Shown here piece after piece: positions 1 to 64,000 of a stretch of 64,000 nucleotides of DNA. A model generated the notes under the pieces. It had not been told where the DNA came from. It did not search any database and saw nothing but the letters and a program-made list of their open reading frames with translations. Source of the DNA: Azospirillaceae bacterium (lineage in GTDB: Bacteria > Pseudomonadota > Alphaproteobacteria > Azospirillales > Azospirillaceae); the NCBI GenBank assembly GCA_028281465.1, contig JANQJV010000183.1, forward strand, positions 1-64,000, read 5' to 3'. Numbering within the stretch: the stretch's first letter is position 1; every line of letters begins with the position of its first letter. A program made the translations under genes and the position numbers.

Positions 1-283
1 CCGGCGTGCACACGAGGCCGACGAGGCGTCGGCGCTCCCACAAAGGCCTCCCCGGATGGACCCGTTTGTGCCCAACGGCACCGTTCGTTTCTTGTTAGAA
101 ATCGGAATTCGGCGATACTCTCTCTAAAAAAAGCTAGAGCGCTTTCCGCGAACCCGTGTGAGCGGAAAATGCTCTAGCTCCCTGCCTATTCGACGCGTTC
201 TTGTTGCACAATCATTCGGTTTTCTCAAGGACAGCCCCAAGAGACGATCGGTAGCATGGGCAAACGGAACAGGCACCCAGTGC
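1..283. other. Non-coding left edge of window
   Basis: I can assign no gene to this stretch. It lies downstream of glmS, which reads leftwards and stops at 284. The only structured element is the palindromic repeat at 132-179. A plus-strand open frame that starts inside that repeat overlaps glmS antisense and looks like a shadow frame. The first 130 bases could hold the end of a neighbouring gene that lies mostly outside the window, but I see no recognisable protein. Confidence 0.5.
132..179. repeat. Palindromic intergenic repeat, CTAGAGC type
   Basis: The outer arms AGCTAGAGC and GCTCTAGCT are perfect complements. The inner arms TTTCCGC and GCGGAAA pair as well, around the loop GAACCCGTGTGA. 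The same design recurs at 36690-36735 with the shared core TTCCGCGAACC. As RNA it would fold into a strong hairpin just beyond the glmS stop, so it may double as a transcript end or stability element. It is a REP-like dispersed element, not a gene. Confidence 0.75.
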
Positions 284-2110
284 CTACTCCACGGTCACGC
301 TCTTGGCCAAGTTGCGCGGCTGGTCGACATCTGTGCCTTTGAAAACGGCCACGTGGTAGGCCAGAAGCTGCACGGGGATGCTATAGAGGATCGGCGCGAC
401 GAATGGGTCGACCGCGGGCATTTCGAGCGCCCAGTGCGTCTTGTTCTCTAGACGCGTGATGCCGCGTTGGTCGGCCATCAGCAGCACGCGGCCGCCCCGC
501 GCGGCGACTTCCTGCACGTTGGACAAGGTCTTTTCGAACAGGCGATCGCTTGGGAGCAGCACCACCACCGGGACTGCCTCGTCGATCAAGGCGATCGGGC
601 CGTGTTTCAGCTCCCCGGCGGCATAGCCCTCGGCATGGATGTAGCTGAGTTCCTTCAGCTTGAGAGCGCCCTCGAGCGCCACGGGAAAGGTCAGGCCCCG
701 GCCCAGGTAAAGCACGTCTTGGGCATCCGCGATGTCGTGTGCGATGCGCTTGACCGCCGCCTCATGGCGCAGCACCTCGGCCACCCGCCCGGGAACCTCG
801 CGGAGGGCTCTGGTCAGACGCGATTCGTCCTCGGCGCCCAGCACGCCCTTAGCGCGCGCGATCGACAGGGTCAGATAGGCAATGGTTGCGAGCTGGCAAG
901 TGAAGGCTTTCGTCGATGCGACACCAATCTCCGGCCCGGCCAGGGTGTACAGCACGGCGTCCGATTCGCGCGCAATGGTGCTTTCCGGCACATTCACGAT
1001 GGACAGGATGTGCTGGCCCTGGCGTCGACAATGGCGCAAGGCTTCCAGTGTGTCCAACGTTTCGCCGGACTGGGAAATGAACACGGCGACGCCGCCATCA
1101 GGCAATGGCGCCTCGCGGTACCGAAACTCAGAGGCGATATCGACTTCGACCGGGATGCGCGCGACGTGTTCGAGCCAGAACTTGGCGACCAGACCGGCGT
1201 AGGAGGCGGTGCCACAGGCAACGATGGTGAGCCGGGGGGCCGCAGTCAGTGCGAACGGAAGGTCGGGCAGTGCGATTTCTCCCGTCGACGGATGGATATG
1301 GGCCGAGAGGGTGTCGGCAATGGCCTGTGGCTGTTCGAAAATCTCCTTATGCATGTAGTGGCGGTATCCCGCTTTGCCGATCAGGGCGCCGGACAGCGCC
1401 GTTTCGCGCACCGGCCGGTCGACGGTCACGCCGTTGCGGTCGAACATGTCTGCGCCATCCGGCCGCAGCACCACCCAGTCGCCATCGTCCAGGTAGCATA
1501 CGTGCTTGGTGAGCGATGCCAGGGCCAACGCATCGGAGGCAAGGTACATTTCCCCGTCGCCGATTCCGACCGTCAGCGGTGTGCCCTGCCGAGCGCCGAT
1601 CAGCAGGTCATGTTGACCGGCAAAGGCCAGGACGAGGGAAAACGCGCCCTCCAGGCGACGTAAGGCCGCCGCCGTCGCTTCCACCGGCGGCATGCCTTGG
1701 CGCAGGTGGCGTGTCACCAAGTGCACGATGATCTCGGAATCCGTTTCGGTTTCGAACCGGCACTGCTCGGTTTCCAATTCCGCCTTCAGATCTTGATAGT
1801 TCTCGATGATGCCGTTGTGAACCACGGCCACGTCCGCGGTGGCGTGCGGATGGGCATTGGTCTCCGTCGGTCCGCCGTGGGTGGCCCAACGCGTATGACC
1901 GATACCGGTTCGGCCGACCAGGGGGGCCTGGCGCAGCTTGGTATCGAGGTTGACCAGTTTCCCTTCGGCACGGCACCGTTCGATATGGCTGTCAACCAAT
2001 GTGGCGACGCCCGCGCTGTCGTAGCCGCGGTATTCCAGCCGACGCAGCCCCTCCATGAGTCGGGTCGCCACGTCGTTCGTCTTGCCGATGATGCCAATGA
2101 TGCCGCACAT
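284..2110 (-). CDS. glmS: Glutamine--fructose-6-phosphate aminotransferase
   Basis: This enzyme converts fructose-6-phosphate and glutamine to glucosamine-6-phosphate, the first committed step towards UDP-GlcNAc for peptidoglycan and LPS. The product is 608 residues, normal for GlmS. It begins MCGIIGIIG, so Cys2 is the N-terminal nucleophile of the class II glutaminase domain; this fixes the start at 2110 although the frame stays open further upstream. The glutaminase half shows the TRWATHGGP motif. Two SIS sugar-isomerase domains follow, with CGTASYAG and SQSGETLDT in the first, and the protein ends DQPRNLAKSVTVE as in the family. It is transcribed divergently from pgsA across an 87 bp gap. 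glmU, often its neighbour, is not in the window. The cytoplasmic assignment is secure. Confidence 0.97.
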   Translation of the reverse strand: MCGIIGIIGKTNDVATRLMEGLRRLEYRGYDSAGVATLVDSHIERCRAEGKLVNLDTKLRQAPLVGRTGIGHTRWATHGGPTETNAHPHATADVAVVHNGIIENYQDLKAELETEQCRFETETDSEIIVHLVTRHLRQGMPPVEATAAALRRLEGAFSLVLAFAGQHDLLIGARQGTPLTVGIGDGEMYLASDALALASLTKHVCYLDDGDWVVLRPDGADMFDRNGVTVDRPVRETALSGALIGKAGYRHYMHKEIFEQPQAIADTLSAHIHPSTGEIALPDLPFALTAAPRLTIVACGTASYAGLVAKFWLEHVARIPVEVDIASEFRYREAPLPDGGVAVFISQSGETLDTLEALRHCRRQGQHILSIVNVPESTIARESDAVLYTLAGPEIGVASTKAFTCQLATIAYLTLSIARAKGVLGAEDESRLTRALREVPGRVAEVLRHEAAVKRIAHDIADAQDVLYLGRGLTFPVALEGALKLKELSYIHAEGYAAGELKHGPIALIDEAVPVVVLLPSDRLFEKTLSNVQEVAARGGRVLLMADQRGITRLENKTHWALEMPAVDPFVAPILYSIPVQLLAYHVAVFKGTDVDQPRNLAKSVTVE

Positions 2111-2197
2111 GATCCCCTCACCCCTTCTTCCCTGCGCCGGTTTTCGACGCCGGCAAAGCAAGCCGCATGCCGAACCCCGGGCCGTCGGGGTCGCCCG

Positions 2198-2722
2198 ATG
2201 ACCATACCGAATTTGCTTACGCTGGGCCGCATCGCGATGCTGCCGATTTTGCTGGTGTTGGTTTGGTTGCCGGGCGACGGCGTGCGTTGGGTTGCGCTTG
2301 CGGTGTTCTGTGTCGCCGCCGTGACCGATTTTCTCGACGGTTGGCTGGCACGCCGCCTCGATCAACAGTCGGCGTTCGGCCGTATGCTCGACCCGATCGC
2401 CGACAAACTCTTGGTCGCGGGTTTGTTGATGGGCTTGGCAACGGCCGATGACTGGCCGGTATGGGGGGTGGTGGCCGCCGTCGTGATCGTGCTCCGGGAG
2501 ATCCTGTTGTCCGGCTTGCGTGAGCACTTGGCCGCTCGGGCTGCGGCGCTTGCCGTGTCGCGTCTTGCCAAATGGAAAACCGCGAGCCAAATGATTTCGG
2601 TTGCGCTGTTGATCGTCGATCGGGGCCAGTATGGCCTGCCATTGCTTTGGGTGGCAGCCATCTTGTCGGTGATGACGGCTTGGCACTACGTTGCCGGCTT
2701 ACCGAGTTTGAGGGAGCCGTAG
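2198..2722 (+). CDS. pgsA: CDP-diacylglycerol--glycerol-3-phosphate 3-phosphatidyltransferase
   Basis: This inner-membrane enzyme makes phosphatidylglycerophosphate, the committed step to phosphatidylglycerol and cardiolipin. The 174-residue protein starts MTIPNLLTLGRI, the usual N-terminus of bacterial PgsA. It carries the CDP-alcohol phosphotransferase signature DG-x2-AR-x8-G-x3-D-x3-D (DFLDGWLAR, then GRMLDPIADK) at about residues 45-70, and several hydrophobic segments. The frame extends upstream, but that part overlaps glmS antisense and lacks family sequence, so the start at 2198 is preferred. moaD follows 14 bp downstream and is probably co-transcribed. In many alphaproteobacteria uvrC lies just upstream of pgsA; here uvrC is 27 kb away on the other strand. 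Confidence 0.95.
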   Translation: MTIPNLLTLGRIAMLPILLVLVWLPGDGVRWVALAVFCVAAVTDFLDGWLARRLDQQSAFGRMLDPIADKLLVAGLLMGLATADDWPVWGVVAAVVIVLREILLSGLREHLAARAAALAVSRLAKWKTASQMISVALLIVDRGQYGLPLLWVAAILSVMTAWHYVAGLPSLREP

Positions 2723-2736
2723 CTCGAGGGAACAGT

Positions 2737-2988
2737 ATGAGGCTCCTGTACTTCGCATGGGTGCGCGCAAAAATCGGCTGTGGTGAGGAATCTGTGACGG
2801 TTCCTGCGGACGTGCGCACCGTGGCGGACCTTGTCGCGTGGTTGAAGACCCGTGGTCCTGGCTATGTCGACGCCTTCGCCAACCCGAACGTCATCCGCGC
2901 CGCGGTGAATCAAAAACATGTGGATTGGCGTCATCCGGTTGCCGACGCAGACGAGGTTGCGCTGTTTCCGCCGGTGACCGGTGGCTAA
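2737..2988 (+). CDS. moaD: Molybdopterin synthase small subunit MoaD
   Basis: MoaD is the ubiquitin-fold sulfur carrier of molybdopterin synthase. Its C-terminal glycine is thiocarboxylated and donates sulfur to cyclic pyranopterin monophosphate. The 83-residue product begins MRLLYFAWVRAKIG and ends LFPPVTGG, with the essential terminal Gly-Gly. The upstream sequence CGAGGGAACAGT serves as a ribosome-binding site. It sits 14 bp after pgsA, a pairing common in alphaproteobacteria. The expected partner moaE does not follow; the next gene is a sensor kinase about 300 bp away. MoaE must be encoded elsewhere if the cofactor is made. Confidence 0.92.
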   Translation: MRLLYFAWVRAKIGCGEESVTVPADVRTVADLVAWLKTRGPGYVDAFANPNVIRAAVNQKHVDWRHPVADADEVALFPPVTGG

Positions 2989-3292
2989 GCCGGGTGGATC
3001 CGGGGGATGCCACGCAAAGGGGATCGTCATGGCGCCGGTCGGGCGCGGTTTCGACTGCGGGTAGCGGCCGGTCCGCTCAGCGATGGGCCGGAGACAACGG
3101 AGAGTTAGTAAGAATTCGAACAAATAACAGTGTGTTCGGTCGCTGTTCTGGATCAAGATATCCGTGTAATCTATGGATTTATTTGCTAGCCCCTTGCGGG
3201 CCAATCGACGCCGGTTCTGTCCATGCGATCTCTGGTGTCGTCGTTGGGCCAGATATCCGCTTGCAAATCACTGAAAGCCGATTCACCGCGCA
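2989..3292. other. Intergenic gap before the CheB/CheR kinase
   Basis: This 304-base gap has no supported gene. The part from about 3110 to 3190 is AT-rich relative to its surroundings, as expected for the promoter of the sensor kinase at 3293, but I cannot place a convincing -35/-10 pair. moaE, which often follows moaD, is not present here even as a remnant. Confidence 0.5.
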
Positions 3293-6200
3293 ATGAGCAT
3301 TGCTTTGAACCATCTATTTGTCGTCGGTATCGGCGCTTCTGCGGGGGGGCTTGAGGCACTGTCCTCGTTGGTCGCCCATCTGCCGACCAACAGCCGCATG
3401 TGCTACGTCGTGGCTCAGCACATGTCGCCGCAGCACCGCAGCATGATGGTGGATCTGCTGGCCCGATCGAGCACCGTCAACGTCCGCGAGGCGGCCGACG
3501 GTATGGAGCTCGAACCCAATATTCTTTATGTCACGCCGCCGAACCGGAATGTCGAAATCCGTGGGCCGAAAATCGTTCTGTCCGACACCTTTCCGGAAGG
3601 ACCGAAGCCGTCGGTCGACCTGTTGCTCAAGTCGCTGGCCGAGGCGCATGGCGAGGCGACTGTGGCGGTGGTGTTGTCCGGTTCCGGCTCGGACGGTGCC
3701 CAGGGTATCCGCGCGGTCAAAGGCGCTGGTGGCATCACCATCGCGCAAGAGCCGGGTTCGGCCAAATACGACAGCATGCCGGAGGCGGCCATCCGCACCG
3801 GCAGCGTCGATATCGTTCTGCCGCCAGACCGAATCGGTGCCGAGTTAGCGAAGATCATCGCCGCCCCGCGCGGCCCGGGAATGCTTAAGGCCGAGGAACC
3901 GTCGGATGCCTATTCGACGATCATCGACATGATCCGCCACCGCGCCAACATCGATTTCGAAGATTACAAACCGACCACGATTTCGCGCCGTATCGACCGT
4001 CGGCTCGCGGCCTTGCGCCTGGATACGCTTGAGGATTATGTCGATTATCTGGGTAGCCACCCGGAGGAGATCGACAAACTCTGTTCCGACATCCTGATCT
4101 CGGTCACGTCGTTCTTTCGGGACGCCACCGCCTTCGAGGCTTTAGACCGCGCCCTGGCCGAGATCGTCACCACCAAGGGCGCAAGCGATACGCTCCGGGT
4201 CTGGGTTACCGGCTGTGCCACAGGGGAGGAGGTGTATTCGATCGCGATACTCATCGCCGAGCGTCTGCGCGGCGATTCAATGCTGCGCCGCGTCCAGGTG
4301 TTTGCCGTCGACATCGACGAGGCGCCGCTCGCCTTCGCCCGTCGCGCCGTCTACCCCGCCACTGCCCTCACTGGCATCAGCGAAGACTTGCTGGCGCGGT
4401 ATTTCATCCGGGCTGGCGACAACCATTATCAAGTTACAAAGGACCTGCGCGACTGGGTGGTGTTTTCGCGTCAGGACATTACACGCGATCCGCCATTTTC
4501 AAGATTGGATCTGGTCAGTTGCCGTAATCTGCTGATCTACTTCAATCAAGGCTTGCAGACGCGCGTGTTGGAAGCGTTCCACTATGCCCTCAATCCGGGT
4601 GGCGTCCTGTTTCTGGGCAAATCGGAGACGGTCGGTCCGAACGAGGTGCTGTTTAGCGTCATCGACCGCACGCACAAAATCTACCGTCGCAACGCAGGGC
4701 GCCGCATGCCGTTGGCGTTCCTCGGCGCAGCCACCCGGAATTTCACCGGCGGACAACGTTCGGCTGCCGAAGCGCGCACCGAGACACCGCCGGTGGCTGC
4801 GCTGATGCAGCGCACCCTGGCCGATGCCTATGCGCCGCCGCCCTCGGTGGCCGTCGACGAGACAATGCACATCCTGCATGTGCACGGAGATGTCTCGCCA
4901 TTTTTGCGCCTTAATCCGGGGCGAGCCGAGCAAGACATTCTGACAATGGCGACGCCCGAGCTCCGGTCGACCTTGCGGGCTGTCATGCATCGGGCACTAC
5001 GAGGCGACTACGTTCATCACTATCTGGATGCGCGCATGGCCAACGGCAACGGCGATGGGTTGGTGCGCATCTCCGTACGCGCCATCAATCCAATGGGCAG
5101 CGTGCCGTGGCTGCATCTTGTGACCTTCGAACGGCTGCCCACCGGCGGTCTTTATGCACCGCGCGAACGCACCACGGACGAGGGTGAAGACACGCGTGTG
5201 GCGGAGCTGGAATACGAGTTGGGTGCGACCAAGGAGCACCTGCAGACGGTGATCCAGGAACTGGAGACGGCGAACGAGGAGTTGCAGGCGACCAACGAGG
5301 AACTGCAATCGTCGAACGAGGAACTGCAAGCTACTAACGAAGAACTCGAAACAACGAATGAGGAATTGCAGTCGACCAACGAAGAATTGGAGACGGTCAA
5401 CGACGAACTGCGTGCCAAGTCTTCTGAATTGTTCCAAATGACAGCCGACCTTAAGAACATTGAAGAGAGCCTGGAGTTTCCACTGATCCTGATCGATACC
5501 GATCTCCGTATGCGCTTGTTCAATCGGGCGGCCCGGGGTTTGTTCGATATTTCAGAAGACAATCAGAACATGCCGGTGATGCATCTCACCGACCGCATGG
5601 ATATGCCGGAAATGCGACGCAACCTCATTCGTGTGATCAACACCGGCGACTCGATACGAACGGAAGTGCGCGACCAGTCCGACCGCTACTATCAGCAGTC
5701 GATCGTACCGTACCGCGACCCTCAGAAAGGCATCAGTGGGGCGGTTGTGACCATGGTCGACGTCACAGAACGCGCGCAGATGCAACGAATTCTGGGCCAG
5801 TTGAACAGTCAGTTCGCCGAAGCCCAACGGATCTCACATGTTGGCAGTTGGCGATACGTTCTGGAAACGGGTGATGTCGTCTGGTCGGACGAGGTGTATC
5901 GCATCTGCGGCTTACAGGACGACCGGCGTGTTGAACGGTTGGACGACTTCCTCACGGTGTTCCATTCCGAGGATCGGGACACGGCACGGGCCGCCGTGGT
6001 CACCGCGGTCGAAGAAGGACGCGGTTTCAGTTTTAAACTGCGGGTGGTCCGGCCGAGTGGTGAGTCGCGTCAGGTCTGGGTCGAAGGTTTGGCCGAATCG
6101 GCGGACGACGGGCGCGTTGTCGCTTTGTTCGGCGTCCTGCGGGACATCACCGAAAGTGTCGAAGCGGCCCGGTTGTTGACCGAGAGCCACGCCCGTATGG

Positions 6201-7339
6201 CGACGGTGCTCGATACCATCGTCGATGGCATCATCGTCATCAACAGCAAGGGCCTCGTCTTACTTGCCAACCGGGCAGCCCATCAGATGTTCGGTTACTC
6301 TAGCGAGACCGGAGAACTGATTGGTAAGAATGTAAATATTCTGATGACCGATGCTGATCACCGACACCATAACCAGCATCTCAATAGCTATATGCGCACC
6401 GGCCGCCGCAAGATCATCGGTATCAGTCGAGACGTGGTGGGTCGTCGGCGCGACGGCACGACATTTCCGCTTGAGATTGCCATCGGGGAGATTTTCGACG
6501 AGGTGATGACCGGCGACCGGACCGACCGGCGCGCCTTCATCGGTACTTTGCGCGACATCTCTCGCCGAAAACTGTATGAGGAGGCGTTGCTCACCGCAAA
6601 GCGCACGGCCGAAGCGGCCAGTCAAGCCAAGAGCACTTTTTTGGCCCAGGTCAGTCATGAGCTGCGCACGCCGCTGAACGCCATCATCGGCTTTTCCGAA
6701 ATCATCAAGGAAGGCATCCTGGGACCGGTCAAGCCGCCGAAGTACGAGCAATATGCGGGCGATATCTTTTCCAGTGGCCATCACCTTCTGCGCATCATCA
6801 ACGATCTCTTGGACCTGTCGCGAATCGAAGCGGGTAAGGTGTCGATCGCTAGTGACGTTGTGGATCTCGTGGAGGTGGTGACCACCACGGTGAAGCTTCT
6901 GGAAGTCACGATCGAAGAGAAGTCGCTGCGCTTGGAGCTGCACATGCCCTCGGACCTTCCCAAGCTCAAGGCCGATGATCGGGCCATCCGCCAAATGCTG
7001 ATCAACGTGCTGTCTAACGCGGTCAAATTCACATCGCTTGCCGGAGCCATCGTCCTGACCGCCCGGGTGGAGCCGGATGGTGGCATGACAGTCTCGGTGT
7101 CGGACAGCGGCATTGGTATGACGGCGGAAGAGATCACTTGGGCCCTGGAACCGTTCGGCCGTGCCAACAGTGATCGGGCACGCAAGCACGAAGGTACCGG
7201 CCTTGGTCTGGTGATCACCAAGTCGTTGGTCGAACTGCATGGCGGTACGCTGGGCATCCAGAGCACGCCGGGGAAAGGGACCGTCGTCACCATCCATCTG
7301 CCGCACATTCGGGTGATGGCGGCTCTGCCGACGCTTTGA
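3293..7339 (+). CDS. CheB-CheR-PAS hybrid sensor histidine kinase
   Basis: This 1348-residue fusion joins chemoreceptor-type modification enzymes to a histidine kinase. Residues ~8-190 are a CheB methylesterase domain without a receiver; the triad is Ser16 (GASAGG), His43 and Asp134 (GSGSDG). Residues ~200-470 are a CheR methyltransferase with the SAM motif [11 protein letters not shown] and the catalytic-loop motif CRNLLIYF. A coiled coil of seven NEEL-type heptads covers residues 658-706. Three PAS segments follow; the last (GIIVIN...[12 protein letters not shown]) resembles the FixL type. A HisKA domain with His1122 (SHELRTPLN) and an HATPase domain ([12 protein letters not shown]) complete the protein. 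I see no transmembrane segment, so it is probably cytosolic. No response regulator or receptor gene is adjacent, so its partner is unknown. The domain order is known in many proteobacteria, but its signal is usually undefined. Confidence 0.9.
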
Positions 7340-7470
7340 CAGCGGCGGCCTGGCCACTGTGTCGGGCACTTGACAATCGTTGGGGGTCAGTGTGCTTTTT
7401 GGGCGCCCCCGCCCCGGCCTTGCTCGGACATCTGAGGCCATCGCCGGCTTGGCTCGAAGGATCTTCCACC

Positions 7471-9279
7471 ATGCATGCCTATCGATCCCACACCTGCGGC
7501 GCGCTGCGGCCGGAGCACGTCGGTGCCACGGTCCGCCTTTCCGGCTGGCTTCACCGCAAGCGTGACCATGGTCGTCTCTTGTTCCTTGATTTGCGTGACC
7601 GCCACGGGCTGACGCAGTGCGTCATCGACCAGTCGAGTCCGTTGTTCGCCGGCCTGGAAAGCTTGCGGTTGGAGTCGGTGATCTGTGTGACCGGTCGGGT
7701 GGTGGTGCGCACGCCAGACACGGTGAACGACAAGCTGCCGACCGGTGGTGTCGAACTGGTGATCGACGCGTGCGATGTGCTCAGCAGTGCCGACCTGGTG
7801 CCGTTGCAGGTGAATGCGGAGGCCGATGCCGGGGAGGACACACGCCTGCGCTATCGGTTTTTGGACTTACGTCGGGAGAAGATGCGCGACAACATCATTT
7901 TGCGCAGCGACGTGATCGCGTCGATCCGGCGTCGGATGATCGCCCAGGGTTTCTCGGAGATCCAGACCCCGATCCTGACCGCCAGCAGCCCCGAAGGGGC
8001 CCGCGATTTCCTGGTACCAAGCCGCCTGCACCCCGGCCGCTTCTACGCCTTGCCGCAGGCACCGCAGCAATTCAAGCAACTGCTGATGATGGCTGGGTTC
8101 GACCGCTACTTTCAGATCGCCCCCTGTTTCCGGGATGAGGACAGCCGGGCTGACCGGTCACCGGGGGAGTTTTACCAACTCGACTTCGAGATGGCCTTTG
8201 TCACCCAGGAGGATGTGTTCGCGGCCATCGAACCGGTGTTGCACGGCGTGTTCGAGGAGTTTGGTGGGTTTCGGCGCGCGGTGGCACCGACCGTGACGCC
8301 GGTACCGTTCCCGCGCATTCCGTACGCCGAAGCGATGCTGCGCTACGGCTCTGACAAACCGGACCTGCGCAATCCTCTGGTGATTTCGGATGTGTCCGAT
8401 GTGTTCCGGCGTGACGATGTGGTGTTTCGGGCCTTCCGCGGCATCCTTGACAAGGGTGGTGTGGTGCGGGCGATCCGGGCGCCGCAGGTCGCCGACCGGC
8501 CGCGTTCCTTCTTCGACAAGCTCAACGATTGGGCCCGTGGCCTGGGTGCCCCCGGCTTGGGCTACATCCTGTTCGAGGCGGGGGGCGGCAAGGGGCCGAT
8601 CGCCAAGTTCGTGCCGGGCACGGCCCAGGCGGTCTTGCGCACCATCGTTGGTCTGCAGGATGGTGATGCTGTCTTCTTCGTGTGCGATCAGGAGGTGGCT
8701 GCGGCCAAACTGGCCGGTCTGGCCCGCACGCGGATTGCTGAGGAGTTGGGCCTGATCGAAGGCAACGCCTTCCGGTTCTGTTGGATCACTGATTTTCCGA
8801 TGTATGAGCGCAATGAGGACACAGGCCGGATCGAGTTCAGCCACAACCCATTCTCCATGCCGCAAGGTGGGTTGGGCGTCCTGGAATCCCAAGATCCGTT
8901 GAGCATCAAGGCATTCCAATACGACATCGTGTGCAACGGCGTGGAGCTCTCCTCTGGTGCCATCCGCAACCATTTGCCAGAGGTCATGGAGAAGGCGTTC
9001 GCCATTGCCGGATATAGCAAGGACCATCTCGAAGGGCACTTCGGCGGCATGTTGTCGGCTCTCCGATTGGGGGCGCCACCGCACGGCGGTTCGGCCCCCG
9101 GAATCGACCGGATCGTCATGTTGCTTGCCAATGAACCGAATATCCGCGAGGTCATCGCGTTCCCGCTCAATCAGCGGGCAGAAGATTTGATGATGCAGGC
9201 TCCTTCCGAGCAGACGCCGGACCGGCTGAAGGAGCTGCACATCAAGCTTGATCTGCCGAAACTCAGGAAATCCATCTGA
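7471..9279 (+). CDS. aspS: Aspartyl-tRNA synthetase
   Basis: This class II enzyme charges tRNA-Asp. The 602-residue product begins [13 protein letters not shown], followed by an N-terminal OB-fold anticodon-binding domain. Motif 2 appears as [17 protein letters not shown] and motif 3 as [11 protein letters not shown]. The start at 7471 matches the family N-terminus; the open frame upstream is GC-rich read-through. Many alphaproteobacterial AspRS enzymes are non-discriminating and also charge tRNA-Asn for GatCAB amidation. That could apply here, but it depends on whether asnS exists elsewhere. A strong bidirectional terminator lies 80 bp downstream. Confidence 0.97.
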
Positions 9280-9314
9280 CGGCCGGAACCGACATCTCTT
9301 GTGGTAACAGTCGC

Positions 9315-9338
9315 GGAGGACCACCCTGGCGGTCCTCC
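9315..9338 (+). terminator. Hairpin downstream of aspS
   Basis: GGAGGACC at 9315-9322 pairs perfectly with GGTCCTCC at 9331-9338 around an 8-nt loop. It sits 36 bp after the aspS stop. There is no T-run directly after it, so it may act as an RNA-stabilising hairpin ahead of the stronger terminator at 9361. Confidence 0.45.
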
Positions 9339-9360
9339 TCCCGGTCGGTTCTTGGTCCGA

Positions 9361-9389
9361 CGGGGTGCCAGTGGTTGACTGGCACCCCG
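9361..9389. terminator. Bidirectional Rho-independent terminator, aspS / membrane protein
   Basis: The arms CGGGGTGCCAGT and ACTGGCACCCCG are a perfect 12-bp inverted repeat with a 5-nt loop. AACGTTTGTTT follows on the plus strand, a reasonable T-rich tail. It lies between the convergent aspS and the membrane protein gene that ends at 9442, so it can end both transcripts. Confidence 0.75.
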
Positions 9390-9400
9390 AACGTTTGTTT

Positions 9401-9456
9401 CAGAGAAGTTGCCTCAGAGAAGTTGCCTCAGAGAAGTTGCCTCAGAGAAGTTGATT
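9401..9456. repeat. 14-bp tandem repeat, four copies
   Basis: Three identical copies of CAGAGAAGTTGCCT (9401-9414, 9415-9428, 9429-9442) and a fourth that diverges at its end (9443-9456). On the minus strand the first unit encodes the last residues of the membrane protein, and the TGA stop falls at the unit junction. The other copies are therefore in the 3' untranslated region. The unit length is not a multiple of three, but copy-number change would not alter the protein because the stop is met in the first unit. Confidence 0.85.
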
Positions 9457-9966
9457 GACATCCACCACCATGAGCCCCCCGGCGATCAGCACGGCGATTC
9501 CGATCAGACGCAGAACGAAGGAGCCGATGACGGCCGATAGAATGGTCCCGAGACCGACGCCGGAGGTGAACGACATGAGTGCGCCGCAGGCCACACCCAC
9601 CGTGGTCGGCGGGATCGATCCTTGGGAGACCGGTTGGCCGTAACCGAAGAACAAGCCAATGAGCAGGAGCACAATCAACGCGACCTGAGACGACACAACA
9701 GAGGATTGAAAGGCAAGGATCAGCCCCAACAGGATCAGGGGAACGGCGAACATCCAGGCCTGAATCTCGAACGGCCGTGGGATGTCGAGATAGGTCAGGC
9801 CGAGGCCGATCGCAAAGCCGAGCAAGAGGGCTATGGCCAGCCGCACTTCTTCGGATTTGCCGAAATGGCGATCGGCCCAGACCCCGGCCGTGGCCAGGGC
9901 GAGGAACAGGGGCGGTATTGCCATGGCCCCTATGAACCCGCTCCAGAACTGATCGATGAATTCCAT
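9442..9966 (-). CDS. Multi-pass membrane protein, possibly HupE/UreJ-like
   Basis: A 174-residue protein made almost wholly of hydrophobic segments, with about five to six predicted membrane spans (for example IALLLGFAIGLGLTYL, VALIVLLLIGLFFGYG and LRLIGIAVLIAGGLMVV). The layout, with a VWADRHFG segment after the first span and a final LIGIAVLIAGG helix, resembles the HupE/UreJ family of putative metal permeases. I do not see the family's typical histidine-rich metal motif, so this is a weak assignment. It starts MEFIDQFWSG at 9966 and ends within the first unit of the 14-bp tandem repeat. It is monocistronic, with aspS convergent downstream. Function is not known from sequence. Confidence 0.6.
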   Translation of the reverse strand: MEFIDQFWSGFIGAMAIPPLFLALATAGVWADRHFGKSEEVRLAIALLLGFAIGLGLTYLDIPRPFEIQAWMFAVPLILLGLILAFQSSVVSSQVALIVLLLIGLFFGYGQPVSQGSIPPTTVGVACGALMSFTSGVGLGTILSAVIGSFVLRLIGIAVLIAGGLMVVDVNQLL

Positions 9967-10220
9967 GATTCCATGCTCCTTGCGTTACGGCGGGCATGCC
10001 CGGCGGTTCGGCCTCGGCACCCGCGCCGGACCGTGCGACGCCAGCGCTGGGGAATCAAGTCGTATCGATCTGTCGATTGCGGAATCCGAAGGTGGCGAGG
10101 AATGGTCCGTCCAGAAGATTGCATAGTTTACTAATTGCTAAGATTATCTTCTTGTTTCAAAATCCCACATTCGTCTCTTGTTGAGGGGGTTCACTCGCAT
10201 CAAAATGTGCAGATCCTCCA

Positions 10221-12281
10221 CTAGTCGCCATCGCGGCTTCTGCCAATCGGAAAACAGGCTTGTTCGAAATCGCGCTGGAACAAGCGGCAGACGAAGGCAG
10301 CGTCGTTGGCGGAATCGAAATGGTCTCCATAAACCCGATACAGACCATCCGTTCCTTTGTGCATGAGCAATTGAATCTGCTCGAAGCTGGTGTTCGGAAA
10401 CTGCTGTCGATAGAGCGTAAGGTTCTGTCCAATCCGATCGATAGCGCGTTCTGCAGCAATTTGGTTCGAATATGCGCCGAATTGGATATACGCGACATTG
10501 GCATTCCAATCGAGCGCCGCCAACCGTCCGGACCTTGCGTCGGACGCGCGGACCGTGTCGGCCACTCTCGGTGCCGGGGGTTCGGGCACGGTGCTGGTCG
10601 TTGGGGACCCTGTGATCACCTTCGGTGACGTTGGTGGCCGGGCCGGCGCCGATGCCGGCGCCGATGCGGGGGCGGCTGATGCACCGACGGCTGTTGGCAT
10701 CACCGGTGTGGTGGGCGTCGCGGGAGGCGGCAAGCGGGCCGAAGCCGCGGAGTCGGTGATCGCATCCGGCGAGGATGGAACAGCACTGGCGAAGGGATGT
10801 GGTGGTGCCGTCTGTCTTGTCGTCATCGTGGCCATCGCCGGTTGGGATGCCTGAGCCGGCGAGGATTGTGCAACTGCGCTCGGCATCGGACCGGGCCTCG
10901 GAACCGCGTCCAGTGTGTGCGTCTCGGCCGGCCAGATGTCATCGGAAGCCCCTCTGACCGAGGGGCTGATGGCCGAGGGGCTGGTGGCCGACGGGCTGAT
11001 GGCCGAGGGGCTGGTGGCCGAGGGGCTGATGGCCGAGGGGCTGATGACCGAGGGGCTGGTGGCCGAGGGGCTGGTGGCCGAGGGGCTGATGGCCGAGGGG
11101 CTGGTGGCCGAGGGGCTGATGACCGAGGGGTTAATGGCCGGGGGGTTGATGGCCGGGGGGCTGATGGTCGTGCGCAGGGGCGTGGCCGTGCGAAAAGCCG
11201 GAGTGATTGCCGCTCTATCCGTCGTCACCGTTCCATCTGTCGATTCGGCCGTTGAGTCGACTGCTGATTTGGTCGGCCAAGCTGGTGCGGTTGAATTGTC
11301 GACCGGACCGACGTCCGCAACATCGATACGCTCGGCTGAAGGAGCGACCCAGGTGCTCGCCGGCCCCGCACCGGCTGCGGTTGGGATTGGCGTCGGCTCG
11401 GATGGTGGCATGATGGGTTTGGGCCGCGGTGTTGCAGGGGCCAGCGGCGGTGTGGCGGCGAATTGTGCCGTTGGCGGCTTGGCTCCGGCGACACTTTCCT
11501 CAGTCGCTGCCGGACTGGGCCCGGCCGTCGGTCCCGCCTCCGGTCGCACAGGTTTGGAGCGCGGCAGCGATGGCGGCGCTGTGGGGATCGGCGGTGGGGT
11601 CGGTGCGGCGGTGAGTGGTGCTGCCGGCACGTGGCCTCCGGTAGGGCTGGTTTGATTTGATACCGGAATGGCTGTGGCCCCGACCCGTTGGTCCGGCTGC
11701 GGAGGTTTCGAACGGGGCAGCGGCGACGGCGTTTCGTCTCCGGCGGAAACGCCTAAGGTCGTCGTGGTCGGTGGGGCCGGAGTCGGCCATGGCTCTGGTC
11801 CGTCGGTTGCCCGTTCGGACCATGGTGGCACAGGGACACGCGGGGTGATCGGCGGGGCGGGCCAGGTTGGCGATCCTGGCGTCCTGGGAGGCGCGACCGT
11901 CTCGATCGGAGGCATCGGTGGTTGGGTGTCGTCTCGGGGAACAGGCCCGGTCTGCGCTTCGGCGACCCTGATTGACGGTCCGGACTGGTTGGATCCGACC
12001 CTCCCCACCGGCGAATCGACCACCGGTTCGGCGGTTCCAGCCGTGAGCCTCTGGCCGCCCGTGATCTCGCCGCCTGCCAGCATCATGGCGAAGATACCGA
12101 TGGCCACCAAAGCGAAGGCAACGCCGGCGTATGTCAGGCGGGTTCGGCGCCGCGCCGGGACCGCGTCTTCTGCATCAACCCTTTCCGGCGGTGTGAGTCG
12201 CCGACCCAGGCGGCGGACCGCCTCGAAGCGGAGCGGCGTGCGCCGCAAGATGATCGGACCGCCGAACAAACGCCGTGTCAT
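10221..12281 (-). CDS. SPOR-domain protein with proline/serine-rich repeat stalk
   Basis: A 686-residue envelope protein. After a basic cytoplasmic stretch it has one membrane segment at about residues 50-70 ([21 protein letters not shown]), then a very long Pro/Ala/Ser/Thr-rich region, and a C-terminal SPOR-like domain over the last ~90 residues ([22 protein letters not shown]). SPOR domains bind denuded glycan strands at the septum, so a role in division-site peptidoglycan is plausible. The linker contains a run of SPSA[IT]-type pentapeptides encoded by the 15-bp DNA repeat at 10951-11160. The start at 12281 (MTRRLFGGP) is chosen because further extension would overlap uvrB antisense. It is divergent from uvrB. 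Confidence 0.8.
10951..11160. repeat. 15-bp tandem repeat, 14 units, coding
   Basis: The unit is close to CTGATGGCCGAGGGG on the plus strand. Fourteen consecutive 15-bp units fill 10951-11160 exactly, with variants CTGGTGGCC, CTGATGACC and TTAATGGCC; the first unit is the most diverged. On the coding minus strand each unit gives five residues of the type P-S-[AV]-[IT]-S. Because 15 is a multiple of three, copy-number changes would lengthen or shorten the SPOR protein's stalk without breaking the frame. Confidence 0.95.
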
Positions 12282-12428
12282 GGCCACCCGCCGCTGGAAT
12301 TGCCATTCGCCTTTGCTCGACCAAAGTATAAGCGCAAATGCGGGCGAAGGGCAGACGCCGAAACGACCGGCTTGGTTCGCTCGATCACGATCGGCTCGAT
12401 CGCCGTCAGGGGAGTTGCCTGTTCCGTC

Positions 12429-14612
12429 ATGTCGACCGCCGTTGCCATTCCGGTGCTGGAACCGGTTCGTTTGCCCCGCCTGGAAGCCGGCAAGCGATTC
12501 GACCTCGTGTCCGAGTTTCGGCCGGCGGGAGACCAACCACGCGCCATCGCAGAGTTGGTGGACGGCGTGCAGACGGGCGAGCGGGACCAGGTGCTGCTCG
12601 GGGTAACCGGTTCAGGTAAGACCTTCACCATGGCGCATGTCATTGCAGCTCTGCAACGACCCAGCGTGGTTTTGGCACCGAACAAGACGCTCGCCGCCCA
12701 GCTCTACGGCGAAATGAAATCCTTCTTTCCAAACAATGCAGTTGAGTACTTCGTTTCGTACTATGATTATTATCAGCCTGAAGCTTATGTTCCGCGCACC
12801 GACACCTACATCGAGAAGGAATCCTCGATCAACGAGCAGATCGATCGGATGCGCCACGCCGCCACCCGCGCTCTGCTGGAGCGGGACGATGTTATCATCG
12901 TTGCCTCGGTGTCCTGCATCTACGGCATCGGGTCGGTGGAGACCTATGCCGAGATGACGGCGACCGTGGCGGTCGGCCAGCGTATCGACCGGTCCGGTCT
13001 GCTCGGTCGCTTCACCGAACTGCAATATAGGCGCAACGATGCGGGGTTTGCCCGCGGAACATTCCGGGTGCGCGGTGACACCATCGAATTGTTCCCGGCG
13101 CACATGGAAGAGCGGGCGTGGCGTTTCTCGCTGTTCGGTGACGAGATCGAGGCAATTCACGAGATCGACCCGCTCACCGGTGAACGGGTGGCAGCTCTGG
13201 AAGCGGTGAAAATCTACCCGAACAGCCATTACGTGACGCCGAAACCGACGTTGCACCAGGCAGTCGACCAGATCAAACGTGATCTCAAACCACGCCTGGC
13301 CGAGTTCGAACGTGACGGCAAGCTTCTGGAGTTGCAGCGTCTGGAGCAGCGAACCCAATTCGATATCGAAATGATGTTGGCGACTGGAAGCTGTGCCGGC
13401 ATCGAGAACTACTCGCGCTATCTGACCGGCCGCAAACCCGGCGAACCGCCGCCGACCTTGTTTGAGTACCTTCCGAAGACGGCGCTGCTGTTCGTCGACG
13501 AGAGTCACGTCATGGTGCCGCAGTTGGGTGGTATGTACCGTGGCGACTACATGCGCAAATCCACGCTTGCCGATTACGGTTTCCGTCTGCCGGCCTGCAT
13601 CGACAATCGGCCGCTCAAGTTTGAGGAATGGGAACGCATGCGCCCGCCGACCGTGTTCGTGTCGGCCACGCCGGGGGCATGGGAACTCGAGCGCACCCAC
13701 GGTGTGTTCGTCGAACAGGTGGTCCGCCCCACCGGGCTCATAGACCCGCTGGTGATCGTCCGGCCGACCGAGTTGCAGGTCGACGACCTTCTGGCGGAAT
13801 GCAAGGAGGTGGCGGCCCGCGGCCAACGCATCCTGGTCACGACGCTGACCAAGAAGATGGCCGAAGCCTTGACCGAGTATCTCCACGAAGCCGGGCTGCG
13901 CGTGCGTTACATCCATTCGGATATCGATACGCTCGAGCGGATCGAGATCATCCGGGATCTCCGGCTTGGTGCCTTCGATGTCCTGGTCGGCATCAACCTG
14001 TTGCGCGAGGGGTTGGACATCCCGGAATGTGCCCTGGTTGCCATCCTCGATGCCGACAAGGAAGGCTACCTGCGCTCCAAGACGTCGCTGGTGCAGACCA
14101 TTGGCCGCGCCGCGCGCAATGTCGATGGTCGGGTCATCCTTTACGCCGATTCCATGACCGAAAGCATGGACTACGCCATCGGCGAAACCAACCGGCGCAG
14201 GGAAAAACAGCAGGCCTACAACGCCGCCCACGGCATTACGCCGGAAAGCGTGCGCAAGGCGATTGGCGATGTGTTGGAGAGTGTCTACGACCGCGGCGAC
14301 CGCGTCACGGTGAAGACGGGGGCCGCAGGGGCGACCGAACTGGTCGGCAAAGACCTCAAAGCTGTTGTCGCCGACCTGGAGAAGCGCATGCGGGCGGCGG
14401 CGGCCGATCTGGAGTTCGAGGAAGCGGCTCGGCTGCGCGACGAGATCAAACGCCTGGAGGCGCTGGACCTGGGCCTGGACGACGGTGTCGCCGCCGCGCC
14501 GCAGGGCTTATCCTCGGCGGCGCTGGCGCGAGGAAAACCGGTGCGCCGGGCCAAGGCCGAGGATGGTCGCACGACTGGCAAAGCCCGGGGCCGCCGGCGC
14601 CGCGGGCCTTGA
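12429..14612 (+). CDS. uvrB: Excinuclease ABC subunit B
   Basis: UvrB is the helicase-like damage-verification subunit of nucleotide excision repair; it is loaded by UvrA and then recruits UvrC. The 727-residue product has Walker A GVTGSGKT with Lys64, the beta-hairpin region [18 protein letters not shown], a DESH Walker B box ([12 protein letters not shown]), the helicase motif QTIGRAARN, and a C-terminal UVR domain ([19 protein letters not shown]) that contacts UvrC. A basic tail ([10 protein letters not shown]) ends the protein. The start at 12429 ([12 protein letters not shown]) precedes the conserved FRPAGDQP motif by about 30 residues. I found no convincing alphaproteobacterial LexA box upstream. 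uvrC is in the same window at 29.7 kb. Confidence 0.97.
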
Positions 14613-14650
14613 TCGTCGACTCCAACCCGAAATGTGCGGATTCGGACGCG

Positions 14651-15016
14651 TCAGTCCTTCAGATCCGTCGACATGAGCGCCCGGCGGAACGCCGGGTCGC
14701 CATAGTCCGCTTCGAGCACACAAAATAAGCGCACACTGTAAGCTTGTTCGACGAACCGCACGCCATGCGTCCCGGCAGCTTCCGCGCCCTCCCGGCGCCA
14801 TCGAGCGATCAGCACGCTTTTTTGGTTTTCACAGAAGCGGCGGCCGGTGCGCAGCCCGAAATCCGTGATACCGAATGGCCGCCCGTTGTCGAGATAGGAC
14901 ACCGCCGCCAGGACATAGGTGTCATTGGCCGGTGTGATGGCTCCCGACGCCGGCTGCGGGCGGATCAGCCCTAGTGCCACGACGCCGAAGGCGAGCACAA
15001 TGAGACGCCCGATCAT
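14651..15016 (-). CDS. Small exported protein of unknown function
   Basis: A 121-residue product starting MIGRLIVLAFGVVALGL. Residues 1-25 look like a Sec signal peptide with an ASGA-type cleavage site before AITPANDTYVLAAVSY. The mature part is about 95 residues with two cysteines (FCENQKS and LFCVLEADYGD), so a periplasmic disulfide is possible. I do not recognise a domain. It converges on uvrB 38 bp away. An in-frame ATG also exists at 15028; 15016 is chosen because it gives a compact signal peptide. Confidence 0.65.
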   Translation of the reverse strand: MIGRLIVLAFGVVALGLIRPQPASGAITPANDTYVLAAVSYLDNGRPFGITDFGLRTGRRFCENQKSVLIARWRREGAEAAGTHGVRFVEQAYSVRLFCVLEADYGDPAFRRALMSTDLKD

Positions 15017-15205
15017 GATTCCCCGCATTGATTCGAGAAAGGGCCACCGCACCACGCCCAACCAATCAGTTATCATGCGGGAATATGGGTCGCCGGACGA
15101 GGAACACAAACGACAAAAGCACCTCATCGCCGCATCCGATACTGTGTCGGGGTGGGCATTTGCTTCCTTGCCGTCAGTTCTGACCCGATCGGGATTTATT
15201 CAGCC

Positions 15206-16279
15206 ATGCACAATACGAACCCATCACCCTGGTGGCATCCGGATCGGCTGGCCAGCCGACGGGTCGCCCTGACTGTCCGGGCGGCAATCCAACGAGGGCT
15301 GCGCCAATGGTTCGACGACCTCGATTTCCTGGAAGTGGAAACACCGGCGCTGCAGGTGTCGCCGGGCCTCGAACCCCATCTCATGGCGTTTCGGACACAA
15401 TACCGAGGTGTCTGGCCCCAGGACCGGCACACCGTCTATCTGCACACCAGTCCGGAATTCGCCATGAAGAAGCTGTTGGCGGGCGGCCTGACACGCATCT
15501 TTCAGTTTGCTCGGGTCTACCGCAACGGCGAAGCCACGGCTCTGCACCATCCGGAGTTCACCCTGCTGGAATGGTACCGTCGCGACGCGGACTACACGGC
15601 GCTGATCGAGGACTGCATCGGTCTGCTGCGCCTTGCCTGTTCGGCGGCCGGCCGGGACCGACTGACATGGCGCGACACAGCCTGCGACCCGTTCGGTCCC
15701 TGCCAGCGGCTCACTGTGGCCGAGGCGTTCGCCCGCCACACCGGTATCGATCTTCTAGCCACAGCCCCTGATCCCCGGCGGCCGGACCCGGTGCGCCTTG
15801 CAGGCGCGGCGCGGGCGGCCGGCATCCAGCCACATGACGAAGATAGCTGGGAAGACCTGTTCTTCCGCATCATGCTGGAGCGCATCGAACCGGCGCTCGG
15901 CCATGGCGTGCCGACGGTGTTGATGGAGTACCCGGTGTCCCTGGCCTGCCTTGCCCGTGCCAAAGCCGACGACCCCCGGGTCGCCGAACGTTTCGAACTC
16001 TATGTCTGCGGTGTGGAACTGGCCAACGCCTTCAGCGAGCTGACCGACGCCGTCGCGCAGGAGGCGCGATTCATCGCCGATATGGACCTGAAACACGCAC
16101 TCTACGGCGAGCGGTACCCGATCGACCAAGACTTTCTGGCTGCCCTTCGGTTTGGGCTGCCAGAGAGCGCGGGCATCGCGCTTGGATTCGATCGGCTGGT
16201 CATGCTGTGCACGGGGGCGGAGCATATCGAAGAGGTGCTCTGGGCACCTGTCGCGCTCGCCGAGACCGGGACGGCCTGA
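15206..16279 (+). CDS. epmA: EF-P--lysine ligase EpmA-like (GenX/PoxA)
   Basis: A 357-residue class II lysyl-tRNA synthetase catalytic core without the anticodon-binding domain, the hallmark of EpmA/GenX. It shows motif 2 (RVYRNGEATALHHPEFTLLEWYR) and motif 3 (ALGFDRLVMLCTG). EpmA attaches (R)-beta-lysine to the conserved loop lysine of elongation factor P. The efp gene in this window (34220) encodes PGKG at that loop, so enzyme and substrate match. The mutase EpmB, which makes beta-lysine and often neighbours epmA or efp, is not in the window. The start at 15206 (MHNTNPSPWWHPDRL) matches the family; a perfect 10-bp terminator hairpin follows the stop. Confidence 0.9.
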   Translation: MHNTNPSPWWHPDRLASRRVALTVRAAIQRGLRQWFDDLDFLEVETPALQVSPGLEPHLMAFRTQYRGVWPQDRHTVYLHTSPEFAMKKLLAGGLTRIFQFARVYRNGEATALHHPEFTLLEWYRRDADYTALIEDCIGLLRLACSAAGRDRLTWRDTACDPFGPCQRLTVAEAFARHTGIDLLATAPDPRRPDPVRLAGAARAAGIQPHDEDSWEDLFFRIMLERIEPALGHGVPTVLMEYPVSLACLARAKADDPRVAERFELYVCGVELANAFSELTDAVAQEARFIADMDLKHALYGERYPIDQDFLAALRFGLPESAGIALGFDRLVMLCTGAEHIEEVLWAPVALAETGTA

Positions 16280-16289
16280 CGGCCACGGA

Positions 16290-16321
16290 TGCTGCCCCTG
16301 CACCCCCGGCAAGGGGCAGCA
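16290..16321. terminator. Bidirectional terminator hairpin, epmA / acuI
   Basis: TGCTGCCCCT at 16290-16299 pairs perfectly with AGGGGCAGCA at 16312-16321 around a 12-nt loop. It lies in the 60-bp gap between the convergent epmA and acuI genes. It lacks a clear T-run on either side, so termination may be inefficient or Rho-assisted. Confidence 0.55.
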
Positions 16322-16339
16322 CTCCCGACACCGACGGAT

Positions 16340-17335
16340 TCAACCGTTCACATCGATGACGACGCGGCCGCGCACCTGATTGGCCATGATGGCTTCGCAC
16401 AGGTTTGGGACCTTGGACAGCGGGTGGACACCCTCTGTGATGGACGCCAAGATGCCGCGGTCCAAGTCCGTGGCCAGGCGCTGCCAGGCCTGTGCGCGTC
16501 GCGGCTGGGGGCACATGACGGAATCGATGCCGAGAAGAGTGACGCCGCGCAGGATGAACGGGAATACCGAGCCGGGTAAATCGGCACCACCGGCCAAACC
16601 ACAACTGGCCACGCTGCCGTGTCGCGCCGTCTGGGCCAGCGCCGTCGCCAGCGTCTGGCCGCCGACGGCGTCCACGACCCCACCCCAGCGTTCCTTCTGC
16701 ATCGGCGGGCCTTTCTCGGCCAGGGTAGCCCGGTCGACGAAGTCCGTCGCCCCGAGCGCCGTCAAGTAGTCGTGCGTCTCGGGCCGCCCGGTGGCCGCGA
16801 CCACGTCGTAGCCGAGCTTGGCCAGCACTGCGATGGCCACCGAGCCGACACCGCCGGAAGCGCCAGTGACCAGAACCTGACGCCCACCCGGTTTCACCCC
16901 ATGCTCCTCCAACGCGAGCACGGCCAGCATTGCCGTATAGCCGGCCGTGCCGATGGCCATGGCCTCTTGCAGCGAGAGGCCTTCGGGCAGGCGGACCAGC
17001 CATTCCGGTTTCACACGCATCTTCTGGCTGTAGCCGCCCCATTCGGTTTCCGACAGTCCCCAGCCGTTGACGATCACCCGGTCACCCGGCTGCCAGGTCG
17101 GCGCCCGAGAGTCCGCCACTGTGCCGGCCAGGTCGATGCCCAGCACCATGGGCAGTTTGCGAGCAATTTTACCCTTGCCGGTGCAGGCCAGGCCGTCCTT
17201 GTAGTTAACCGTGGAATAGGCGACGTCGACCAGGACGTCATGGTCGGGCAGATCGGCCGTGGTGAGCCGTTTGAAGTTGGCTTTCGGCTTGCCATCGACG
17301 TCTTCGGCGACCAGGGCGGTGAAACTGTCGGTCAT
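16340..17335 (-). CDS. acuI: Acryloyl-CoA reductase AcuI/YhdH-family oxidoreductase
   Basis: A 331-residue zinc-independent medium-chain dehydrogenase/reductase. The family uses NADPH to reduce acryloyl-CoA to propionyl-CoA, which detoxifies acrylate. Visible hallmarks are [16 protein letters not shown] near residue 45, GIDLAGTV, the [13 protein letters not shown] loop and the Rossmann motif [12 protein letters not shown]. No catalytic-zinc cysteine pattern is present. The gene stands alone between convergent epmA and divergent serC. No DMSP or acrylate pathway gene is nearby, so a general enoyl-CoA or quinone-type activity cannot be excluded. Confidence 0.88.
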
Positions 17336-17488
17336 GGCTCGGAGTCCTCGCGTGCCTGCTATTCAGGCTGTTCGTGTGGTTTGGCTTTGGACTTGCGCAC
17401 GGATGACCGCATCATGACCACGCCCCGGGGGCCGGCGCAAGCGGCCCGCCGGCGGCGTCGTCCCACGCGCTACCGGACCTGCCCCGCC

Positions 17489-18640
17489 ATGGACAAACCC
17501 TCGGCTCGGCCAAGCTGCCCGCATTTCTCTTCCGGCCCATGCGCCAAACGGCCCGGATGGCGTGCCGCCGCGCTTGACACGGCGTTGGTCGGCCGCTCGC
17601 ACCGCTCGGCCGCCGGCAAGGACCGATTGGCCGAGGTGATCGCCCGCAGCCGCGCCCTCTTGGGCGTGCCGGCGGCGTATCGGCTTGGCATCGTGCCCGC
17701 TTCCGACACCGGGGCGGTGGAGATGGCGTTGTGGAGCCTGCTCGGCGCCCGGCCGGTCGACATTTTGGCCTGGGAGAGCTTCGGCAAGGACTGGGTGACC
17801 GACGTGACCCAGCAGTTGCGGCTGCCGAACGTCCGGGTGCTGGACGCCGACGACGGGGCTCTGCCCGATCTGGGACAGGTGGATTTCGACCGGGACGTGG
17901 TGTTCCTGTGGAACGGCACCACTTCGGGCGTACGCGTGCCCGACGGCGATTGGATCGCCGACGACCGCCGCGGGCTGACGATCTGTGACGCGACGTCCGC
18001 CGCCTTTGCCATGCCCTTGCCGTGGCCCAAGCTCGACGTGGTGACCTACTCCTGGCAGAAGGTTCTCGGCGGCGAGGCCCAGCACGGCGTGCTGGTGCTC
18101 AGCCCGCGCGCGGTCGAGCGGCTGGAGAGCCACACACCGTCCTGGCCGATGCCCAAACTGTTCCGCCTCGCCAAGCGTGGCAAGCTCTCCGAGGGTGTTT
18201 TCGCAGGCGAAACCATCAATACACCGTCCATGCTGTGCGTCGAGGATGCCCTCGACGGTCTTCGATGGGCCGAGTCCGTGGGCGGTCTGCCCGGGCTGAT
18301 CGCCCGGTCGGAGGCCAATCTGGCCACGGTCGCCGACTGGGTTGCCGGCACGCCGTGGATCGACTTTCTAGCGCGTGGCCCGGCGACCCGGTCTTCGACC
18401 TCAATCTGCCTGTGTTTCGGCACCGAGGTGACCGACCGTCTGTCGGTCGACGAGCAGCGCACCGTTGTGAAACGAATGACTGGACTGCTCGACGCTGAAG
18501 GCATCGCCTACGACATTGCCGCCTACCGCAGCGCGCCTCCCGGCCTGCGCCTTTGGGGTGGCGCCACCGTCAACGCCGCCGACACGGCGGCACTGATGCC
18601 ATGGCTGACGTGGGCGTATGAAATGGCGACTGACCGGTAG
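17489..18640 (+). CDS. serC: Phosphoserine aminotransferase, alphaproteobacterial type
   Basis: This PLP enzyme transaminates 3-phosphohydroxypyruvate to phosphoserine in serine synthesis. The 383-residue product carries the diagnostic N-terminus [14 protein letters not shown], the segment [23 protein letters not shown] and the PLP-lysine motif [13 protein letters not shown] with Lys191. The start at 17489 ([17 protein letters not shown]) matches the family. An in-frame ATG 75 bp upstream would only add an arginine-rich tail. serA, which often follows serC directly, is absent; the next gene is ubiD in the opposite direction. Confidence 0.93.
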
Positions 18641-18821
18641 GGTCAATCGTCAGGTGCGCTATTCCTGGACGAGACGGCGCCATTGACCCGCCCGTCCGGC
18701 GTCCGATGGCCCGCACCCGTTGCGGGTCGAGACTCCGCTTGGCGACCATCGAGGTCCGCCCAGCAGATCGCGACGGGCCGACACGTCGGCAACGAACCGA
18801 CGGCCATCGATCCATGGCGCC

Positions 18822-20345
18822 CTACCAGATCGCCTTGCCGTTGCCCGGCAGACCCAGGCTAGCCCATTTGCGGTCGACGGTGTCGACGATCTCGGCGGTC
18901 ATGCGCAGTTGGCGGCCCCATTCGCGATGGGTTTCGGGTGGCCATTTGGTCGTGGCGTCCAGGCCGATCTTGCTGCCCAGGCCGCTCTCCGGGCTGGCGA
19001 AATCCAAGTAATCGATGGGCGTGCCTTCGACCACCGTGATGTCGCGTGCCGGGTCCATACGCGTGGACATGGCCCACATCACATCCTTCCAGTCGCGAGC
19101 GTTGATGTCGTCGTCCACCACGATGATCCATTTGGTGTACATGAATTGGCGCAGATACGACCACACCGCCATCATCACGCGCTTGGCGTGGCCCGGATAG
19201 GCCTTGCGCATGGACACCACCGCAATCCGGTAGGAACAACCCTCCGGCGGCAGCCAGAAATCCACGATCTCCGGGAACTGCTGGGTCAGCAGCGGTATAA
19301 ACACCTCGTTCAGCGCCTCGCCTAGCACGCTGGGCTCATCCGGCGGCCGGCCGGTGAAGGTGGTCAGGTAGATCGGGTCACGCCGCATGGTCATGGCGGT
19401 GACGGTGAATACGGGAAACGGCTCCACCGCATTGTAGTAGCCCGTGTGATCACCGTATGGGCCTTCGTCGCCATACTCCTCCAGGCTGACATGGCCTTCG
19501 AGCACGATCTCCGCCTGCGCCGGCACCTTGAGCGGCACCGTGCGGCAATCCACCAGTTCCACCCGCTTGCCGCGCAAGAGGCCGGCGAACTGGTACTCCG
19601 ACAGCGTGTCCGGCACCGGGGTGACGGCGGCCAGAATCGTACCCGGATCGGCTCCGAGCACGGCCGCCGCCGGCAGTGGCTCGGTCTTGCCGGCCGCCGC
19701 CCAGCGACGATGGTGCTGGGCCCCGCCACGGTGCTTGAGCCAGCGCATCAGTGTGCGGTCGCGCCCGAGCAGTTGCATGCGGTAGATGCCCAGGTTGACA
19801 TTGTCTTCGCGCCGGAAGCCCTTGGCACCGTGCGTCGGCCCTTTGGTCACGACCAGCGGCCAGGTGATCAGGGGCGCCGGTTCGCCGGGCCAACAGCTCT
19901 GCACCGGTAGCCGGGTCAGGTCGATGTCCGACCCGGTCAGCACCACCTCCTGGCAGGGTGCTGAGCCGACCAAGCGCGGTCGCATGGCCAGCACGGTTTT
20001 GAGCAGCGGCACCATCTCCAAGGCCTCGCGGAAACCACCGGGTGGCTCCGGCTGGCGCAGGAATGCCAGCATATCGCCAACCTCGCGCAGCTGTGCAGGC
20101 TCCCGGTCCATGCCCCAGGCGACCCGCTCCACGGTACCGAACAGGTTGGTCAGCACCGGCATTTCGCTGCGGCTGCCGTCGGCCTTCAGCACATGCTCGA
20201 ACAGCACCGCCGGCCCCTGCTCGGCGAGCAGGCGCGTGTGAATCTCTGTGATTTCAAGCACGCTGCTGACCGGTTCGGCAACGCGCACCAACCGGCCTTC
20301 CTGTTCCAGGCGGTCGATGAAGTCACGCAGTGAGGCATAGGGCAC
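18822..20345 (-). CDS. ubiD: UbiD-family decarboxylase
   Basis: This prenylated-FMN-dependent decarboxylase probably acts on 3-octaprenyl-4-hydroxybenzoate in ubiquinone synthesis. The 507-residue product starts at a GTG codon ([19 protein letters not shown]), the usual UbiD N-terminus; no ATG gives a better fit. Family signatures include [36 protein letters not shown] and a C-terminal [16 protein letters not shown]. UbiD needs prenyl-FMN from UbiX, and ubiX is not in this window. The gene converges on serC. Related UbiD enzymes act on other aromatic acids, so the exact substrate is inferred. Confidence 0.92.
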
Positions 20346-20532
20346 GACGGCACTCCGGGCGAGACGGGTCGGCCGCATTCGGCCGATGCTCGGAAATCTA
20401 CTCCACCTGTGCGGCACCGCCAGTCCGAACGGGAGCGACAATGCGCCAATCCGGTTCTCTGTCGCAGATGTTCGGAGTACGTTTACAGTATGTTCCCTTC
20501 TCAGGCTTGGTCGGAGTTGCGCCGTGTCGGGC

Positions 20533-20805
20533 ATGAAGCGCCGGTTGGCGGATCAGGAGGAGCGCACCCGGGTTGCCATTGCCTTGGGCGATCTGGACGG
20601 TTCCGGCATCGACATCCTGTGCCAGTGCAACCGATGCGGCCATTGTGCCGTCGTGCCGACCGCGACGTTGACTCATCGACTGGGGCCCGCCTTGCCGGTG
20701 CCGGACGTCGGCGCGCGCATGCGTTGCACGGGTTGCGGCGCGCGCGATGTGGTAACCAGCCCAGCTTGGCCGACAGCGGACCGGCCTTGGTTTCCGCCCG
20801 CCTAG
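20533..20805 (+). CDS. Small zinc-ribbon-like protein
   Basis: A 90-residue protein with two cysteine pairs: C-x-C-x2-C (CQCNRCGH) near residue 28 and C-x2-C ([12 protein letters not shown]) near residue 66. The arrangement suggests a single zinc ribbon. It is rich in Pro and Arg and has no membrane segment. A GTG nine bases upstream is an alternative start. Similar short proteins seem common in alphaproteobacteria, but I know no function. It is divergent from ubiD, with 187 bp between starts. Confidence 0.7.
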
Positions 20806-20877
20806 GCTCGTCACGGCGGATGTCTTGGGTCATGGGCGGCCTTCGGGCTTTCGGGCCGCGTTGTCGGGCACGCGGCA

Positions 20878-21102
20878 TCACAACCCATAAGCATGTCCCA
20901 ACAGCGTCCAAGCATACAGCACGGCAAGCAGGCCACCATAGGCGGCCGCGTCGCGCATGATGCGCAGCCCCGGCATCAGCACATCGACGCCATGACGCCA
21001 GACGGCCCGCAGCCGATGCCAGCGCACCCGCGAAGACCGAAGCCGGGATGGCCGAGTCGGGGTGCCCAGGATCCTGTCCAGAGATGGGGTTAAGGCTGCC
21101 AT
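20878..21102 (-). CDS. Small basic protein with C-terminal membrane helix
   Basis: A 74-residue ORF starting MAALTPSLDRILG, preceded on its strand by a good ribosome-binding site (AGGAGA, 6 nt before the ATG). The N-terminal two-thirds is strongly basic (RPSRLRSSRVRWHRLRAVWR). The last 20 residues are hydrophobic (YGGLLAVLYAWTLLGHAYGL), suggesting a tail-anchored inner-membrane peptide. I do not recognise it. On the same strand, about 50 bp upstream of the start, lies ATTC-N7-GTTC, one mismatch from the alphaproteobacterial LexA box GTTC-N7-GTTC. The match is too weak to claim SOS control. Confidence 0.5.
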   Translation of the reverse strand: MAALTPSLDRILGTPTRPSRLRSSRVRWHRLRAVWRHGVDVLMPGLRIMRDAAAYGGLLAVLYAWTLLGHAYGL

Positions 21103-21290
21103 GTCGAATCTCCTCTGCATGCCACCAGGGCCGAACATGCATGGACATTAAGCGAACAAAAGGCGAATAACAAGCTCGATGTTTGCAAAATGTTCTCGTC
21201 AGCCAAGACGGCCTCGCACCGCCGCTTGCGCCGAACCGCCGTCATCCGCACCATACGGCCATCGAGACATCGCAGGAGGACGGGTCGATC

Positions 21291-22115
21291 ATGCGCAGTC
21301 TTGCCGGCAAGACACTCTTCATTACCGGCGCCAGCCGCGGCATCGGCAAGGCCATTGCCTTGCGGGCGGCGGCCGACGGCGGGCGCATCGTGGTGGCGGC
21401 CAAGACAGCCGAGCCGCATCCGAGACTGCCGGGGACCATCTTCACCGCGGCCGACGAGATTCGGGCGGCGGGCGGCGAGGCTTTGCCGGTCCAGGTGGAT
21501 ATCCGCGACGATGATGCGGTGGCCGCGGCGGTGGCGCAGGCTGCCGAGCACTTCGGAGGCATCGACATCCTCATCAACAACGCCAGTGCCATCAGCTTGA
21601 CCGGGCTGATGGAGACGCCGATGCGCCGGTTCGACCTGATGATGGACATCAATACGCGTGGCACGTTCCTGTGCTGTCAGGCGGTCATGCCGTATCTGAA
21701 ACGAGCCGCCAATCCGCATATTCTGATGATCTCGCCGCCGCCGAATCTGGATGCCCGCTGGTTCGGCCCCCACACCGCCTACACCATTGCGAAATACGGC
21801 ATGAGCCTGTGTGTGCTCGGCTTGAGTGCGGAGTTCGCGACGGACGGCGTTGCGGTCAACGCACTGTGGCCTCGTACGGTCATTGCGACGGCGGCCTTGG
21901 TCATGCTCGGCGGCGACATCAAACCGGAGCAATGCCGCAAACCGGGAATCGTGGCCGATGCCGCCCACTTGATCCTGACCCAGGAGAGCCGCGCCTGCAC
22001 CGGCAACTTCTTCACAGACGAGCAGGTGTTGGGAGCGGCGGGAATCACAGATTGGTCGGGTTACGCCGTCGATCCAACGGCCCTGTTGACGCGCGACCTG
22101 TTCCTGGACGAGTGA
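21291..22115 (+). CDS. Short-chain dehydrogenase/reductase, HSDL2-like
   Basis: A 274-residue classical SDR. It shows the NAD(P)-binding TGASRGIG motif at about residues 12-19, the NNAS motif (INNASAIS), and a Tyr-x3-Lys active site in YTIAKYGMSL. The catalytic-serine position reads ISPPPNLD, as in the HSDL2/peroxisomal SDR subfamily, where a serine lies in the same segment. A strong ribosome-binding site (AGGAGG) precedes the ATG at 21291. Substrate cannot be read from sequence; SDRs of this subtype often act on fatty acyl or steroid-like ketones. pbpC follows in convergent orientation only 6 bp after the stop. Confidence 0.85.
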   Translation: MRSLAGKTLFITGASRGIGKAIALRAAADGGRIVVAAKTAEPHPRLPGTIFTAADEIRAAGGEALPVQVDIRDDDAVAAAVAQAAEHFGGIDILINNASAISLTGLMETPMRRFDLMMDINTRGTFLCCQAVMPYLKRAANPHILMISPPPNLDARWFGPHTAYTIAKYGMSLCVLGLSAEFATDGVAVNALWPRTVIATAALVMLGGDIKPEQCRKPGIVADAAHLILTQESRACTGNFFTDEQVLGAAGITDWSGYAVDPTALLTRDLFLDE

Positions 22116-22121
22116 ATGGGG

Positions 22122-24251
22122 TCAGCGGATGTGGACGACGGCCGCGTCGCTTTGGCCGGCGGCATCGATCACCGTGATGCGGGAGGTGCCGGTTCCGTCC
22201 GGCTGCCAGATCGTGTCGCGCCGTGTTTCACGGCTGTTGATCCGCCGTCCGTTGACCAACCAGGTCAAGGGACGGCGCCCGCCTGCGGCCTGTAACGCAA
22301 GCCGGCCGATCCCTTCGGGCGTCTGTTTCGCTTCCAGAACGATCCCTTCGGTCGGAAAAACCAGGCGTAGCCGATCGGCGCGGTCGATGTTCCCGACCGA
22401 TGGTCGGTCGGGAACATCGACCGCGCGCAGGCGGCGCAGGGCCACTGGGGCCGTGTTTGGTTGGTTGTCCGGCGCCACGGCCGGCACCAAGGCAGCGTCC
22501 GGCAACCGATCGAAGATGCGGACAAGGATCGGTGCCGCTGTGTTGCGGCCGTACCGGTCGGGCGACGGGGTACCGTCCGGCCGGCCGGTCCAAACGCCGA
22601 CCGTGTAGGCCCGGGTGATGCCAAACGCCCAGGCGTCGCGGAACCCGTAGCTCGTGCCGGTCTTGAGGGCGATCGTTGGCCGACGGCCGAAGCCGGCGAT
22701 CTGGATCAGGCCGGGCGGCGGCGGCGTGCCGAGCAGGATTGCCACGACTTGGTGCGCGGCGTCGGCGGACAAGAGGCGGACCGGCCGGCCGGTCGGATCC
22801 GACGGTTGGACGCGGAGCGGTGCCACAGCCCCGCGCCGCGCCAGGCCGACATAGAGGGTGGTCAAGTCCCACAACGAGATAGAAACCCCGCCCAAGATCA
22901 ACGGCAAACCGGGACGCACCAGATCCCGCGGAAACAGGAGGGCCGTGCCCGCCTGTTCCAGAGCTGCGGCAAAGCGTCCGGCACCGTATCGGTCGAGCAG
23001 CATAACGGCTGGCACGTTGCGTGACCGTTGCAGTGCCTCGCGCACGGTCAGGTCGCCACTGAACCCAGCCTCGAAATTGGCTGGGGCATAGCCGCCGAAC
23101 CGGGTCGAAACATCGGCCACCAGGGTGTCCGGATGGGCCAGGCGGTCATCGAACGCCAGGCCGTAGAGAAACGGCTTGAGCGCAGACCCGGGGGAGCGTG
23201 GTGCGCGGACCAGATCGATGGCGCCGTGGCGGTGGTCGTCGAGCAGGCCGATGGAGCCCGCATAAGCCAGGACGGCGCGGCTCGCGTTGTCGATGACCAG
23301 CACCGCCGCATTGCCCCGCGGGTTCAGGCTGTCGCGGGCCCGGTCCAGAACATCGGCGACGGCCCGCTGCAGTCGACGGTCGATGGTGGTCGGCACCGTT
23401 GCTCCGATTTCCGACCTGGCCAGCCGCCGCGCCAAATGGGGGGCTTCCAGTGGCATATCATGGCGGTGCTGCGGCACCGGCGAGGCGGCGGCTCGATCGG
23501 CTGTCGCCGCGTCGATCACGCCCATGGCCACCGCGCGCGCCAGAACCGCGGCGCGCGCGCGCCGGGCCCGGTCCGGAAATCGGTCCGGACGCAACCGTTC
23601 CGGCGATTGCGGCAGGGCTACGAGAAGCGCCGCGTCCGCCACCGAGAGGCCGGCCGGTGTCGTGTCGAACCAGGCTCGGGCCGCAGCGGCCATGCCCTCC
23701 ACATTGCCGCCGAACGGTGCCAGGGTCAGATACATGGCGAGGATGGCGTCCTTGTCGTACCGGCGTTCAAGCTGCAATGCGCGCAAGCTTTCGGTCAGCT
23801 TGCTCGCCAGGGTGCGCGGGCGCGGTTCAAGCAGCCGGGCCACCTGCATGGTGATCGTCGACGCGCCGGAAACGATGTGACCGGCAGACAGGTTCTGCGC
23901 GGCGGCGCGCATCACAGCCAGTGGATCGACTCCGAAATGCGTTTCGAACCGCTTGTCTTCTGCGGCGATCAACAGAGTCCGGAGCAGCGGTGTGACCGGT
24001 CCCGGCGACAAACGCCAGACGCCGGCGGTGTTGCGGAAGGCACGCAGAACGCGTCCGTCCCGGTCGGTCACCACGGGCGACAGGTTGTGCAGTCGATCAA
24101 GCCCTGGTGGGAAAGCCCGATCCAGCATCCATCCCAGGATCAGGGCACCCAGCACACCCAGAACCGCCAGCCCGGCGACGGCGCCAACGCGTGGCCATCG
24201 CGATGCGCCTTCGGCCACGCTCGGCCGAACCCAGAGGGTTGGATCGATCAC
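22122..24251 (-). CDS. pbpC: Penicillin-binding protein 1C
   Basis: A bifunctional peptidoglycan synthase of the PBP1C class, 709 residues. A membrane anchor spans residues ~21-43. The family 51 glycosyltransferase domain has catalytic Glu98 in AAEDKRFETHFGVD. The transpeptidase domain has the SxxK serine in SPGSALKPF, an SRN-type motif (RSRNVPAV) and KTGTSYGFRDAW. The C-terminal ~90 residues form the BiPBP_C module typical of PBP1C. It starts at GTG and overlaps the stop of the alpha-2-macroglobulin gene by 4 bp (GTGA), so the two are translationally coupled. In other bacteria this pair is proposed to trap host or competitor proteases and repair peptidoglycan after breach of the outer membrane. 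Confidence 0.95.
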   Translation of the reverse strand: MIDPTLWVRPSVAEGASRWPRVGAVAGLAVLGVLGALILGWMLDRAFPPGLDRLHNLSPVVTDRDGRVLRAFRNTAGVWRLSPGPVTPLLRTLLIAAEDKRFETHFGVDPLAVMRAAAQNLSAGHIVSGASTITMQVARLLEPRPRTLASKLTESLRALQLERRYDKDAILAMYLTLAPFGGNVEGMAAAARAWFDTTPAGLSVADAALLVALPQSPERLRPDRFPDRARRARAAVLARAVAMGVIDAATADRAAASPVPQHRHDMPLEAPHLARRLARSEIGATVPTTIDRRLQRAVADVLDRARDSLNPRGNAAVLVIDNASRAVLAYAGSIGLLDDHRHGAIDLVRAPRSPGSALKPFLYGLAFDDRLAHPDTLVADVSTRFGGYAPANFEAGFSGDLTVREALQRSRNVPAVMLLDRYGAGRFAAALEQAGTALLFPRDLVRPGLPLILGGVSISLWDLTTLYVGLARRGAVAPLRVQPSDPTGRPVRLLSADAAHQVVAILLGTPPPPGLIQIAGFGRRPTIALKTGTSYGFRDAWAFGITRAYTVGVWTGRPDGTPSPDRYGRNTAAPILVRIFDRLPDAALVPAVAPDNQPNTAPVALRRLRAVDVPDRPSVGNIDRADRLRLVFPTEGIVLEAKQTPEGIGRLALQAAGGRRPLTWLVNGRRINSRETRRDTIWQPDGTGTSRITVIDAAGQSDAAVVHIR

Positions 24252-27200
24252 GGAATGATAGCCGGCAGCACCTGGATGCGGCCGACGCGCTGCCGGGCGA
24301 CAAAGCGGGGTTTGTACAGGTCCTCGATGTGCGCCCCTGGCAATTCGTAGCTACCCGGTGTCACGGCCCGCACCAGGAAGGCCAGGCGGAACGACGGGCG
24401 TTCTGCGTCCAGGTCCACGGCGGCCACATAGCGATCATCGCGTGCCTCGGTGGTGCGGGACGTGGTGAGCGTCTTCAGCCAACCGAGGCTCCCGGTGCCT
24501 TCGGCCCCCAGAGTGGCGTTCTCGATCTCCCAGCCGGCCGGCATGGGGTGCACGACGATGGCCTGGTGGAACAGGCCGGTGTCCGCGCCGCCTTCCAGCA
24601 CCATGACGAACACGTCGTTTTGCGCCACTGTGTCCAGGTTCAGCGGCGTGCCATCGCGGTTGAAGAAGTAACGCCGTATGCTGAGCCCCTCGCGCACCGC
24701 CGGCCGCGGCTCGGCCGGCACTCCATGCACCGAGACCGCGTGCCACAGCGCTGTCGAGCCAGTATTTTCGATTGCGAAACCAGTTTCCAAGGCGGCGCGG
24801 GCGGGCACCAGGCGAACCATGCCGGTGGGGTCCGATACCGGGGCCCCGCCGGCGCGCAGAGTGAGGCCGGCGGGTGCCCGGTCCAGGAAGGCGGCAGCGG
24901 CTTGCACGAGCCAGGCTTGCTCTTGGGTGTTGGTGCGGGCGACAGCGGCTTCGGCCATGGGCAGGCGGTCGAGCAAGGTGGTCGCCCAGGTGTCCAAATG
25001 GCCGGTTTCCGCCAGGAGCACCGTGAGGGCTGCGGCGTCGCGCACGGTCGAGCCGTAGTCGCGATGCCAATCATCACGCGCCAGGCGTTCGATCGCCTGG
25101 TCGAAGGCCCAGTGGGCCTCGTCGGCGAACCCGCTGTGTGCCAGCGCCGCGGCCACCTGCCCACGGGCCAGGGGTGTCGGCAATCGGTCGAAGAACGCCT
25201 GGTAGAAGTACCGGATCGGGGCGGCCGACAGCCGCCCGGTCCGGGCCAGCATGGAGAGGCCGTACGCGCGCGCTGCGAGGCTGGCCGGATCGGTCGGGCC
25301 ATCCACCGCAAAGCGGCGCATCCAGTCGGTACCGGCGGCAAGCGGTGCGGACGGCACAGCGCGGCCGGCTGACTGCGCGCGGGTCAGGAAGTCGAGCGCA
25401 TAGGCGGTCAACCAAGGTTCCGCGGCACTGCGCGCACTCCAAAGGCCGAACGCGCCGTCGAAGCGCTGTTTGTCCAGCACTTGGCCGATGGCGCGGTCGA
25501 CTCGGCTGTCCACGTTCAACGGGCGTTCGGTCTGGGGAGCGTCGGTCAGCGCTTCTTCTGCTGCCTCGTCGTCACCGAGTCCGAGCGCCCGTTCGAGTGC
25601 CGAACCGGTCAGCAGTGGGAACGCCCGGCTGACTGTTTGTTCCAGGCAGCCGTATGGGAACCGGTCCAGCGCCGCCAACAAACCGGCCACGTCCATGGGC
25701 GGTGTCGTGCCGACCTGCACCGACAAGTGCCCGGTGCCTGGCATGAATCCGGCTAGGGCGTCGGCATCCAGGGTATCGACCCCGCCCGGTTCCAGCGCGC
25801 GCACGGTGAACAGTGTCTCCACCGGCCGGGCCGGGCGGACGGTGATGGCCACGTCTCGGGTAATCGACAAGCCGTCCGGTCCTTCCAGGGTGAGCGCGAT
25901 ATGGCCGATGCCGGCGCCGGTTGCCTTCAGCGGCAAGGTCATGCTCCTGCGGTCGTCACGCGCCAGAGTGAGGGTGGTGAGCGTCTCGTCAAGGTGTACC
26001 GGTCCCGACGTCGTCGGCTGGATGGTAAAGCGACCTTCCGGTGCGTCCACATTGTGCAGGGAGGCGGTGAGCTGGCTCACATCCCCCGGAGCGAGGAAGC
26101 GCGGCAAGGTGAGTTGCGAGACGAGTGCATCCCGGACCGTCACCGGTGCCGCCGCGGCGCCCAGCCGGTCCGGTCCGTAGGCGACCGCCATGACGCGCAG
26201 CCGGCCATTGAAATCCGGCACGTCGAGCGCCACCGTTGCCGTACCGCTTGGGTCCACCGGCACCGGACCTTGAAAGAGGGAGACGATGCGGAATGGCACC
26301 ACTGGCAAGGCCGCCGTGCCGCCACCGGTGTCGCCGCCCTGGCGCAAGGGGCCGAGCCGGTCGGTGACGGTGTCGATCAACCGGCCATAGTCATCGCGCA
26401 GGTCCAGTCCGAGTGACCGCTTGCCGAAATAGTGTCGACCCGGCCGGGGTGACGCGAAATCGGTCAGTTGCAGGATGCCCTCGTCCACGGCAGCAAGTGT
26501 GATGTGGGTCTGCGTAGCGGCCGGATCTCCCGTGTCGGTCTGCGTCACGCGCACCGGCACATGCAATGTCCGCCGTGGTGATACGACTTCCGGCAGATCG
26601 AGGTCGACGGTGAGACGGCGCGGGGTGGTGTCCAGGCCGAGCCAGGTGAGGCCGATGGCGCGCACCGGCAATCGGTCTTGGTCTTCGACCGGCGGGCGGA
26701 CAACGGAAGCGACCACATAGGCGCCCGGCCCCCAATCGGCTGCGACCGGCACCGACACATCGATACCCTCGGCCGGCACCGACACCAGGTGCGTATGGTG
26801 CAAACGATCGGTCGCCACGGTGACCAGTGCCTCACCGGCGAACGGCGGTGTGATGCGGACTGTCGCCGTTTCGCCGGGCCGGTAGGTCTCGCGCTGCGCG
26901 ACCACCTGGACCCGGTCCGGCGTATCGTCGGCCTGCGGTTCGACCCACCAGCCGGCGGTGAAGCGCACCGAGGTGGCAACGCCGGTCCGTGGTGCCGCCA
27001 CCTCTAAGCGGTAGCGCCCATACGGCAGCGGCCCAAGGGTGAGCCGGCGCGGGGCACCGACCGGCGTTTCGAGTGTGCCGGTTTCCAGGTCCGCGTCGAA
27101 ACGGACAACGCGAAAATTGTAGCGACCGTCCTCGAGATACCACTGATAGTCGCGTCGCTCCGCCACGAGCGCATAGGTTAAGTCGGTGTTCGCCGTTGCA

Positions 27201-29509
27201 GCGCCGTTCCGATCGAGCACGGCGATGTCGAAATCGGCTTGGCTGTTTTCAGCGATTCGGTTGCCGTCGAACGCCGGCTTCACACCGATGGCAAACGGCT
27301 GGTGGCGGACGGGGATCGTCAGTCGCTGGCGGGTCGGACGGCCGCCGGGTTCATTGACCGCGACCTCGACGGTGGCGCGCAGCGGCAGCGTCGTGTCCGG
27401 CAGGTCCGGTAGAGTAACCGGCAGCGCGGTCCGCCCGGTCGCGTCGGTCACTGGCACGGTCAGCTCGTGGCGACGCACCGTCACCGTATCGTCTTCCAGG
27501 CCGAAGCGGTAGCCGGCCCAGTCGGGATAGGCGTTTGGGTCGGCACCGACCGCGACCGAGGCGGACGCGCCCAGTCCGGCTGCCGGCGGACCGTACAGGA
27601 AATGCGCAACGACCGTGGCGGGGAAAAGCGTACCGGGCGTCAGAATGGTTTCAGCGGTTTCGATGGCGACGGTCAGGCGTTCCGGTACAAAATCTTCGAC
27701 CTGGAAGTGCAGGCGGCCCACCGGTTCGGCTTTGGGGTCGGCGAAAGCAAGTGCGGTCCAGGTGCCGAGCGGAGCGGTATCGGTCAGCGGCACCGACAAC
27801 ACAGCGCCGCCGGCGGCATCGGTGGGCAACACCCGAGCGACGGCTTCGGTACCGCTGGGACGCAGCACTTTGATATGGAGGGGGAAGCGGCCGACTGCGC
27901 GTGCCGCGTCGTCCCGCAAGAGGGCAGTGAGGTGCGCGGTCTCCCCCGGCCGATAAACACCGCGATCGGAATAAACGAACGCGTCCATCGGTCCGGGCGT
28001 CGTGCGCCCGCCCACGCCGCGGTCAGACAGGTCGAAGGCGGCGCGTGACAGGTCAAGCATCGCGAAATCGCCGTCGGCGCCATAGGCCATGATGGCAAGC
28101 GGTGTATTTCCACCCGTACCACGAGCCAGACCGGGATCAAAACGAACCCGTCCCATGGCATCAGTGGGCGCCGTGCCCAGGATGGTATTGTTGCGGGCGA
28201 TCAGCCGAACCGTGAGGCCAGGCACCGGTGTCGCTCTGGCAAAGGAGCGGGCGAACACGGTGATGCCGTCGGCGCCGCGGAAACTGGTCAGGCCCAAGTC
28301 CGACACCATCACCCATTGGGTCGCCTTGCGCCACGGCACAAACCCGTCTGGGACATCCGCGGGTTCGGCCACGACGGCATACAGCCCCGGTTTCGGGTCG
28401 GGCAGGATGTCGCGCAACGGCAGTCCCGTGGTCACCGCGTGGTTACGCGCTCCGCCCACGGCCATGAGACCTTGCCAGATTCGCTCGCCGCTTTGCTGGG
28501 TGATCTGGCGCATGCGGTATCCATACAGGGACCGCAACAGCGTGCCGTCATTGAGTTCGTCTGCCAGTCTGCGGTCGTTCAGGCGCAACACGCTGATCAG
28601 CACACTGTCGAGATTGATGGTTGTGAGCGGGATTCCGCCGCGGGCGCCGCGCGCCAGGATATGGCCGCCGGAGCGGAACGCGGCCGATGGCGCGCGATCG
28701 CCCACTGCCAGCGGCACGGTTTCCGCTGCCGCAAGCCTAAGTCCGTCGCGTCCGGGCAGGCCTTCGCGCAGTGTCAGCATGTAGCGCGTGCCATGGGCGA
28801 TGCCAGTCAGGCACAGTCGGTCGTCGCGGGCTTCGATGGTCACGTCGACCGTTGGGGTGATCGCCAGATAATCACCGAGCCGAACCGACGGATCGTCGGT
28901 CAGCGGGTCGGAAAAACGCAGACACGCCTGCGGTCGCTCCAGCTCGGACTCGACGTCAACGCGGTCGACGGTCAGGTGGATGCGCGTGAGCAGATCGGCA
29001 ATGCGTTGGTCGAGCCGGCTGCGCATGGTGGCCGGTAACAGGTCCCGAGCGGCCCGATATGCGCGCAGACCCTGCTTGGGCCTGTCCAGGGTGCCGGTCA
29101 GGAGATCGCCCAAGTGTTCCAGTGCCATCTGCCGGTCTCGGCGCGTCTCGGCGCGCCGGTAAGCCGTGTACATTGCGGCCACAGCACCGGTGAGCGCCTG
29201 CTGCGTGCCGAGAGTCTTCTGGGCAATGCCCAGGGAAAGCCAGGTCCCGGACCGGTCGTCACCGGCCGCGATGGCCGCGCGCAGTGCCCGTTCTCCTGCA
29301 CCCACATCTCCGGCCGCGAGGGCCGCCGTGGCAGCGGCGGATGCCGCCTCGATCCGCGCCGCGTCCGGCTGCGGCGGCCTGTCTTTGGCAAGGTCGGCTT
29401 CCAGCCGTGCCGCATCCCGGGCCAGGCCGGGGAGATCGAACACCGCCTCGGCTGCAACGGAACCGATCCAGGCCACCAGCACCAGCAAGGCTGCCAGACA
29501 TGCGCGCAT
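24248..29509 (-). CDS. Bacterial alpha-2-macroglobulin (YfhM-type)
   Basis: A very large periplasmic protein, 1753 residues. It starts MRACLAALLVLVAWIGSVAA, a Sec signal peptide with cleavage near AAEA. There is no lipobox cysteine at the cleavage site, unlike Escherichia coli YfhM, which is a lipoprotein. Macroglobulin-like MG domains fill the first ~1000 residues. The reactive thioester motif GCLEQ is present at Cys1288, followed by an alpha/alpha-toroid thioester domain. Bait-region proteolysis would expose the thioester and trap the protease covalently. It is the first gene of a two-gene unit with pbpC. The frame extends 69 bp upstream, but the signal peptide supports 29509. Confidence 0.93.
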   Translation of the reverse strand: MRACLAALLVLVAWIGSVAAEAVFDLPGLARDAARLEADLAKDRPPQPDAARIEAASAAATAALAAGDVGAGERALRAAIAAGDDRSGTWLSLGIAQKTLGTQQALTGAVAAMYTAYRRAETRRDRQMALEHLGDLLTGTLDRPKQGLRAYRAARDLLPATMRSRLDQRIADLLTRIHLTVDRVDVESELERPQACLRFSDPLTDDPSVRLGDYLAITPTVDVTIEARDDRLCLTGIAHGTRYMLTLREGLPGRDGLRLAAAETVPLAVGDRAPSAAFRSGGHILARGARGGIPLTTINLDSVLISVLRLNDRRLADELNDGTLLRSLYGYRMRQITQQSGERIWQGLMAVGGARNHAVTTGLPLRDILPDPKPGLYAVVAEPADVPDGFVPWRKATQWVMVSDLGLTSFRGADGITVFARSFARATPVPGLTVRLIARNNTILGTAPTDAMGRVRFDPGLARGTGGNTPLAIMAYGADGDFAMLDLSRAAFDLSDRGVGGRTTPGPMDAFVYSDRGVYRPGETAHLTALLRDDAARAVGRFPLHIKVLRPSGTEAVARVLPTDAAGGAVLSVPLTDTAPLGTWTALAFADPKAEPVGRLHFQVEDFVPERLTVAIETAETILTPGTLFPATVVAHFLYGPPAAGLGASASVAVGADPNAYPDWAGYRFGLEDDTVTVRRHELTVPVTDATGRTALPVTLPDLPDTTLPLRATVEVAVNEPGGRPTRQRLTIPVRHQPFAIGVKPAFDGNRIAENSQADFDIAVLDRNGAATANTDLTYALVAERRDYQWYLEDGRYNFRVVRFDADLETGTLETPVGAPRRLTLGPLPYGRYRLEVAAPRTGVATSVRFTAGWWVEPQADDTPDRVQVVAQRETYRPGETATVRITPPFAGEALVTVATDRLHHTHLVSVPAEGIDVSVPVAADWGPGAYVVASVVRPPVEDQDRLPVRAIGLTWLGLDTTPRRLTVDLDLPEVVSPRRTLHVPVRVTQTDTGDPAATQTHITLAAVDEGILQLTDFASPRPGRHYFGKRSLGLDLRDDYGRLIDTVTDRLGPLRQGGDTGGGTAALPVVPFRIVSLFQGPVPVDPSGTATVALDVPDFNGRLRVMAVAYGPDRLGAAAAPVTVRDALVSQLTLPRFLAPGDVSQLTASLHNVDAPEGRFTIQPTTSGPVHLDETLTTLTLARDDRRSMTLPLKATGAGIGHIALTLEGPDGLSITRDVAITVRPARPVETLFTVRALEPGGVDTLDADALAGFMPGTGHLSVQVGTTPPMDVAGLLAALDRFPYGCLEQTVSRAFPLLTGSALERALGLGDDEAAEEALTDAPQTERPLNVDSRVDRAIGQVLDKQRFDGAFGLWSARSAAEPWLTAYALDFLTRAQSAGRAVPSAPLAAGTDWMRRFAVDGPTDPASLAARAYGLSMLARTGRLSAAPIRYFYQAFFDRLPTPLARGQVAAALAHSGFADEAHWAFDQAIERLARDDWHRDYGSTVRDAAALTVLLAETGHLDTWATTLLDRLPMAEAAVARTNTQEQAWLVQAAAAFLDRAPAGLTLRAGGAPVSDPTGMVRLVPARAALETGFAIENTGSTALWHAVSVHGVPAEPRPAVREGLSIRRYFFNRDGTPLNLDTVAQNDVFVMVLEGGADTGLFHQAIVVHPMPAGWEIENATLGAEGTGSLGWLKTLTTSRTTEARDDRYVAAVDLDAERPSFRLAFLVRAVTPGSYELPGAHIEDLYKPRFVARQRVGRIQVLPAIIP

Positions 29510-29677
29510 AGCACTCTCCGTTGCCGCTGGGTCCTCGGGGGGTGTGGGACTCACCGGCCGATAGCAGTCATACTTCAAGCCATTAGAGTAGCAGACACGA
29601 TGGAACTTGTCTCTCTAACACCGGCACGGGGCACCGGCACGGGCCCGGCCGGTGGGCGGGGCACTGGGGCCGGACGT

Positions 29678-31600
29678 TCAAGGGTCCGGGTGGAAGTAAT
29701 CATAGATTTTGCGCGCCACCGCCTTGCTGATGCCTTCGACCGCCTCGAGGTCGGTCAGGCCGGCCCGGGCGATCGCCCGGGGGGAGCCGAAATGGTGCAG
29801 CAACGCCTTCTTGCGCGTCGGTCCGACTCCCTCGATCGCGTCGAGAGTGGATGTGCCGAGCGCTCTGGTCCGCTTGGCACGGTGTGTGCCGATCGCGAAA
29901 CGATGGGCCTCGTCGCGCAAACGTTGCAGGTAGTATAAGACAGGGTCGCGCGGCTCAAGGTTGAAGGGGGGGTGCTCGGGCACGAAAAAACGCTCTCGCC
30001 CGGCATCCCGGTCCGGCCCTTTGGCGATGCCGACCACCGATAGGTCGTCGATGCCGTGTTCGGCCAAAACCGCAAGGGCCGACGAGAGCTGGCCCGCACC
30101 ACCATCGATCAGCACCAGATCGGGCCACAGCCCTTGACTGCGGTCCGGGTCCTCCTTCAAGGCACGAGCGAAGCGTCGGGTGAGTACCTCGCGCATCATC
30201 GCGTAGTCGTCGTTGGCCACGGCAATGGTCCGGATGGTGAACTTGCGATAGGCGTTCTTCAGCAGTCCCTCGGGGCCGGCGACGATCATGGCGCCGACTG
30301 CGTGGCTTCCTTGCACGTGGCTGTTGTCGAACACTTCGATGCGCTGCGGCGGTTCGGGCAGGCCGAAGACATCTGCCACGCCGCGCATCAGCTTTGCCTG
30401 AGAACTGCTTTCGGCACGCCGACGCCCTAGGGCCTCGCGCGCATTGGCTAGAGCGTGCTCGACTGGGCGGCGCTTGTCGCCCCGGCGCGGGCAGACCAAG
30501 TCGACCCGGTGACCGCTGCGTAGGCTCAGGGCTTGTTCGATCAGGCCGCGTTCGGCCGGGGCGTCGCTGAGCAGAACCTGCCGCGGGGCCGGCTTGTTTT
30601 CATAGAACTGAACGATAAAGGCCGCTAGCACCTGACGAGCGTCCATCTGTCGGTCATGGCTCGGGAAATAGGCACGGTTGCCGCAGTTGCGCCCGCCGCG
30701 GAAGAAGAAGACCTGGACGCAGGTCTGACCGCCCTCCTGATAGGCTGCCAGTACGTCGGCGTCGCCCAGTTCCTCAAGGTTGATGTCCTGGTGCGCCAGG
30801 ATGGCCGACAGCGCTCGGACTCGGTCACGATAGCGGGCGGCGGTCTCGAAATCCATGGCCTCACTGGCGGCCAGCATGCTGGCGACCAGAGCTTCCTTGA
30901 CCTGGCGACTTCCGCCGGACAGGAACTGACGGGCCTGCTCGACCTGTGCGGCATAGCTGCTGGCGTCAACCCGGCCGACGCAGGGGGCCGTACAGCGCTT
31001 GATCTGATACTGCAGGCATGGTCGCGTTCGGGCGGCGAACACCGCGTCGGAACAATTCCGCAGCATGAACGCCCGCTGCAAGGCCGTGATGGTCCGGTTG
31101 ACCGCGCCGGCGGAGGCGAAAGGGCCATAGTAGTCGCCGATCCTCGTCTTGGCGCCGCGGTGTTTCGTTAACCGGGCAAAGTCGTGGTCGCCTGTGATCA
31201 TGATGTGCGGAAACGTCTTGTCGTCGCGCAGCAGCACGTTGAAGCGTGGCCGGAGTTTTTTGATGAGGTTCGCTTCCAGGAGCAGCGCCTCGACCTCGCT
31301 GCCGGTGGTGACGAACTCCATGCTGGCGGTGGTCGCGACCATGCGTTGCAGGCGTATCGGCAGGCGGAACACCTGAGTGTAGGTGGTCACGCGCCGCCGC
31401 AGATCGCGAGCCTTGCCAACGTAGAGAACTTGGCCCGCCTGGTTGATCATGCGGTAGACACCCGGTCCAGGCGGTAACGACTTGAGATAGCCGCGGATCA
31501 CCGCCGTTCCGCTGGAAAGGCCGTCATCCCCAGACGGGCGCGGGTCGGCGTCCGGTTCTGTGTCCTGTGTCGAGGCCGCGCGCATCGCCGGGTCAATCAT
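29678..31600 (-). CDS. uvrC: Excinuclease ABC subunit C
   Basis: UvrC makes both incisions in nucleotide excision repair. The product is 640 residues from this start. The N-terminal GIY-YIG nuclease shows GPGVYRM and VLYVGKARDLRRR. A UVR motif (LVASMLAASEAMDFETAARYRDRV) binds UvrB, an RNase H-like domain carries IEVFDNSHVQGSH and VLIDGGAGQLSSA, and two C-terminal helix-hairpin-helix motifs include IEGVGPTRKKALLHHFGS. Alternative starts at 31615 (GTG) and 31585 (ATG) are in frame; 31600 is a compromise because no strong ribosome-binding site decides it. The SDR gene upstream on the same strand is separated by an AT-rich gap, so uvrC probably has its own promoter. Confidence 0.95.
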   Translation of the reverse strand: MIDPAMRAASTQDTEPDADPRPSGDDGLSSGTAVIRGYLKSLPPGPGVYRMINQAGQVLYVGKARDLRRRVTTYTQVFRLPIRLQRMVATTASMEFVTTGSEVEALLLEANLIKKLRPRFNVLLRDDKTFPHIMITGDHDFARLTKHRGAKTRIGDYYGPFASAGAVNRTITALQRAFMLRNCSDAVFAARTRPCLQYQIKRCTAPCVGRVDASSYAAQVEQARQFLSGGSRQVKEALVASMLAASEAMDFETAARYRDRVRALSAILAHQDINLEELGDADVLAAYQEGGQTCVQVFFFRGGRNCGNRAYFPSHDRQMDARQVLAAFIVQFYENKPAPRQVLLSDAPAERGLIEQALSLRSGHRVDLVCPRRGDKRRPVEHALANAREALGRRRAESSSQAKLMRGVADVFGLPEPPQRIEVFDNSHVQGSHAVGAMIVAGPEGLLKNAYRKFTIRTIAVANDDYAMMREVLTRRFARALKEDPDRSQGLWPDLVLIDGGAGQLSSALAVLAEHGIDDLSVVGIAKGPDRDAGRERFFVPEHPPFNLEPRDPVLYYLQRLRDEAHRFAIGTHRAKRTRALGTSTLDAIEGVGPTRKKALLHHFGSPRAIARAGLTDLEAVEGISKAVARKIYDYFHPDP

Positions 31601-31973
31601 CTCGGCCCGCCGCACAGGTCACCGATCTGGACGACTAAATGCTTCGTCCAGCACGGCGTCGACCAGTCATCCACTGAATCTGTGGATAGGTCATGGGAAA
31701 AGCTTTTCACGGAGTGCCGCGAAGGCCGCAATGCTTGGGTCTCCTTTAGAATGCCTAAAAAATGGGCAAAACTATAAAACATTGATTAAAAAAGATTTTT
31801 CCAAGATTGCTGGCGCCTTAGCGGGATAAAGCGGCGAAACTAAGGCGGGGTGGTACCGCGATTGCCGCATTGTCCGGCCTGTGTAAAACCCAAGGGTGCG
31901 GTGCGACAAATACGTCATAAAACTGCGACTCCGGACAGATGGAGAGATCTCTTAGGTTTTCTCGGCGGCGCAA
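31601..31973. other. AT-rich gap between SDR and uvrC
   Basis: A 373-base gap with no supported protein gene. From about 31735 to 31805 it is much richer in A and T than its surroundings, consistent with promoter DNA for uvrC on the minus strand. On the plus strand a tiny frame at 31751 (MPKKWAKL then stop) and the T-box-like motif at 31848 are the only notable items. An 8-bp inverted repeat, CGCCTTAG/CTAAGGCG, spans 31814-31847; on the minus strand T-rich sequence follows after a gap, so it might be a weak end for the SDR transcript. Confidence 0.5.
31814..31866 (+). promoter_or_regulatory. T-box-like antiterminator signature, orphan
   Basis: GGGTGGTACCGCG at 31848-31860 equals the conserved T-box sequence that pairs with the tRNA acceptor end, and the preceding AACTAAGG also resembles the usual T-box context. 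A hairpin, CGCCTTAG (31814-31821) with CTAAGGCG (31840-31847), lies immediately before it. No aminoacyl-tRNA synthetase or amino-acid gene follows on the plus strand; the next gene (SDR) runs the other way. T-boxes are rare in alphaproteobacteria, so this may be chance, a relic, or an unrelated small RNA. Confidence 0.25.
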
Positions 31974-32777
31974 CTACTCCTGGGCGACGAAGCCTCGCCT
32001 GGGCTGGGCCCATCCCAGGTGTTCGCCGCCATCCAGTGCGATCATTTGACCCGTCATGCTGCCAGCCTCGAGCAGAAAGCGCACGGCGGCACAGATTTCG
32101 ACCATTGGTGTCGGCCGCTCCAAGGGAACGTTGCGCCATTGTTGTTCAAAGTGCGGAGAGGACTGCCGAGCGCTGGGAAGGGTCGGTCCGGGTCCGATGC
32201 CATTGACACGAATATGCGGTGCCAAGGCCAAGGCCAGCGTGCGGGTTAACGTCCACAGGCCGGTCTTGCTCACGGTGTAGGACAGAAAATCGGGTGTCAG
32301 GTTCCAGACGCGTTGATCAAGAATGTTTATCACGCATCCGTTATGACCACTTGGACACTGCGCTGCGAACGCCTGAGTGAGGCGCAAGGGGGCCCATAGA
32401 TTGGTATCGAGATGGCGCGACCAGCTGGTTCGGTCGACGGTATCGATGCGGTCGTGTTCGAACACGCTGGCGTTGTTGATCAGGCAGGTCAGCGGGCCCA
32501 GCGCTGCCACGGCCTTGGCGATCAGCGCGTCGACCGCGGCGGTGTCGGTGAGATCGGCAGCCACTGTGACGGCCCGACCCCCCTCGTCGCGAATCTCCGT
32601 TACCACTGTCCGGGCATCGTCGGCGGAGCGAAAATGATGTACGGCGACATCCCATCCCTGTGCTGCCAGGTCGAGGGCGATGGCGCGGCCGATGCGGCGA
32701 CCGGCGCCGGTGATCAGGACCGATTTCCGACCGGAGGCCGGCCGGTCGTCGGGGGCAGAGGGGACGATGGGAGTCAT
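31974..32777 (-). CDS. SDR oxidoreductase, pteridine-reductase/FolM-like
   Basis: A 267-residue classical SDR with the cofactor motif TGAGRRIGRAIA, in which an Arg pair replaces the more usual S-x-G-I and suggests NADPH preference. NNASVFEHD and the active site YTVSKTGLWTLTRTLA follow. The segment INILDQRVWNLTPDFLSYT and the terminal TGQMIALDGGEHLGW match the alphaproteobacterial group usually compared with dihydromonapterin or pteridine reductases. Its start ATG overlaps the LysR stop (ATGA), so the two are coupled. In many relatives this SDR precedes uvrC, as it does here. Substrate is inferred, not shown. Confidence 0.82.
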   Translation of the reverse strand: MTPIVPSAPDDRPASGRKSVLITGAGRRIGRAIALDLAAQGWDVAVHHFRSADDARTVVTEIRDEGGRAVTVAADLTDTAAVDALIAKAVAALGPLTCLINNASVFEHDRIDTVDRTSWSRHLDTNLWAPLRLTQAFAAQCPSGHNGCVINILDQRVWNLTPDFLSYTVSKTGLWTLTRTLALALAPHIRVNGIGPGPTLPSARQSSPHFEQQWRNVPLERPTPMVEICAAVRFLLEAGSMTGQMIALDGGEHLGWAQPRRGFVAQE

Positions 32778-33748
32778 GGTGTGGTGGCAGCTCCAGAGCG
32801 AGGTGGCGTCAAAGCGCCATGTCGGGGCATGGCAGCGGACCATATGGTGCAGAAGGGGCCGTCCGCGTCGACCGGCCGGATGCGCTCGACCAGGAGGTCG
32901 ATGAAGGCACGCACCTTGGGCGAAAGGTGCTTTCCGGCCGGATACAGCGCATAAATGGCGGTATCCTCGGCCGATCGGCAGTCTGGCAACAGGGGCACGA
33001 GCCGACCCTCGCGCAAATCGGCTTCGATGTAGAAAGAGGCGATGCGGGCAACACCCAGGTGGCAGACGGCAGCAGCCCGCATGGCCGACGCATCGTTCGT
33101 TTCGAATCGGCCGACCACGCGCACCGTGACCGCTCCGGTCGGCGTGGTGAAGCGCCAATCGGTCAAACCTTCGAAGATCAGGCACTCGTGTTGGGCCAGA
33201 TCGGCCGGGCGCTGCGGTGCGCCGTGGCGTGCGAGATAGTCGGGTGAGGCCACCACCAGACGCTCGACGGGCCGCAGCCGGCGGGCGATGAGTGAGGAAT
33301 CGGCCAAGGCGGCAATGCGGATCGCCACATCCGCCCCTTCTTGCACCAGGTCGACCACGTGATCGGTCAGCGTGAGTTCAACACGCAGCTCCGGGTGACG
33401 TTGCAGCAACTCCGACAGGAGTGGGGTCACCGTATCCCGGCCGATCGAGGTTGCGGCGTTGATGCGCAGCAGACCGCGCGGTTCACCGTTCATCTGCAAC
33501 ACCGCGGCTTCGGCGGCCTCGATTTCGGCCAGGATGCGCCGACACCAGGCGAAATAGGCTTTGCCCTCCGGCGTCAGCGCCAAGCGGCGGGTGGTCCGAT
33601 TCAAGAGGCGGCTGCCGAGCCGTTCCTCGAGCCGGCCAATCTGCTTGCTGACGGCCGATGGCGAAATCTGCAGGGCCTGGGCCGCCGCGGAAAAACTACC
33701 TTCGGTCACCACACGGGCGAACACGGCCATCTCCTGGGCCCGGTCCAT
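32774..33748 (-). CDS. LysR-family transcriptional regulator
   Basis: A 324-residue regulator. The N-terminal winged helix-turn-helix reads VARVVTEG-like: VFARVVTEGSFSAAAQALQISPSAVSKQIGRLEERLG at about residues 10-45. A type 2 periplasmic-binding-like effector domain follows. The sequence belongs to the CrgA/DmlR-like branch (DRAQEMAVFARVVTEGSF). The start at 33748 gives the standard length; upstream in-frame codons lack family sequence. It overlaps the downstream SDR by 4 bp and is divergent from a small ORF at 33914. LysR proteins commonly regulate a divergent neighbour, which makes that ORF or the coupled SDR likely targets. Confidence 0.9.
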   Translation of the reverse strand: MDRAQEMAVFARVVTEGSFSAAAQALQISPSAVSKQIGRLEERLGSRLLNRTTRRLALTPEGKAYFAWCRRILAEIEAAEAAVLQMNGEPRGLLRINAATSIGRDTVTPLLSELLQRHPELRVELTLTDHVVDLVQEGADVAIRIAALADSSLIARRLRPVERLVVASPDYLARHGAPQRPADLAQHECLIFEGLTDWRFTTPTGAVTVRVVGRFETNDASAMRAAAVCHLGVARIASFYIEADLREGRLVPLLPDCRSAEDTAIYALYPAGKHLSPKVRAFIDLLVERIRPVDADGPFCTIWSAAMPRHGALTPPRSGAATTP

Positions 33749-33913
33749 CGCCTCGATCCTTTCCCTGCGGTCACAGATGATGTGACCCATCAAAGGATTA
33801 TCGACAAGCCGGTGCCGGCATAAGTTTCCAATTGAGGCGACGGACTGAACCGCCGCCCAAGCTGTCCGGGATCAAAATCATCAGAGGCCCGGTCCATCGC
33901 AGGAGTGTGATCC

Positions 33914-34096
33914 ATGACTATCATCGAGGTGCGTACCGTCACGCCGGCCATGGTTGCCGAGGGCCTCGATCGAGGCCGCCAATTGCACGACGCCGCCATC
34001 CGCGGCTTCGTGGTTGCAGCCTGGGCGCATCTGGCCGCGTGGGTCCAGTCGATCGTCAGTCACATCGGCCACGACGGTCACGCCGCCCGGGCGTGA
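33914..34096 (+). CDS. Small ORF divergent from LysR gene
   Basis: A 60-residue frame, MTIIEVRTVTPAMVAEGLDR..., preceded by CAGGAGTG at a good ribosome-binding distance (about 8 nt before the ATG). The peptide has an amphipathic middle (RGFVVAAWAHLAAWVQSIVSHI) and ends HAARA. I do not recognise it. It sits in the 470-bp gap between the LysR gene and efp, where a gene controlled by the regulator could be expected. It is short enough to be chance; the ribosome-binding site is the main support. Confidence 0.45.
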   Translation: MTIIEVRTVTPAMVAEGLDRGRQLHDAAIRGFVVAAWAHLAAWVQSIVSHIGHDGHAARA

Positions 34097-34219
34097 ATGG
34101 TCGAACCGGGCCCGCGAATGGACGCCCAGCGGATCGCACCGGGCCCGTTGCCCGCCCTCGGGCAAGCTGATAGGGTCGCGCGCATTCATCATCGCTGAGC
34201 GAAAGATCGAGTGCGTGCC

Positions 34220-34786
34220 ATGAAGGTGAACGCCAATACGCTTCGGGCCGGCCAGGTTCTTGAACACAACGGCAAACTCTGGGTGGTGGCAAAGACGGCC
34301 ATCGTGCAACCGGGCAAAGGTGGTGCCTTCATCCAGGTGGAAATGAAGGATGTTCGTAGCGGTACCAAAACGATAGAGCGGTTCCGAACACAAGAGACGG
34401 TGGAGCGGGCCCGTTTGGACGAGCACGAAATGCAATTTCTGTTCGCTGATGGTGACAGCTTCACGTTCATGGACAACGAGAGTTTTGAGCAGATCACCAT
34501 TACCCGGGACCTGATCGGCGAGCCGGCGGTTTTCCTCCAGGATGGTATGGCGGTGACCGTTCAGATGTATGAGGGATCGCCGCTCAGTGTGGAACTACCG
34601 GCGACGGTGACACTTGGCATCATCGAAGCGGAACCGGTGGTCAAGGGGCAAACGGCATCGTCATCCTACAAGCCGGCAATCCTGGAAAACGGCGTTAAGG
34701 TGATGGTGCCGCCGCATATCGAATCCGGCACCCGCATCGTCATCAACACCGCTGACGCCACATATCTGGAACGGGCGAAGGAGTGA
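34220..34786 (+). CDS. efp: Translation elongation factor P
   Basis: EF-P relieves ribosome stalling at polyproline. The 188-residue product has the three-domain layout: a KOW-like N-domain, then two OB folds ending SGTRIVINTADATYLERAKE. The tip of domain I reads VQPGKGGAF with Lys33, the position equivalent to Escherichia coli Lys34, which is beta-lysylated by EpmA. An EpmA homologue is encoded at 15206. A GTG nine bases upstream is in frame, but MKVNANTLRAGQV is the usual N-terminus. Downstream, suhB follows after 43 bp and may be co-transcribed. Proline-rich proteins in this window, such as the SPOR protein and the OmpA-like protein, are natural EF-P clients. Confidence 0.97.
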   Translation: MKVNANTLRAGQVLEHNGKLWVVAKTAIVQPGKGGAFIQVEMKDVRSGTKTIERFRTQETVERARLDEHEMQFLFADGDSFTFMDNESFEQITITRDLIGEPAVFLQDGMAVTVQMYEGSPLSVELPATVTLGIIEAEPVVKGQTASSSYKPAILENGVKVMVPPHIESGTRIVINTADATYLERAKE

Positions 34787-34829
34787 CGCCACCCATTGGG
34801 AGCGCTGTGCCAGGCCGGAGAGGGATGCG

Positions 34830-35678
34830 ATGAGCCCGCGTTCCGCCGTTGTCAACGTCATGGTGCGGGCCGCCGAAAAAGCCGGGCGCGCGTTGGTCCG
34901 CGATTTCGGCGAGGTCGAACAGCTACAGGTGTCTCGAAAGGGACCGGCGGATTTTGTTTCCAACGCCGACCTCAAGGCCGAGCAGATTGTCCGTGCCGAG
35001 CTGGCGCGGGCCCGCCCCGGCTATGGTTTCCTGATGGAGGAATCGGGGGCGGTCGCAGGGCGCGATGGTGAGCACCGCTGGATCGTTGACCCGCTCGACG
35101 GTACGACCAATTTCCTGCACGGTCTGCCGCAGTGGGCGGTTTCGATTGCGCTGGAGCGGTCGGGTGAGATTGTCGCCGGTGTCGTCCACAATCCGATTCA
35201 GGATCAAATGTTCTGGGCAGAAAAGGGCCAGGGCGCGTTCCTCAATTCCCAGCGCTTGCGCGTCTCCCAGCGCCGACGGCTCGATGAGGCCTTGGTCGGC
35301 ACGGGTTCTCCGTTCCGGGGCCACGGCGATTGGGATCGTTTCGGTCGCGAATTGGAAGCCGTGGTGGCGTCGACTGCCGGCGTGCGGCGTTTCGGATCGG
35401 CGTCGCTTGACCTGTCGTTGACGGCTGCTGGCCGGTTCGATGCGTTTTGGGAAAGCGACCTGAAACCCTGGGATGTGGCTGCCGGCGCACTTATCGTAGC
35501 CGAGGCCGGTGGTTTCGTGACCGAATTGAATGGGGGGCGGAACCCTGTGTACGGTGCGACCATCCTGGCGGCCAATCCCCATCTGCACCAGCCCTTGCTC
35601 AAACTGCTGAAGGCGGCGGTTGGCCGACCTCACGGTCGGGACGCCGGTACGCAGACTGTGGCGGGCCGTCGTCCCTAA
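34830..35678 (+). CDS. suhB: Inositol-1-monophosphatase family protein (SuhB-like)
   Basis: A 282-residue magnesium-dependent phosphatase. The metal-binding motifs are EESG (residues ~70-73), DPLDGTTNF and WDVAAGALIVAEAGG, all intact. The family hydrolyses inositol phosphates and related sugar phosphates; in Escherichia coli SuhB also joins the rRNA antitermination complex. GAGAGG precedes the ATG. The C-terminal ~20 residues (GRPHGRDAGTQTVAGRRP) extend past the family core and are Arg/Gly-rich. The efp-suhB order is common in alphaproteobacteria. Confidence 0.93.
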   Translation: MSPRSAVVNVMVRAAEKAGRALVRDFGEVEQLQVSRKGPADFVSNADLKAEQIVRAELARARPGYGFLMEESGAVAGRDGEHRWIVDPLDGTTNFLHGLPQWAVSIALERSGEIVAGVVHNPIQDQMFWAEKGQGAFLNSQRLRVSQRRRLDEALVGTGSPFRGHGDWDRFGRELEAVVASTAGVRRFGSASLDLSLTAAGRFDAFWESDLKPWDVAAGALIVAEAGGFVTELNGGRNPVYGATILAANPHLHQPLLKLLKAAVGRPHGRDAGTQTVAGRRP

Positions 35679-35815
35679 CGGATACGGGCCGGCCGTGGGC
35701 GGGCCGCCATGGCGCGACCCCATGGCAATTGCTGTCGGCCGCTCAGCTTGGATATTGTACCCGAAAGGCCATGCCGAAGCTTTGGGTTCGGCACCACCGG
35801 TTCGGGGCCAAGATT

Positions 35816-36631
35816 ATGGACGAGCGCGCATTTGGGTTCCGGCACCAGACCGGAAATCGTCGGTGGTTGACGCGGGCCGCCGTGTGCGTTGCCTTGGTGT
35901 TGACAGGCGGTCAAGGTGGCGCGGTGTTTTTGTCACCGGTGTCAGCGCAGACCGTGCATGAACCCGATTTCAGACTCGAAACGGTTGTTCCCATTGCTGT
36001 GCCGGACCCACCGACCCTGCCACGGTCGGCTCCGGTTTCGCGATCGGAACCAGTTTCTGCCATGATTCCGTTGGCAGTGCCCGTGCTGCCGCCCCTTGGG
36101 GCGCCATTGGCCTGGCCGGCCTCCCCGGTGTCGATCGCCGCACCGGCCGACCGCAGTGGCGGCGCCATGGCCGATGTGACCCGGCAACGATCAACGGTGG
36201 ACGGACGGGCGCCTGTTCCACGGAGCGAACAGGTGCGGACGGGGCCGAGGGATGAACCGGCGGCGGTGCCGACGCAGGTGGCCGCGGCCGGTGCTGCTGT
36301 GCGCGTGGTGCGCCCGCGCAGTTTCCAGCTCTTGTATGATCGCGGTGCCCACCAGCCGGGAGATGCCGGCCTGACGCGAGACGTGGTGACGGCCGTGCGC
36401 GACATGTTGGCCGGTCTGCCGAGTTTGCGCATCGAGCTGCGCGCCTTCGCCAGCGTCGACGACGATCGGCCGGCATCCGCGCGGCAGCTGTCCTTGCAGC
36501 GGGCGATGGACGTGCGGGAGCGTTTAGCGGCTTTGGGCATCCGGCGTGAACGGGTCAATCTCCGGGCGCTCGGACTGGCGGCCGAGGGGCCACCGGATAG
36601 GATTGACATCGTGCCGTTGGCGGCGAACTAG
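35816..36631 (+). CDS. OmpA-like periplasmic/outer-membrane protein
   Basis: A 271-residue product with a basic start, a hydrophobic stretch (AAVCVALVLTGG) and a likely signal-peptidase site at VSAQT near residue 45. A Pro/Ala-rich linker of ~110 residues follows. The C-terminal ~95 residues form an OmpA-like peptidoglycan-binding domain (SLRIELRAFASVDDDRPASARQLSLQRA). In that motif the usual G-H-T-D is replaced by A-F-A-S, so peptidoglycan binding may be weakened. An ATG at 35771 is an alternative start. It precedes the palindrome cluster and the MotA/MotB-like pair, which also contains an OmpA-type domain. Confidence 0.75.
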   Translation: MDERAFGFRHQTGNRRWLTRAAVCVALVLTGGQGGAVFLSPVSAQTVHEPDFRLETVVPIAVPDPPTLPRSAPVSRSEPVSAMIPLAVPVLPPLGAPLAWPASPVSIAAPADRSGGAMADVTRQRSTVDGRAPVPRSEQVRTGPRDEPAAVPTQVAAAGAAVRVVRPRSFQLLYDRGAHQPGDAGLTRDVVTAVRDMLAGLPSLRIELRAFASVDDDRPASARQLSLQRAMDVRERLAALGIRRERVNLRALGLAAEGPPDRIDIVPLAAN

Positions 36632-36676
36632 AGCAAATCCTGAGCGCAGTGAGTCAATCTGCGACGGGGATTTGCT
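36631..36676. repeat. Intergenic palindrome, AAATCC/GGATTT type, copy 1
   Basis: AGCAAATCC (36632-36640) pairs with GGGATTTGCT (36667-36676); the interior CGCAGTGAGTCAATCTGCG pairs imperfectly. It begins directly at the stop codon of the OmpA-like gene. The same AAATCC...CAATCTGCGACG...GGATTT design recurs at 36852-36899 and, as a near-perfect palindrome, at 57981-58026. Confidence 0.75.
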
Positions 36677-36689
36677 GTAAAAACAAAGA

Positions 36690-36735
36690 GCTAGAGCGGG
36701 TTCCGCGAACCAGTATGAGCCGAAAACGCTCTAGC
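36690..36735. repeat. Palindromic repeat, CTAGAGC type, copy 2
   Basis: GCTAGAGCG (36690-36698) and CGCTCTAGC (36727-36735) are perfect complements. TTCCGCGAACC inside is shared with the copy at 132-179. It lies 13 bp after the preceding palindrome. Confidence 0.8.
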
Positions 36736-36784
36736 ATGCCGACCAGTCAAATGGGTCGCGTCAGTCCATTTGACTGGTCGGCAT
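36736..36784. repeat. Perfect 19-bp inverted repeat
   Basis: The arm at 36736-36754 (ATGCCGACCAGTCAAATGG) is perfectly complementary to the arm at 36766-36784, with an 11-nt loop. It abuts the CTAGAGC palindrome with no gap. It could be a very stable hairpin RNA or the arms of a mobile miniature element. Confidence 0.85.
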
Positions 36785-36805
36785 GATGCAGTTGTGAATC
36801 CGGTG

Positions 36806-36846
36806 CGACGACTCAAACGATCGGGACCGAAGCGTCTGAGTCGTCG
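36806..36846. repeat. Palindromic element with TCGGGACCGA core
   Basis: CGACGACTCA (36806-36815) pairs perfectly with TGAGTCGTCG (36837-36846). The core ACGATCGGGACCGAAGCGTCT resembles the core of the hairpin at 58041-58073, which also follows an AAATCC-type palindrome. This supports a modular two-part repeat family. Confidence 0.7.
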
Positions 36847-36851
36847 TGGGG

Positions 36852-36899
36852 GAGCGAATGCCGAGCAGATCGAGGCGATCTGCGACGAAGTGATTTGCT
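36852..36899. repeat. Intergenic palindrome, AAATCC/GGATTT type, degenerate copy
   Basis: The sequence from AGCGAATGC to GATTTGCT follows the pattern of copy 1 at 36631, including GATCTGCGACG in the middle. GCAGATCG pairs with CGATCTGC inside it. The arms have drifted, so this looks like an older copy. Confidence 0.6.
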
Positions 36900-36995
36900 G
36901 ACAAGCCAAGTGGCTGGAGCCCTCATGTCCTGCGCCGGAGCGACGGGACGCGGCACCGGTCCGGGGCATCGCTGAAGCAAGGTTGGCGTCGATCC

Positions 36996-38156
36996 ATGAT
37001 GAGCCCGAGCCGTTATCTCAGCCGGATGATTCTTTTCCTGTTCGCAGCCGGCACCATTGCTGCAATCCTGTTTCCGGCCATCGAAGACGCCTTCGTGACC
37101 AATGTGGGATTGAACGGTACGATCCTCGCCGTGCTCCTGCTCGGCGTCGTCTACATATTCCGCACCGTCCTCATGCTCGGCCCGGAAGTCCGCTGGCTCA
37201 GGCAATTTCAGGCGGCCCAGCAGGGAGCAATGCAGCGTCCGCGCCGGGATGTGCATCCTAAGCTGCTCGCACCCATGGCGCGTATGCTGGGTGAGCGCAA
37301 GACACGAATCTCGTTGTCGGCCCTTTCCATGCGCTCGGTGCTGGACGGCATTGGCGCCCGCCTGGACGAATCCCGCGAAGTTTCCCGGTATCTGATTGGC
37401 CTGTTGATCTTCCTCGGTTTGCTCGGCACGTTTTGGGGCCTGCTTCAAACGGTCCGCTCCGTCGGCGACGTCATCGGCACGCTGTCGGTTGCCGGCGGAG
37501 ACATGGCGATCATGTTCAGCAACCTGCAGGACGGTCTGCAGGAACCGTTGAATGGCATGGGGACGGCCTTCAGTTCATCGCTGTTTGGGTTGGCCGGATC
37601 GCTCGTTCTGGGATTTCTTGAACTGCAGGCCACCCAAGCGCAGAACCGATTCTTCCAGGACGTGGAAGACTGGTTGTCTGGTGCAACCCGCTTGTCGAGC
37701 GGTGCCGGATCGGTCGACGCCGACCAGTCGGTTCCGGCCTATATCCAGGCCTTGCTGGAACAGACGGCGGAAAACATCGATTCCCTGCAGCGGACGACGG
37801 CCCAGGCTGAAGAGGGTCGGCGGATCGCCAATGCCAACCTGATGACGCTGACCGAGAAGTTGAGCACCCTCACCGATCAGATGCGCGCCGAACAGAGCCT
37901 GATGATGCGATTGGCCGAGAGCCTTCTGGAGTTGAAGCCCATGGTGCAGCGGTTAGCTGAAGTGGCGACCACCAGCGGGTTCGGCGTCGACGACGCCACA
38001 CGCCAGCACATCCGCAATATCGATGTCATGTTGGCCCGTTTGAATGACGAGGTGGCGCTCGGCCGCACGCAATCGGTTCAAGAGATCCGCAGCGACATCA
38101 AGCTGATCGCCCGGACCATCGCCGCCCTCGCCGAGGAAGCCGAACACCAAAGCTGA
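36996..38156 (+). CDS. MotA/TolQ/ExbB-family proton-channel-like protein
   Basis: A 386-residue inner-membrane protein with four predicted helices: ~10-28, ~39-62, ~132-153 and ~187-212. The last two carry the family signatures LGLLGTFWGLLQTV and GMGTAFSSSLFGLAGSLVLGF. The C-terminal ~170 residues are cytoplasmic and predicted to be helical or coiled. The topology fits the MotA/TolQ family, but the large cytoplasmic loop of MotA and its charged rotor-contact residues are not evident. This, plus the distance from flagellar genes and the unusual partner, argues against a flagellar stator. The MotB-like gene starts 13 bp after its stop, so they form one unit and probably one complex. Confidence 0.82.
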   Translation: MMSPSRYLSRMILFLFAAGTIAAILFPAIEDAFVTNVGLNGTILAVLLLGVVYIFRTVLMLGPEVRWLRQFQAAQQGAMQRPRRDVHPKLLAPMARMLGERKTRISLSALSMRSVLDGIGARLDESREVSRYLIGLLIFLGLLGTFWGLLQTVRSVGDVIGTLSVAGGDMAIMFSNLQDGLQEPLNGMGTAFSSSLFGLAGSLVLGFLELQATQAQNRFFQDVEDWLSGATRLSSGAGSVDADQSVPAYIQALLEQTAENIDSLQRTTAQAEEGRRIANANLMTLTEKLSTLTDQMRAEQSLMMRLAESLLELKPMVQRLAEVATTSGFGVDDATRQHIRNIDVMLARLNDEVALGRTQSVQEIRSDIKLIARTIAALAEEAEHQS

Positions 38157-38168
38157 TCACCCGGATCC

Positions 38169-40058
38169 ATGCAGCCAACAGCCCGCCGCTCGGCACAACG
38201 TGCGATCAACATTTGGCCAGGATGGGTGGACGCCCTGTCGTCCCTTATCATGGTCATCATCTTCATGTTGCTGATTTTCGTCGTGGCGCAGTTCTTCCTC
38301 GCCAACGCGCTCACCGGTCGCGACCAGGCCCTGATGCGCCTGACCCAGCGGGTGGACGAAGTGTCTGGATTGCTCACGGTCGAACGGCAAGCCAACGCGG
38401 ATTTGCAGATCAGCGTGACGCAGCTCTCCGATCAGCTCCAGCAGGCCATGACTGATCGGGAGGAGATGGCCTCGGCGATCCGCCGGTTCGAACAGGAACG
38501 CGCGACTCTGGTGGCGAGCGTGGAGGCGCTGACCGGGCGCAGCAGTTCCCTGGCGACGCGTTTGGACTCGGCCAATTCCGGTCTCGCGGAGGCCGCGTCA
38601 GTGTTGGAAGAGAACAGCGCCCGGATCGACCGGCAAATGCGGGAAATCGCCAGTTTGCAGGGGGATGTTCAGGCCTTGCGCGCGGTCCGGGCAGAGTTGG
38701 AGGGGGATGTTGCCGAGTTGGCCCAGGTCGAAGCGACGCTGCGCGGCGAACTGGATCGGTTGGACCGCCAGTTGGTCGCCGCCGTCCTGGCCGGGGACGA
38801 GCTCCGGGTTCAACTGGACGCGGCGGAACAGCGCGAGGTCGCTCTGCGCGATCAAGTGACCTTATCCGACCAGAAACGCCAGATCCTGCTCGAACGCATC
38901 GCCGGTCTGGATACGGCGTTGGAGGCCGAACGGGCCCAGGTGGTTGAGGCGCAGGAGGCGCTGCGGTTGTCGGACGCCGATCGGGCGGAGCTGCGTACAG
39001 TCCTATCCGATCTCCGCGCACGGCTGGGCGAAAGCGACGGGGCACGCGGGGCCATGGCTGAGCGTGTCGCTGCGGCCGAACGAGCGCAAGCCGGGCTTGC
39101 CGAGACATTGGCACTGTCGCAGGCGCGCACCGAGGACTTGATCGCCGAGATGCGTGATCTTCGGCAGGCGCTGCAGGCGGCCGAGGATCGTGGCGCTGTT
39201 CTCGCTGAAGAAGTGCGCCTGACAGAACGGCAGCGCCAGGCGGTGCTGCACGAGCTCGGCACGGTGCGTGACCGAACCATGGCGCTCGAAACGCGGTTGG
39301 CGGAGGCGCAGGAGCGCACGATGTTGGCACAGCGTAGGCTCGAGGCGCGCGCCATCCGCATTGCCGACCTGGAGCAAATCGTCGCCGCCACGCGGGCGGA
39401 ACACACACAGGAACAAAAAGAAAGTGACGCGGCGCGAACCCGGTCGGAAGCATTGAGCGATCGTATTGCGCAATTGCAGGAGGAGTTGGCACGGCTAACC
39501 GCGGCACTGCAGGAGTCGGAAGCAACGGTGGTCAGCCAGCGGATGGAAATCGGGGACCTGGGCCAGCGACTCAATCTGGCCCTGGCCTCTCGGGTCGAGG
39601 AATTGGCTGCTTACCGTTCCGAATTCTTTGGACGATTGCGCGGTGCTTTGGGAAACCGCGATGAAATTCGCGTGGTCGGCGACCGGTTCGTGTTCCAATC
39701 GGAAGTTCTGTTCGCCAGCGGATCGGCAACGCTAGAGGCTGCTGGCGAGCGCCAACTCGAAGGTTTGGCCCGGACATTGCTCGAGATTTCCAGGACCATC
39801 CCGACGGAACTGGATTGGATTCTGCGCGTGGACGGTCATACCGACCGGCGGCCGATCAACTCGCCCCGTTTCCCCTCCAACTGGGAGTTGTCTGCCGCCC
39901 GTGCCATCTCCGTGGTCAAACACCTGATCGAGCGCGGCATTTCGGCCGAGCGCTTGGCCGCAGCCGGTTTTGGCGAATTTCAGCCCATCGATGCCGGCAT
40001 CAGCGCGGCCGCACTCGCCCGCAACCGACGCATTGAGCTCCGGCTCGATCAACGCTGA
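38169..40058 (+). CDS. MotB-like protein with long coiled coil and OmpA domain
   Basis: A 629-residue protein. One N-terminal membrane helix (residues ~22-45) starts with a conserved-position aspartate, Asp21 in WVDALSSLIMVIIF, equivalent to the proton-carrying Asp of MotB. About 430 residues of near-continuous coiled coil follow (~50-480), rich in Ala, Glu, Arg and Gln. The C-terminus, ~515-629, is an OmpA/MotB peptidoglycan-binding domain with VDGHTDRRPINSPRFPSNWELSAARA. Flagellar MotB is about half this length. With the MotA-like partner it would form an ion-driven complex that spans a wide periplasm or reaches the cell wall. Similar pairs occur in other alphaproteobacteria, but I know no established role. 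Confidence 0.85.
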   Translation: MQPTARRSAQRAINIWPGWVDALSSLIMVIIFMLLIFVVAQFFLANALTGRDQALMRLTQRVDEVSGLLTVERQANADLQISVTQLSDQLQQAMTDREEMASAIRRFEQERATLVASVEALTGRSSSLATRLDSANSGLAEAASVLEENSARIDRQMREIASLQGDVQALRAVRAELEGDVAELAQVEATLRGELDRLDRQLVAAVLAGDELRVQLDAAEQREVALRDQVTLSDQKRQILLERIAGLDTALEAERAQVVEAQEALRLSDADRAELRTVLSDLRARLGESDGARGAMAERVAAAERAQAGLAETLALSQARTEDLIAEMRDLRQALQAAEDRGAVLAEEVRLTERQRQAVLHELGTVRDRTMALETRLAEAQERTMLAQRRLEARAIRIADLEQIVAATRAEHTQEQKESDAARTRSEALSDRIAQLQEELARLTAALQESEATVVSQRMEIGDLGQRLNLALASRVEELAAYRSEFFGRLRGALGNRDEIRVVGDRFVFQSEVLFASGSATLEAAGERQLEGLARTLLEISRTIPTELDWILRVDGHTDRRPINSPRFPSNWELSAARAISVVKHLIERGISAERLAAAGFGEFQPIDAGISAAALARNRRIELRLDQR

Positions 40059-40090
40059 GCGCTGGCGTGGCATCGGCGGCAAGGGCGATT

Positions 40091-41935
40091 TTACTCGGCT
40101 GCGACCGGTTCGGGTAGCGTATCTGCAGCCTTCCTTGACTCCGTGAACTGGAGCTTGGCGAGGCGGGCGTACAACCCACCCTCCGCCAGCAAGGAGTCGT
40201 GTGTCCCGCTGGCGACGACGCGCCCCTGATCTAGCACAACAATCCGATCAGCACGGCGGACGGTTGCCAGGCGATGGGCGATGATGACCGTGGTCCGTCC
40301 TACCATCAGGCCATCCAGGGCGGCCTGTACCATGCGTTCGCTTTCCGCATCCAGGGCCGATGTGGCTTCATCCAGCAGCAGGATCGGCGGATTTTGGAGG
40401 ATGGCGCGGGCAATGGCGATGCGCTGTCGCTGACCGCCCGACAGCCGAACACCCTTTTCGCCCAAATGGGTGTCAAGGCCGTGCGGCAGGGCATCCAGGA
40501 ACGTCAGGGCATGGGCTGCTTCCGCCGCCGTGCGCACGCGGCGATCATTGGCGTCTGGCTGGCCGTAGCGAATGTTCTCGCGCGCGCTGGTGGAAAAAAT
40601 GACCGGATCCTGTGGCACCAGCCCAATGTGTCGGCGGAGTGTGGCCGGGTCGACCCGGCGAATGTCGGTGTCGCCAATGCGAATGGCACCGCTCTGGGGA
40701 TCGTAGAACCGAAGCAAGAGCTGGAACACGGTTGTCTTGCCGGCACCGCTCGGTCCGACCACGGCCAGCGTCTCGCCGGGGGCGACCGTTAACCGGACGC
40801 CGTCCAGCGCCGACCGGTCGGGACGGGACGGGTAATGGAAGCGCACGTCGACGAAGTGAATCGGGTGCCGCTGCGGGTCCGGTAAGGGGACCGGATGGGC
40901 CGGTGGGACGATGTCCGGTTTTGTATCCATGATGTCAATCAGGCGCTCGGTGGCGCCCGCGGCCCGTTGCACGTCGCCAATCACTTCGCTAATCGCGCCG
41001 ACGGCACCGGCCACCACGGCGGCATACAGCACGAAGGCGGACAGGTCGCCGGCTGTGATCCGGCCCGTCAAAACGTCATGACCGCCAATCCACAAGATGA
41101 CGCCGATGGCGCCGAAGACGAGCAGGATCACCACCGCCGTGAGCAAGGCCCGGGCCCGCACCCGGTCGATGGCGCTCGTGAAGGCGCGTTCGGTCCGTGC
41201 GGCGAACTGGTTGCGCTCCGCCGTTTCCTGGGTGAACGCCTGGACCGTGCGAATCGCCGACAGGGTCTCGTCCACTTGGCTGCCGACATCGGCGATGCGG
41301 TCTTGACTGATGCGCGACAGCGTGCGCACTCGCCGGCCGAACACCATGATCGGCACCACGAGCAGCGGCACGACCAAGAACACCAGCCCGGTGAGCCGCC
41401 CACTGGTGACCAACAACATGACGGTGCCGCCGACCAGCAGCAACAGGTTGCGCAACGCCACCGAGGCCGAGGAACCGATCACGGTTTGCAGCAACGTCGT
41501 GTCAGTCGTGACGCGCGAGAGCATCTCACCAGTCGAGGTGACCTCGAAGAACGCCGGACTCTGGCGCAGGAGGTGATCGTAAACGTCGCGGCGCAGATCG
41601 GCGACCACGCGCTCGCCCAGCCAGGAGACGAGATAGAACCGGGCGTAGGTAGCCAGCGCCAACAGGACGACCACGCCGAGGAGGACCAACAGAGCCCGGT
41701 CGAGCAAGCCCTCGTCGCCGGTGGCGAACCCCTGATCGACAAGGACTCGCAGACCCTGGCCGAGACCGAGAACGGTGCCGGCGGCAACGGTCAGAGCCAG
41801 CGCGGCACCCGCGACCGGCCATCGGTATGGTTTCAGGTACGGGACCAGCCGGCGCAGCGGTCGGAGATTGCGGACCGGACGGGTCTGGTGCCTGGCGTGA
41901 CCGTCGGGCGCGGTGTGGGGCGACGGATCGGGCAT
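40091..41935 (-). CDS. ABC transporter, fused permease/ATPase (MsbA/LmrA-like exporter)
   Basis: A 614-residue half-transporter that would act as a dimer in the inner membrane. Six transmembrane helices occupy residues ~30-320. The ATPase domain has Walker A GPSGAGKTT, Q-loop VPQDPVIFS, signature LSGGQRQRIAIARA, Walker B ILLLDEATSALD and H-loop IIAHRLATV. The sequence fits multidrug or lipid exporters. The substrate is unknown; a lipid A or lipid flippase role is possible but not shown. A TTG at 41953 is an alternative start. The gene is divergent from rpmE and convergent with the MotB-like gene, 32 bp apart. Confidence 0.9.
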   Translation of the reverse strand: MPDPSPHTAPDGHARHQTRPVRNLRPLRRLVPYLKPYRWPVAGAALALTVAAGTVLGLGQGLRVLVDQGFATGDEGLLDRALLVLLGVVVLLALATYARFYLVSWLGERVVADLRRDVYDHLLRQSPAFFEVTSTGEMLSRVTTDTTLLQTVIGSSASVALRNLLLLVGGTVMLLVTSGRLTGLVFLVVPLLVVPIMVFGRRVRTLSRISQDRIADVGSQVDETLSAIRTVQAFTQETAERNQFAARTERAFTSAIDRVRARALLTAVVILLVFGAIGVILWIGGHDVLTGRITAGDLSAFVLYAAVVAGAVGAISEVIGDVQRAAGATERLIDIMDTKPDIVPPAHPVPLPDPQRHPIHFVDVRFHYPSRPDRSALDGVRLTVAPGETLAVVGPSGAGKTTVFQLLLRFYDPQSGAIRIGDTDIRRVDPATLRRHIGLVPQDPVIFSTSARENIRYGQPDANDRRVRTAAEAAHALTFLDALPHGLDTHLGEKGVRLSGGQRQRIAIARAILQNPPILLLDEATSALDAESERMVQAALDGLMVGRTTVIIAHRLATVRRADRIVVLDQGRVVASGTHDSLLAEGGLYARLAKLQFTESRKAADTLPEPVAAE

Positions 41936-42262
41936 GGCGGATTCGCGGAACAAGGCCGAAGTCCCGTGCTGAGGGGAGGAATGCGCGGTCAGGATATGGC
42001 AGCCGCTGCAATTGGAGGCAAACCAGAAAGGTGGCCTCGGCGTGGCGACCCGATCACGGTCACCTTGCGCTTCCGGGTCAATGTCGGCTATTAACCCGTC
42101 TTTGGCCAGCAGAGCAGATGCGGTCTATCATCAGCCGGCGGACGTGCCGCGCCGGCTGTGTTGTCGTGCATGTACGCATGGACGGCGGTCGGGGTGACCG
42201 ACGGACCCATGCAGGGAGCCACGCGGCGCAGCGAAACGAGGTAACACGAAAGGTCGCCGACA
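41936..42262. other. Divergent promoter region, ABC exporter / rpmE
   Basis: A 327-base gap with no gene. A possible rpmE promoter on the plus strand is TTGCGC (42065-42070) with an 18-bp spacer and TATTAA (42089-42094); this is a loose match. Several GC-rich inverted repeats lie between 42130 and 42230 and could form leader-RNA structure before rpmE, but no ribosomal-protein leader motif is recognised. Confidence 0.4.
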
Positions 42263-42487
42263 ATGAAAGACGGTATCCATCCTGACTACCACCAGATTAC
42301 GGTCATCATGACCGATGGATCAGAGTTCACGACGCGCAGTACCTATGGAAAGAAGGGCGACTCGTTGCGTTTGGACATCGATCCGAAATCCCATCCGGCC
42401 TGGACCGGGGTACAGAAACTCATCGACACCGGGGGCCAGATTGCCAAGTTCAACCGCCGGTTCGCCAATTTCAAACTCAAGAAGTAG
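42263..42487 (+). CDS. rpmE: 50S ribosomal protein L31
   Basis: A 74-residue L31. It starts [14 protein letters not shown] and contains the conserved [14 protein letters not shown] and [12 protein letters not shown] segments. It has no cysteines, so it is the zinc-independent (C-minus) form usual in alphaproteobacteria. Its stop codon lies inside the 3' end of the convergent DUF1465 gene, an 11-bp tail overlap. Confidence 0.97.
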
Positions 42488-42914
42488 CCGGCAACGCAAG
42501 GGCTGCACTGCTCGCTTGGACGTTGGCGCGCACCATTTCGTCCAAGCGGGAGATGCGCATGTACAGACGGTGGCTGCGGTCCAGAAGACTGCGCAGCCCA
42601 TTCGGTAGTTCGCTGTTCTCCGGTCCCGACGGATCGGAGCAGATCGCGCCTCCTGACAGGGCATAGTCTTCACTAGCCGCCTGTTCACTGGTGATTTCCC
42701 CGGCATGGACTGCCTTTTGCGCGAGGAGCCACGCCATGCACTGGGTGAGCCGGCTGGTGACGCGCATGGATTCAAAGCTGATCTGCAGGCGGGCATGCGG
42801 AGGCAATTGGCGTTGGTCCGTGGATTGATGATAAGTAATATAATTTCTTGTTTCGATTAGCAAAGAAAACGTCTCATCGTAAGTTCTGCTAAAAAACGCG
42901 GTTGGCTTGGTCAT
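42477..42914 (-). CDS. DUF1465 family protein
   Basis: A 145-residue alphaproteobacteria-specific protein that starts [26 protein letters not shown], the recognisable DUF1465 N-terminus. The body is helical ([37 protein letters not shown]), and no enzymatic motif is visible. It is probably cytoplasmic and has no settled function that I can name. The start at 42914 is preferred over an upstream in-frame ATG because it matches the family; GAGGAGACC provides a ribosome-binding site. It overlaps rpmE tail to tail by 11 bp. Confidence 0.85.
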
Positions 42915-43327
42915 GGTCTCCTCCTCGGTGTCTTGGTCCAGAGCCATGGCCCAAACCTTTCCAATCCATTACGTCGGTCGCTGACCCCCAGCCGTGCGTG
43001 CCAAGCGGCGGATTCGATGACGCAAGACCTATACCCTACGGAAACAGATAGGTCGGCGTAAACATTTGCGCATCCCCGTGCCCCCGGGAGCGGCCGTTCG
43101 AATGCTGTGGAACGTCCTGTCGTTCTGGTCGGATGCCGTGCGGTCAGGGCTTGCCGACCCGGAAAGTTCTACCCGGCAGGGGCATGCCGAACCAGGTCGA
43201 CGAGACACCGCATCCCCGTTCAGATTGTTGATTTAGATCGTTTTTTTGAATGGCATGGGGTTTGCCAATCGGGGTGCAGAAGCGATCGGCGGTTCCGGTC
43301 GCGCACCACGCTCGGTTGGGAACGATC
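42915..43327. other. Divergent regulatory region, DUF1465 / flgF
   Basis: A 413-base gap with no supported gene. It contains the sigma-54 promoter for flgF at 43251 and, about 20 bp upstream of that, an IHF-like AT-rich stretch (TTGATT at 43228-43233 followed by a T7 run at 43241-43247). The rest shows no clear feature. Confidence 0.6.
43251..43266 (+). promoter_or_regulatory. Sigma-54 promoter for flgF operon
   Basis: TGGCATGGGGTTTGCC matches the sigma-54 consensus TGGCAC-N5-TTGC, with GG and GC exactly 10 bp apart. Transcription would begin near 43278, 50 bp before the flgF start. The AT-rich DNA just upstream, with an IHF-like site at 43221-43233, suits an enhancer-dependent promoter. Caulobacter class II flagellar promoters have this architecture. 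Confidence 0.8.
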
Positions 43328-44059
43328 ATGCAGACTCCGATCTACCTCGCCCTGTCGCGCCAGGCCGCGTTACGGACGCAGATGGACGTGATCGCGAACA
43401 ACATTGCGAATGCCAATACCCCCGGATTCAAGCAGCAACGGGTGCAATTCGTCGAGTTTCTGTCGCGACCCGCGCCCCGTGAAGAGCTTTCCTTCGTGGT
43501 CGACCGCGCGGTTCGCCGGGATTTGACCAACGGATCGCTCACCTCCACCGGCAATCCGTTCGATCTGGCGCTTCAGGGACCCGGGTATTTCGCCGTGGAT
43601 ACGGTGAACGGGCCGCGCTACACGCGGGCCGGCCGATTCGAGCTCAATGACCAACGCGAAGTCGTGAACCACGCTGGGCTGCCTCTCCTCGGGGGTGACG
43701 ACCAGGCGATCGTCATTCCGCCGGACGTCGCGACGGTGCGCATCAACCATGCCGGCGAGCTGTTCGACGAGGCCAATCCGCAGGCGGTGCTTGGTCGGAT
43801 CAAGGTGGTCGGCTTCGAGAACGAACAGGCGCTCCTGGAAGTGGGAGGTGGGTTATACACGACCGACCAGGAACCCGGCGCCGCACCGGAAGAGACAAGT
43901 GTTCAACAAGGTACAATAGAAGATTCGAATGTACAGCCGGTCGTTGAGATGACTCGAATGATTGAGACGTTGCGCTCATACCAGAGTGCCCAGAACCTGG
44001 GCCGCAGCGAGCATGAGCGTCTCCGCGGAGCCCTCACGCGCCTTGGCCGCACGACTTAA
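43328..44059 (+). CDS. flgF: Flagellar basal-body rod protein FlgF
   Basis: The proximal-rod subunit FlgF, 243 residues. It starts MQTPIYLALSRQAALRTQMDVIANNIANANTPGFK, which contains the rod-family N-terminal signature. It ends with the matching C-terminal coiled segment (EMTRMIETLRSYQSAQN). First gene of a flgF-flgG-flgA-flgH unit driven by the sigma-54 promoter at 43251. flgG begins 10 bp after its stop. Confidence 0.96.
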   Translation: MQTPIYLALSRQAALRTQMDVIANNIANANTPGFKQQRVQFVEFLSRPAPREELSFVVDRAVRRDLTNGSLTSTGNPFDLALQGPGYFAVDTVNGPRYTRAGRFELNDQREVVNHAGLPLLGGDDQAIVIPPDVATVRINHAGELFDEANPQAVLGRIKVVGFENEQALLEVGGGLYTTDQEPGAAPEETSVQQGTIEDSNVQPVVEMTRMIETLRSYQSAQNLGRSEHERLRGALTRLGRTT

Positions 44060-44069
44060 GGAGGAAGAT

Positions 44070-44855
44070 ATGCGCAGCCTTGCCATCGGCGCGACCGGCA
44101 TGCTGGCCCAGCAGCTCAATGTTGAGGTCATTTCCAATAACATTGCCAACAGTTCGACCACTGGTTACAAGCGCCAACGCGTCGATTTCCAGGATCTTCT
44201 GTACCAGAACATGCGTCGAATCGGCTCGACGTCGTCCGATGCCGGCACCATCCTACCGTCCGGTGTTCAGGTCGGCGCCGGTGTTCGCCCGGCCGCTGTG
44301 TACCGGATCAACGAGCAAGGCAACATTACGGTCACCGACAACAAGCTCGACTTGGCCATCAATGGACGTGGTTACTTCCAGATCACCCTGCCCAACGGCG
44401 ATACGGCCTACACCCGGTCGGGTTCATTTCAGTTGAGCGCCGACGGGCAGGTGGTGACGGCCGACGGCTTCGTTCTTCAGCCTGGCGTCGCCATTCCGCC
44501 GGAAACTGTTGACATCACAGTCAGTTCGACCGGTCTCGTGCAGGCGAAGCTGGATGGCCAGGTTGCTCCGCAGGACGTGGGACAACTGCAGCTCGCCGTC
44601 TTCGCCAACGACGCCGGCCTGGAAGCGATCGGTAACAACCTGCTCCTCGAGACGCCGTCGTCGGGAGCCCCGGTTGCCGCCAACCCGGGCGATCCGGGTG
44701 CCGGTCGGCTCATCCAGGGGGCGTTGGAAACGGCAAACGTCAATATCGTTCAGGAAATCACCACGTTGATCACGGCGCAGCGTGCGTACGAAATGAACTC
44801 ACGTGTCATCCGGACCACGGACGAGATGATGCAGACCGTCGGTCAGCTCCGATAA
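44070..44855 (+). CDS. flgG: Flagellar distal rod protein FlgG
   Basis: The major distal-rod subunit, 261 residues. It starts MRSLAIGATGMLAQQLNVEVISNNIANSSTTGYKRQR, ends SRVIRTTDEMMQTVGQLR and has a perfect AAGGAGGA ribosome-binding site. The insert DLLYQNMRRIGSTSSDAGTILPSGVQVG is the FlgG-specific stretch that distinguishes it from FlgF. Rod subunits are exported through the type III apparatus without cleavage. Confidence 0.97.
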   Translation: MRSLAIGATGMLAQQLNVEVISNNIANSSTTGYKRQRVDFQDLLYQNMRRIGSTSSDAGTILPSGVQVGAGVRPAAVYRINEQGNITVTDNKLDLAINGRGYFQITLPNGDTAYTRSGSFQLSADGQVVTADGFVLQPGVAIPPETVDITVSSTGLVQAKLDGQVAPQDVGQLQLAVFANDAGLEAIGNNLLLETPSSGAPVAANPGDPGAGRLIQGALETANVNIVQEITTLITAQRAYEMNSRVIRTTDEMMQTVGQLR

Positions 44856-44869
44856 GGGAGGGTCCCGTC

Positions 44870-45808
44870 ATGCGTGTTGCGATCGCTCTTGTCGCTGCGG
44901 TTCTTGTTGTCGGCGTCAGCATCCCTGGCGAAGCCACTCGCCTCCGCCCGGAGGTGACCGTGTCCGACGACAGCATTCGGTTGGGCGACTTGTTCGCCGA
45001 TCTACCGTCCGGTGCGGATCGGGTCGCCACCCGAGCTCCGGCACCGGGAAGTTCGGTTGTTCTCGATGCCCAATTCCTCAACCGTGTTGCCCGCGTGTTC
45101 CGGTTGAACTGGACCACCGACGGTTTCGACGACCAGGTGGTGGTGCACCGGGCCAGCCAGGTGATCGGCTCGGCGGCGATGACCGACGCGCTGTTGCCCG
45201 AGTTGTCACGCCACCTGCCTGTGGCCCGAATCGACGTGATTTTCGATCGGCCCGACCTGGAGGTGCACCTGCCCGTCACCTCGGTGCCGCGCATCCGCGT
45301 CGAGTACCTGGATTTCCGTGCCTTGCAGCAGCGCTTCCGGGCTCGTCTGATCGTCGGAAGTGGCCGCGATCTGCAGCGCATTCAGGTATCGGGAAGAGCC
45401 ATCGGTCGCATGGAAGTGCCGGTTTTGGTTCGCTTTGTGCGCCCCGGCGAAGCGATCGAAGGCGATGCCATCGCTTGGCTCGAGACTCGATACGAATCGT
45501 CGCACAGCGACATCATCCGGTCCGAAGCTGAGCTGATTGGCAAGACGCCACGGCGAGCCGTCCCACTCAATCGACCCTTGCGCCATCGTGACTTCCAGGC
45601 ACCGCGGCTGGTCGATCGAGGTGACCTGGTCACTGTGGTGCTGCAGACCCGCTCCATGACGCTCAGCACCCAGGGTCGGGCCCTGGACCGGGGAGGGCGC
45701 GGTGACGTCATCCGGGTCGTCAATACGCAAAGCAACCGCACCGTCGAAGCCACGGTCACCGCGCCTGGTCGCGTCACCGTCGGACCGTTCGCGGCGGCGA
45801 TCAATTGA
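44870..45808 (+). CDS. flgA: Flagellar P-ring assembly chaperone FlgA
   Basis: A 312-residue periplasmic chaperone for FlgI assembly into the P ring. It has a Sec signal peptide (MRVAIALVAAVLVVGVSIPGEA). The C-terminal SAF-like region (RFVRPGEAIEGDAIAWLETRY; VDRGDLVTVVLQTRSMTLSTQGRALDRG) is typical. The N-terminal ~150 residues are longer than in the short enteric FlgA and match the long alphaproteobacterial form. The flgA stop is followed within 20 bp by the flgH start, which fits co-translation. Confidence 0.93.
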   Translation: MRVAIALVAAVLVVGVSIPGEATRLRPEVTVSDDSIRLGDLFADLPSGADRVATRAPAPGSSVVLDAQFLNRVARVFRLNWTTDGFDDQVVVHRASQVIGSAAMTDALLPELSRHLPVARIDVIFDRPDLEVHLPVTSVPRIRVEYLDFRALQQRFRARLIVGSGRDLQRIQVSGRAIGRMEVPVLVRFVRPGEAIEGDAIAWLETRYESSHSDIIRSEAELIGKTPRRAVPLNRPLRHRDFQAPRLVDRGDLVTVVLQTRSMTLSTQGRALDRGGRGDVIRVVNTQSNRTVEATVTAPGRVTVGPFAAAIN

Positions 45809-45822
45809 AGGGAACCCAAGCC

Positions 45823-46626
45823 ATGTCAAACCAACCCGTCCGCCGTCGGCCTTACCGTGCATCCGAACGCGTGCCGTCCGTCCAGACCCTGCGCTTGATC
45901 GTCTTGTCCGGTCTGTTGTTGGCTCTGCCCGGGTGTAACCTGTTCACCCGTTTGAGCGAGATCGGGCGGGCTCCTGATCTGAGTCGGATCGAGGATCCCC
46001 AGGCCAGCCCCAGTTACCAGCCGGTCAGCCTCCCTATGCCGGCCCCCATGCCAGCCGAGCGCAACCCCAACTCGTTGTGGCGGCAGGGTGCCCGCTCGTT
46101 CTTCAAGGACCAGCGGGCCGCTCAGGTGGGCGACATTCTGACCGTGCTGGTCAAGATCAACGACAGCGCCCGTATCGAGAACGAGACGGAGCGCACGCGC
46201 AATGCCAACGAGAATGCGGGACTGCCGAATTTCCTGGGCCTCGAAAACCAACTTCCGACGGGCCCGTTGTGGAGCGGTGCCAACCCATCGTCGCTGGTGA
46301 GCGCGAACAGCACCACCAGCACCACCGGGGATGGGTCGATCGAACGTGAAGAGCAGATCGAACTGCGCATCGCCGCGATCATCATCCAGGTTCTGCCGAA
46401 CGGCAATCTGGTGCTCCAAGGCTCCCAGGAGGTGCGTATCAACTTTGAAGTCCGTGAGCTAACCATATCGGGCGTCATTCGGCCCGAGGACATTTCGGCG
46501 CGCAATGAGATCAACTACGACAAAATCGCCGAAGCGCGCATTTCCTATGGTGGCCGCGGTCAAATCACCGACGTCCAGCAGCCGCGCTGGGGACAACAGG
46601 TGTACGACGTCATCTGGCCCTGGTGA
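45823..46626 (+). CDS. flgH: Flagellar L-ring lipoprotein FlgH
   Basis: The outer-membrane L-ring subunit, 267 residues. The lipobox LALPGC near residue 38 marks signal peptidase II cleavage, preceded by an unusually long basic N-terminus (MSNQPVRRRPYRASERV). Family motifs include LWRQGARSFFKDQRAAQVGDILTV and the C-terminal GRGQITDVQQPRWGQQVYD. ATG at 45823 is chosen over an in-frame TTG 18 bp upstream that overlaps the flgA stop. Last gene of the flgFGAH unit. Confidence 0.96.
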   Translation: MSNQPVRRRPYRASERVPSVQTLRLIVLSGLLLALPGCNLFTRLSEIGRAPDLSRIEDPQASPSYQPVSLPMPAPMPAERNPNSLWRQGARSFFKDQRAAQVGDILTVLVKINDSARIENETERTRNANENAGLPNFLGLENQLPTGPLWSGANPSSLVSANSTTSTTGDGSIEREEQIELRIAAIIIQVLPNGNLVLQGSQEVRINFEVRELTISGVIRPEDISARNEINYDKIAEARISYGGRGQITDVQQPRWGQQVYDVIWPW

Positions 46627-46690
46627 TTCTATGACGGATCTGGGACGGGCGCTGCTGCACCCGTCACGCCAAGCTCCCCGCGGTTCGACG

Positions 46691-46714
46691 GCCGGTCCCG
46701 ATGCCGGGGCCGGC
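46691..46714. terminator. Hairpin between convergent flgH and dksA
   Basis: GCCGGTCCC (46691-46699) pairs with GGGGCCGGC (46706-46714) as nine pairs including one G-U, with a 6-nt loop. TTCTTGT follows on the plus strand. A modest terminator candidate for the flgFGAH transcript. Confidence 0.45.
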
Positions 46715-46731
46715 CTCGGCTTCTTGTAAAG

Positions 46732-47151
46732 TCAGCTATCACGCTGGGTGCGTTCCATGCGCTCGTGGCGTTCCTGAGCCTCAAGCGTCATGGTGGCGAT
46801 GGGGCGGGCCTCAAGCCGGCGAATACCGATCGGATCGCCGGTGATCTCACAAAAGCCATAGGTCCCGTCCTCGACCCGGCCAAGCGCTTCGTCGATCTTC
46901 GTCAGCAACTTTCGCTCACGGTCACGGGTCCGAAGTTCCAAGGAACGGTCGGTTTCTGCCGAGGCACGGTCGGCGATGTCGGCTTCCTGGAAGCCCCCAT
47001 CCTGCATGTTCTGGAGGGTTTCCGTCGACTCCCGTAACAGATCGGCCCGCCATGCCAACAACTTCAGCCGGAAGTACTCCAGCATGGTCGGGTTCATGAA
47101 CGGTTCGTCATCCAACGGTCGATAGTCCGGCGGCACCAGAGGCAATGACAT
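46732..47151 (-). CDS. dksA: RNA polymerase-binding transcription factor DksA
   Basis: A 139-residue secondary-channel factor that, with ppGpp, tunes rRNA and other promoters. The coiled-coil part runs from about residue 25 to 100 and contains the DIADRASAETD acidic-tip region. The zinc-finger segment reads YGFCEITGDPIGIRRLEARPIATMTLE: only one of the four usual cysteines remains, so this is a low-cysteine DksA that need not bind zinc. That form is known in alphaproteobacteria. The gene lies between flgH and fliX; insertion of dksA in this flagellar cluster may be functional, since DksA/ppGpp affect flagellar gene expression elsewhere. Confidence 0.93.
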   Translation of the reverse strand: MSLPLVPPDYRPLDDEPFMNPTMLEYFRLKLLAWRADLLRESTETLQNMQDGGFQEADIADRASAETDRSLELRTRDRERKLLTKIDEALGRVEDGTYGFCEITGDPIGIRRLEARPIATMTLEAQERHERMERTQRDS

Positions 47152-47381
47152 TCCTGATGATACGTATCGTAAGGGTCCGAGGCGGCCGGAGTATAGTTTC
47201 CGTCCTCACACCCTGCAAGTCCGCCCTGGTCGCCGTCTTCACGTCCTTATGTCGCCGCACGGTCACCGCGGTTATGCAGGCTCGGCCGACACCGGTGCCT
47301 GGTCAGCCATGCCATGCCATGTCTACGCTGGAGCCGGACAGAGGGTTGGTGCCGCGAAACCGCTTGCGATGACTGGCACCA

Positions 47382-47816
47382 TCAGTGGCCGTATTTCGCC
47401 AGCTCCACCTGGGCCCGCAGGTCGACCTCATCCAAGATTCGCGCCAGGTGTGGATCGTCGATCTGACCGCGCCGGGACTGGACCGCCTTGGTGAGTTCAA
47501 GGAGTTTGGCACGCGGGAGGCCGCCGGCGAGCAATCCGTGTCGCAGATCGTCCAGTTGGCGCAGGATGTCCTCGGCCCGTCGCCGTCCGCGCGAGGCGCG
47601 GTCTGTGGCATCGTCGACTTCCTGCAATGCCAGCAAGCCATTGATCCCCGACAGCGGCGCGGCGCTGCTGGCTGTCCCCAGTGGTTCCGGCCCGGACACG
47701 CCATCCTTGACCTCCTTGGCGAAGGCATCGGAGGTCACACTGTCGCCGCGCCCGGTCCGTCTCACCGAGCTGCCTTTGATCCGGCCGGATCCACCATCGA
47801 TCTTGTTGATTGACAT
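47382..47816 (-). CDS. fliX: Flagellar assembly regulator FliX
   Basis: A 144-residue FliX. In Caulobacter, FliX couples early flagellar assembly to the activator FlbD, which turns on sigma-54 flagellar promoters. The N-terminus MSINKIDGGSG is short and basic. The C-terminal helical part (GINGLLALQEVDDATDRASRGRRRAEDILRQLDDLRHGLLAGG) is the conserved FliX domain. It is divergent from flgI, as in Caulobacter. Three sigma-54 type promoters in the same cluster agree with this regulatory scheme. flbD itself is not in the window. Confidence 0.93.
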   Translation of the reverse strand: MSINKIDGGSGRIKGSSVRRTGRGDSVTSDAFAKEVKDGVSGPEPLGTASSAAPLSGINGLLALQEVDDATDRASRGRRRAEDILRQLDDLRHGLLAGGLPRAKLLELTKAVQSRRGQIDDPHLARILDEVDLRAQVELAKYGH

Positions 47817-48003
47817 TGCCCCTCCAGAGGTCGCGACGCGCCGGCGACCGCGTGCCCCGGACCGTTGAGACGAGTCTAGCATCGGCATAAAGGAACCGGC
47901 AATTGGGCAATAGTTTCCCGGTCGCCGGGTCGGCATGGGCCGAGGCACTGCCGGCGCCGGCTGCACCGTTGGGCGCCGGCCGACTCTGCTTGGTTCCAGC
48001 GCA

Positions 48004-48019
48004 TGGCATGGCGGTTGCT
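48004..48019 (+). promoter_or_regulatory. Sigma-54 promoter for flgI operon
   Basis: TGGCATGGCGGTTGCT fits the sigma-54 consensus at every highly conserved position, with the GG and GC pairs correctly spaced. Transcription would start near 48031, 45 bp before flgI. It lies between divergent fliX and flgI. Confidence 0.85.
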
Positions 48020-48075
48020 TGGCACGCGTCGACTATCATCGTCCACTCCCCGGTCCTCGGGACCGCCATCCGCGG

Positions 48076-49236
48076 ATGAACACCATGTCCACGTCCCTGC
48101 GACCCGTATTCAAGACTGTGCTCAGCGTGTGTGTGTTGGGGCTGGTCGTCCTGATGTCTTCCCAAGCCGCCGTTGCCCAGGTGCGCATCAAGGATATCGT
48201 CGATATCGAGGGTGTCCGTGACAACATGTTGGTCGGCTATGGGTTGGTGGTTGGTCTCAACGGCACCGGCGACACGATCCGCAATTCGCCGTTCACCGAA
48301 CAGAGTTTGGTCGGCATGTTGGAACGGTTGGGCGTCAACACCCGTATCGGGGCCGGTGGGCGGCTTAGCAACCTGCGCACGCGCAATGTGGCGGCCGTCA
48401 TCGTCACCGCCACCCTGCATCCGTATGCCGCCCAAGGGACGAGGATCGATGTGACGGTCAGCGCCCTCGGTGATGCCCAAAGCCTCCTTGGCGGCACGCT
48501 TCTGGTGACGCCCCTCATCGGCGCGGACGGCGAGGTCTACGCCGTCGCCCAGGGTCCGATCGCCGTCGGCGGTTTCGCTGCGGCCGGCAATGCCGAAACC
48601 GTGGTGCAGAACGTGCCCACGTCGGGGCGGATCGCCTCCGGTGCCATCGTCGAACGCGAGATCGAGTTTGCGCTGGCGGAACTGCCTGTGTTGCGGATTT
48701 CCCTTCGCAATCCCGATTTTACCACCGCCCAGCGGATTGCCGACGCCATCAATACCCGGCTCGGTGCCGCGTTCGCCCAGGCGACGGATCCGGCCTCAAT
48801 CTTGCTCACTGTTCCTGGCAATCGTCGCGGCGACATCGTTGGTTTGATCACCGACATCGAACAGGTCCGCGTCGAACCAGATCAGGTCGCCCGGGTTGTC
48901 ATCGACGAAAAGACCGGCGTCATCGTCATGGGTGCCAATGTGCGCATCAGCGAGGTCGCTGTGGCCCAGGGCAATTTGACCGTGCGTATCACCGAGACAC
49001 CGCAGGTCTCGCAGCCGGACGCTTTTGGAGCTGGAGAGACGACGGTGGTCGACCGGACCAATATCCAAGTCGATACCGATGAGGATAGGCGCCTGGCCAT
49101 CGTTCCTGAAAGCGTAAGCCTGCAGGAGTTGGTGCAGAATCTGAACGCGCTGGGCATCGGTCCGCGCGACATGATCAGCATCCTGCAAACCATCAAGGCC
49201 GCTGGTGCGTTGCAGGCGGAAATTGAGGTGATCTGA
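48076..49236 (+). CDS. flgI: Flagellar P-ring protein FlgI
   Basis: The periplasmic P-ring subunit, 386 residues. A Sec signal peptide (VLSVCVLGLVVLMSSQAAVAQ) is followed by the mature start VRIKDIVDIEGVRDNMLVGYGLVVGLNGTGD, which is diagnostic. The C-terminus ...LNALGIGPRDMISILQTIKAAGALQAEIEVI matches the family to the last residue. ATG at 48085 is an alternative three codons later. One base separates its stop from the next start, so translation is coupled. Confidence 0.97.
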   Translation: MNTMSTSLRPVFKTVLSVCVLGLVVLMSSQAAVAQVRIKDIVDIEGVRDNMLVGYGLVVGLNGTGDTIRNSPFTEQSLVGMLERLGVNTRIGAGGRLSNLRTRNVAAVIVTATLHPYAAQGTRIDVTVSALGDAQSLLGGTLLVTPLIGADGEVYAVAQGPIAVGGFAAAGNAETVVQNVPTSGRIASGAIVEREIEFALAELPVLRISLRNPDFTTAQRIADAINTRLGAAFAQATDPASILLTVPGNRRGDIVGLITDIEQVRVEPDQVARVVIDEKTGVIVMGANVRISEVAVAQGNLTVRITETPQVSQPDAFGAGETTVVDRTNIQVDTDEDRRLAIVPESVSLQELVQNLNALGIGPRDMISILQTIKAAGALQAEIEVI

Positions 49237-49237
49237 C

Positions 49238-49591
49238 ATGGATACCATGATTGGTTCCGCCGTGTCGGCGGCTTCCCTACACACCCGACGCCCGTTCTCT
49301 TTACCGGTTCCGCAAACGGTTTTGACCGCCGAGCCAGGGGCCAGCCTCGATCCAGCACGACATCAGGCGTTGCGCACGATCGCACGCGAGTATGAATCCA
49401 TGTTTCTCGGTCGAATGCTGCAACAGATGTACGCCACAGTGGGGGTTGATGAGACCTTTGGTGGCGGTTCAGGAGAACAAATGTTTCGCGATCTTCTGGT
49501 CGACGAATACGGCAAACAGGCTGGCGAACGGGGCGGGATTGGCCTCGCCGACGGAATTCTGCGCGAGCTCATCCGCGCACAGGAGGGTTGA
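49238..49591 (+). CDS. flgJ: Rod-binding protein (FlgJ N-terminal domain / CheL)
   Basis: A 117-residue protein equal to the N-terminal rod-binding half of enterobacterial FlgJ: REYESMFLGRMLQQMYATVGVD...GGGSGEQMFRDLLVDEYGKQAGERGGIGLADGI. The muramidase domain present in enteric FlgJ is absent, as in most alphaproteobacteria, where this protein is called CheL or rod-binding protein. It caps rod growth. A separate lytic enzyme must open the peptidoglycan. Confidence 0.92.
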   Translation: MDTMIGSAVSAASLHTRRPFSLPVPQTVLTAEPGASLDPARHQALRTIAREYESMFLGRMLQQMYATVGVDETFGGGSGEQMFRDLLVDEYGKQAGERGGIGLADGILRELIRAQEG

Positions 49592-49594
49592 TCC

Positions 49595-50089
49595 ATGGTT
49601 ATGTATACACCGCGACCACCGGCCAAGCCGAGACCCAAGCTCCCGCAGACCGCGTTCGAACGTGCCACGGCGTTCCTCGACGTCTCAGGCCGCCTGTCCG
49701 GTCTGCTATCGCGCGAGTTTTCCGCACTCCGCGCACGGGACAAGGCAAGCCTCACCGCCATTGGCGTCGATAAACGGAAGCTGGCAGTGGCGTATGAGGA
49801 ACTCGGGCGTTTGTTGCGTATCGATCCCGAAGGCATGAAATCGCTCGACCCGGCCACCAAACGGGCACTGCGAGACTCGGTCGAGGATCTACGGCAAACC
49901 GCTGAGCAGGGGTTTGGCGTATTGCGGGCCAGATCGGCCGCACAGCAAGGTTTGGTCGACTTCGTCGTCAAGACCATCAACGGCGATCGCGCCACCGCGG
50001 GCCAGTACGGCCAACAATCCGGTCGAGCTGTGCGTGTTGTGCCGACTAGCGGACCAGTCGCTTCTGCCACTTTCAACACGACAGTCTGA
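49595..50089 (+). CDS. FlgN-like flagellar export chaperone
   Basis: A 164-residue soluble, mostly helical protein in the position of flgN after the rod-binding gene. It begins 3 bp after the previous stop. Visible features are a Pro/Lys-rich N-terminus (MVMYTPRPPAKPRPKLP) and helical stretches (RLSGLLSREFSALRARDKASLTAIGVDKRKLAVAYEELGRLL) that resemble the FlgN fold. FlgN chaperones the hook-filament junction proteins FlgK and FlgL. Sequence identity to characterised FlgN is low by eye, so position carries much of the assignment. Confidence 0.7.
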   Translation: MVMYTPRPPAKPRPKLPQTAFERATAFLDVSGRLSGLLSREFSALRARDKASLTAIGVDKRKLAVAYEELGRLLRIDPEGMKSLDPATKRALRDSVEDLRQTAEQGFGVLRARSAAQQGLVDFVVKTINGDRATAGQYGQQSGRAVRVVPTSGPVASATFNTTV

Positions 50090-50092
50090 AAC

Positions 50093-50122
50093 CGGGTCAG
50101 CCTGACTCGGGTCAGCCTGACT
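50093..50122. repeat. 15-bp tandem duplication
   Basis: CGGGTCAGCCTGACT occurs twice in direct succession (50093-50107, 50108-50122), just after the stop of the FlgN-like gene. Each unit contains the small inverted repeat GTCAG/CTGAC. Confidence 0.85.
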
Positions 50123-50163
50123 TGGGGGGCGAGGCCACGCGGCGGCGCGACCCGAACGCCATC

Positions 50164-50209
50164 AATCCGGCTGCTGGATATGCCAATGGCGTTCTTCAGC
50201 AGCCGGATT
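50164..50209 (+). terminator. Terminator hairpin for flgI-flgJ-flgN unit
   Basis: AATCCGGCTGCTG (50164-50176) pairs perfectly over 13 bp with CAGCAGCCGGATT (50197-50209). TTGTTGTGAAT follows. The 20-nt loop is long, but the stem is strong. Confidence 0.6.
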
Positions 50210-50243
50210 TGTTGTGAATAGGGTGGGCCTCGGCGCTCGGCAC

Positions 50244-50274
50244 TTCCTGCCCGGCCGGCACGGTTGGGCAGGAA
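50244..50274. repeat. Inverted repeat upstream of fliK promoter
   Basis: TTCCTGCCC (50244-50252) and GGGCAGGAA (50266-50274) form a perfect 9-bp stem. It lies 70 bp upstream of the sigma-54 promoter at 50344, a distance where an activator dimer such as FlbD could bind. It could equally be a second terminator hairpin. Confidence 0.4.
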
Positions 50275-50343
50275 ATGCCGGCTCAACCGGCGCCAACCAC
50301 TCGGAAAATCTTTTGTTTTCAATATCTTGGGAAGGCACTTGTG

Positions 50344-50359
50344 TGGTCCGCGGTTTGCT
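50344..50359 (+). promoter_or_regulatory. Probable sigma-54 promoter for fliK-flgD
   Basis: TGGTCCGCGGTTTGCT has the invariant GG and GC dinucleotides with correct spacing and a perfect TTTGCT -12 element; the -24 element differs from consensus at two positions. Transcription would start near 50370, leaving a short leader before fliK at 50399. Confidence 0.65.
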
Positions 50360-50398
50360 TTGTCGCAGACCAGCACTGCATTGGCGGGGACGACGTTC

Positions 50399-52810
50399 AT
50401 GGATATCCAAGCCCTTTTTGCACCGTCGCAGCCCGATTCCGGATCCATGCCCGGAACGTCGGCGGCTGGGAAATCGTCGTCCCGAGATTTTCAGCAGATC
50501 GTGCAATCCTTCGATCGGCCGGAGCGGCCCGTTCCACACAACCAGACCGTTTCGGACACACCGTCCGGTCCAGCGCGTGCGGCCGAATCGCCGTGGCCAA
50601 AGGCCGGCGCGGTGGCGTCAGATCAGCGGGCCGCAATCGAGACGGCAGAGTCGACCGCTGGCCGTGGGACCCAGTCGCCGACACCCGCTTCCGCTGGCCG
50701 GGCCCATGCCGCCGACGTGACCGGCATGGCCTCCGATCGCCAAACCGGAGCTGGTGCCCACGACGTGGGCGCTGCCGTCGAAAACGACGCCGCTCTTGAA
50801 GCTGAAGCGGTGGAAGTCGATGCAGCACAACGGACCGAGACGACGGCAGCGTTGGACACGCATGGTGCCCAGCCGGCGTCCGTGGTTGCCGTCCCGTCGG
50901 CGGATCCCGTTTCCGACCTGGCTGGGGCAGTGGACGCTGTGTCGCCGGAGGTCGCCGACGCCAAGGCGCCACCTGGGGTGTGGGGCGCGGAAGATATGGA
51001 TGCCGCGGCATCCGACCCGGGGCACGGTCCAGCGTCGGCGGATGCGGTCAGGCCCGCCCGTCAGACCGGGATTGGTGCCGATGCCGCAGGCGACGTGGAT
51101 GGAGCATCGCCGGTCCCACCGGCAACTCTTGACGCGGAGGGGTCGACCGTTGCTGCAGATCCGGCGTTGCCGCTTGCGGGCGACGTCAAGGTTGACGATG
51201 GCGACCCGGATGCGGGGGACGATGGGGTGTCGTCCCGCGACCGCCGCGGAGAGAGCGCAGACGAACCGGCACTCGCATTCGACAACGACGCCGATTCCGA
51301 CAAGGCATCAAAACACGATGCGCAGGTCGTTCCGAGACCGGCACGGTCCGATGCGGTGCCCGACGCGACCTCCGCGGGGCAAGCGGCTGGTCGCCTGGCC
51401 GGCGCTGAGGTCTCCACCGATGAGGAACGCGTGGACAAGGCACCGGAAGAAGTCACGGGCTGGGCCCGACCCAGGAATGCCGACATCACCGCTGCACGTG
51501 TCGCGAACGCGGCCGAGGAGACTGACGGTGGTGCGTTGAGCGACGATGAGTCCGATCCGGCCCAGCCGCATGCGGTGTCGGTTGTAATGGAGCCAGGGAC
51601 CTCGGACGACCCGGCGGTGGCACCGGCCTGGCCGCCATGGGGCCAGCCCGGGCGCTCCGACGGGGTGCAGACCGCCGTGGTTGAAACCGTTACGCCGACC
51701 GCGGGCGGGGGCATGACAGACGGGGCGGCATCTGGTCCGCAAGGGGCTGAGACCCGTCAGGAGACCGGCGACCTCCACGGCTCGGGTGTTCAGCTTCCCT
51801 CTGCAAGCCAGCTTCAGGGCGAGACGATGGGCGAACCGTCCATGTTGTCCGCCCGTCGCGCCGGCGCGGGGGAGGGGACTCCCGTGGTTGGTCCGCGGGA
51901 TGGTCGGGAGTCGCCGGTTCCGCGGGTGGACGATGCCGTTTTGGCCGATGACCAGCCCATGGCCAGCCGTTCCGCAAGCAAACTGGCCAATGTGGCGGAT
52001 GGCGACAAACCGAAAGGGCCGACTCCCTTTGCGTCCGCCGGTCCATCGGTCGCCCCACCGGCTGGCTCATCCGCCGCCCAATCGGTTGCGCCCCAGGCGT
52101 TGGTGCAGCCGATGGTGGCGGCGGCACCGGGACCGCTGGCGCCACCGCAGACTCCGTCGGGGAACCATGGGCCGCTGCCACCGCTGGCGGTCTCGGTCAC
52201 CGGCGCCGCCGGTGCACCGACGGGCGATGCTGGTGGCAATGCGTCGGGACAGACGACCCACGGGCAGGGCGGCTTCGATCCGACCGTCACCATGGCCGGA
52301 TCGTCGCTCGGTGGCGGGGGGGGACAATCTGCCTCCGGCCAGGATTTCCTGAGCCAAATGGCGGCATTCCGAGGAGGCCGCAGTGCGTCCGCCGGAGCGG
52401 TGCCGCAGCAGGTGGCCGTCACGATCCGGCGGGCTGTGGTGGCCGGCACCGACCGCATGACCTTGCACCTCAAACCGGCGGAGCTGGGGCGCGTCGACGT
52501 GAGCCTGGAGTTTGGCCAGGACGGCCGGCTCAAAGCCAGCATTCAAGTGGAAAAGCCGCAGACTCTGGAATTGCTGCAGCGTGACGGGCGGGCGTTGGAG
52601 CGGGCCCTGCAGGATGCCGGTTTCAAGACCGACAGCGGTGGTCTCAATTTCAGCCTCAAAGGCGACGGCAACTTTCACCGAGAGGCGTTCGGCGATCGGT
52701 CGCCCAAGCCCAATCGCTATGCGTTCGGTGTTGATGACGGTGCCGAAGAAACGATTGATCCGTTGCCGGCCTTGGCGCTCGGTCCGGGCCGGGTCGATTT
52801 GCGCATCTGA
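50399..52810 (+). CDS. fliK: Flagellar hook-length control protein FliK
   Basis: The exported ruler and specificity-switch protein, 803 residues, which is long for FliK. Residues 1 to ~650 are low-complexity, rich in Ala, Asp, Pro and Gly. The conserved hook-length control domain is near the C-terminus, about residues 665-770: VTIRRAVVAGTDRMTLHLKPAELGRVDVSLEFGQDGRLKASIQVE, with the LKPAELGRV core. The start at 50399 (MDIQALFAPSQPDSGS) agrees with the sigma-54 promoter at 50344. flgD follows after a repeat-filled 78-bp gap, so the two are likely co-transcribed. Confidence 0.92.
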   Translation: MDIQALFAPSQPDSGSMPGTSAAGKSSSRDFQQIVQSFDRPERPVPHNQTVSDTPSGPARAAESPWPKAGAVASDQRAAIETAESTAGRGTQSPTPASAGRAHAADVTGMASDRQTGAGAHDVGAAVENDAALEAEAVEVDAAQRTETTAALDTHGAQPASVVAVPSADPVSDLAGAVDAVSPEVADAKAPPGVWGAEDMDAAASDPGHGPASADAVRPARQTGIGADAAGDVDGASPVPPATLDAEGSTVAADPALPLAGDVKVDDGDPDAGDDGVSSRDRRGESADEPALAFDNDADSDKASKHDAQVVPRPARSDAVPDATSAGQAAGRLAGAEVSTDEERVDKAPEEVTGWARPRNADITAARVANAAEETDGGALSDDESDPAQPHAVSVVMEPGTSDDPAVAPAWPPWGQPGRSDGVQTAVVETVTPTAGGGMTDGAASGPQGAETRQETGDLHGSGVQLPSASQLQGETMGEPSMLSARRAGAGEGTPVVGPRDGRESPVPRVDDAVLADDQPMASRSASKLANVADGDKPKGPTPFASAGPSVAPPAGSSAAQSVAPQALVQPMVAAAPGPLAPPQTPSGNHGPLPPLAVSVTGAAGAPTGDAGGNASGQTTHGQGGFDPTVTMAGSSLGGGGGQSASGQDFLSQMAAFRGGRSASAGAVPQQVAVTIRRAVVAGTDRMTLHLKPAELGRVDVSLEFGQDGRLKASIQVEKPQTLELLQRDGRALERALQDAGFKTDSGGLNFSLKGDGNFHREAFGDRSPKPNRYAFGVDDGAEETIDPLPALALGPGRVDLRI

Positions 52811-52815
52811 ACCGC

Positions 52816-52875
52816 CCCGCCACCCATCGGCCCACCACCTATCGGCCCACCACCTATCGGCCCACCACCTATCGG
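52816..52875. repeat. 15-bp tandem repeat between fliK and flgD
   Basis: Three identical CCCACCACCTATCGG units (52831-52845, 52846-52860, 52861-52875) and a diverged first unit, CCCGCCACCCATCGG (52816-52830). It ends just before the flgD ribosome-binding site (AAGGGAG). The run fills nearly the whole spacer, so copy number sets the fliK-flgD distance. Confidence 0.9.
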
Positions 52876-52888
52876 AAGGGAGATTGCC

Positions 52889-53551
52889 ATGACCTCCGTT
52901 TCAGCCGTCGATCCGGCGGCCACGCCCCGCCAATCCTCGAGCACAGGTCAGGCAGCGCAGTCACTCAATGATAACTTCGACAGCTTTCTCAGTCTGCTGA
53001 CAACACAGCTACAGAATCAGGACCCGTTGGAACCGCTCGACAACTATCAAATGACCCAGCAGTTGGTGGCCTTTTCCCAGGCCGAACAAGCCATCGGGAC
53101 GAATTCCCGGTTGGATCAGTTGCTCGGGATCATGGGCGCAAGCAATGGCGCGTCGAATCTGGACTACATCGGGCGCCGTGTCGAGGTTTCCGGAGATGCC
53201 GCCGTGCTGCAAGACGGCGAGTCAGAGCTGGTCTATATCCTGCCCGAGGATGTGTCTTCCGCCAAGGTCGAAATCTACAACGCCGAAGGTGACCTGGTGA
53301 AATCCTTCGACGGTGCCGACACGGTCGGCCTACACCGTTATGCCTGGGACGGCACTGACGATCTCGGAAATGACCTCGACGACGGTCTGTATCGGCTGAA
53401 CGTGCGCGTGGAAAACATCGGCGAGCAGGAGGTGACGGCGTCGACCCGCTCCAGCGCCGTCGTCAAGGGTGTCGATTTCGTCAACGGTGAGGCGGTGCTC
53501 AATCTGGGCGAGGTGGTTGTGCCGGTCTCGTCGGTGGTCTTCGTCCGCTAG
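52889..53551 (+). CDS. flgD: Flagellar hook assembly protein FlgD
   Basis: The hook cap / scaffold protein, 220 residues. The N-terminal segment NFDSFLSLLTTQLQNQDPLEPLDNYQMTQQLVAFSQAEQ is the classical FlgD signature. The C-terminal part contains a FlgD Ig-like/TUDOR fold (AEIYNAEGDLVKSFDGADTVGLHRYAWDGTDDLGNDLDDGLYRLNV-type sequence, starting at about residue 125). It is secreted and later replaced by HAP1/FlgK. It ends the fliK-flgD unit. flgE, usually next, is absent; sciP follows. Confidence 0.96.
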   Translation: MTSVSAVDPAATPRQSSSTGQAAQSLNDNFDSFLSLLTTQLQNQDPLEPLDNYQMTQQLVAFSQAEQAIGTNSRLDQLLGIMGASNGASNLDYIGRRVEVSGDAAVLQDGESELVYILPEDVSSAKVEIYNAEGDLVKSFDGADTVGLHRYAWDGTDDLGNDLDDGLYRLNVRVENIGEQEVTASTRSSAVVKGVDFVNGEAVLNLGEVVVPVSSVVFVR

Positions 53552-53589
53552 GCGTTATCTGCTGGTCTGCTGTGCTGGAGCGGCCGCAT

Positions 53590-53604
53590 TTAACGTTTCT
53601 CAAC
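53590..53604 (+). promoter_or_regulatory. Possible CtrA half-site upstream of sciP
   Basis: TTAACGTTTCTCAAC has one perfect TTAA half and a degenerate second half at the CtrA spacing (TTAA-N7-TTAA). It is 70 bp before the sciP start. In Caulobacter, CtrA activates sciP and SciP inhibits CtrA, so a site here would make sense, but the match is only partial. Confidence 0.3.
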
Positions 53605-53673
53605 CTGGTGTGGTTATCTTGCCACGTGAATTTGAACGTCGCTGTGCGCGACGGCATCGCTATCCGGATCGCC

Positions 53674-53973
53674 ATGACTGAAACGCGAAACGGACCGACA
53701 CCGCAGAGGCATTTAAGGGGTGTGTCGCGAGCCGACCGCCGGCCGGTCGGCCCGGATGATTTGCCACCGCCCGATACCAAGCGGTGGGTCATGCGGCGTA
53801 AAGCCCAGGTGGTCGCGGGCGTGCGGGCCGGTGTGATCAGCCTGGAGGAAGCGTGCCGGCGCTACACGTTGTCGGAGGAGGAATTCGGCACGTGGCAGCG
53901 GTTGGTCGATACCCATGGGGTGCGCGGGCTCCGGGCGACGCGTGTGCAACAATACCGGGGGACCAGCGAGTAG
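53674..53973 (+). CDS. sciP: CtrA inhibitor SciP (DUF1153)
   Basis: A 99-residue DNA-binding cell-cycle regulator. The conserved part DDLPPPDTKRWVMRRKAQVVAGVRAGVISLEEACRRYTLSEEEFGTWQRLVDTHGVRGLRATRVQQYR covers residues ~28-95 and is a helix-turn-helix of the DUF1153 family. In Caulobacter, SciP binds CtrA and blocks its recruitment of RNA polymerase, shutting off flagellar and division genes in G1. Its place right after flgD joins cell-cycle and flagellar control. The start at 53674 (MTETRNG) matches the family; the upstream in-frame extension does not. Confidence 0.95.
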   Translation: MTETRNGPTPQRHLRGVSRADRRPVGPDDLPPPDTKRWVMRRKAQVVAGVRAGVISLEEACRRYTLSEEEFGTWQRLVDTHGVRGLRATRVQQYRGTSE

Positions 53974-54106
53974 CCCCTCCATGGTGCTGGCGGTCAGCCC
54001 GCACCCGGGTTTGCACGATTGGCACCGTCATCATGGTTGCACTATCTTATCGGCCCAGGCGCTCTTCCAGAAATTCGTCCGCATCCGGCGCCGCAGTGGC
54101 GCAAGC

Positions 54107-56611
54107 ATGGCAACGCTGATCCGACGGGTTCTCAAAGGGAGTCTGGCCGCCGGTGTCGGCCTCGGGTTTCTGTCGATTGTTTTGATTGTCGGTGGATTGG
54201 TCTGGCTGCAGGGATCGTTGCCGACAGTCGATGGCGAACGCACCGTGTTCGGGATGGTGCAACCCGTCCGGGTGGTGCGCGATCGGCAGGCTGTGCCGCA
54301 CATCTTCGCCGCTTCGCTCGAGGATGCGACGCGGGCGCTCGGTGTTGTGCATGCCCAGGACCGTCTCTTTCAAATGGATCTGATGCGCCGGTTGGGTGCT
54401 GGCCGGCTGTCTGAGATCACCGGCACGTTGATCGGCGATCTGCCCTTGCGGGTCGATAAGGCCATGCGCGCATTCGGTCTATATCGGGCGGCCGCCAACA
54501 GCCTGGCAGCCCTGAGCGAGGACGCGCGCGGCCTGTTGCGAGCTTATGCAGAGGGTGTCAACAGCGTCCTCGTAGCGCCCGATGGACCGTGGCCGATCGA
54601 GTTCCAGGTGCTTGCCTACCGACCCGAGCCTTGGCAGCCGGCCGACTCCCTCGTCTGGGGCAAGTTGATGGCGCTGCAATTGAGCGGCAATCTTTGGGAT
54701 GAGTTGCGGCGGGCCCGCCTCATGGCGGTGCTGCCGCCCGAACAGGTCGGCGATCTGATCGACCCGTCCGTGCCCAGCGGACCGACGTCCCTGTCCGACG
54801 CCCTCGATCCGGTCCGACTATCCCGACTGGCCGCCGTCGTCGAAACCGGCCTTGACGGTCTTATGGCGCACGCTTCGGCCTCCAACGCCTGGGCCGTGGC
54901 GGGTCGACAGACCGAGTCTGGTGCGCCGCTGTTGGCCAACGATCCGCATCTTCGCCTAGAAGCGCCGGTCCTGTGGTATTTGGCGCGTCTCGAAACACCG
55001 GACGTGTCGTTGGTCGGGGCCACCGTGCCCGGCGTGCCGGCCATGGTGCTTGGCCATAATGGGTGGATCGCCTGGGGACTGACCACGCCGCACAGCGACA
55101 CCCAGGACCTTTTCGTCGAGCGTCTGGCGCCGGATGCATCCGACCACTACCTGACTCCGGCTGGTGCAATTCCTTTCGAAACACGGGCGGAAAGAATTCG
55201 GGTGCGTTTCTCAGAAGACCGGCTCCTGACGGTGCGGGCAACCCGGCACGGCCCGGTCCTGTCGGACCTGGGGTGGGACCTGGCGGCGGCGAGTCTGGAC
55301 GATGGTGAGGTGTTGAGCCTCGCCTTCACCGGATTCGGGAGCGCCGATACCACGGCCGAGGCCTTGTTCCGTCTCAACCGGGCGCGGGGTTGGCAGGACT
55401 TCGTTGAGGCGCTGCGCGCCTACCAAACGCCGCACCAGAACATCCTTTACGCTGGACGCGATGGGACCATCGGCTTGGTCAGCCCCGGTCTGGTGCCGAT
55501 TCGACGGCAGGGTGATGGCCGCCTGCCGGTGCCCGGATGGACGGGTGATCATGATTGGATCGGTACGATTCCATTCGATCAACTGCCCCGGACGGTTAAC
55601 CCAGCATCGGGATGGGTGATCAATGCCAATAATCCGGTGATTGGCGCCGAGGGTGGCCGGGCGCTTGGTGTTTCCGGGCAGCCGGCCTATCGGGCCCGCC
55701 GGATCGAGGGCTGGCTCGGCCGGCCCGGTCGGCGCAGCCTTGAGGATTCGTTGGCGCTGCAAATGGATACCGTGTCGCCGGCGGCGCTGGATCTGTTGCC
55801 GAGCCTTCTCGCCGTGACGGTACCCCCCGGCTCGCGCGCGGCGGCGGCGCGCGCGCGACTGGCTGCCTGGGATGGGCGCATGAACCGGGACAGTGCGGCC
55901 GCGCTGATCTATCAGACCTGGCTTGAAACGCTCGCTGGCGCCTTGTTCGGTGCGGCCTTCACCAAGGCTGGAATCGAATGGTGGCGCGTGGATGTGCGCA
56001 GCGTGCGGCTCGCCCTGGATTCGGGATTGGGAAGGCGAGGATCGACGTGGTGCCGCCAGTCCGCATCGTCTCTGAGCACCGTCGATGAATCCGGGCCGCT
56101 ACCTTTATGCGCCGAGGTGTTGTCGGAGAGTTTGACCAAAGCGGTTGTATTGCTCACCGATCAGTATGGCGACGACATGGACCGGTGGCGCTGGGGGCAG
56201 GCGCACCGGGCTGCCCTGGCGCATCCGTTGTTTGGTCGTATCCCTGGCCTCAAGGCCTTGATCAATGCCGACATCGCCACTGATGGCGGTCCCTATACCG
56301 TTAACCGGGGCAGCCACCGCTACTCCAGTCGGACGGTGCGCTTCGATCATGTTCATGGGGCCGGCCTGAGGGTGGTGTATGATCTGGCCGATCTTGGCCG
56401 ATCCCGGTTCATGATTGCCACCGGCCAATCGGGCAATCCATTGTCACCCCATTTTCGCGATCTGAGCTTCGACTGGCGGAACGGCCGAAGTTTCCGGCTG
56501 GACGGCGCAGCCGACGTGGTGGCCGCCGACGGACTCGGCACGCTGTGGTTGGTACCGACGTCCTCAGCAACAGCTTTGTCGCCGCCGGCATTGTCCCGAA
56601 TGGCCGATTAG
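54107..56611 (+). CDS. Penicillin acylase family hydrolase
   Basis: An 834-residue Ntn-hydrolase precursor. A membrane anchor or uncleaved signal lies at residues ~11-38 (GSLAAGVGLGFLSIVLIVGGLVWL). The autoproteolysis site is before Ser259 in SASNAWAVAG, which becomes the N-terminal nucleophile of the beta chain. Further signatures are LANDPHLRLEAPVLWYL, GHNGWIAWGLT and VINANNPVIG. Substrates in this family include acyl-homoserine lactones and other N-acyl compounds, so quorum quenching is possible, but the sequence alone does not decide. Threonine ammonia-lyase follows by 19 bp, which suggests co-transcription. Confidence 0.92.
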   Translation: MATLIRRVLKGSLAAGVGLGFLSIVLIVGGLVWLQGSLPTVDGERTVFGMVQPVRVVRDRQAVPHIFAASLEDATRALGVVHAQDRLFQMDLMRRLGAGRLSEITGTLIGDLPLRVDKAMRAFGLYRAAANSLAALSEDARGLLRAYAEGVNSVLVAPDGPWPIEFQVLAYRPEPWQPADSLVWGKLMALQLSGNLWDELRRARLMAVLPPEQVGDLIDPSVPSGPTSLSDALDPVRLSRLAAVVETGLDGLMAHASASNAWAVAGRQTESGAPLLANDPHLRLEAPVLWYLARLETPDVSLVGATVPGVPAMVLGHNGWIAWGLTTPHSDTQDLFVERLAPDASDHYLTPAGAIPFETRAERIRVRFSEDRLLTVRATRHGPVLSDLGWDLAAASLDDGEVLSLAFTGFGSADTTAEALFRLNRARGWQDFVEALRAYQTPHQNILYAGRDGTIGLVSPGLVPIRRQGDGRLPVPGWTGDHDWIGTIPFDQLPRTVNPASGWVINANNPVIGAEGGRALGVSGQPAYRARRIEGWLGRPGRRSLEDSLALQMDTVSPAALDLLPSLLAVTVPPGSRAAAARARLAAWDGRMNRDSAAALIYQTWLETLAGALFGAAFTKAGIEWWRVDVRSVRLALDSGLGRRGSTWCRQSASSLSTVDESGPLPLCAEVLSESLTKAVVLLTDQYGDDMDRWRWGQAHRAALAHPLFGRIPGLKALINADIATDGGPYTVNRGSHRYSSRTVRFDHVHGAGLRVVYDLADLGRSRFMIATGQSGNPLSPHFRDLSFDWRNGRSFRLDGAADVVAADGLGTLWLVPTSSATALSPPALSRMAD

Positions 56612-56630
56612 CTCTGGAGCGTCACCCCCC

Positions 56631-57854
56631 ATGTCCATCACCGTCACCGACATCCAACGGGCCGCCACCACGCTGGCGGCCGAACTTCCGATCACACCGG
56701 TCTGTTCGGCCCCGCGTTTGTCTCGGACGCTCGGGGTTTCGCTGTTCCTGAAACTGGAAACCCAACATCACACGGGCTCATTCAAGGAGCGCGGCGCTCT
56801 CAACAAGCTCAAGTCCCTATCGGTCGCCGAGCGCGACCGGGGCGTCGTCGCCATGTCCGCCGGCAACCACGCCCAAGCCGTGGCGCACCATGCGACACGC
56901 CTCGGCCTTGCCAGCACGATCGTCATGCCGGCGATGACTCCATTCTCCAAGGTCGAACGCACCAAGGCCCTCGGTGCCACCGTGGTCATCCATGGTGACA
57001 CCTTGGACCAAGCGGAACGACATGCGTACGATCTTGCCGAACAGCAGGGCTTGATGTTCATTCACCCCTACAACGACCGGGCGATCATTGCCGGTCAGGG
57101 GACGCTGGCCCTGGAATTTCTGAAGGCCGTTCCGTCGTTGGAGGTATTGGTGGTGCCGGTTGGCGGCGGCGGTCTGATCTCCGGTGTTGCCGTGGCGGCG
57201 AAGGCCATGAAACCCGGCATCACGGTCATCGGCGTCGAAGCGGCGTTGTATCCGTCCATGCGTCAGGTGTTGGACGGCCGCCCAGTCGAATGCGGTGGCG
57301 TCACCCTTGCCGAGGGTATTGCCGTCAAGGCGCCCGGTGATCTGTGCTCCGACCTCGTACGCCGGACCGTCGACGATTTGGTTGTGGTCGACGAAGCCAG
57401 CTTGGAGCGGGCGGTGTACGAGTTCGTCTCGCAGCAGAAATTGGTTGTGGAAGGGGCCGGAGCGGCTGGTCTGGCCGCGGTCATGGCCGACCCGTCGCGC
57501 TTTGCTGGGCGCACCGTCGGCCTCATCACGTGCGGCGGCAACATCGACGATCGCATTCTGGCGCAGGTGATGATGCGCGGTTTGGTGCGTGAAGGTCGCC
57601 TGGTGCGGTTGCGCATCGGCCTTGTCGATGTTCCCGGCGTACTGGCCCGGATCGCCGGCGTGATCGGCGATGCCGGTGGAAACATCGTCGAGGTGCGGCA
57701 CCAGCGGTTGTTTTACGACGTTCCGGTAAAGATGGCGGAGTTGGAAGTGGTGGTTGAGACGCGCGACCGCACCCACATCGACGACATCATCGCCCGTCTC
57801 TCGGCTTCCGATTTCACCGCCCACGTGCTGCCCGATACCGTCGGCGTTGCTTAG
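56631..57854 (+). CDS. ilvA: Threonine ammonia-lyase with ACT domain
   Basis: A 407-residue fold-type II PLP enzyme that deaminates threonine to 2-oxobutanoate. PLP Lys52 is in HTGSFKERGALNKL; VPVGGGGLISG is the phosphate-binding loop. The C-terminal ~75 residues form a single ACT domain (LRIGLVDVPGVLARIAGVIGDAGGNIVEVRH). This length and single ACT fit the short biosynthetic/catabolic form rather than the 500-residue Escherichia coli IlvA. A serine dehydratase or TdcB-like catabolic role is also possible. Two palindromic repeats follow the stop and probably end the transcript. Confidence 0.9.
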   Translation: MSITVTDIQRAATTLAAELPITPVCSAPRLSRTLGVSLFLKLETQHHTGSFKERGALNKLKSLSVAERDRGVVAMSAGNHAQAVAHHATRLGLASTIVMPAMTPFSKVERTKALGATVVIHGDTLDQAERHAYDLAEQQGLMFIHPYNDRAIIAGQGTLALEFLKAVPSLEVLVVPVGGGGLISGVAVAAKAMKPGITVIGVEAALYPSMRQVLDGRPVECGGVTLAEGIAVKAPGDLCSDLVRRTVDDLVVVDEASLERAVYEFVSQQKLVVEGAGAAGLAAVMADPSRFAGRTVGLITCGGNIDDRILAQVMMRGLVREGRLVRLRIGLVDVPGVLARIAGVIGDAGGNIVEVRHQRLFYDVPVKMAELEVVVETRDRTHIDDIIARLSASDFTAHVLPDTVGVA

Positions 57855-57980
57855 GGCCTGCGGATATCAGTCCCCAAATGTTCGCGGAGTCGCTGAAAAC
57901 TGCTAGGATCGTCGATTGGTCAGAATCCCGGGTCGGGTCGGCTGCAAGACAAGTCCCGGCCGTTGATCGGACATTATGTC

Positions 57981-58026
57981 AGCAAATCCTCGTCGCAGAT
58001 TGACTCAATCTGCGACGAGGATTTTC
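57981..58026. repeat. Near-perfect 41-bp palindrome, AAATCC/GGATTT type
   Basis: The 20-base arm at 57984-58003 (AAATCCTCGTCGCAGATTGA) is perfectly complementary to 58005-58024, with a single-base centre. The flanks AGC and TCT partly extend the match to copy 1 at 36631. This is the best-preserved member of the family in the window. Confidence 0.9.
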
Positions 58027-58040
58027 TCGAGTTCGATTGA

Positions 58041-58073
58041 GACCAAGACGGTCGGGAACCGACCGTCTTGGTC
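58041..58073. repeat. 14-bp inverted repeat with TCGGGAACCGA core
   Basis: GACCAAGACGGTCG (58041-58054) and CGACCGTCTTGGTC (58060-58073) pair perfectly with a 5-nt loop. The core resembles the element at 36806-36846, and here too it follows an AAATCC-type palindrome, by 14 bp. Confidence 0.8.
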
Positions 58074-58168
58074 ATCACACCGGCGCAGTTTCTCAGATTC
58101 AGGAGTCTGCGAAAACGAGCCTCGATTGCGCCGGCCGTATCTGGGCTTGAGGTTGTGCGGGCCGGAGA

Positions 58169-59776
58169 TCACGCGGCGGCGCGCACGCCGGCATCGCGCA
58201 CCGTGGCGTCGACGTGATCGGCGAACTGGCGGAAATTGGTTTCGAAACGTCGGGCCAATTCATGCGCCATGGCATCGTAGGCCTGTTTATCCTGCCAGGT
58301 GTTTTTGGGCTGCAAAACCTCCGCTGGCACGCCGGGGCACGCTTCTGGCACGGCAAGGCCGAAGCTGGCTTCGGGGGCATGCGGGATGCTGTTGAGGCGA
58401 CCATCGAGGGCGGCTCGGACCAGAGCCCGTGTGTGTGCAATGGCCATGCGCCGTCCGACCCCGTAGCTGCCGCCACTCCAGCCAGTATTCACCAGCCAGC
58501 ACTGGGCACCATGGCGGGCAATCTTCTCACCCAGGAGTCGAGCATACACCGTCGGATGGCGCGGCATAAACGGGGCCCCAAAACAGGTCGAAAAGGTGGC
58601 TTGAGGTTCCGTGACCCCTTTCTCGGTGCCAGCCACCCGGGCCGTGTACCCGGACAGAAAATGATACATGGCCTGGTCGGCGCTGAGCCGGCTGATGGGT
58701 GGCAAAACGCCGAACGCATCTGCTGTCAGCATGACGATGGTCTGGGGAATACCACCAATGCCGGTGCCGCTGGCATTTGGGATGAAGTCCAGCGGATAGC
58801 ATGCTCGGGTGTTCTCGGTATGTCGGGCATCGTCCAGATCCAGGCGGCCCGTCGCCGGATCAACCACGACATTTTCCAGTACGGTCCCGAAACGACCCAC
58901 GGCTGAAAAGATTTCAGGCTCGGCTTCTTGGCTGAGACGGATCACTTTGGCGTAACAACCACCCTCGAAGTTGAAGACCGACCGCTCGGACCAGCCGTGT
59001 TCGTCGTCGCCGATCAGAGTGCGGCTCGAATCTGCCGAGAGAGTAGTCTTTCCGGTTCCGGAAAGACCGAAGAAAACTGCAGTATCGGCCCGCTCGCCAA
59101 TATTCGCCGAACAATGCATGGGCAAGACCGATCGTGACGGCAGCAGGTAGTTCATCACCGTGAACACCGCCTTTTTGATCTCACCCGCATAAGATGTACC
59201 GCCGATCAGGATCAACCGGCGGCTCAGATCGATCACGATGAACACATCGCTCTGCGTGCCATCACGGTCCGGTTCGGCATGGAATTGCGGGGTCTGAATG
59301 ATCGTGAACTGGGGACTAAAATGGGCCAGGTCGTCTGCGCGCGGCCGGATGAACATGTTGCGGGCGAACAGGCTGTGCCAAGCCTCCTGGGTGATCACGC
59401 GCACCGCCAATCGGTGCTCCGCGTCTGCTCCGGCGTAGAGATCCTGGACAAAAAGCTCCCGGTCTTGCAGGAAGGCGGTGACGCGTCCGAACAGGCGGTC
59501 GAAGGTTTCGGGGGGGAGGCCTTTGTTGGTTTTGTTCCACCAGATCTGGTTGTCGGTCTGGGCGTCGCGCACAAAGAACTTATCGTTCGGCGAGCGCCCG
59601 GTGTGGTGCCCGGTTAGGGCAATGAGAGCGCCACCCTGGGCAAGGACTCCTTCGTTGCGCCGGATCGCAGCTTCGTAAAGGGCCGGTGTTTCGAGATTCC
59701 AATGGGCGGCCTTGATGTGGCCAAGGCCAATGGGGTCCAAACCGACGCTGCTCACGATGGGTCCAATAGTCTGCAC
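58169..59776 (-). CDS. pckA: Phosphoenolpyruvate carboxykinase (ATP)
   Basis: The gluconeogenic enzyme converting oxaloacetate and ATP to PEP and CO2. The 535-residue product shows the P-loop [13 protein letters not shown], the metal-site HCSANIG region, the substrate motif [10 protein letters not shown] and the kinase-specific [11 protein letters not shown]. It starts at a GTG codon ([17 protein letters not shown]). It lies downstream of the HugZ-like gene on the same strand with 63 bp between. In other alphaproteobacteria pckA neighbours chvI-chvG and is controlled by ChvI. Confidence 0.96.
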
Positions 59777-59839
59777 GGTCCGATTACTCCATAACTTATC
59801 CGTAGGGAATTGTGCCGATCAGGATGCGCCAAACAGCGG

Positions 59840-60673
59840 TCAGTCCGAATAGGAAACAGTCCGGCCGACGGTCTCGGCTGGGTTGGCCTCAGCTCGAGTC
59901 GTCATGTCGACTGGGTGCGATAGGCCGCCTACCACACGCCAAAGGGCGGTCAGCGCGTCACTGGGTGTTCGCACCGGTTGGGGGAAGGTGTCGCGAACCA
60001 GCGCCAAGCCCTGCCGTATGGCAAATCCGTCGCAATCGATTTCCGAGATCACCGCTCCGGTACCCCCTGTATACCCGGTGCGGGCCCTGACATAAAGCTG
60101 CAACCTGTCGCCCAAATGTATGGTTGCTTGAGCGATCATATTGGCTTCGGCCTCCGCCAGGGCTGTGGCGACCGCGACCGGTACCAGACTGTTTCCGGCG
60201 CGCAGGCGGCTGATCCGGCCAAAACCGGCGACCAGTCCGGCCCGATCTACCTTGATCCGGTAAAACTGGAAGTCAGCAAAGCCGGCATAGCGCGCCGCAT
60301 CGGGGTGCCGAGCCAAAAAACGGTTGCTGGCGGTTTGTGCTGCGGTGGCGTTCGCCCAGCCCTGAACGGTCACGCGGGGTCCGGCCAGCGGCGGATGATG
60401 GCCGGCGGTTCCGTCGAACAAAAGGCCAATGCGGTTGTCTTGTCGGATGTTTCGCGTATGTTCCGCCAGATCGGACAACAACAGGACCGGCGCGCCCTGA
60501 TGGTCGACCCCCACCTCCACCAGAGAGTTGTATGGCGCCCCGTCGCGACCGACCGTGGCCAGTGCGGCCGTGGAACACGCCCGCATCAGGCACCGCGCAG
60601 TGATGCCGGTCGGCCGGTCGATAACCGCCTCGGGCCGTTGGGGGGGCAATGTGGGGGATTGACAATCGGTCAT
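59840..60673 (-). CDS. FMN-binding HugZ/pyridoxamine oxidase-like protein
   Basis: A 277-residue split-barrel flavin-type protein. The N-terminal domain has CSTAALATVGRDGAPYNSLVEVGVDHQGAPVLLLSDLAEHTRNIRQDNRIGLLFDG, the pyridoxamine 5'-phosphate oxidase-like fold seen in HugZ-type heme-utilisation proteins. The middle reads RFLARHPDAARYAGFADFQFYRIKVDRAGLVAGFG, also typical. The C-terminal ~100 residues resemble the extra helical module found in this group. Heme degradation is inferred, and no other heme gene is nearby. It is divergent from chvI and precedes pckA. Confidence 0.8.
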   Translation of the reverse strand: MTDCQSPTLPPQRPEAVIDRPTGITARCLMRACSTAALATVGRDGAPYNSLVEVGVDHQGAPVLLLSDLAEHTRNIRQDNRIGLLFDGTAGHHPPLAGPRVTVQGWANATAAQTASNRFLARHPDAARYAGFADFQFYRIKVDRAGLVAGFGRISRLRAGNSLVPVAVATALAEAEANMIAQATIHLGDRLQLYVRARTGYTGGTGAVISEIDCDGFAIRQGLALVRDTFPQPVRTPSDALTALWRVVGGLSHPVDMTTRAEANPAETVGRTVSYSD

Positions 60674-60866
60674 GGGCGCAGCCAGAAGCGGTCGGGTCCT
60701 GTCCGGCCGCCGCATTTTTCGTCCGGGGTCACACAAACCATGCCGCGCGACGGCGCAGCGGCCGAACGTCACCGCAGCGGTGGGGCGGGCGGAAGTGTCT
60801 TGCCAAAACCCATGAAAACATTAGGGAGTTTTTCCAACGCGTGCAACCGTGGGAGCGCATGCTGAC

Positions 60867-61565
60867 ATGTCCCAAACCATCGCCCTCGTCGACGACGACC
60901 GCAACATCGTGACCTCGGTTTCCATGGCGCTCGAGGCGGAAGGCTTCGATGTTCGCCCGTTTTCCGACAGCACCGAGGCACTGCGCAGCCTGACAGAACG
61001 GCCGGCCGATCTGGCCGTGCTCGACATCAAGATGCCGCGGCTGGACGGTATGGAACTCCTGGCGCGGTTGCGCCAGGCCTCGTCCATGCCGGTCATTTTC
61101 CTGACCAGCAAGGACGACGAGATTGACGAGTTGATGGGCTTGCGCATGGGCGCGGACGACTACATCCGCAAGCCATTTTCGCAGCGCCTGCTGGTGGAAC
61201 GAATCCGGGCCCTTCTGCGTCGCGAGGCGATGGGAGCAAACAAGGGGGCCGAGGATCCGGCGACTGTCATGGTGCGGGGCGATCTGGCGCTGGACAGTGC
61301 CCGGCATTCCTGCACGTGGAGAGGCCAAGTGATCGAGCTGACGCTCACGGAGTTCCTTCTGGTCAAGGCCCTGGCGGTAAGGCCGGGTCACGTCAAGAGC
61401 CGCGACCAGCTCATGGATGCCGCCTATGGCGAGCATATTTATGTCGACGACCGCACCATCGACAGCCACATCAAGCGCCTGCGTAAGAAGTTCAAGGCCG
61501 TTGACGGGGACTTCTCACAGATCGAAACCCTGTATGGCGTTGGCTATCGTTACAAGGATGTCTGA
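60867..61565 (+). CDS. chvI: Two-component response regulator ChvI
   Basis: An OmpR/PhoB-type regulator, 232 residues. The receiver domain has the acidic pair DDD at residues 9-11, phosphoacceptor Asp53 ([13 protein letters not shown]) and Lys in IRKPF. The C-terminal winged helix contains [32 protein letters not shown] and [12 protein letters not shown]. It starts [11 protein letters not shown]; an in-frame ATG 18 bp upstream is possible. ChvI with ChvG responds to acid and cell-envelope stress. The chvG start overlaps its stop by 8 bp. Confidence 0.95.
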
Positions 61566-63249
61566 CGAGGGCGGTCGAATGGCGATGCCCGCCGAGCCGG
61601 CGATCGCACAGCGGCGGCGTCGGCGCGTGTCGCCGCTCACTCGCAGCATTCTGGCCGTCAACAGTCTGGCTCTGGCTTTGCTGGTCGGTGGCCTGTTGTT
61701 CCTGGGGCCGTACCAGGATCGTCTGATCGAAGCGGAGATCGATGCCTTGACGACCCAGGGGCGGATTTTCGCCGGGTCGCTGGCGGAAAGCGCCGTGGCC
61801 TATGGCCAGTCGGAAACCGACACCCTGTCGCCTGAACTTGCGCGGCTGATGATGCATCGGCTGGTCGACGTGACGGCAACGCGCACCCGTTTGTTCGCGG
61901 CCGATGGTGCCCTGGTCTTGGACAGCCGCGATCTGGCTGGTACGATCGGTGCCATCGAGGTCGAGCCGCTGCCACCCCCGACCGACCCTTGGGGACAGTG
62001 GTTGTCCTTTATCTACAGTCGTTTGGTCGATTGGTTGCCGGATCGCAGCGGGGCACCTCGCTACCGGGAAGCCTCGGCGCAGCAGGCGGCGGACTACCCG
62101 GAAGTGATGCGTGGTTTAACCGGTGAGATCGCCACCTCAGCCTGGTCACTGGGCGGCCGTGAACTCTTGTTGGCCGTGGCGGTGCCGGTGCAGCGGGTTA
62201 AGCAGGTGCTCGGGGTCGTTTATCTGACTCGCAGCAGTGCGGAGATGGACGCCGCTCTGCGGACGGTGCGCCTCGATATCTTCCGGGTCTTTGCCATCTC
62301 TTTGACGGTCACCGTGCTATTGTCGGTCTATCTGGCCGGTACCATTGCACGCCCGATGCGCCGGCTCGCCGCGGCGGCCGACCGGGTGCGCCATGGCCAG
62401 GGCAAGAGCCAGGAAATTCCCGATTTTACTGCACGTGATGACGAGATTGGCGATTTATCCGGCGCTCTCCGCGACATGACCGATGCTTTGCGCGCCAGAA
62501 TGATGGCGATCGAGCGGTTTGCTTCTGACGTGGCGCATGAAATCAAGAACCCTCTGAGCTCGTTGAGCAGTGCAGTACAAACCGTGACACGCGTGCAGGA
62601 CCAAGGTCGTCGCGCCATGTTATTCGGCATCATCCAGGACGATGTTCGCAGGCTAGACCGGCTGATCACCGACATTTCCAGCTACTCCCGTCTTGATGCC
62701 GAGTTGAGCCGCACGGAATTGGAACCAGTCGATCTGGCCGCGTTGCTCGATGGGCTGGTCGGCTTGTATCGGGTGACGGCCGAGGATGGCGGTAATGCCG
62801 GTCGGGTTGGCGTGGTCGGCCGGTTCGGCGAAGGGTCCGGTCCGCTGGTGGTGGCCGGCGCGGAGGACCGCCTTGTGCAAGTGTTCCAGAACCTCTTGAG
62901 CAATGCCGTGTCGTTCTCACCGTCGGGCGGCACCGTCACGGTCTCGGCCCGCATTGCCGAGGACGGCTGGATCGAAACCAGCGTCATCGATCAAGGTCCC
63001 GGCATTCCGGACTCCAAGCGGGAGGCGATTTTCGACCGGTTCTACTCCGAGCGGCCAGCGGATGAGAAATTCGGAACCCATTCCGGCCTGGGACTCAGCA
63101 TTTCGCGTCAGATCGTCGAGGCGCATGGCGGGCGCATCTATGCGGAAAATCAGACGGCTGTGGACGGCGGGATCGAAGGGGCGGTGTTCACCGTCCGGTT
63201 GCCGTCATGGTCGGGGTCGATGTCGCGCCAGCGCAGTAAGTTCCCTTGA
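61558..63249 (+). CDS. chvG: Sensor histidine kinase ChvG
   Basis: A 563-residue membrane sensor. Transmembrane helices lie at ~30-50 ([21 protein letters not shown]) and ~245-267 ([20 protein letters not shown]) and flank a periplasmic domain of about 195 residues. A HAMP domain, a HisKA domain with His327 ([13 protein letters not shown]) and an HATPase domain ([28 protein letters not shown]) follow. In Rhizobiaceae the kinase (ExoS/ChvG) is held off by the periplasmic ExoR; no exoR is in this window. The long, variable periplasmic segment is where any such partner would bind. Confidence 0.95.
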
Positions 63250-63262
63250 CGAGCCGGGTGAA

Positions 63263-63733
63263 ATGCCTCACCTAGCCGGCAATTGCGTGCAGGTGCATGC
63301 CAGTTGTGTGTCGGTTGCCGGCACAGGCGTGCTTATTCTGGGGCCGTCGGGGGTTGGGAAGTCGGACTTGGCGCTGGGGCTGATCGACTGTGGTGCCATG
63401 CTCATTGCGGACGATCGGGTCGAGTTGTCCTTGCGTGACGCGGTGCTTTGGGCCCGCGCACCAGACCGGCTGCGCGGCCTGCTCGAAGTGCGTGGTATCG
63501 GACTCGTGCCGGTCGACACGCGTGTCGAGGGTGGCCCGGTCGGATTGGTCGTCGAACTGGGCGTGCCAGACCGCGTGCCGCGTTTACCGGTGGAGAGCAG
63601 CATGACGTTTCTCGGGCATACCCTGCCCCACCTCGTTCTCGCGCCGATTCAAGCGTCCTTGCCGGCCAAAGTGAGGCTGGCTGTCCGTTTGTTGGGCCAA
63701 GGGCGGCTTCGCCCGGTGCCCGATGGTCTGTGA
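63263..63733 (+). CDS. hprK: HPr kinase/phosphorylase, short alphaproteobacterial form
   Basis: A 156-residue protein equal to the C-terminal catalytic domain of HprK. Walker A is GPSGVGKSD (residues 27-35), and LLEVRGIGLVPV is the HprK signature loop. The N-terminal half of Gram-positive HprK is absent, as is normal in alphaproteobacteria. It phosphorylates a serine of HPr (the PTS phosphocarrier) and feeds a regulatory rather than sugar-transport PTS. chvG ends 13 bp upstream and rapZ starts 4 bp downstream, so all four genes are probably one operon. Confidence 0.93.
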   Translation: MPHLAGNCVQVHASCVSVAGTGVLILGPSGVGKSDLALGLIDCGAMLIADDRVELSLRDAVLWARAPDRLRGLLEVRGIGLVPVDTRVEGGPVGLVVELGVPDRVPRLPVESSMTFLGHTLPHLVLAPIQASLPAKVRLAVRLLGQGRLRPVPDGL

Positions 63734-63737
63734 CACC

Positions 63738-64000
63738 ATGTCGTCGGCGCACGCGTCGGCCTTGGGGTCGTTGGGTGGTGGAACGCAGGCCGGTGGCGTT
63801 CCGAACCGGCGCATCGTTCTGGTCTCGGGACTGTCCGGTGCTGGGCATTCGACCGCGCTTAAGGTGTTTGAGGACCGTGGCTTCGAGGCAGTGGACAACT
63901 TGAGATTATCGTTGGTTGCGGCCCTTGTGCAGCAGAGCGAAGCGTCGGCGCGGCCATTGGCGATCGGCATTGACAGCCGGACTCGGGATTTCTCGGCTGA
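63738..64000 (+). CDS. rapZ: RNase adapter RapZ, 5' part, cut by window end
   Basis: The first 87 codons of RapZ (YvcJ family). After a variable Gly/Ser-rich lead (MSSAHASALGSLGGGTQAGG) comes RRIVLVSGLSGAGHSTALKVFEDRGFEAVDNL, the family's P-loop and ED-x-GF-x3-DNL signature. In enteric bacteria RapZ presents the small RNA GlmZ to RNase E to tune GlmS; the alphaproteobacterial role is less clear. The P-loop Lys is replaced by His (GLSGAGHST). glmS lies at the other end of this window. The gene continues past 64000. Confidence 0.9.
   Translation, partial: MSSAHASALGSLGGGTQAGGVPNRRIVLVSGLSGAGHSTALKVFEDRGFEAVDNLRLSLVAALVQQSEASARPLAIGIDSRTRDFSA

Follow-up and report, generated by a model that had tools for sequence, protein, structure and literature searches.

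Introduction

Among described ion-driven membrane complexes, those closest to the locus reported here are the flagellar stator MotAB, the TolQR-Pal and ExbBD systems of the cell envelope, and the ZorAB complex of the Zorya anti-phage system. The accessible part of a recent superfamily survey describes the B subunits of generic ion transporters of the TolQR/ExbBD group as having no recognisable OmpA domain, and a figure legend there gives the cytoplasmic domain of ZorA extra beta structure (PMC12505986); the gene pair studied here is not treated as a group in that part of the survey.

A further precedent comes from Komagataeibacter hansenii, which has no flagellum and carries adjacent genes for “MotA” and “MotB” proteins of 348 and 321 amino acids. 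The proteins are polar, and their overexpression gave long cells and chains, increased colony spreading about threefold, and produced a looser cellulose at higher yield, while E. coli carrying the genes was unchanged (PMC6570709, PMC6315621). The authors tied the cellulose change to cell length and regarded the genes chiefly as motility genes, while naming division or outer-membrane invagination as a possibility (PMC6570709, PMC6315621). In K. hansenii ATCC 53582, according to the accessible part of a review that favours motility (PMC7347698), motA, motB, or both could be disrupted (doi 10.1016/j.nbt.2019.05.004), which gave denser cellulose; the pair is therefore not essential there.

Here, we describe a gene pair, A and B, in a window of 64,000 nucleotides from an Azospirillaceae bacterium (contig JANQJV010000183.1), and compare it with its counterparts across the alphaproteobacteria. 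On balance, the pair is probably an ion-driven motor of the inner membrane, nearest to ZorAB, anchored to peptidoglycan, non-flagellar, and serving growth or division of the envelope.

Results

Architecture of the gene pair

The genes for A (386 amino acids, 36996..38156, plus strand) and B (629 amino acids, 38169..40058, plus strand) are uninterrupted and lie in that order, as the initial annotation of a MotA/MotB-like pair at 36996-40058 had it; they are adjacent, with a gap of 12 bases rather than the 13 bp first given. A promoter scan of 34000-42000 returned 0 promoters, and an Rfam search of the window gave no match.

Subunit A combines MotA/TolQ/ExbB-type membrane helices with a helical tail of about 150-170 residues in the cytoplasm. 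Its single-chain AlphaFold model (mean pLDDT 86.0) contains eight helices, the last two of which (residues 247-326 and 333-385) form the tail. The Pfam MotA_ExbB model scored 18.3 bits, under its cut-off of 22.9, and neither this A nor that of Sinorhizobium meliloti passed an NCBIfam model. Structure comparison backs a MotA/TolQ/ExbB-type channel, with Z of 11-12 against TolQ and ExbB, in a comparison that does not separate TolQ, ExbB, and ZorA and in which unrelated helical bundles score similarly. Model and fold comparison together bear out the TolQ/MotA-type channel with a helical tail of about 170 residues that had been read from the sequence. Of 161 aligned rows, 160 have Thr at position 145, in the third membrane helix, and 130 have Thr at position 190.

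In subunit B, which has one membrane helix, residue 21 is an Asp within the helix segment WPGWVDAL (codon at 38229..38231, plus strand), a motif that is mostly WPG[FYW]VDAL across the family. This column is Asp in 138/138 complete B proteins, which agrees with the emphasis first put on Asp21 and makes it the candidate ion-carrying residue; an Asp conserved in the membrane helix of B and a polar residue in membrane helix 3 of A make up the residue pattern of 5:2 motors. The C-terminal OmpA domain was likewise recovered, both by Pfam (55 bits, E=1.1e-14, cut-off 27.2) and as an OmpA-type fold in the model, and Asp559 and Arg578 are each present in 138/138 complete proteins.

Between these ends, the AlphaFold model of B (mean pLDDT 78.1, pTM 0.37, residues 1-22 below 50) has helices at 24-285 and 290-494. 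The 3.5-residue hydrophobic periodicity of residues 46-285 was matched by 0 of 2000 shuffles and that of residues 290-490 by 489 of 2000, which limits the textbook heptad coil to the first half; the proposal of about 430 residues of coiled coil thus holds as a long helical stretch of about 450 residues, with regular heptads in its first half only. An alpha-helix rises 0.15 nm per residue, and a straight helix of 435 residues, the coil length in the window, would measure about 65 nm, which exceeds the radial room expected in the periplasm; the coil is therefore bound to bend, fold back, or follow the wall. Coil length ranges from 110 to 708 residues in the 138 B proteins (median 232), and only 6/138 exceed that of the window; these data do not support long reach, which the initial annotation took as the defining feature, in that role. 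Growth of the coil by internal duplication found no support, as the two halves align with a score of 86, whereas 300 shuffles averaged 75 and reached up to 114.

The tail of A, by comparison, is near-constant (middle half 169-174 residues, n=161), and its length does not correlate with that of the B coil (rho 0.13, p=0.14, n=138), which speaks against the two acting as a coupled ruler. A length-constrained tail beside a freely varying coil would suit a pair that mainly senses tension or wall distance, gating ion flow and signalling through the tail; no signalling partner is known, the present data fit sensing and force generation alike, and we consider this reading unlikely.

B belongs by sequence to a known but nameless family, NCBIfam PRK09039: it scored 442.5 bits against NF006543 (cut-off 305) and fell below the respective cut-offs with the four sister models of the NF006542-NF006546 set, while the S. 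meliloti B scored 692.4 bits against NF006544 (cut-off 362). In S. meliloti, A is annotated as “MotA/TolQ/ExbB proton channel family protein” and B as “peptidoglycan -binding protein”.

Distribution in alphaproteobacteria

A was found in 161 of 241 alphaproteobacterial genomes and in 123 of 186 genera; it is absent from 40 genomes with flgG and from 40 without. Across the class, its locus keeps its synteny and mostly occurs as a single copy. These 161 loci include that of the window and are not fully independent (L103 and L104 are near-identical, and L135 and L136 share a contig).

Annotations such as “flagellar motor protein MotA” imply that the pair is an auxiliary or alternative flagellar stator, and several observations are in line with this: the window itself carries flgG (44076-44849), flanked by open reading frames that by eye resemble flgF, flgA, and flgH; B has an OmpA domain as MotB does; overexpression increased colony spreading in K. 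hansenii; and A is weakly and positively associated with flgG (odds 1.9, p=0.026, uncorrected for kinship and with seven weak flgG rows dropped), the latter being matched in 150 of the 241 genomes. However, 51 of the 161 A-bearing genomes have no flgG match. Moreover, the genome of the window has a separate MotA whose MotB partner carries YADFVTAMM (L005), the six flagellar MotA rows of our 73-row tree form a 100/100 clade that excludes A, and K. hansenii lacks a flagellum. A stator role is accordingly very improbable. The non-flagellar character first proposed for the pair is upheld, and neither outcome named beforehand as evidence against it, a phylogenetic place inside flagellar MotAB or absence from every non-flagellated relative, was observed.

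The neighbourhood survey suggested with the initial annotation covered genomes without a flgG match as well and found the pair there. Among 28 of the 51 A-bearing genomes without flgG, B adjoins A in 19, lies elsewhere in 6, and takes neither position in 3; no recognisable full B was seen in G084, G089, G171, and G023. Nine genomes have A and B apart; each holds a PRK09039 match (to about positions 104-350) at another site, within an open frame of 298-360 amino acids, and the N-terminal part of B is also listed in seven of the nine. A and B are thus co-retained: small genomes with a split operon still keep B elsewhere, and the pair persists in several genomes of 0.7-1.1 Mb. It is not part of the flagellum and is widespread in alphaproteobacteria, including tiny genomes without flagellar genes.

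Kinship with ZorAB

In the same tree, A and the ZorA-like rows share one side of a 100/99 branch and flagellar MotA lies on the other, though support for the A group is low (55/64) and the tree contains several long branches. A is set apart from 21 of 22 rows labelled TolQ/ExbB; the remaining one (L270) has a branch length of 5.87. Profiles without set cut-offs scored 49.9 bits (ZorA1 on A) and 81.7 bits (ZorB3 on B), and a PDB sequence search with A matched ZorA alone (8vvn, E=0.0037). The initial annotation set B only beside shorter B subunits, ZorB among them, and missed the ZorA-like relatives of A, which are also cytoplasmic-tailed.

These matches, together with a ZorA-like protein (L256) that scores 41.8 bits against ZorA1, no better than A, although it is paired with a protein that matches OmpA and has a FADLMTALM helix like that of ZorB, could mean that the pair is itself a Zorya-like anti-phage motor. 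On the other hand, the profile that gives A 49.9 bits gives a high-scoring putative ZorA (G387) 294 bits, the neighbouring genes identified in the window and in S. meliloti do not include ZorC, ZorD, or ZorE, and the locus holds a conserved place in the class, mostly as a single copy. We regard a defence role as very improbable.

Conserved genomic neighbourhood

Upstream of A, on the plus strand, lie the genes for elongation factor P (efp, 34211..34786), a suhB-type inositol monophosphatase (34830..35678), and protein C (271 amino acids, 35816..36631, from a start codon chosen by judgement as the likely ATG), the last ending 365 bases before A. By eye, C has a signal-peptide-like start and a Pro-rich stretch; its OmpA domain is non-canonical (20.9 bits, under the Pfam cut-off), while its counterparts at L062 and L109 pass with 42.3 and 39.1 bits. 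An OmpA-like frame lies just upstream of A on the same strand at 115 of the 161 loci, and at a further 8 it overlaps the A start as set in our analysis; the OmpA-like gene noted earlier is hence weak in the window and positionally kept in many loci. Where at least 3.5 kb of upstream sequence was available (101 loci), suhB was found on the same strand at 77, and both efp and suhB at 73. The order efp-suhB-(OmpA-like)-A-B is widely conserved, possibly in part passively, since efp and suhB are housekeeping genes.

Identified neighbours comprise efp, suhB, OmpA-like, ABC exporter, DUF1465, and LysR genes. The exporter (40091..41953, minus strand) is convergent with the pair, and one occurs within 4.5 kb downstream at 28 of 106 loci with A and B matches. 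That proximity, the superfamily shared with transport systems, and the cellulose phenotypes of K. hansenii (looser with higher yield on overexpression, denser on disruption in the accessible part of the review) would be expected if the pair energised outer-membrane transport, export, or cellulose secretion. Yet the exporter lies on the opposite strand, the OmpA domain at the end of B is of the peptidoglycan-binding type, several genomes of 0.7-1.1 Mb retain the pair, and the cellulose change was linked to cell length, which leaves this explanation improbable.

In S. meliloti, the pair is surrounded by envelope and housekeeping genes. A Sel1-repeat gene near it, in Sinorhizobium and rhizobia-like genomes, is very probably rgsF, which is essential for polar growth; we base this on the Sel1 repeats, a signal-like start, and tag order. 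RgsC was tentatively assigned to a 605-amino-acid DUF882 protein from length and peptidase type (DUF882 being an M15-type domain), and RgsB to a DUF1036 protein from tag order alone. At 12 of 20 further loci, the same strand carries a Sel1 protein like that of S. meliloti no more than 8 kb upstream (scores 68-467), some of them possibly paralogs as Sel1 repeats are common; among the first 161 loci, it neighbours the pair at just 4. Neither A nor B is one of the named Rgs proteins, and “MotA” and “OmpA” are absent from the main text of PMC7327166. A count along the tags, starting at those of the Rgs genes, pointed to SMc0399x tags for A and B in strain 1021; none was assigned, because the accessible part of PMC9611204 calls SMc03994 ribosomal protein S21 and no such frame was seen in the Ak57 gap. 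SMc03993, which contains a ChvI-bound fragment according to the accessible part of PMC3687685, may or may not belong to this cluster.

The K. hansenii MotB reportedly shares 46% identity, over 98-99%, with one protein of Rhizobium and one of Magnetospirillum (PMC6570709, PMC6315621). For calibration, two family B proteins of similar length (319 and 347 amino acids) share 46.6-47.8% identity over 100% with a rhizobia-like B, eight longer ones from named Acetobacteraceae-type loci share 39.5-54.3% over 56-99%, and alignments of two flagellar MotB proteins with family B extend over no more than 34%. By these identities, the K. hansenii genes are very probably orthologs of the pair.

Discussion

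Architecture, conservation, tree position, occurrence without flgG, joint retention of A and B, and neighbourhood follow from the data; for rotation, ion, partners, and role of the proposed envelope motor, we infer the following. By analogy with 5:2 motors, five A subunits would form a channel around two B helices, and ions would travel along the polar lining of A by way of Asp21 in B, turning A around B. The OmpA domain would hold B at the peptidoglycan through the helical linker, whose length each lineage would set. On the outer side, torque or pull might reach the wall and partners in the periplasm; on the inner side, it might instead be passed through the tail of A, with its constrained length. 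Candidate partners are the OmpA-like C in many loci and RgsF in rhizobia-like genomes. Most likely, the motor would act as a kind of second Tol-Pal, moving or regulating the growth of wall and envelope at the pole or the site of division. A role in division or envelope constriction, suggested earlier, is best supported in the form of envelope growth or division, to which the K. hansenii and S. meliloti contexts point.

More tentatively, alphaproteobacteria might possess, beside Mot, Tol, and Exb, a ZorAB-type motor with a lineage-tuned coil and C or RgsF as partners, which drives or gates peptidoglycan growth at pole or septum and shares an ancestor with Zorya; this fuller picture is possible, and we hold it with some doubt. 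Given a shared ancestor, a wall-growth motor may have been taken over for phage defence, or a defence motor for wall growth. If the main reading is right, two thirds of the sampled alphaproteobacterial genomes, including very reduced ones, would run this motor, which databases list as a flagellar protein or a nameless “peptidoglycan -binding protein”. Zorya would gain a chromosomal relative and RgsF a partner open to testing, and the K. hansenii “motility” mutants would be seen in a wider frame.

The pair shares with flagellar MotAB a MotA-type A and an OmpA-type B with a membrane Asp, and differs in lying outside the MotA clade, in occurring without flgG, and in its B motif (mostly WPG[FYW]VDAL, versus YADFVTAMM). 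With TolQR-Pal and ExbBD it has in common the channel fold and a proposed envelope role, whereas its B carries an OmpA domain. CpoB is a periplasmic repeat protein of tol-pal, and the repeat-protein neighbour in rhizobia-like genomes is reminiscent of it. ZorAB provides the nearest profile and tree relatives of A and shares the cytoplasmic tail, the peptidoglycan-binding B, and the membrane-helix Asp. In contrast, A has 386 residues in the window against 662 (L256) and 862 (L238) in ZorA-like proteins, its single-chain model has no strand where ZorA has extra beta structure, and its core-like, syntenic locus has no ZorC/D/E-type gene among the identified neighbours in the window and S. meliloti. 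Nor is the pair wholly undescribed. B of the window and of S. meliloti are PRK09039 members by curated cut-offs, in models that cover B alone and state no motor role. The pair has very probably been studied already as the Komagataeibacter “MotA/MotB”, the only such work our literature search found, where a division role was suggested; the two agree in the flagellum-less host, adjacent genes, OmpA-ended B, and matching identities, and differ in the short B of 321 amino acids and in the reading given there, which was chiefly one of motility genes.

Identity and ancestry of the A/B pair

Two plus-strand genes, 12 bases apart, encode a MotA/TolQ/ExbB-type subunit, A (36996-38156, 386 aa), and an OmpA-ended subunit, B (38169-40058, 629 aa). 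A scored 18.3 bits against Pfam MotA_ExbB, under the cut-off of 22.9; B gave a Pfam OmpA match of 1.1e-14, and its 442.5 bits exceed the cut-off of 305 set for NCBIfam NF006543 (PRK09039, "peptidoglycan -binding protein"). PADLOC profiles of Zorya anti-phage motor proteins scored 49.9 bits for A (ZorA1) and 81.7 bits for B (ZorB3). For A, AlphaFold gave a strand-free model (58 sequences, mean pLDDT 86.0) with tail helices at 247-326 and 333-385, and the model of B (44 sequences, mean pLDDT 78.1, pTM 0.37) comprised helices 24-285 and 290-494 followed by an OmpA-type fold. The VIA-align matches of A mainly cover residues 6-244, with best Z values of 11.9 for TolQ, 11.4 for ExbB, 10.7 for ZorA and 10.0 for MotA; these four are not ranked by this comparison, because unrelated helical bundles among the same results have Z values as high as 10.7.

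A tree of 73 proteins (IQ-TREE, LG+C20+F+G4 PMSF, midpoint root) was enough to place A outside flagellar MotA. A branch with 100/99 support parts the A family and the ZorA-like rows from MotA, MotA with an OmpA partner, and 21 of the 22 rows labelled TolQ/ExbB, and flagellar MotA (six rows) is itself a clade, with 100/100 support. Support for the A group is low (55/64), several rows are long-branched and L270 is an outlier. The direction of descent, Zorya from the A family or the reverse, is beyond what the tree supports.

Conserved residues and lengths

Asp21, Gly556, Asp559, Asn571, Leu574, Arg578 and Arg621 were invariant in 138 complete B proteins, and Thr145 of A was Thr in 160 of 161 rows; at Thr190, 130 of the 161 rows carried Thr and 30 carried Ile, Val, Met or Leu. 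The tail of A, counted as residues past the column of window residue 212, had a 5-95% range of 87-196 and a middle half of 169-174 (n=161; window 174). The coil of B ranged from 110 to 708 residues, with a median of 232 (n=138; window 435, exceeded by six), and the Spearman coefficient between coil and tail lengths was 0.13 (p=0.14, n=138). The cytoplasmic tail of A is constrained in length, and the periplasmic coil of B is not. With a helix rise of 0.15 nm per residue, the 435-residue helix of the window B would, if straight, span ~65 nm, which would be too long for use as a radial strut.

Distribution across genomes

The A profile matched 161 of 241 alphaproteobacterial genomes (123 of 186 genera), and the flagellar marker flgG (TIGR02488) matched 150. 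Both were found in 110 genomes, A only in 51, flgG only in 40 and neither in 40. Once seven weak flgG rows are dropped, A and flgG show a weakly positive association (odds 1.9, p=0.026, kinship uncorrected). Several A-only genomes measure 0.7-1.4 Mb. Across the phylum, 100 of 299 genomes matched, and the only matches below 1e-90 outside the class, among those listed, were G318, G368, G384, G375 and G449.

A B with an OmpA match lies immediately downstream of A in 139 of 161 loci; six of the other 22 reach a contig end (L066, L076, L080, L096, L119, L202). Among 28 inspected A-only genomes, B adjoins A in 19, lies elsewhere in six and was found in neither place in three (G084, G089, G171); in two of these three, G089 and G171, the protein encoded downstream of A carries the membrane Asp motif but gives no OmpA match. 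A search with NF006543 covered 15 genomes. In nine of them, A and B are separated (G022, G095, G119, G127, G134, G175, G193, G241 and G256; eight judged by the neighbourhood of A, G241 by contig alone), and NF006543 matches elsewhere, at about positions 104-350, within open frames 298-360 aa long, its N-terminal part also being listed for seven. G134 passed the cut-off, its neighbours in the frame not being among those listed; for G193 the matches listed held only positions 109-349, with a score under the cut-off, as were the scores of G119 and G256. G023 and G084 yielded weak OmpA matches only, and in G196 the search gave OmpA matches plus a short piece of the N-terminal part. That both genes persist where the operon has come apart is an argument for A and B working together.

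Two genomes of 1.3-1.4 Mb carry another branch of this motor type: A-like proteins of 1336-1499 aa (L159 5125-9624, L160 2145-6155), each followed by a B-like protein that has the membrane Asp motif and lacks an OmpA match. At L147 and L152 (G070 and G159, each of 0.9 Mb) in-frame stops fall within the A match and the A ORFs are short (253-258 aa), possibly decaying genes. The genome holding L161, with a long-tailed A, carries a second, short-tailed A of 260 aa at L162 (G112:C5) with its own B of 433 aa.

Gene neighbourhood

Upstream sequence of 3.5 kb or more is available at 101 loci; 77 of these have suhB upstream in the orientation of A, and 73 have efp as well as suhB. An OmpA-like ORF, likely 35816-36631, separates suhB from A in the window and has a Pfam score of 20.9 (cut-off 27.2); two counterparts pass, at 42.3 and 39.1. 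A C-terminal profile placed such an ORF immediately upstream of A, and in its orientation, in 115 of 161 loci, and in eight more it overlaps the start of A as we assigned it (L076, L083, L099, L115, L117, L127, L191, L215). In 21 loci of a rhizobia-like set, labelled by gene order and likeness to the S. meliloti B, the profile matched B only and the upstream ORF was not seen. The consensus of the upstream ORF retains ARRLSLSRALAVR, and the protein may not bind peptidoglycan, because AYA stands where B has GHTD. At L062 the start resembles, by eye, a lipoprotein signal.

S. meliloti Ak57 has, in this order, genes for a Sel1-repeat protein (very probably the polar-growth protein RgsF), an inositol monophosphatase, A (368 aa), B (342 aa) and an ABC exporter on the opposite strand. 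A similar Sel1 protein lies upstream of A, on the same strand and within 8 kb, in 12 of 20 further loci, three of the 20 being from outside the class (scores 68-467), and in only four of the first 161. The same S. meliloti stretch of 31 kb includes a DUF882 protein of 605 aa, consistent with RgsC (605 aa, M15 peptidase); tag order would put RgsB there too. Targeted knock-out of smc03995 was reported to give no growth (PMC5929573); A and B go unnamed there.

Other features of these contigs were observed. A TolQ-like gene shares the contig of A, ~15-24 kb away, in four of six genomes examined (G010, G026, G040, G301). The window also carries a CheB-CheR-PAS-histidine kinase fusion of 1348 aa (3293-7339, plus strand) and, at 22122-29578 on the minus strand, a penicillin-binding protein 1C-like gene beside a 1776-aa bacterial alpha-2-macroglobulin. 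The record of L293 (CP090106.1) is labelled pSymB and contains the apparent chromosomal core genes tkt, gap, pgk and pyk; its replicon label may be swapped.

A probable precedent in Komagataeibacter and the proposed role

The "motA" (348 aa) and "motB" (321 aa) of Komagataeibacter hansenii, which has no flagellum, are taken to be orthologs of A and B, judging from published identities and length-matched relatives. K. hansenii MotB is reported as 46% identical over 98-99% to Rhizobium gallicum and Magnetospirillum proteins (PMC6570709), and the B of G301, which scores 518 bits against the S. meliloti B, shares 46.6-47.8% identity with the like-length family members L116 and L109 along the whole of their length; for two flagellar MotB proteins, the alignment with family B covers at most 34%.

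Overexpression in K. hansenii gave elongated, chained cells with regions indicative of septum formation, an approximately threefold increase in colony spreading and looser cellulose; in short cells the GFP fusions were polar, in long cells bipolar, and E. coli carrying the genes was unchanged (PMC6570709). Joint overexpression was likewise described as giving cells of ~3.9 vs 1.8 um and increased spreading, in a report that already considered a role in outer-membrane invagination, on data insufficient by its own words (PMC6315621). In ATCC 53582, disruption of motA, motB or both led to denser cellulose, according to a review (PMC7347698). Since the genes can be disrupted in K. hansenii, as that review has it, and A went undetected by profile search in 80 of 241 class genomes, the function, whatever its nature, can be done without.

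The polar localization and the cell elongation, with RgsF as a neighbour and an OmpA-like protein as a putative partner, make force exerted by A/B on the wall at growth zones the leading reading; a sensor role, or one in powering export or processes at the outer membrane, is less likely. In ZorAB, a 5:2 assembly, the tail and peptidoglycan binding are both required (PMC11890865), and by analogy the expected machine is an A5B2 assembly with ions passing Asp21.
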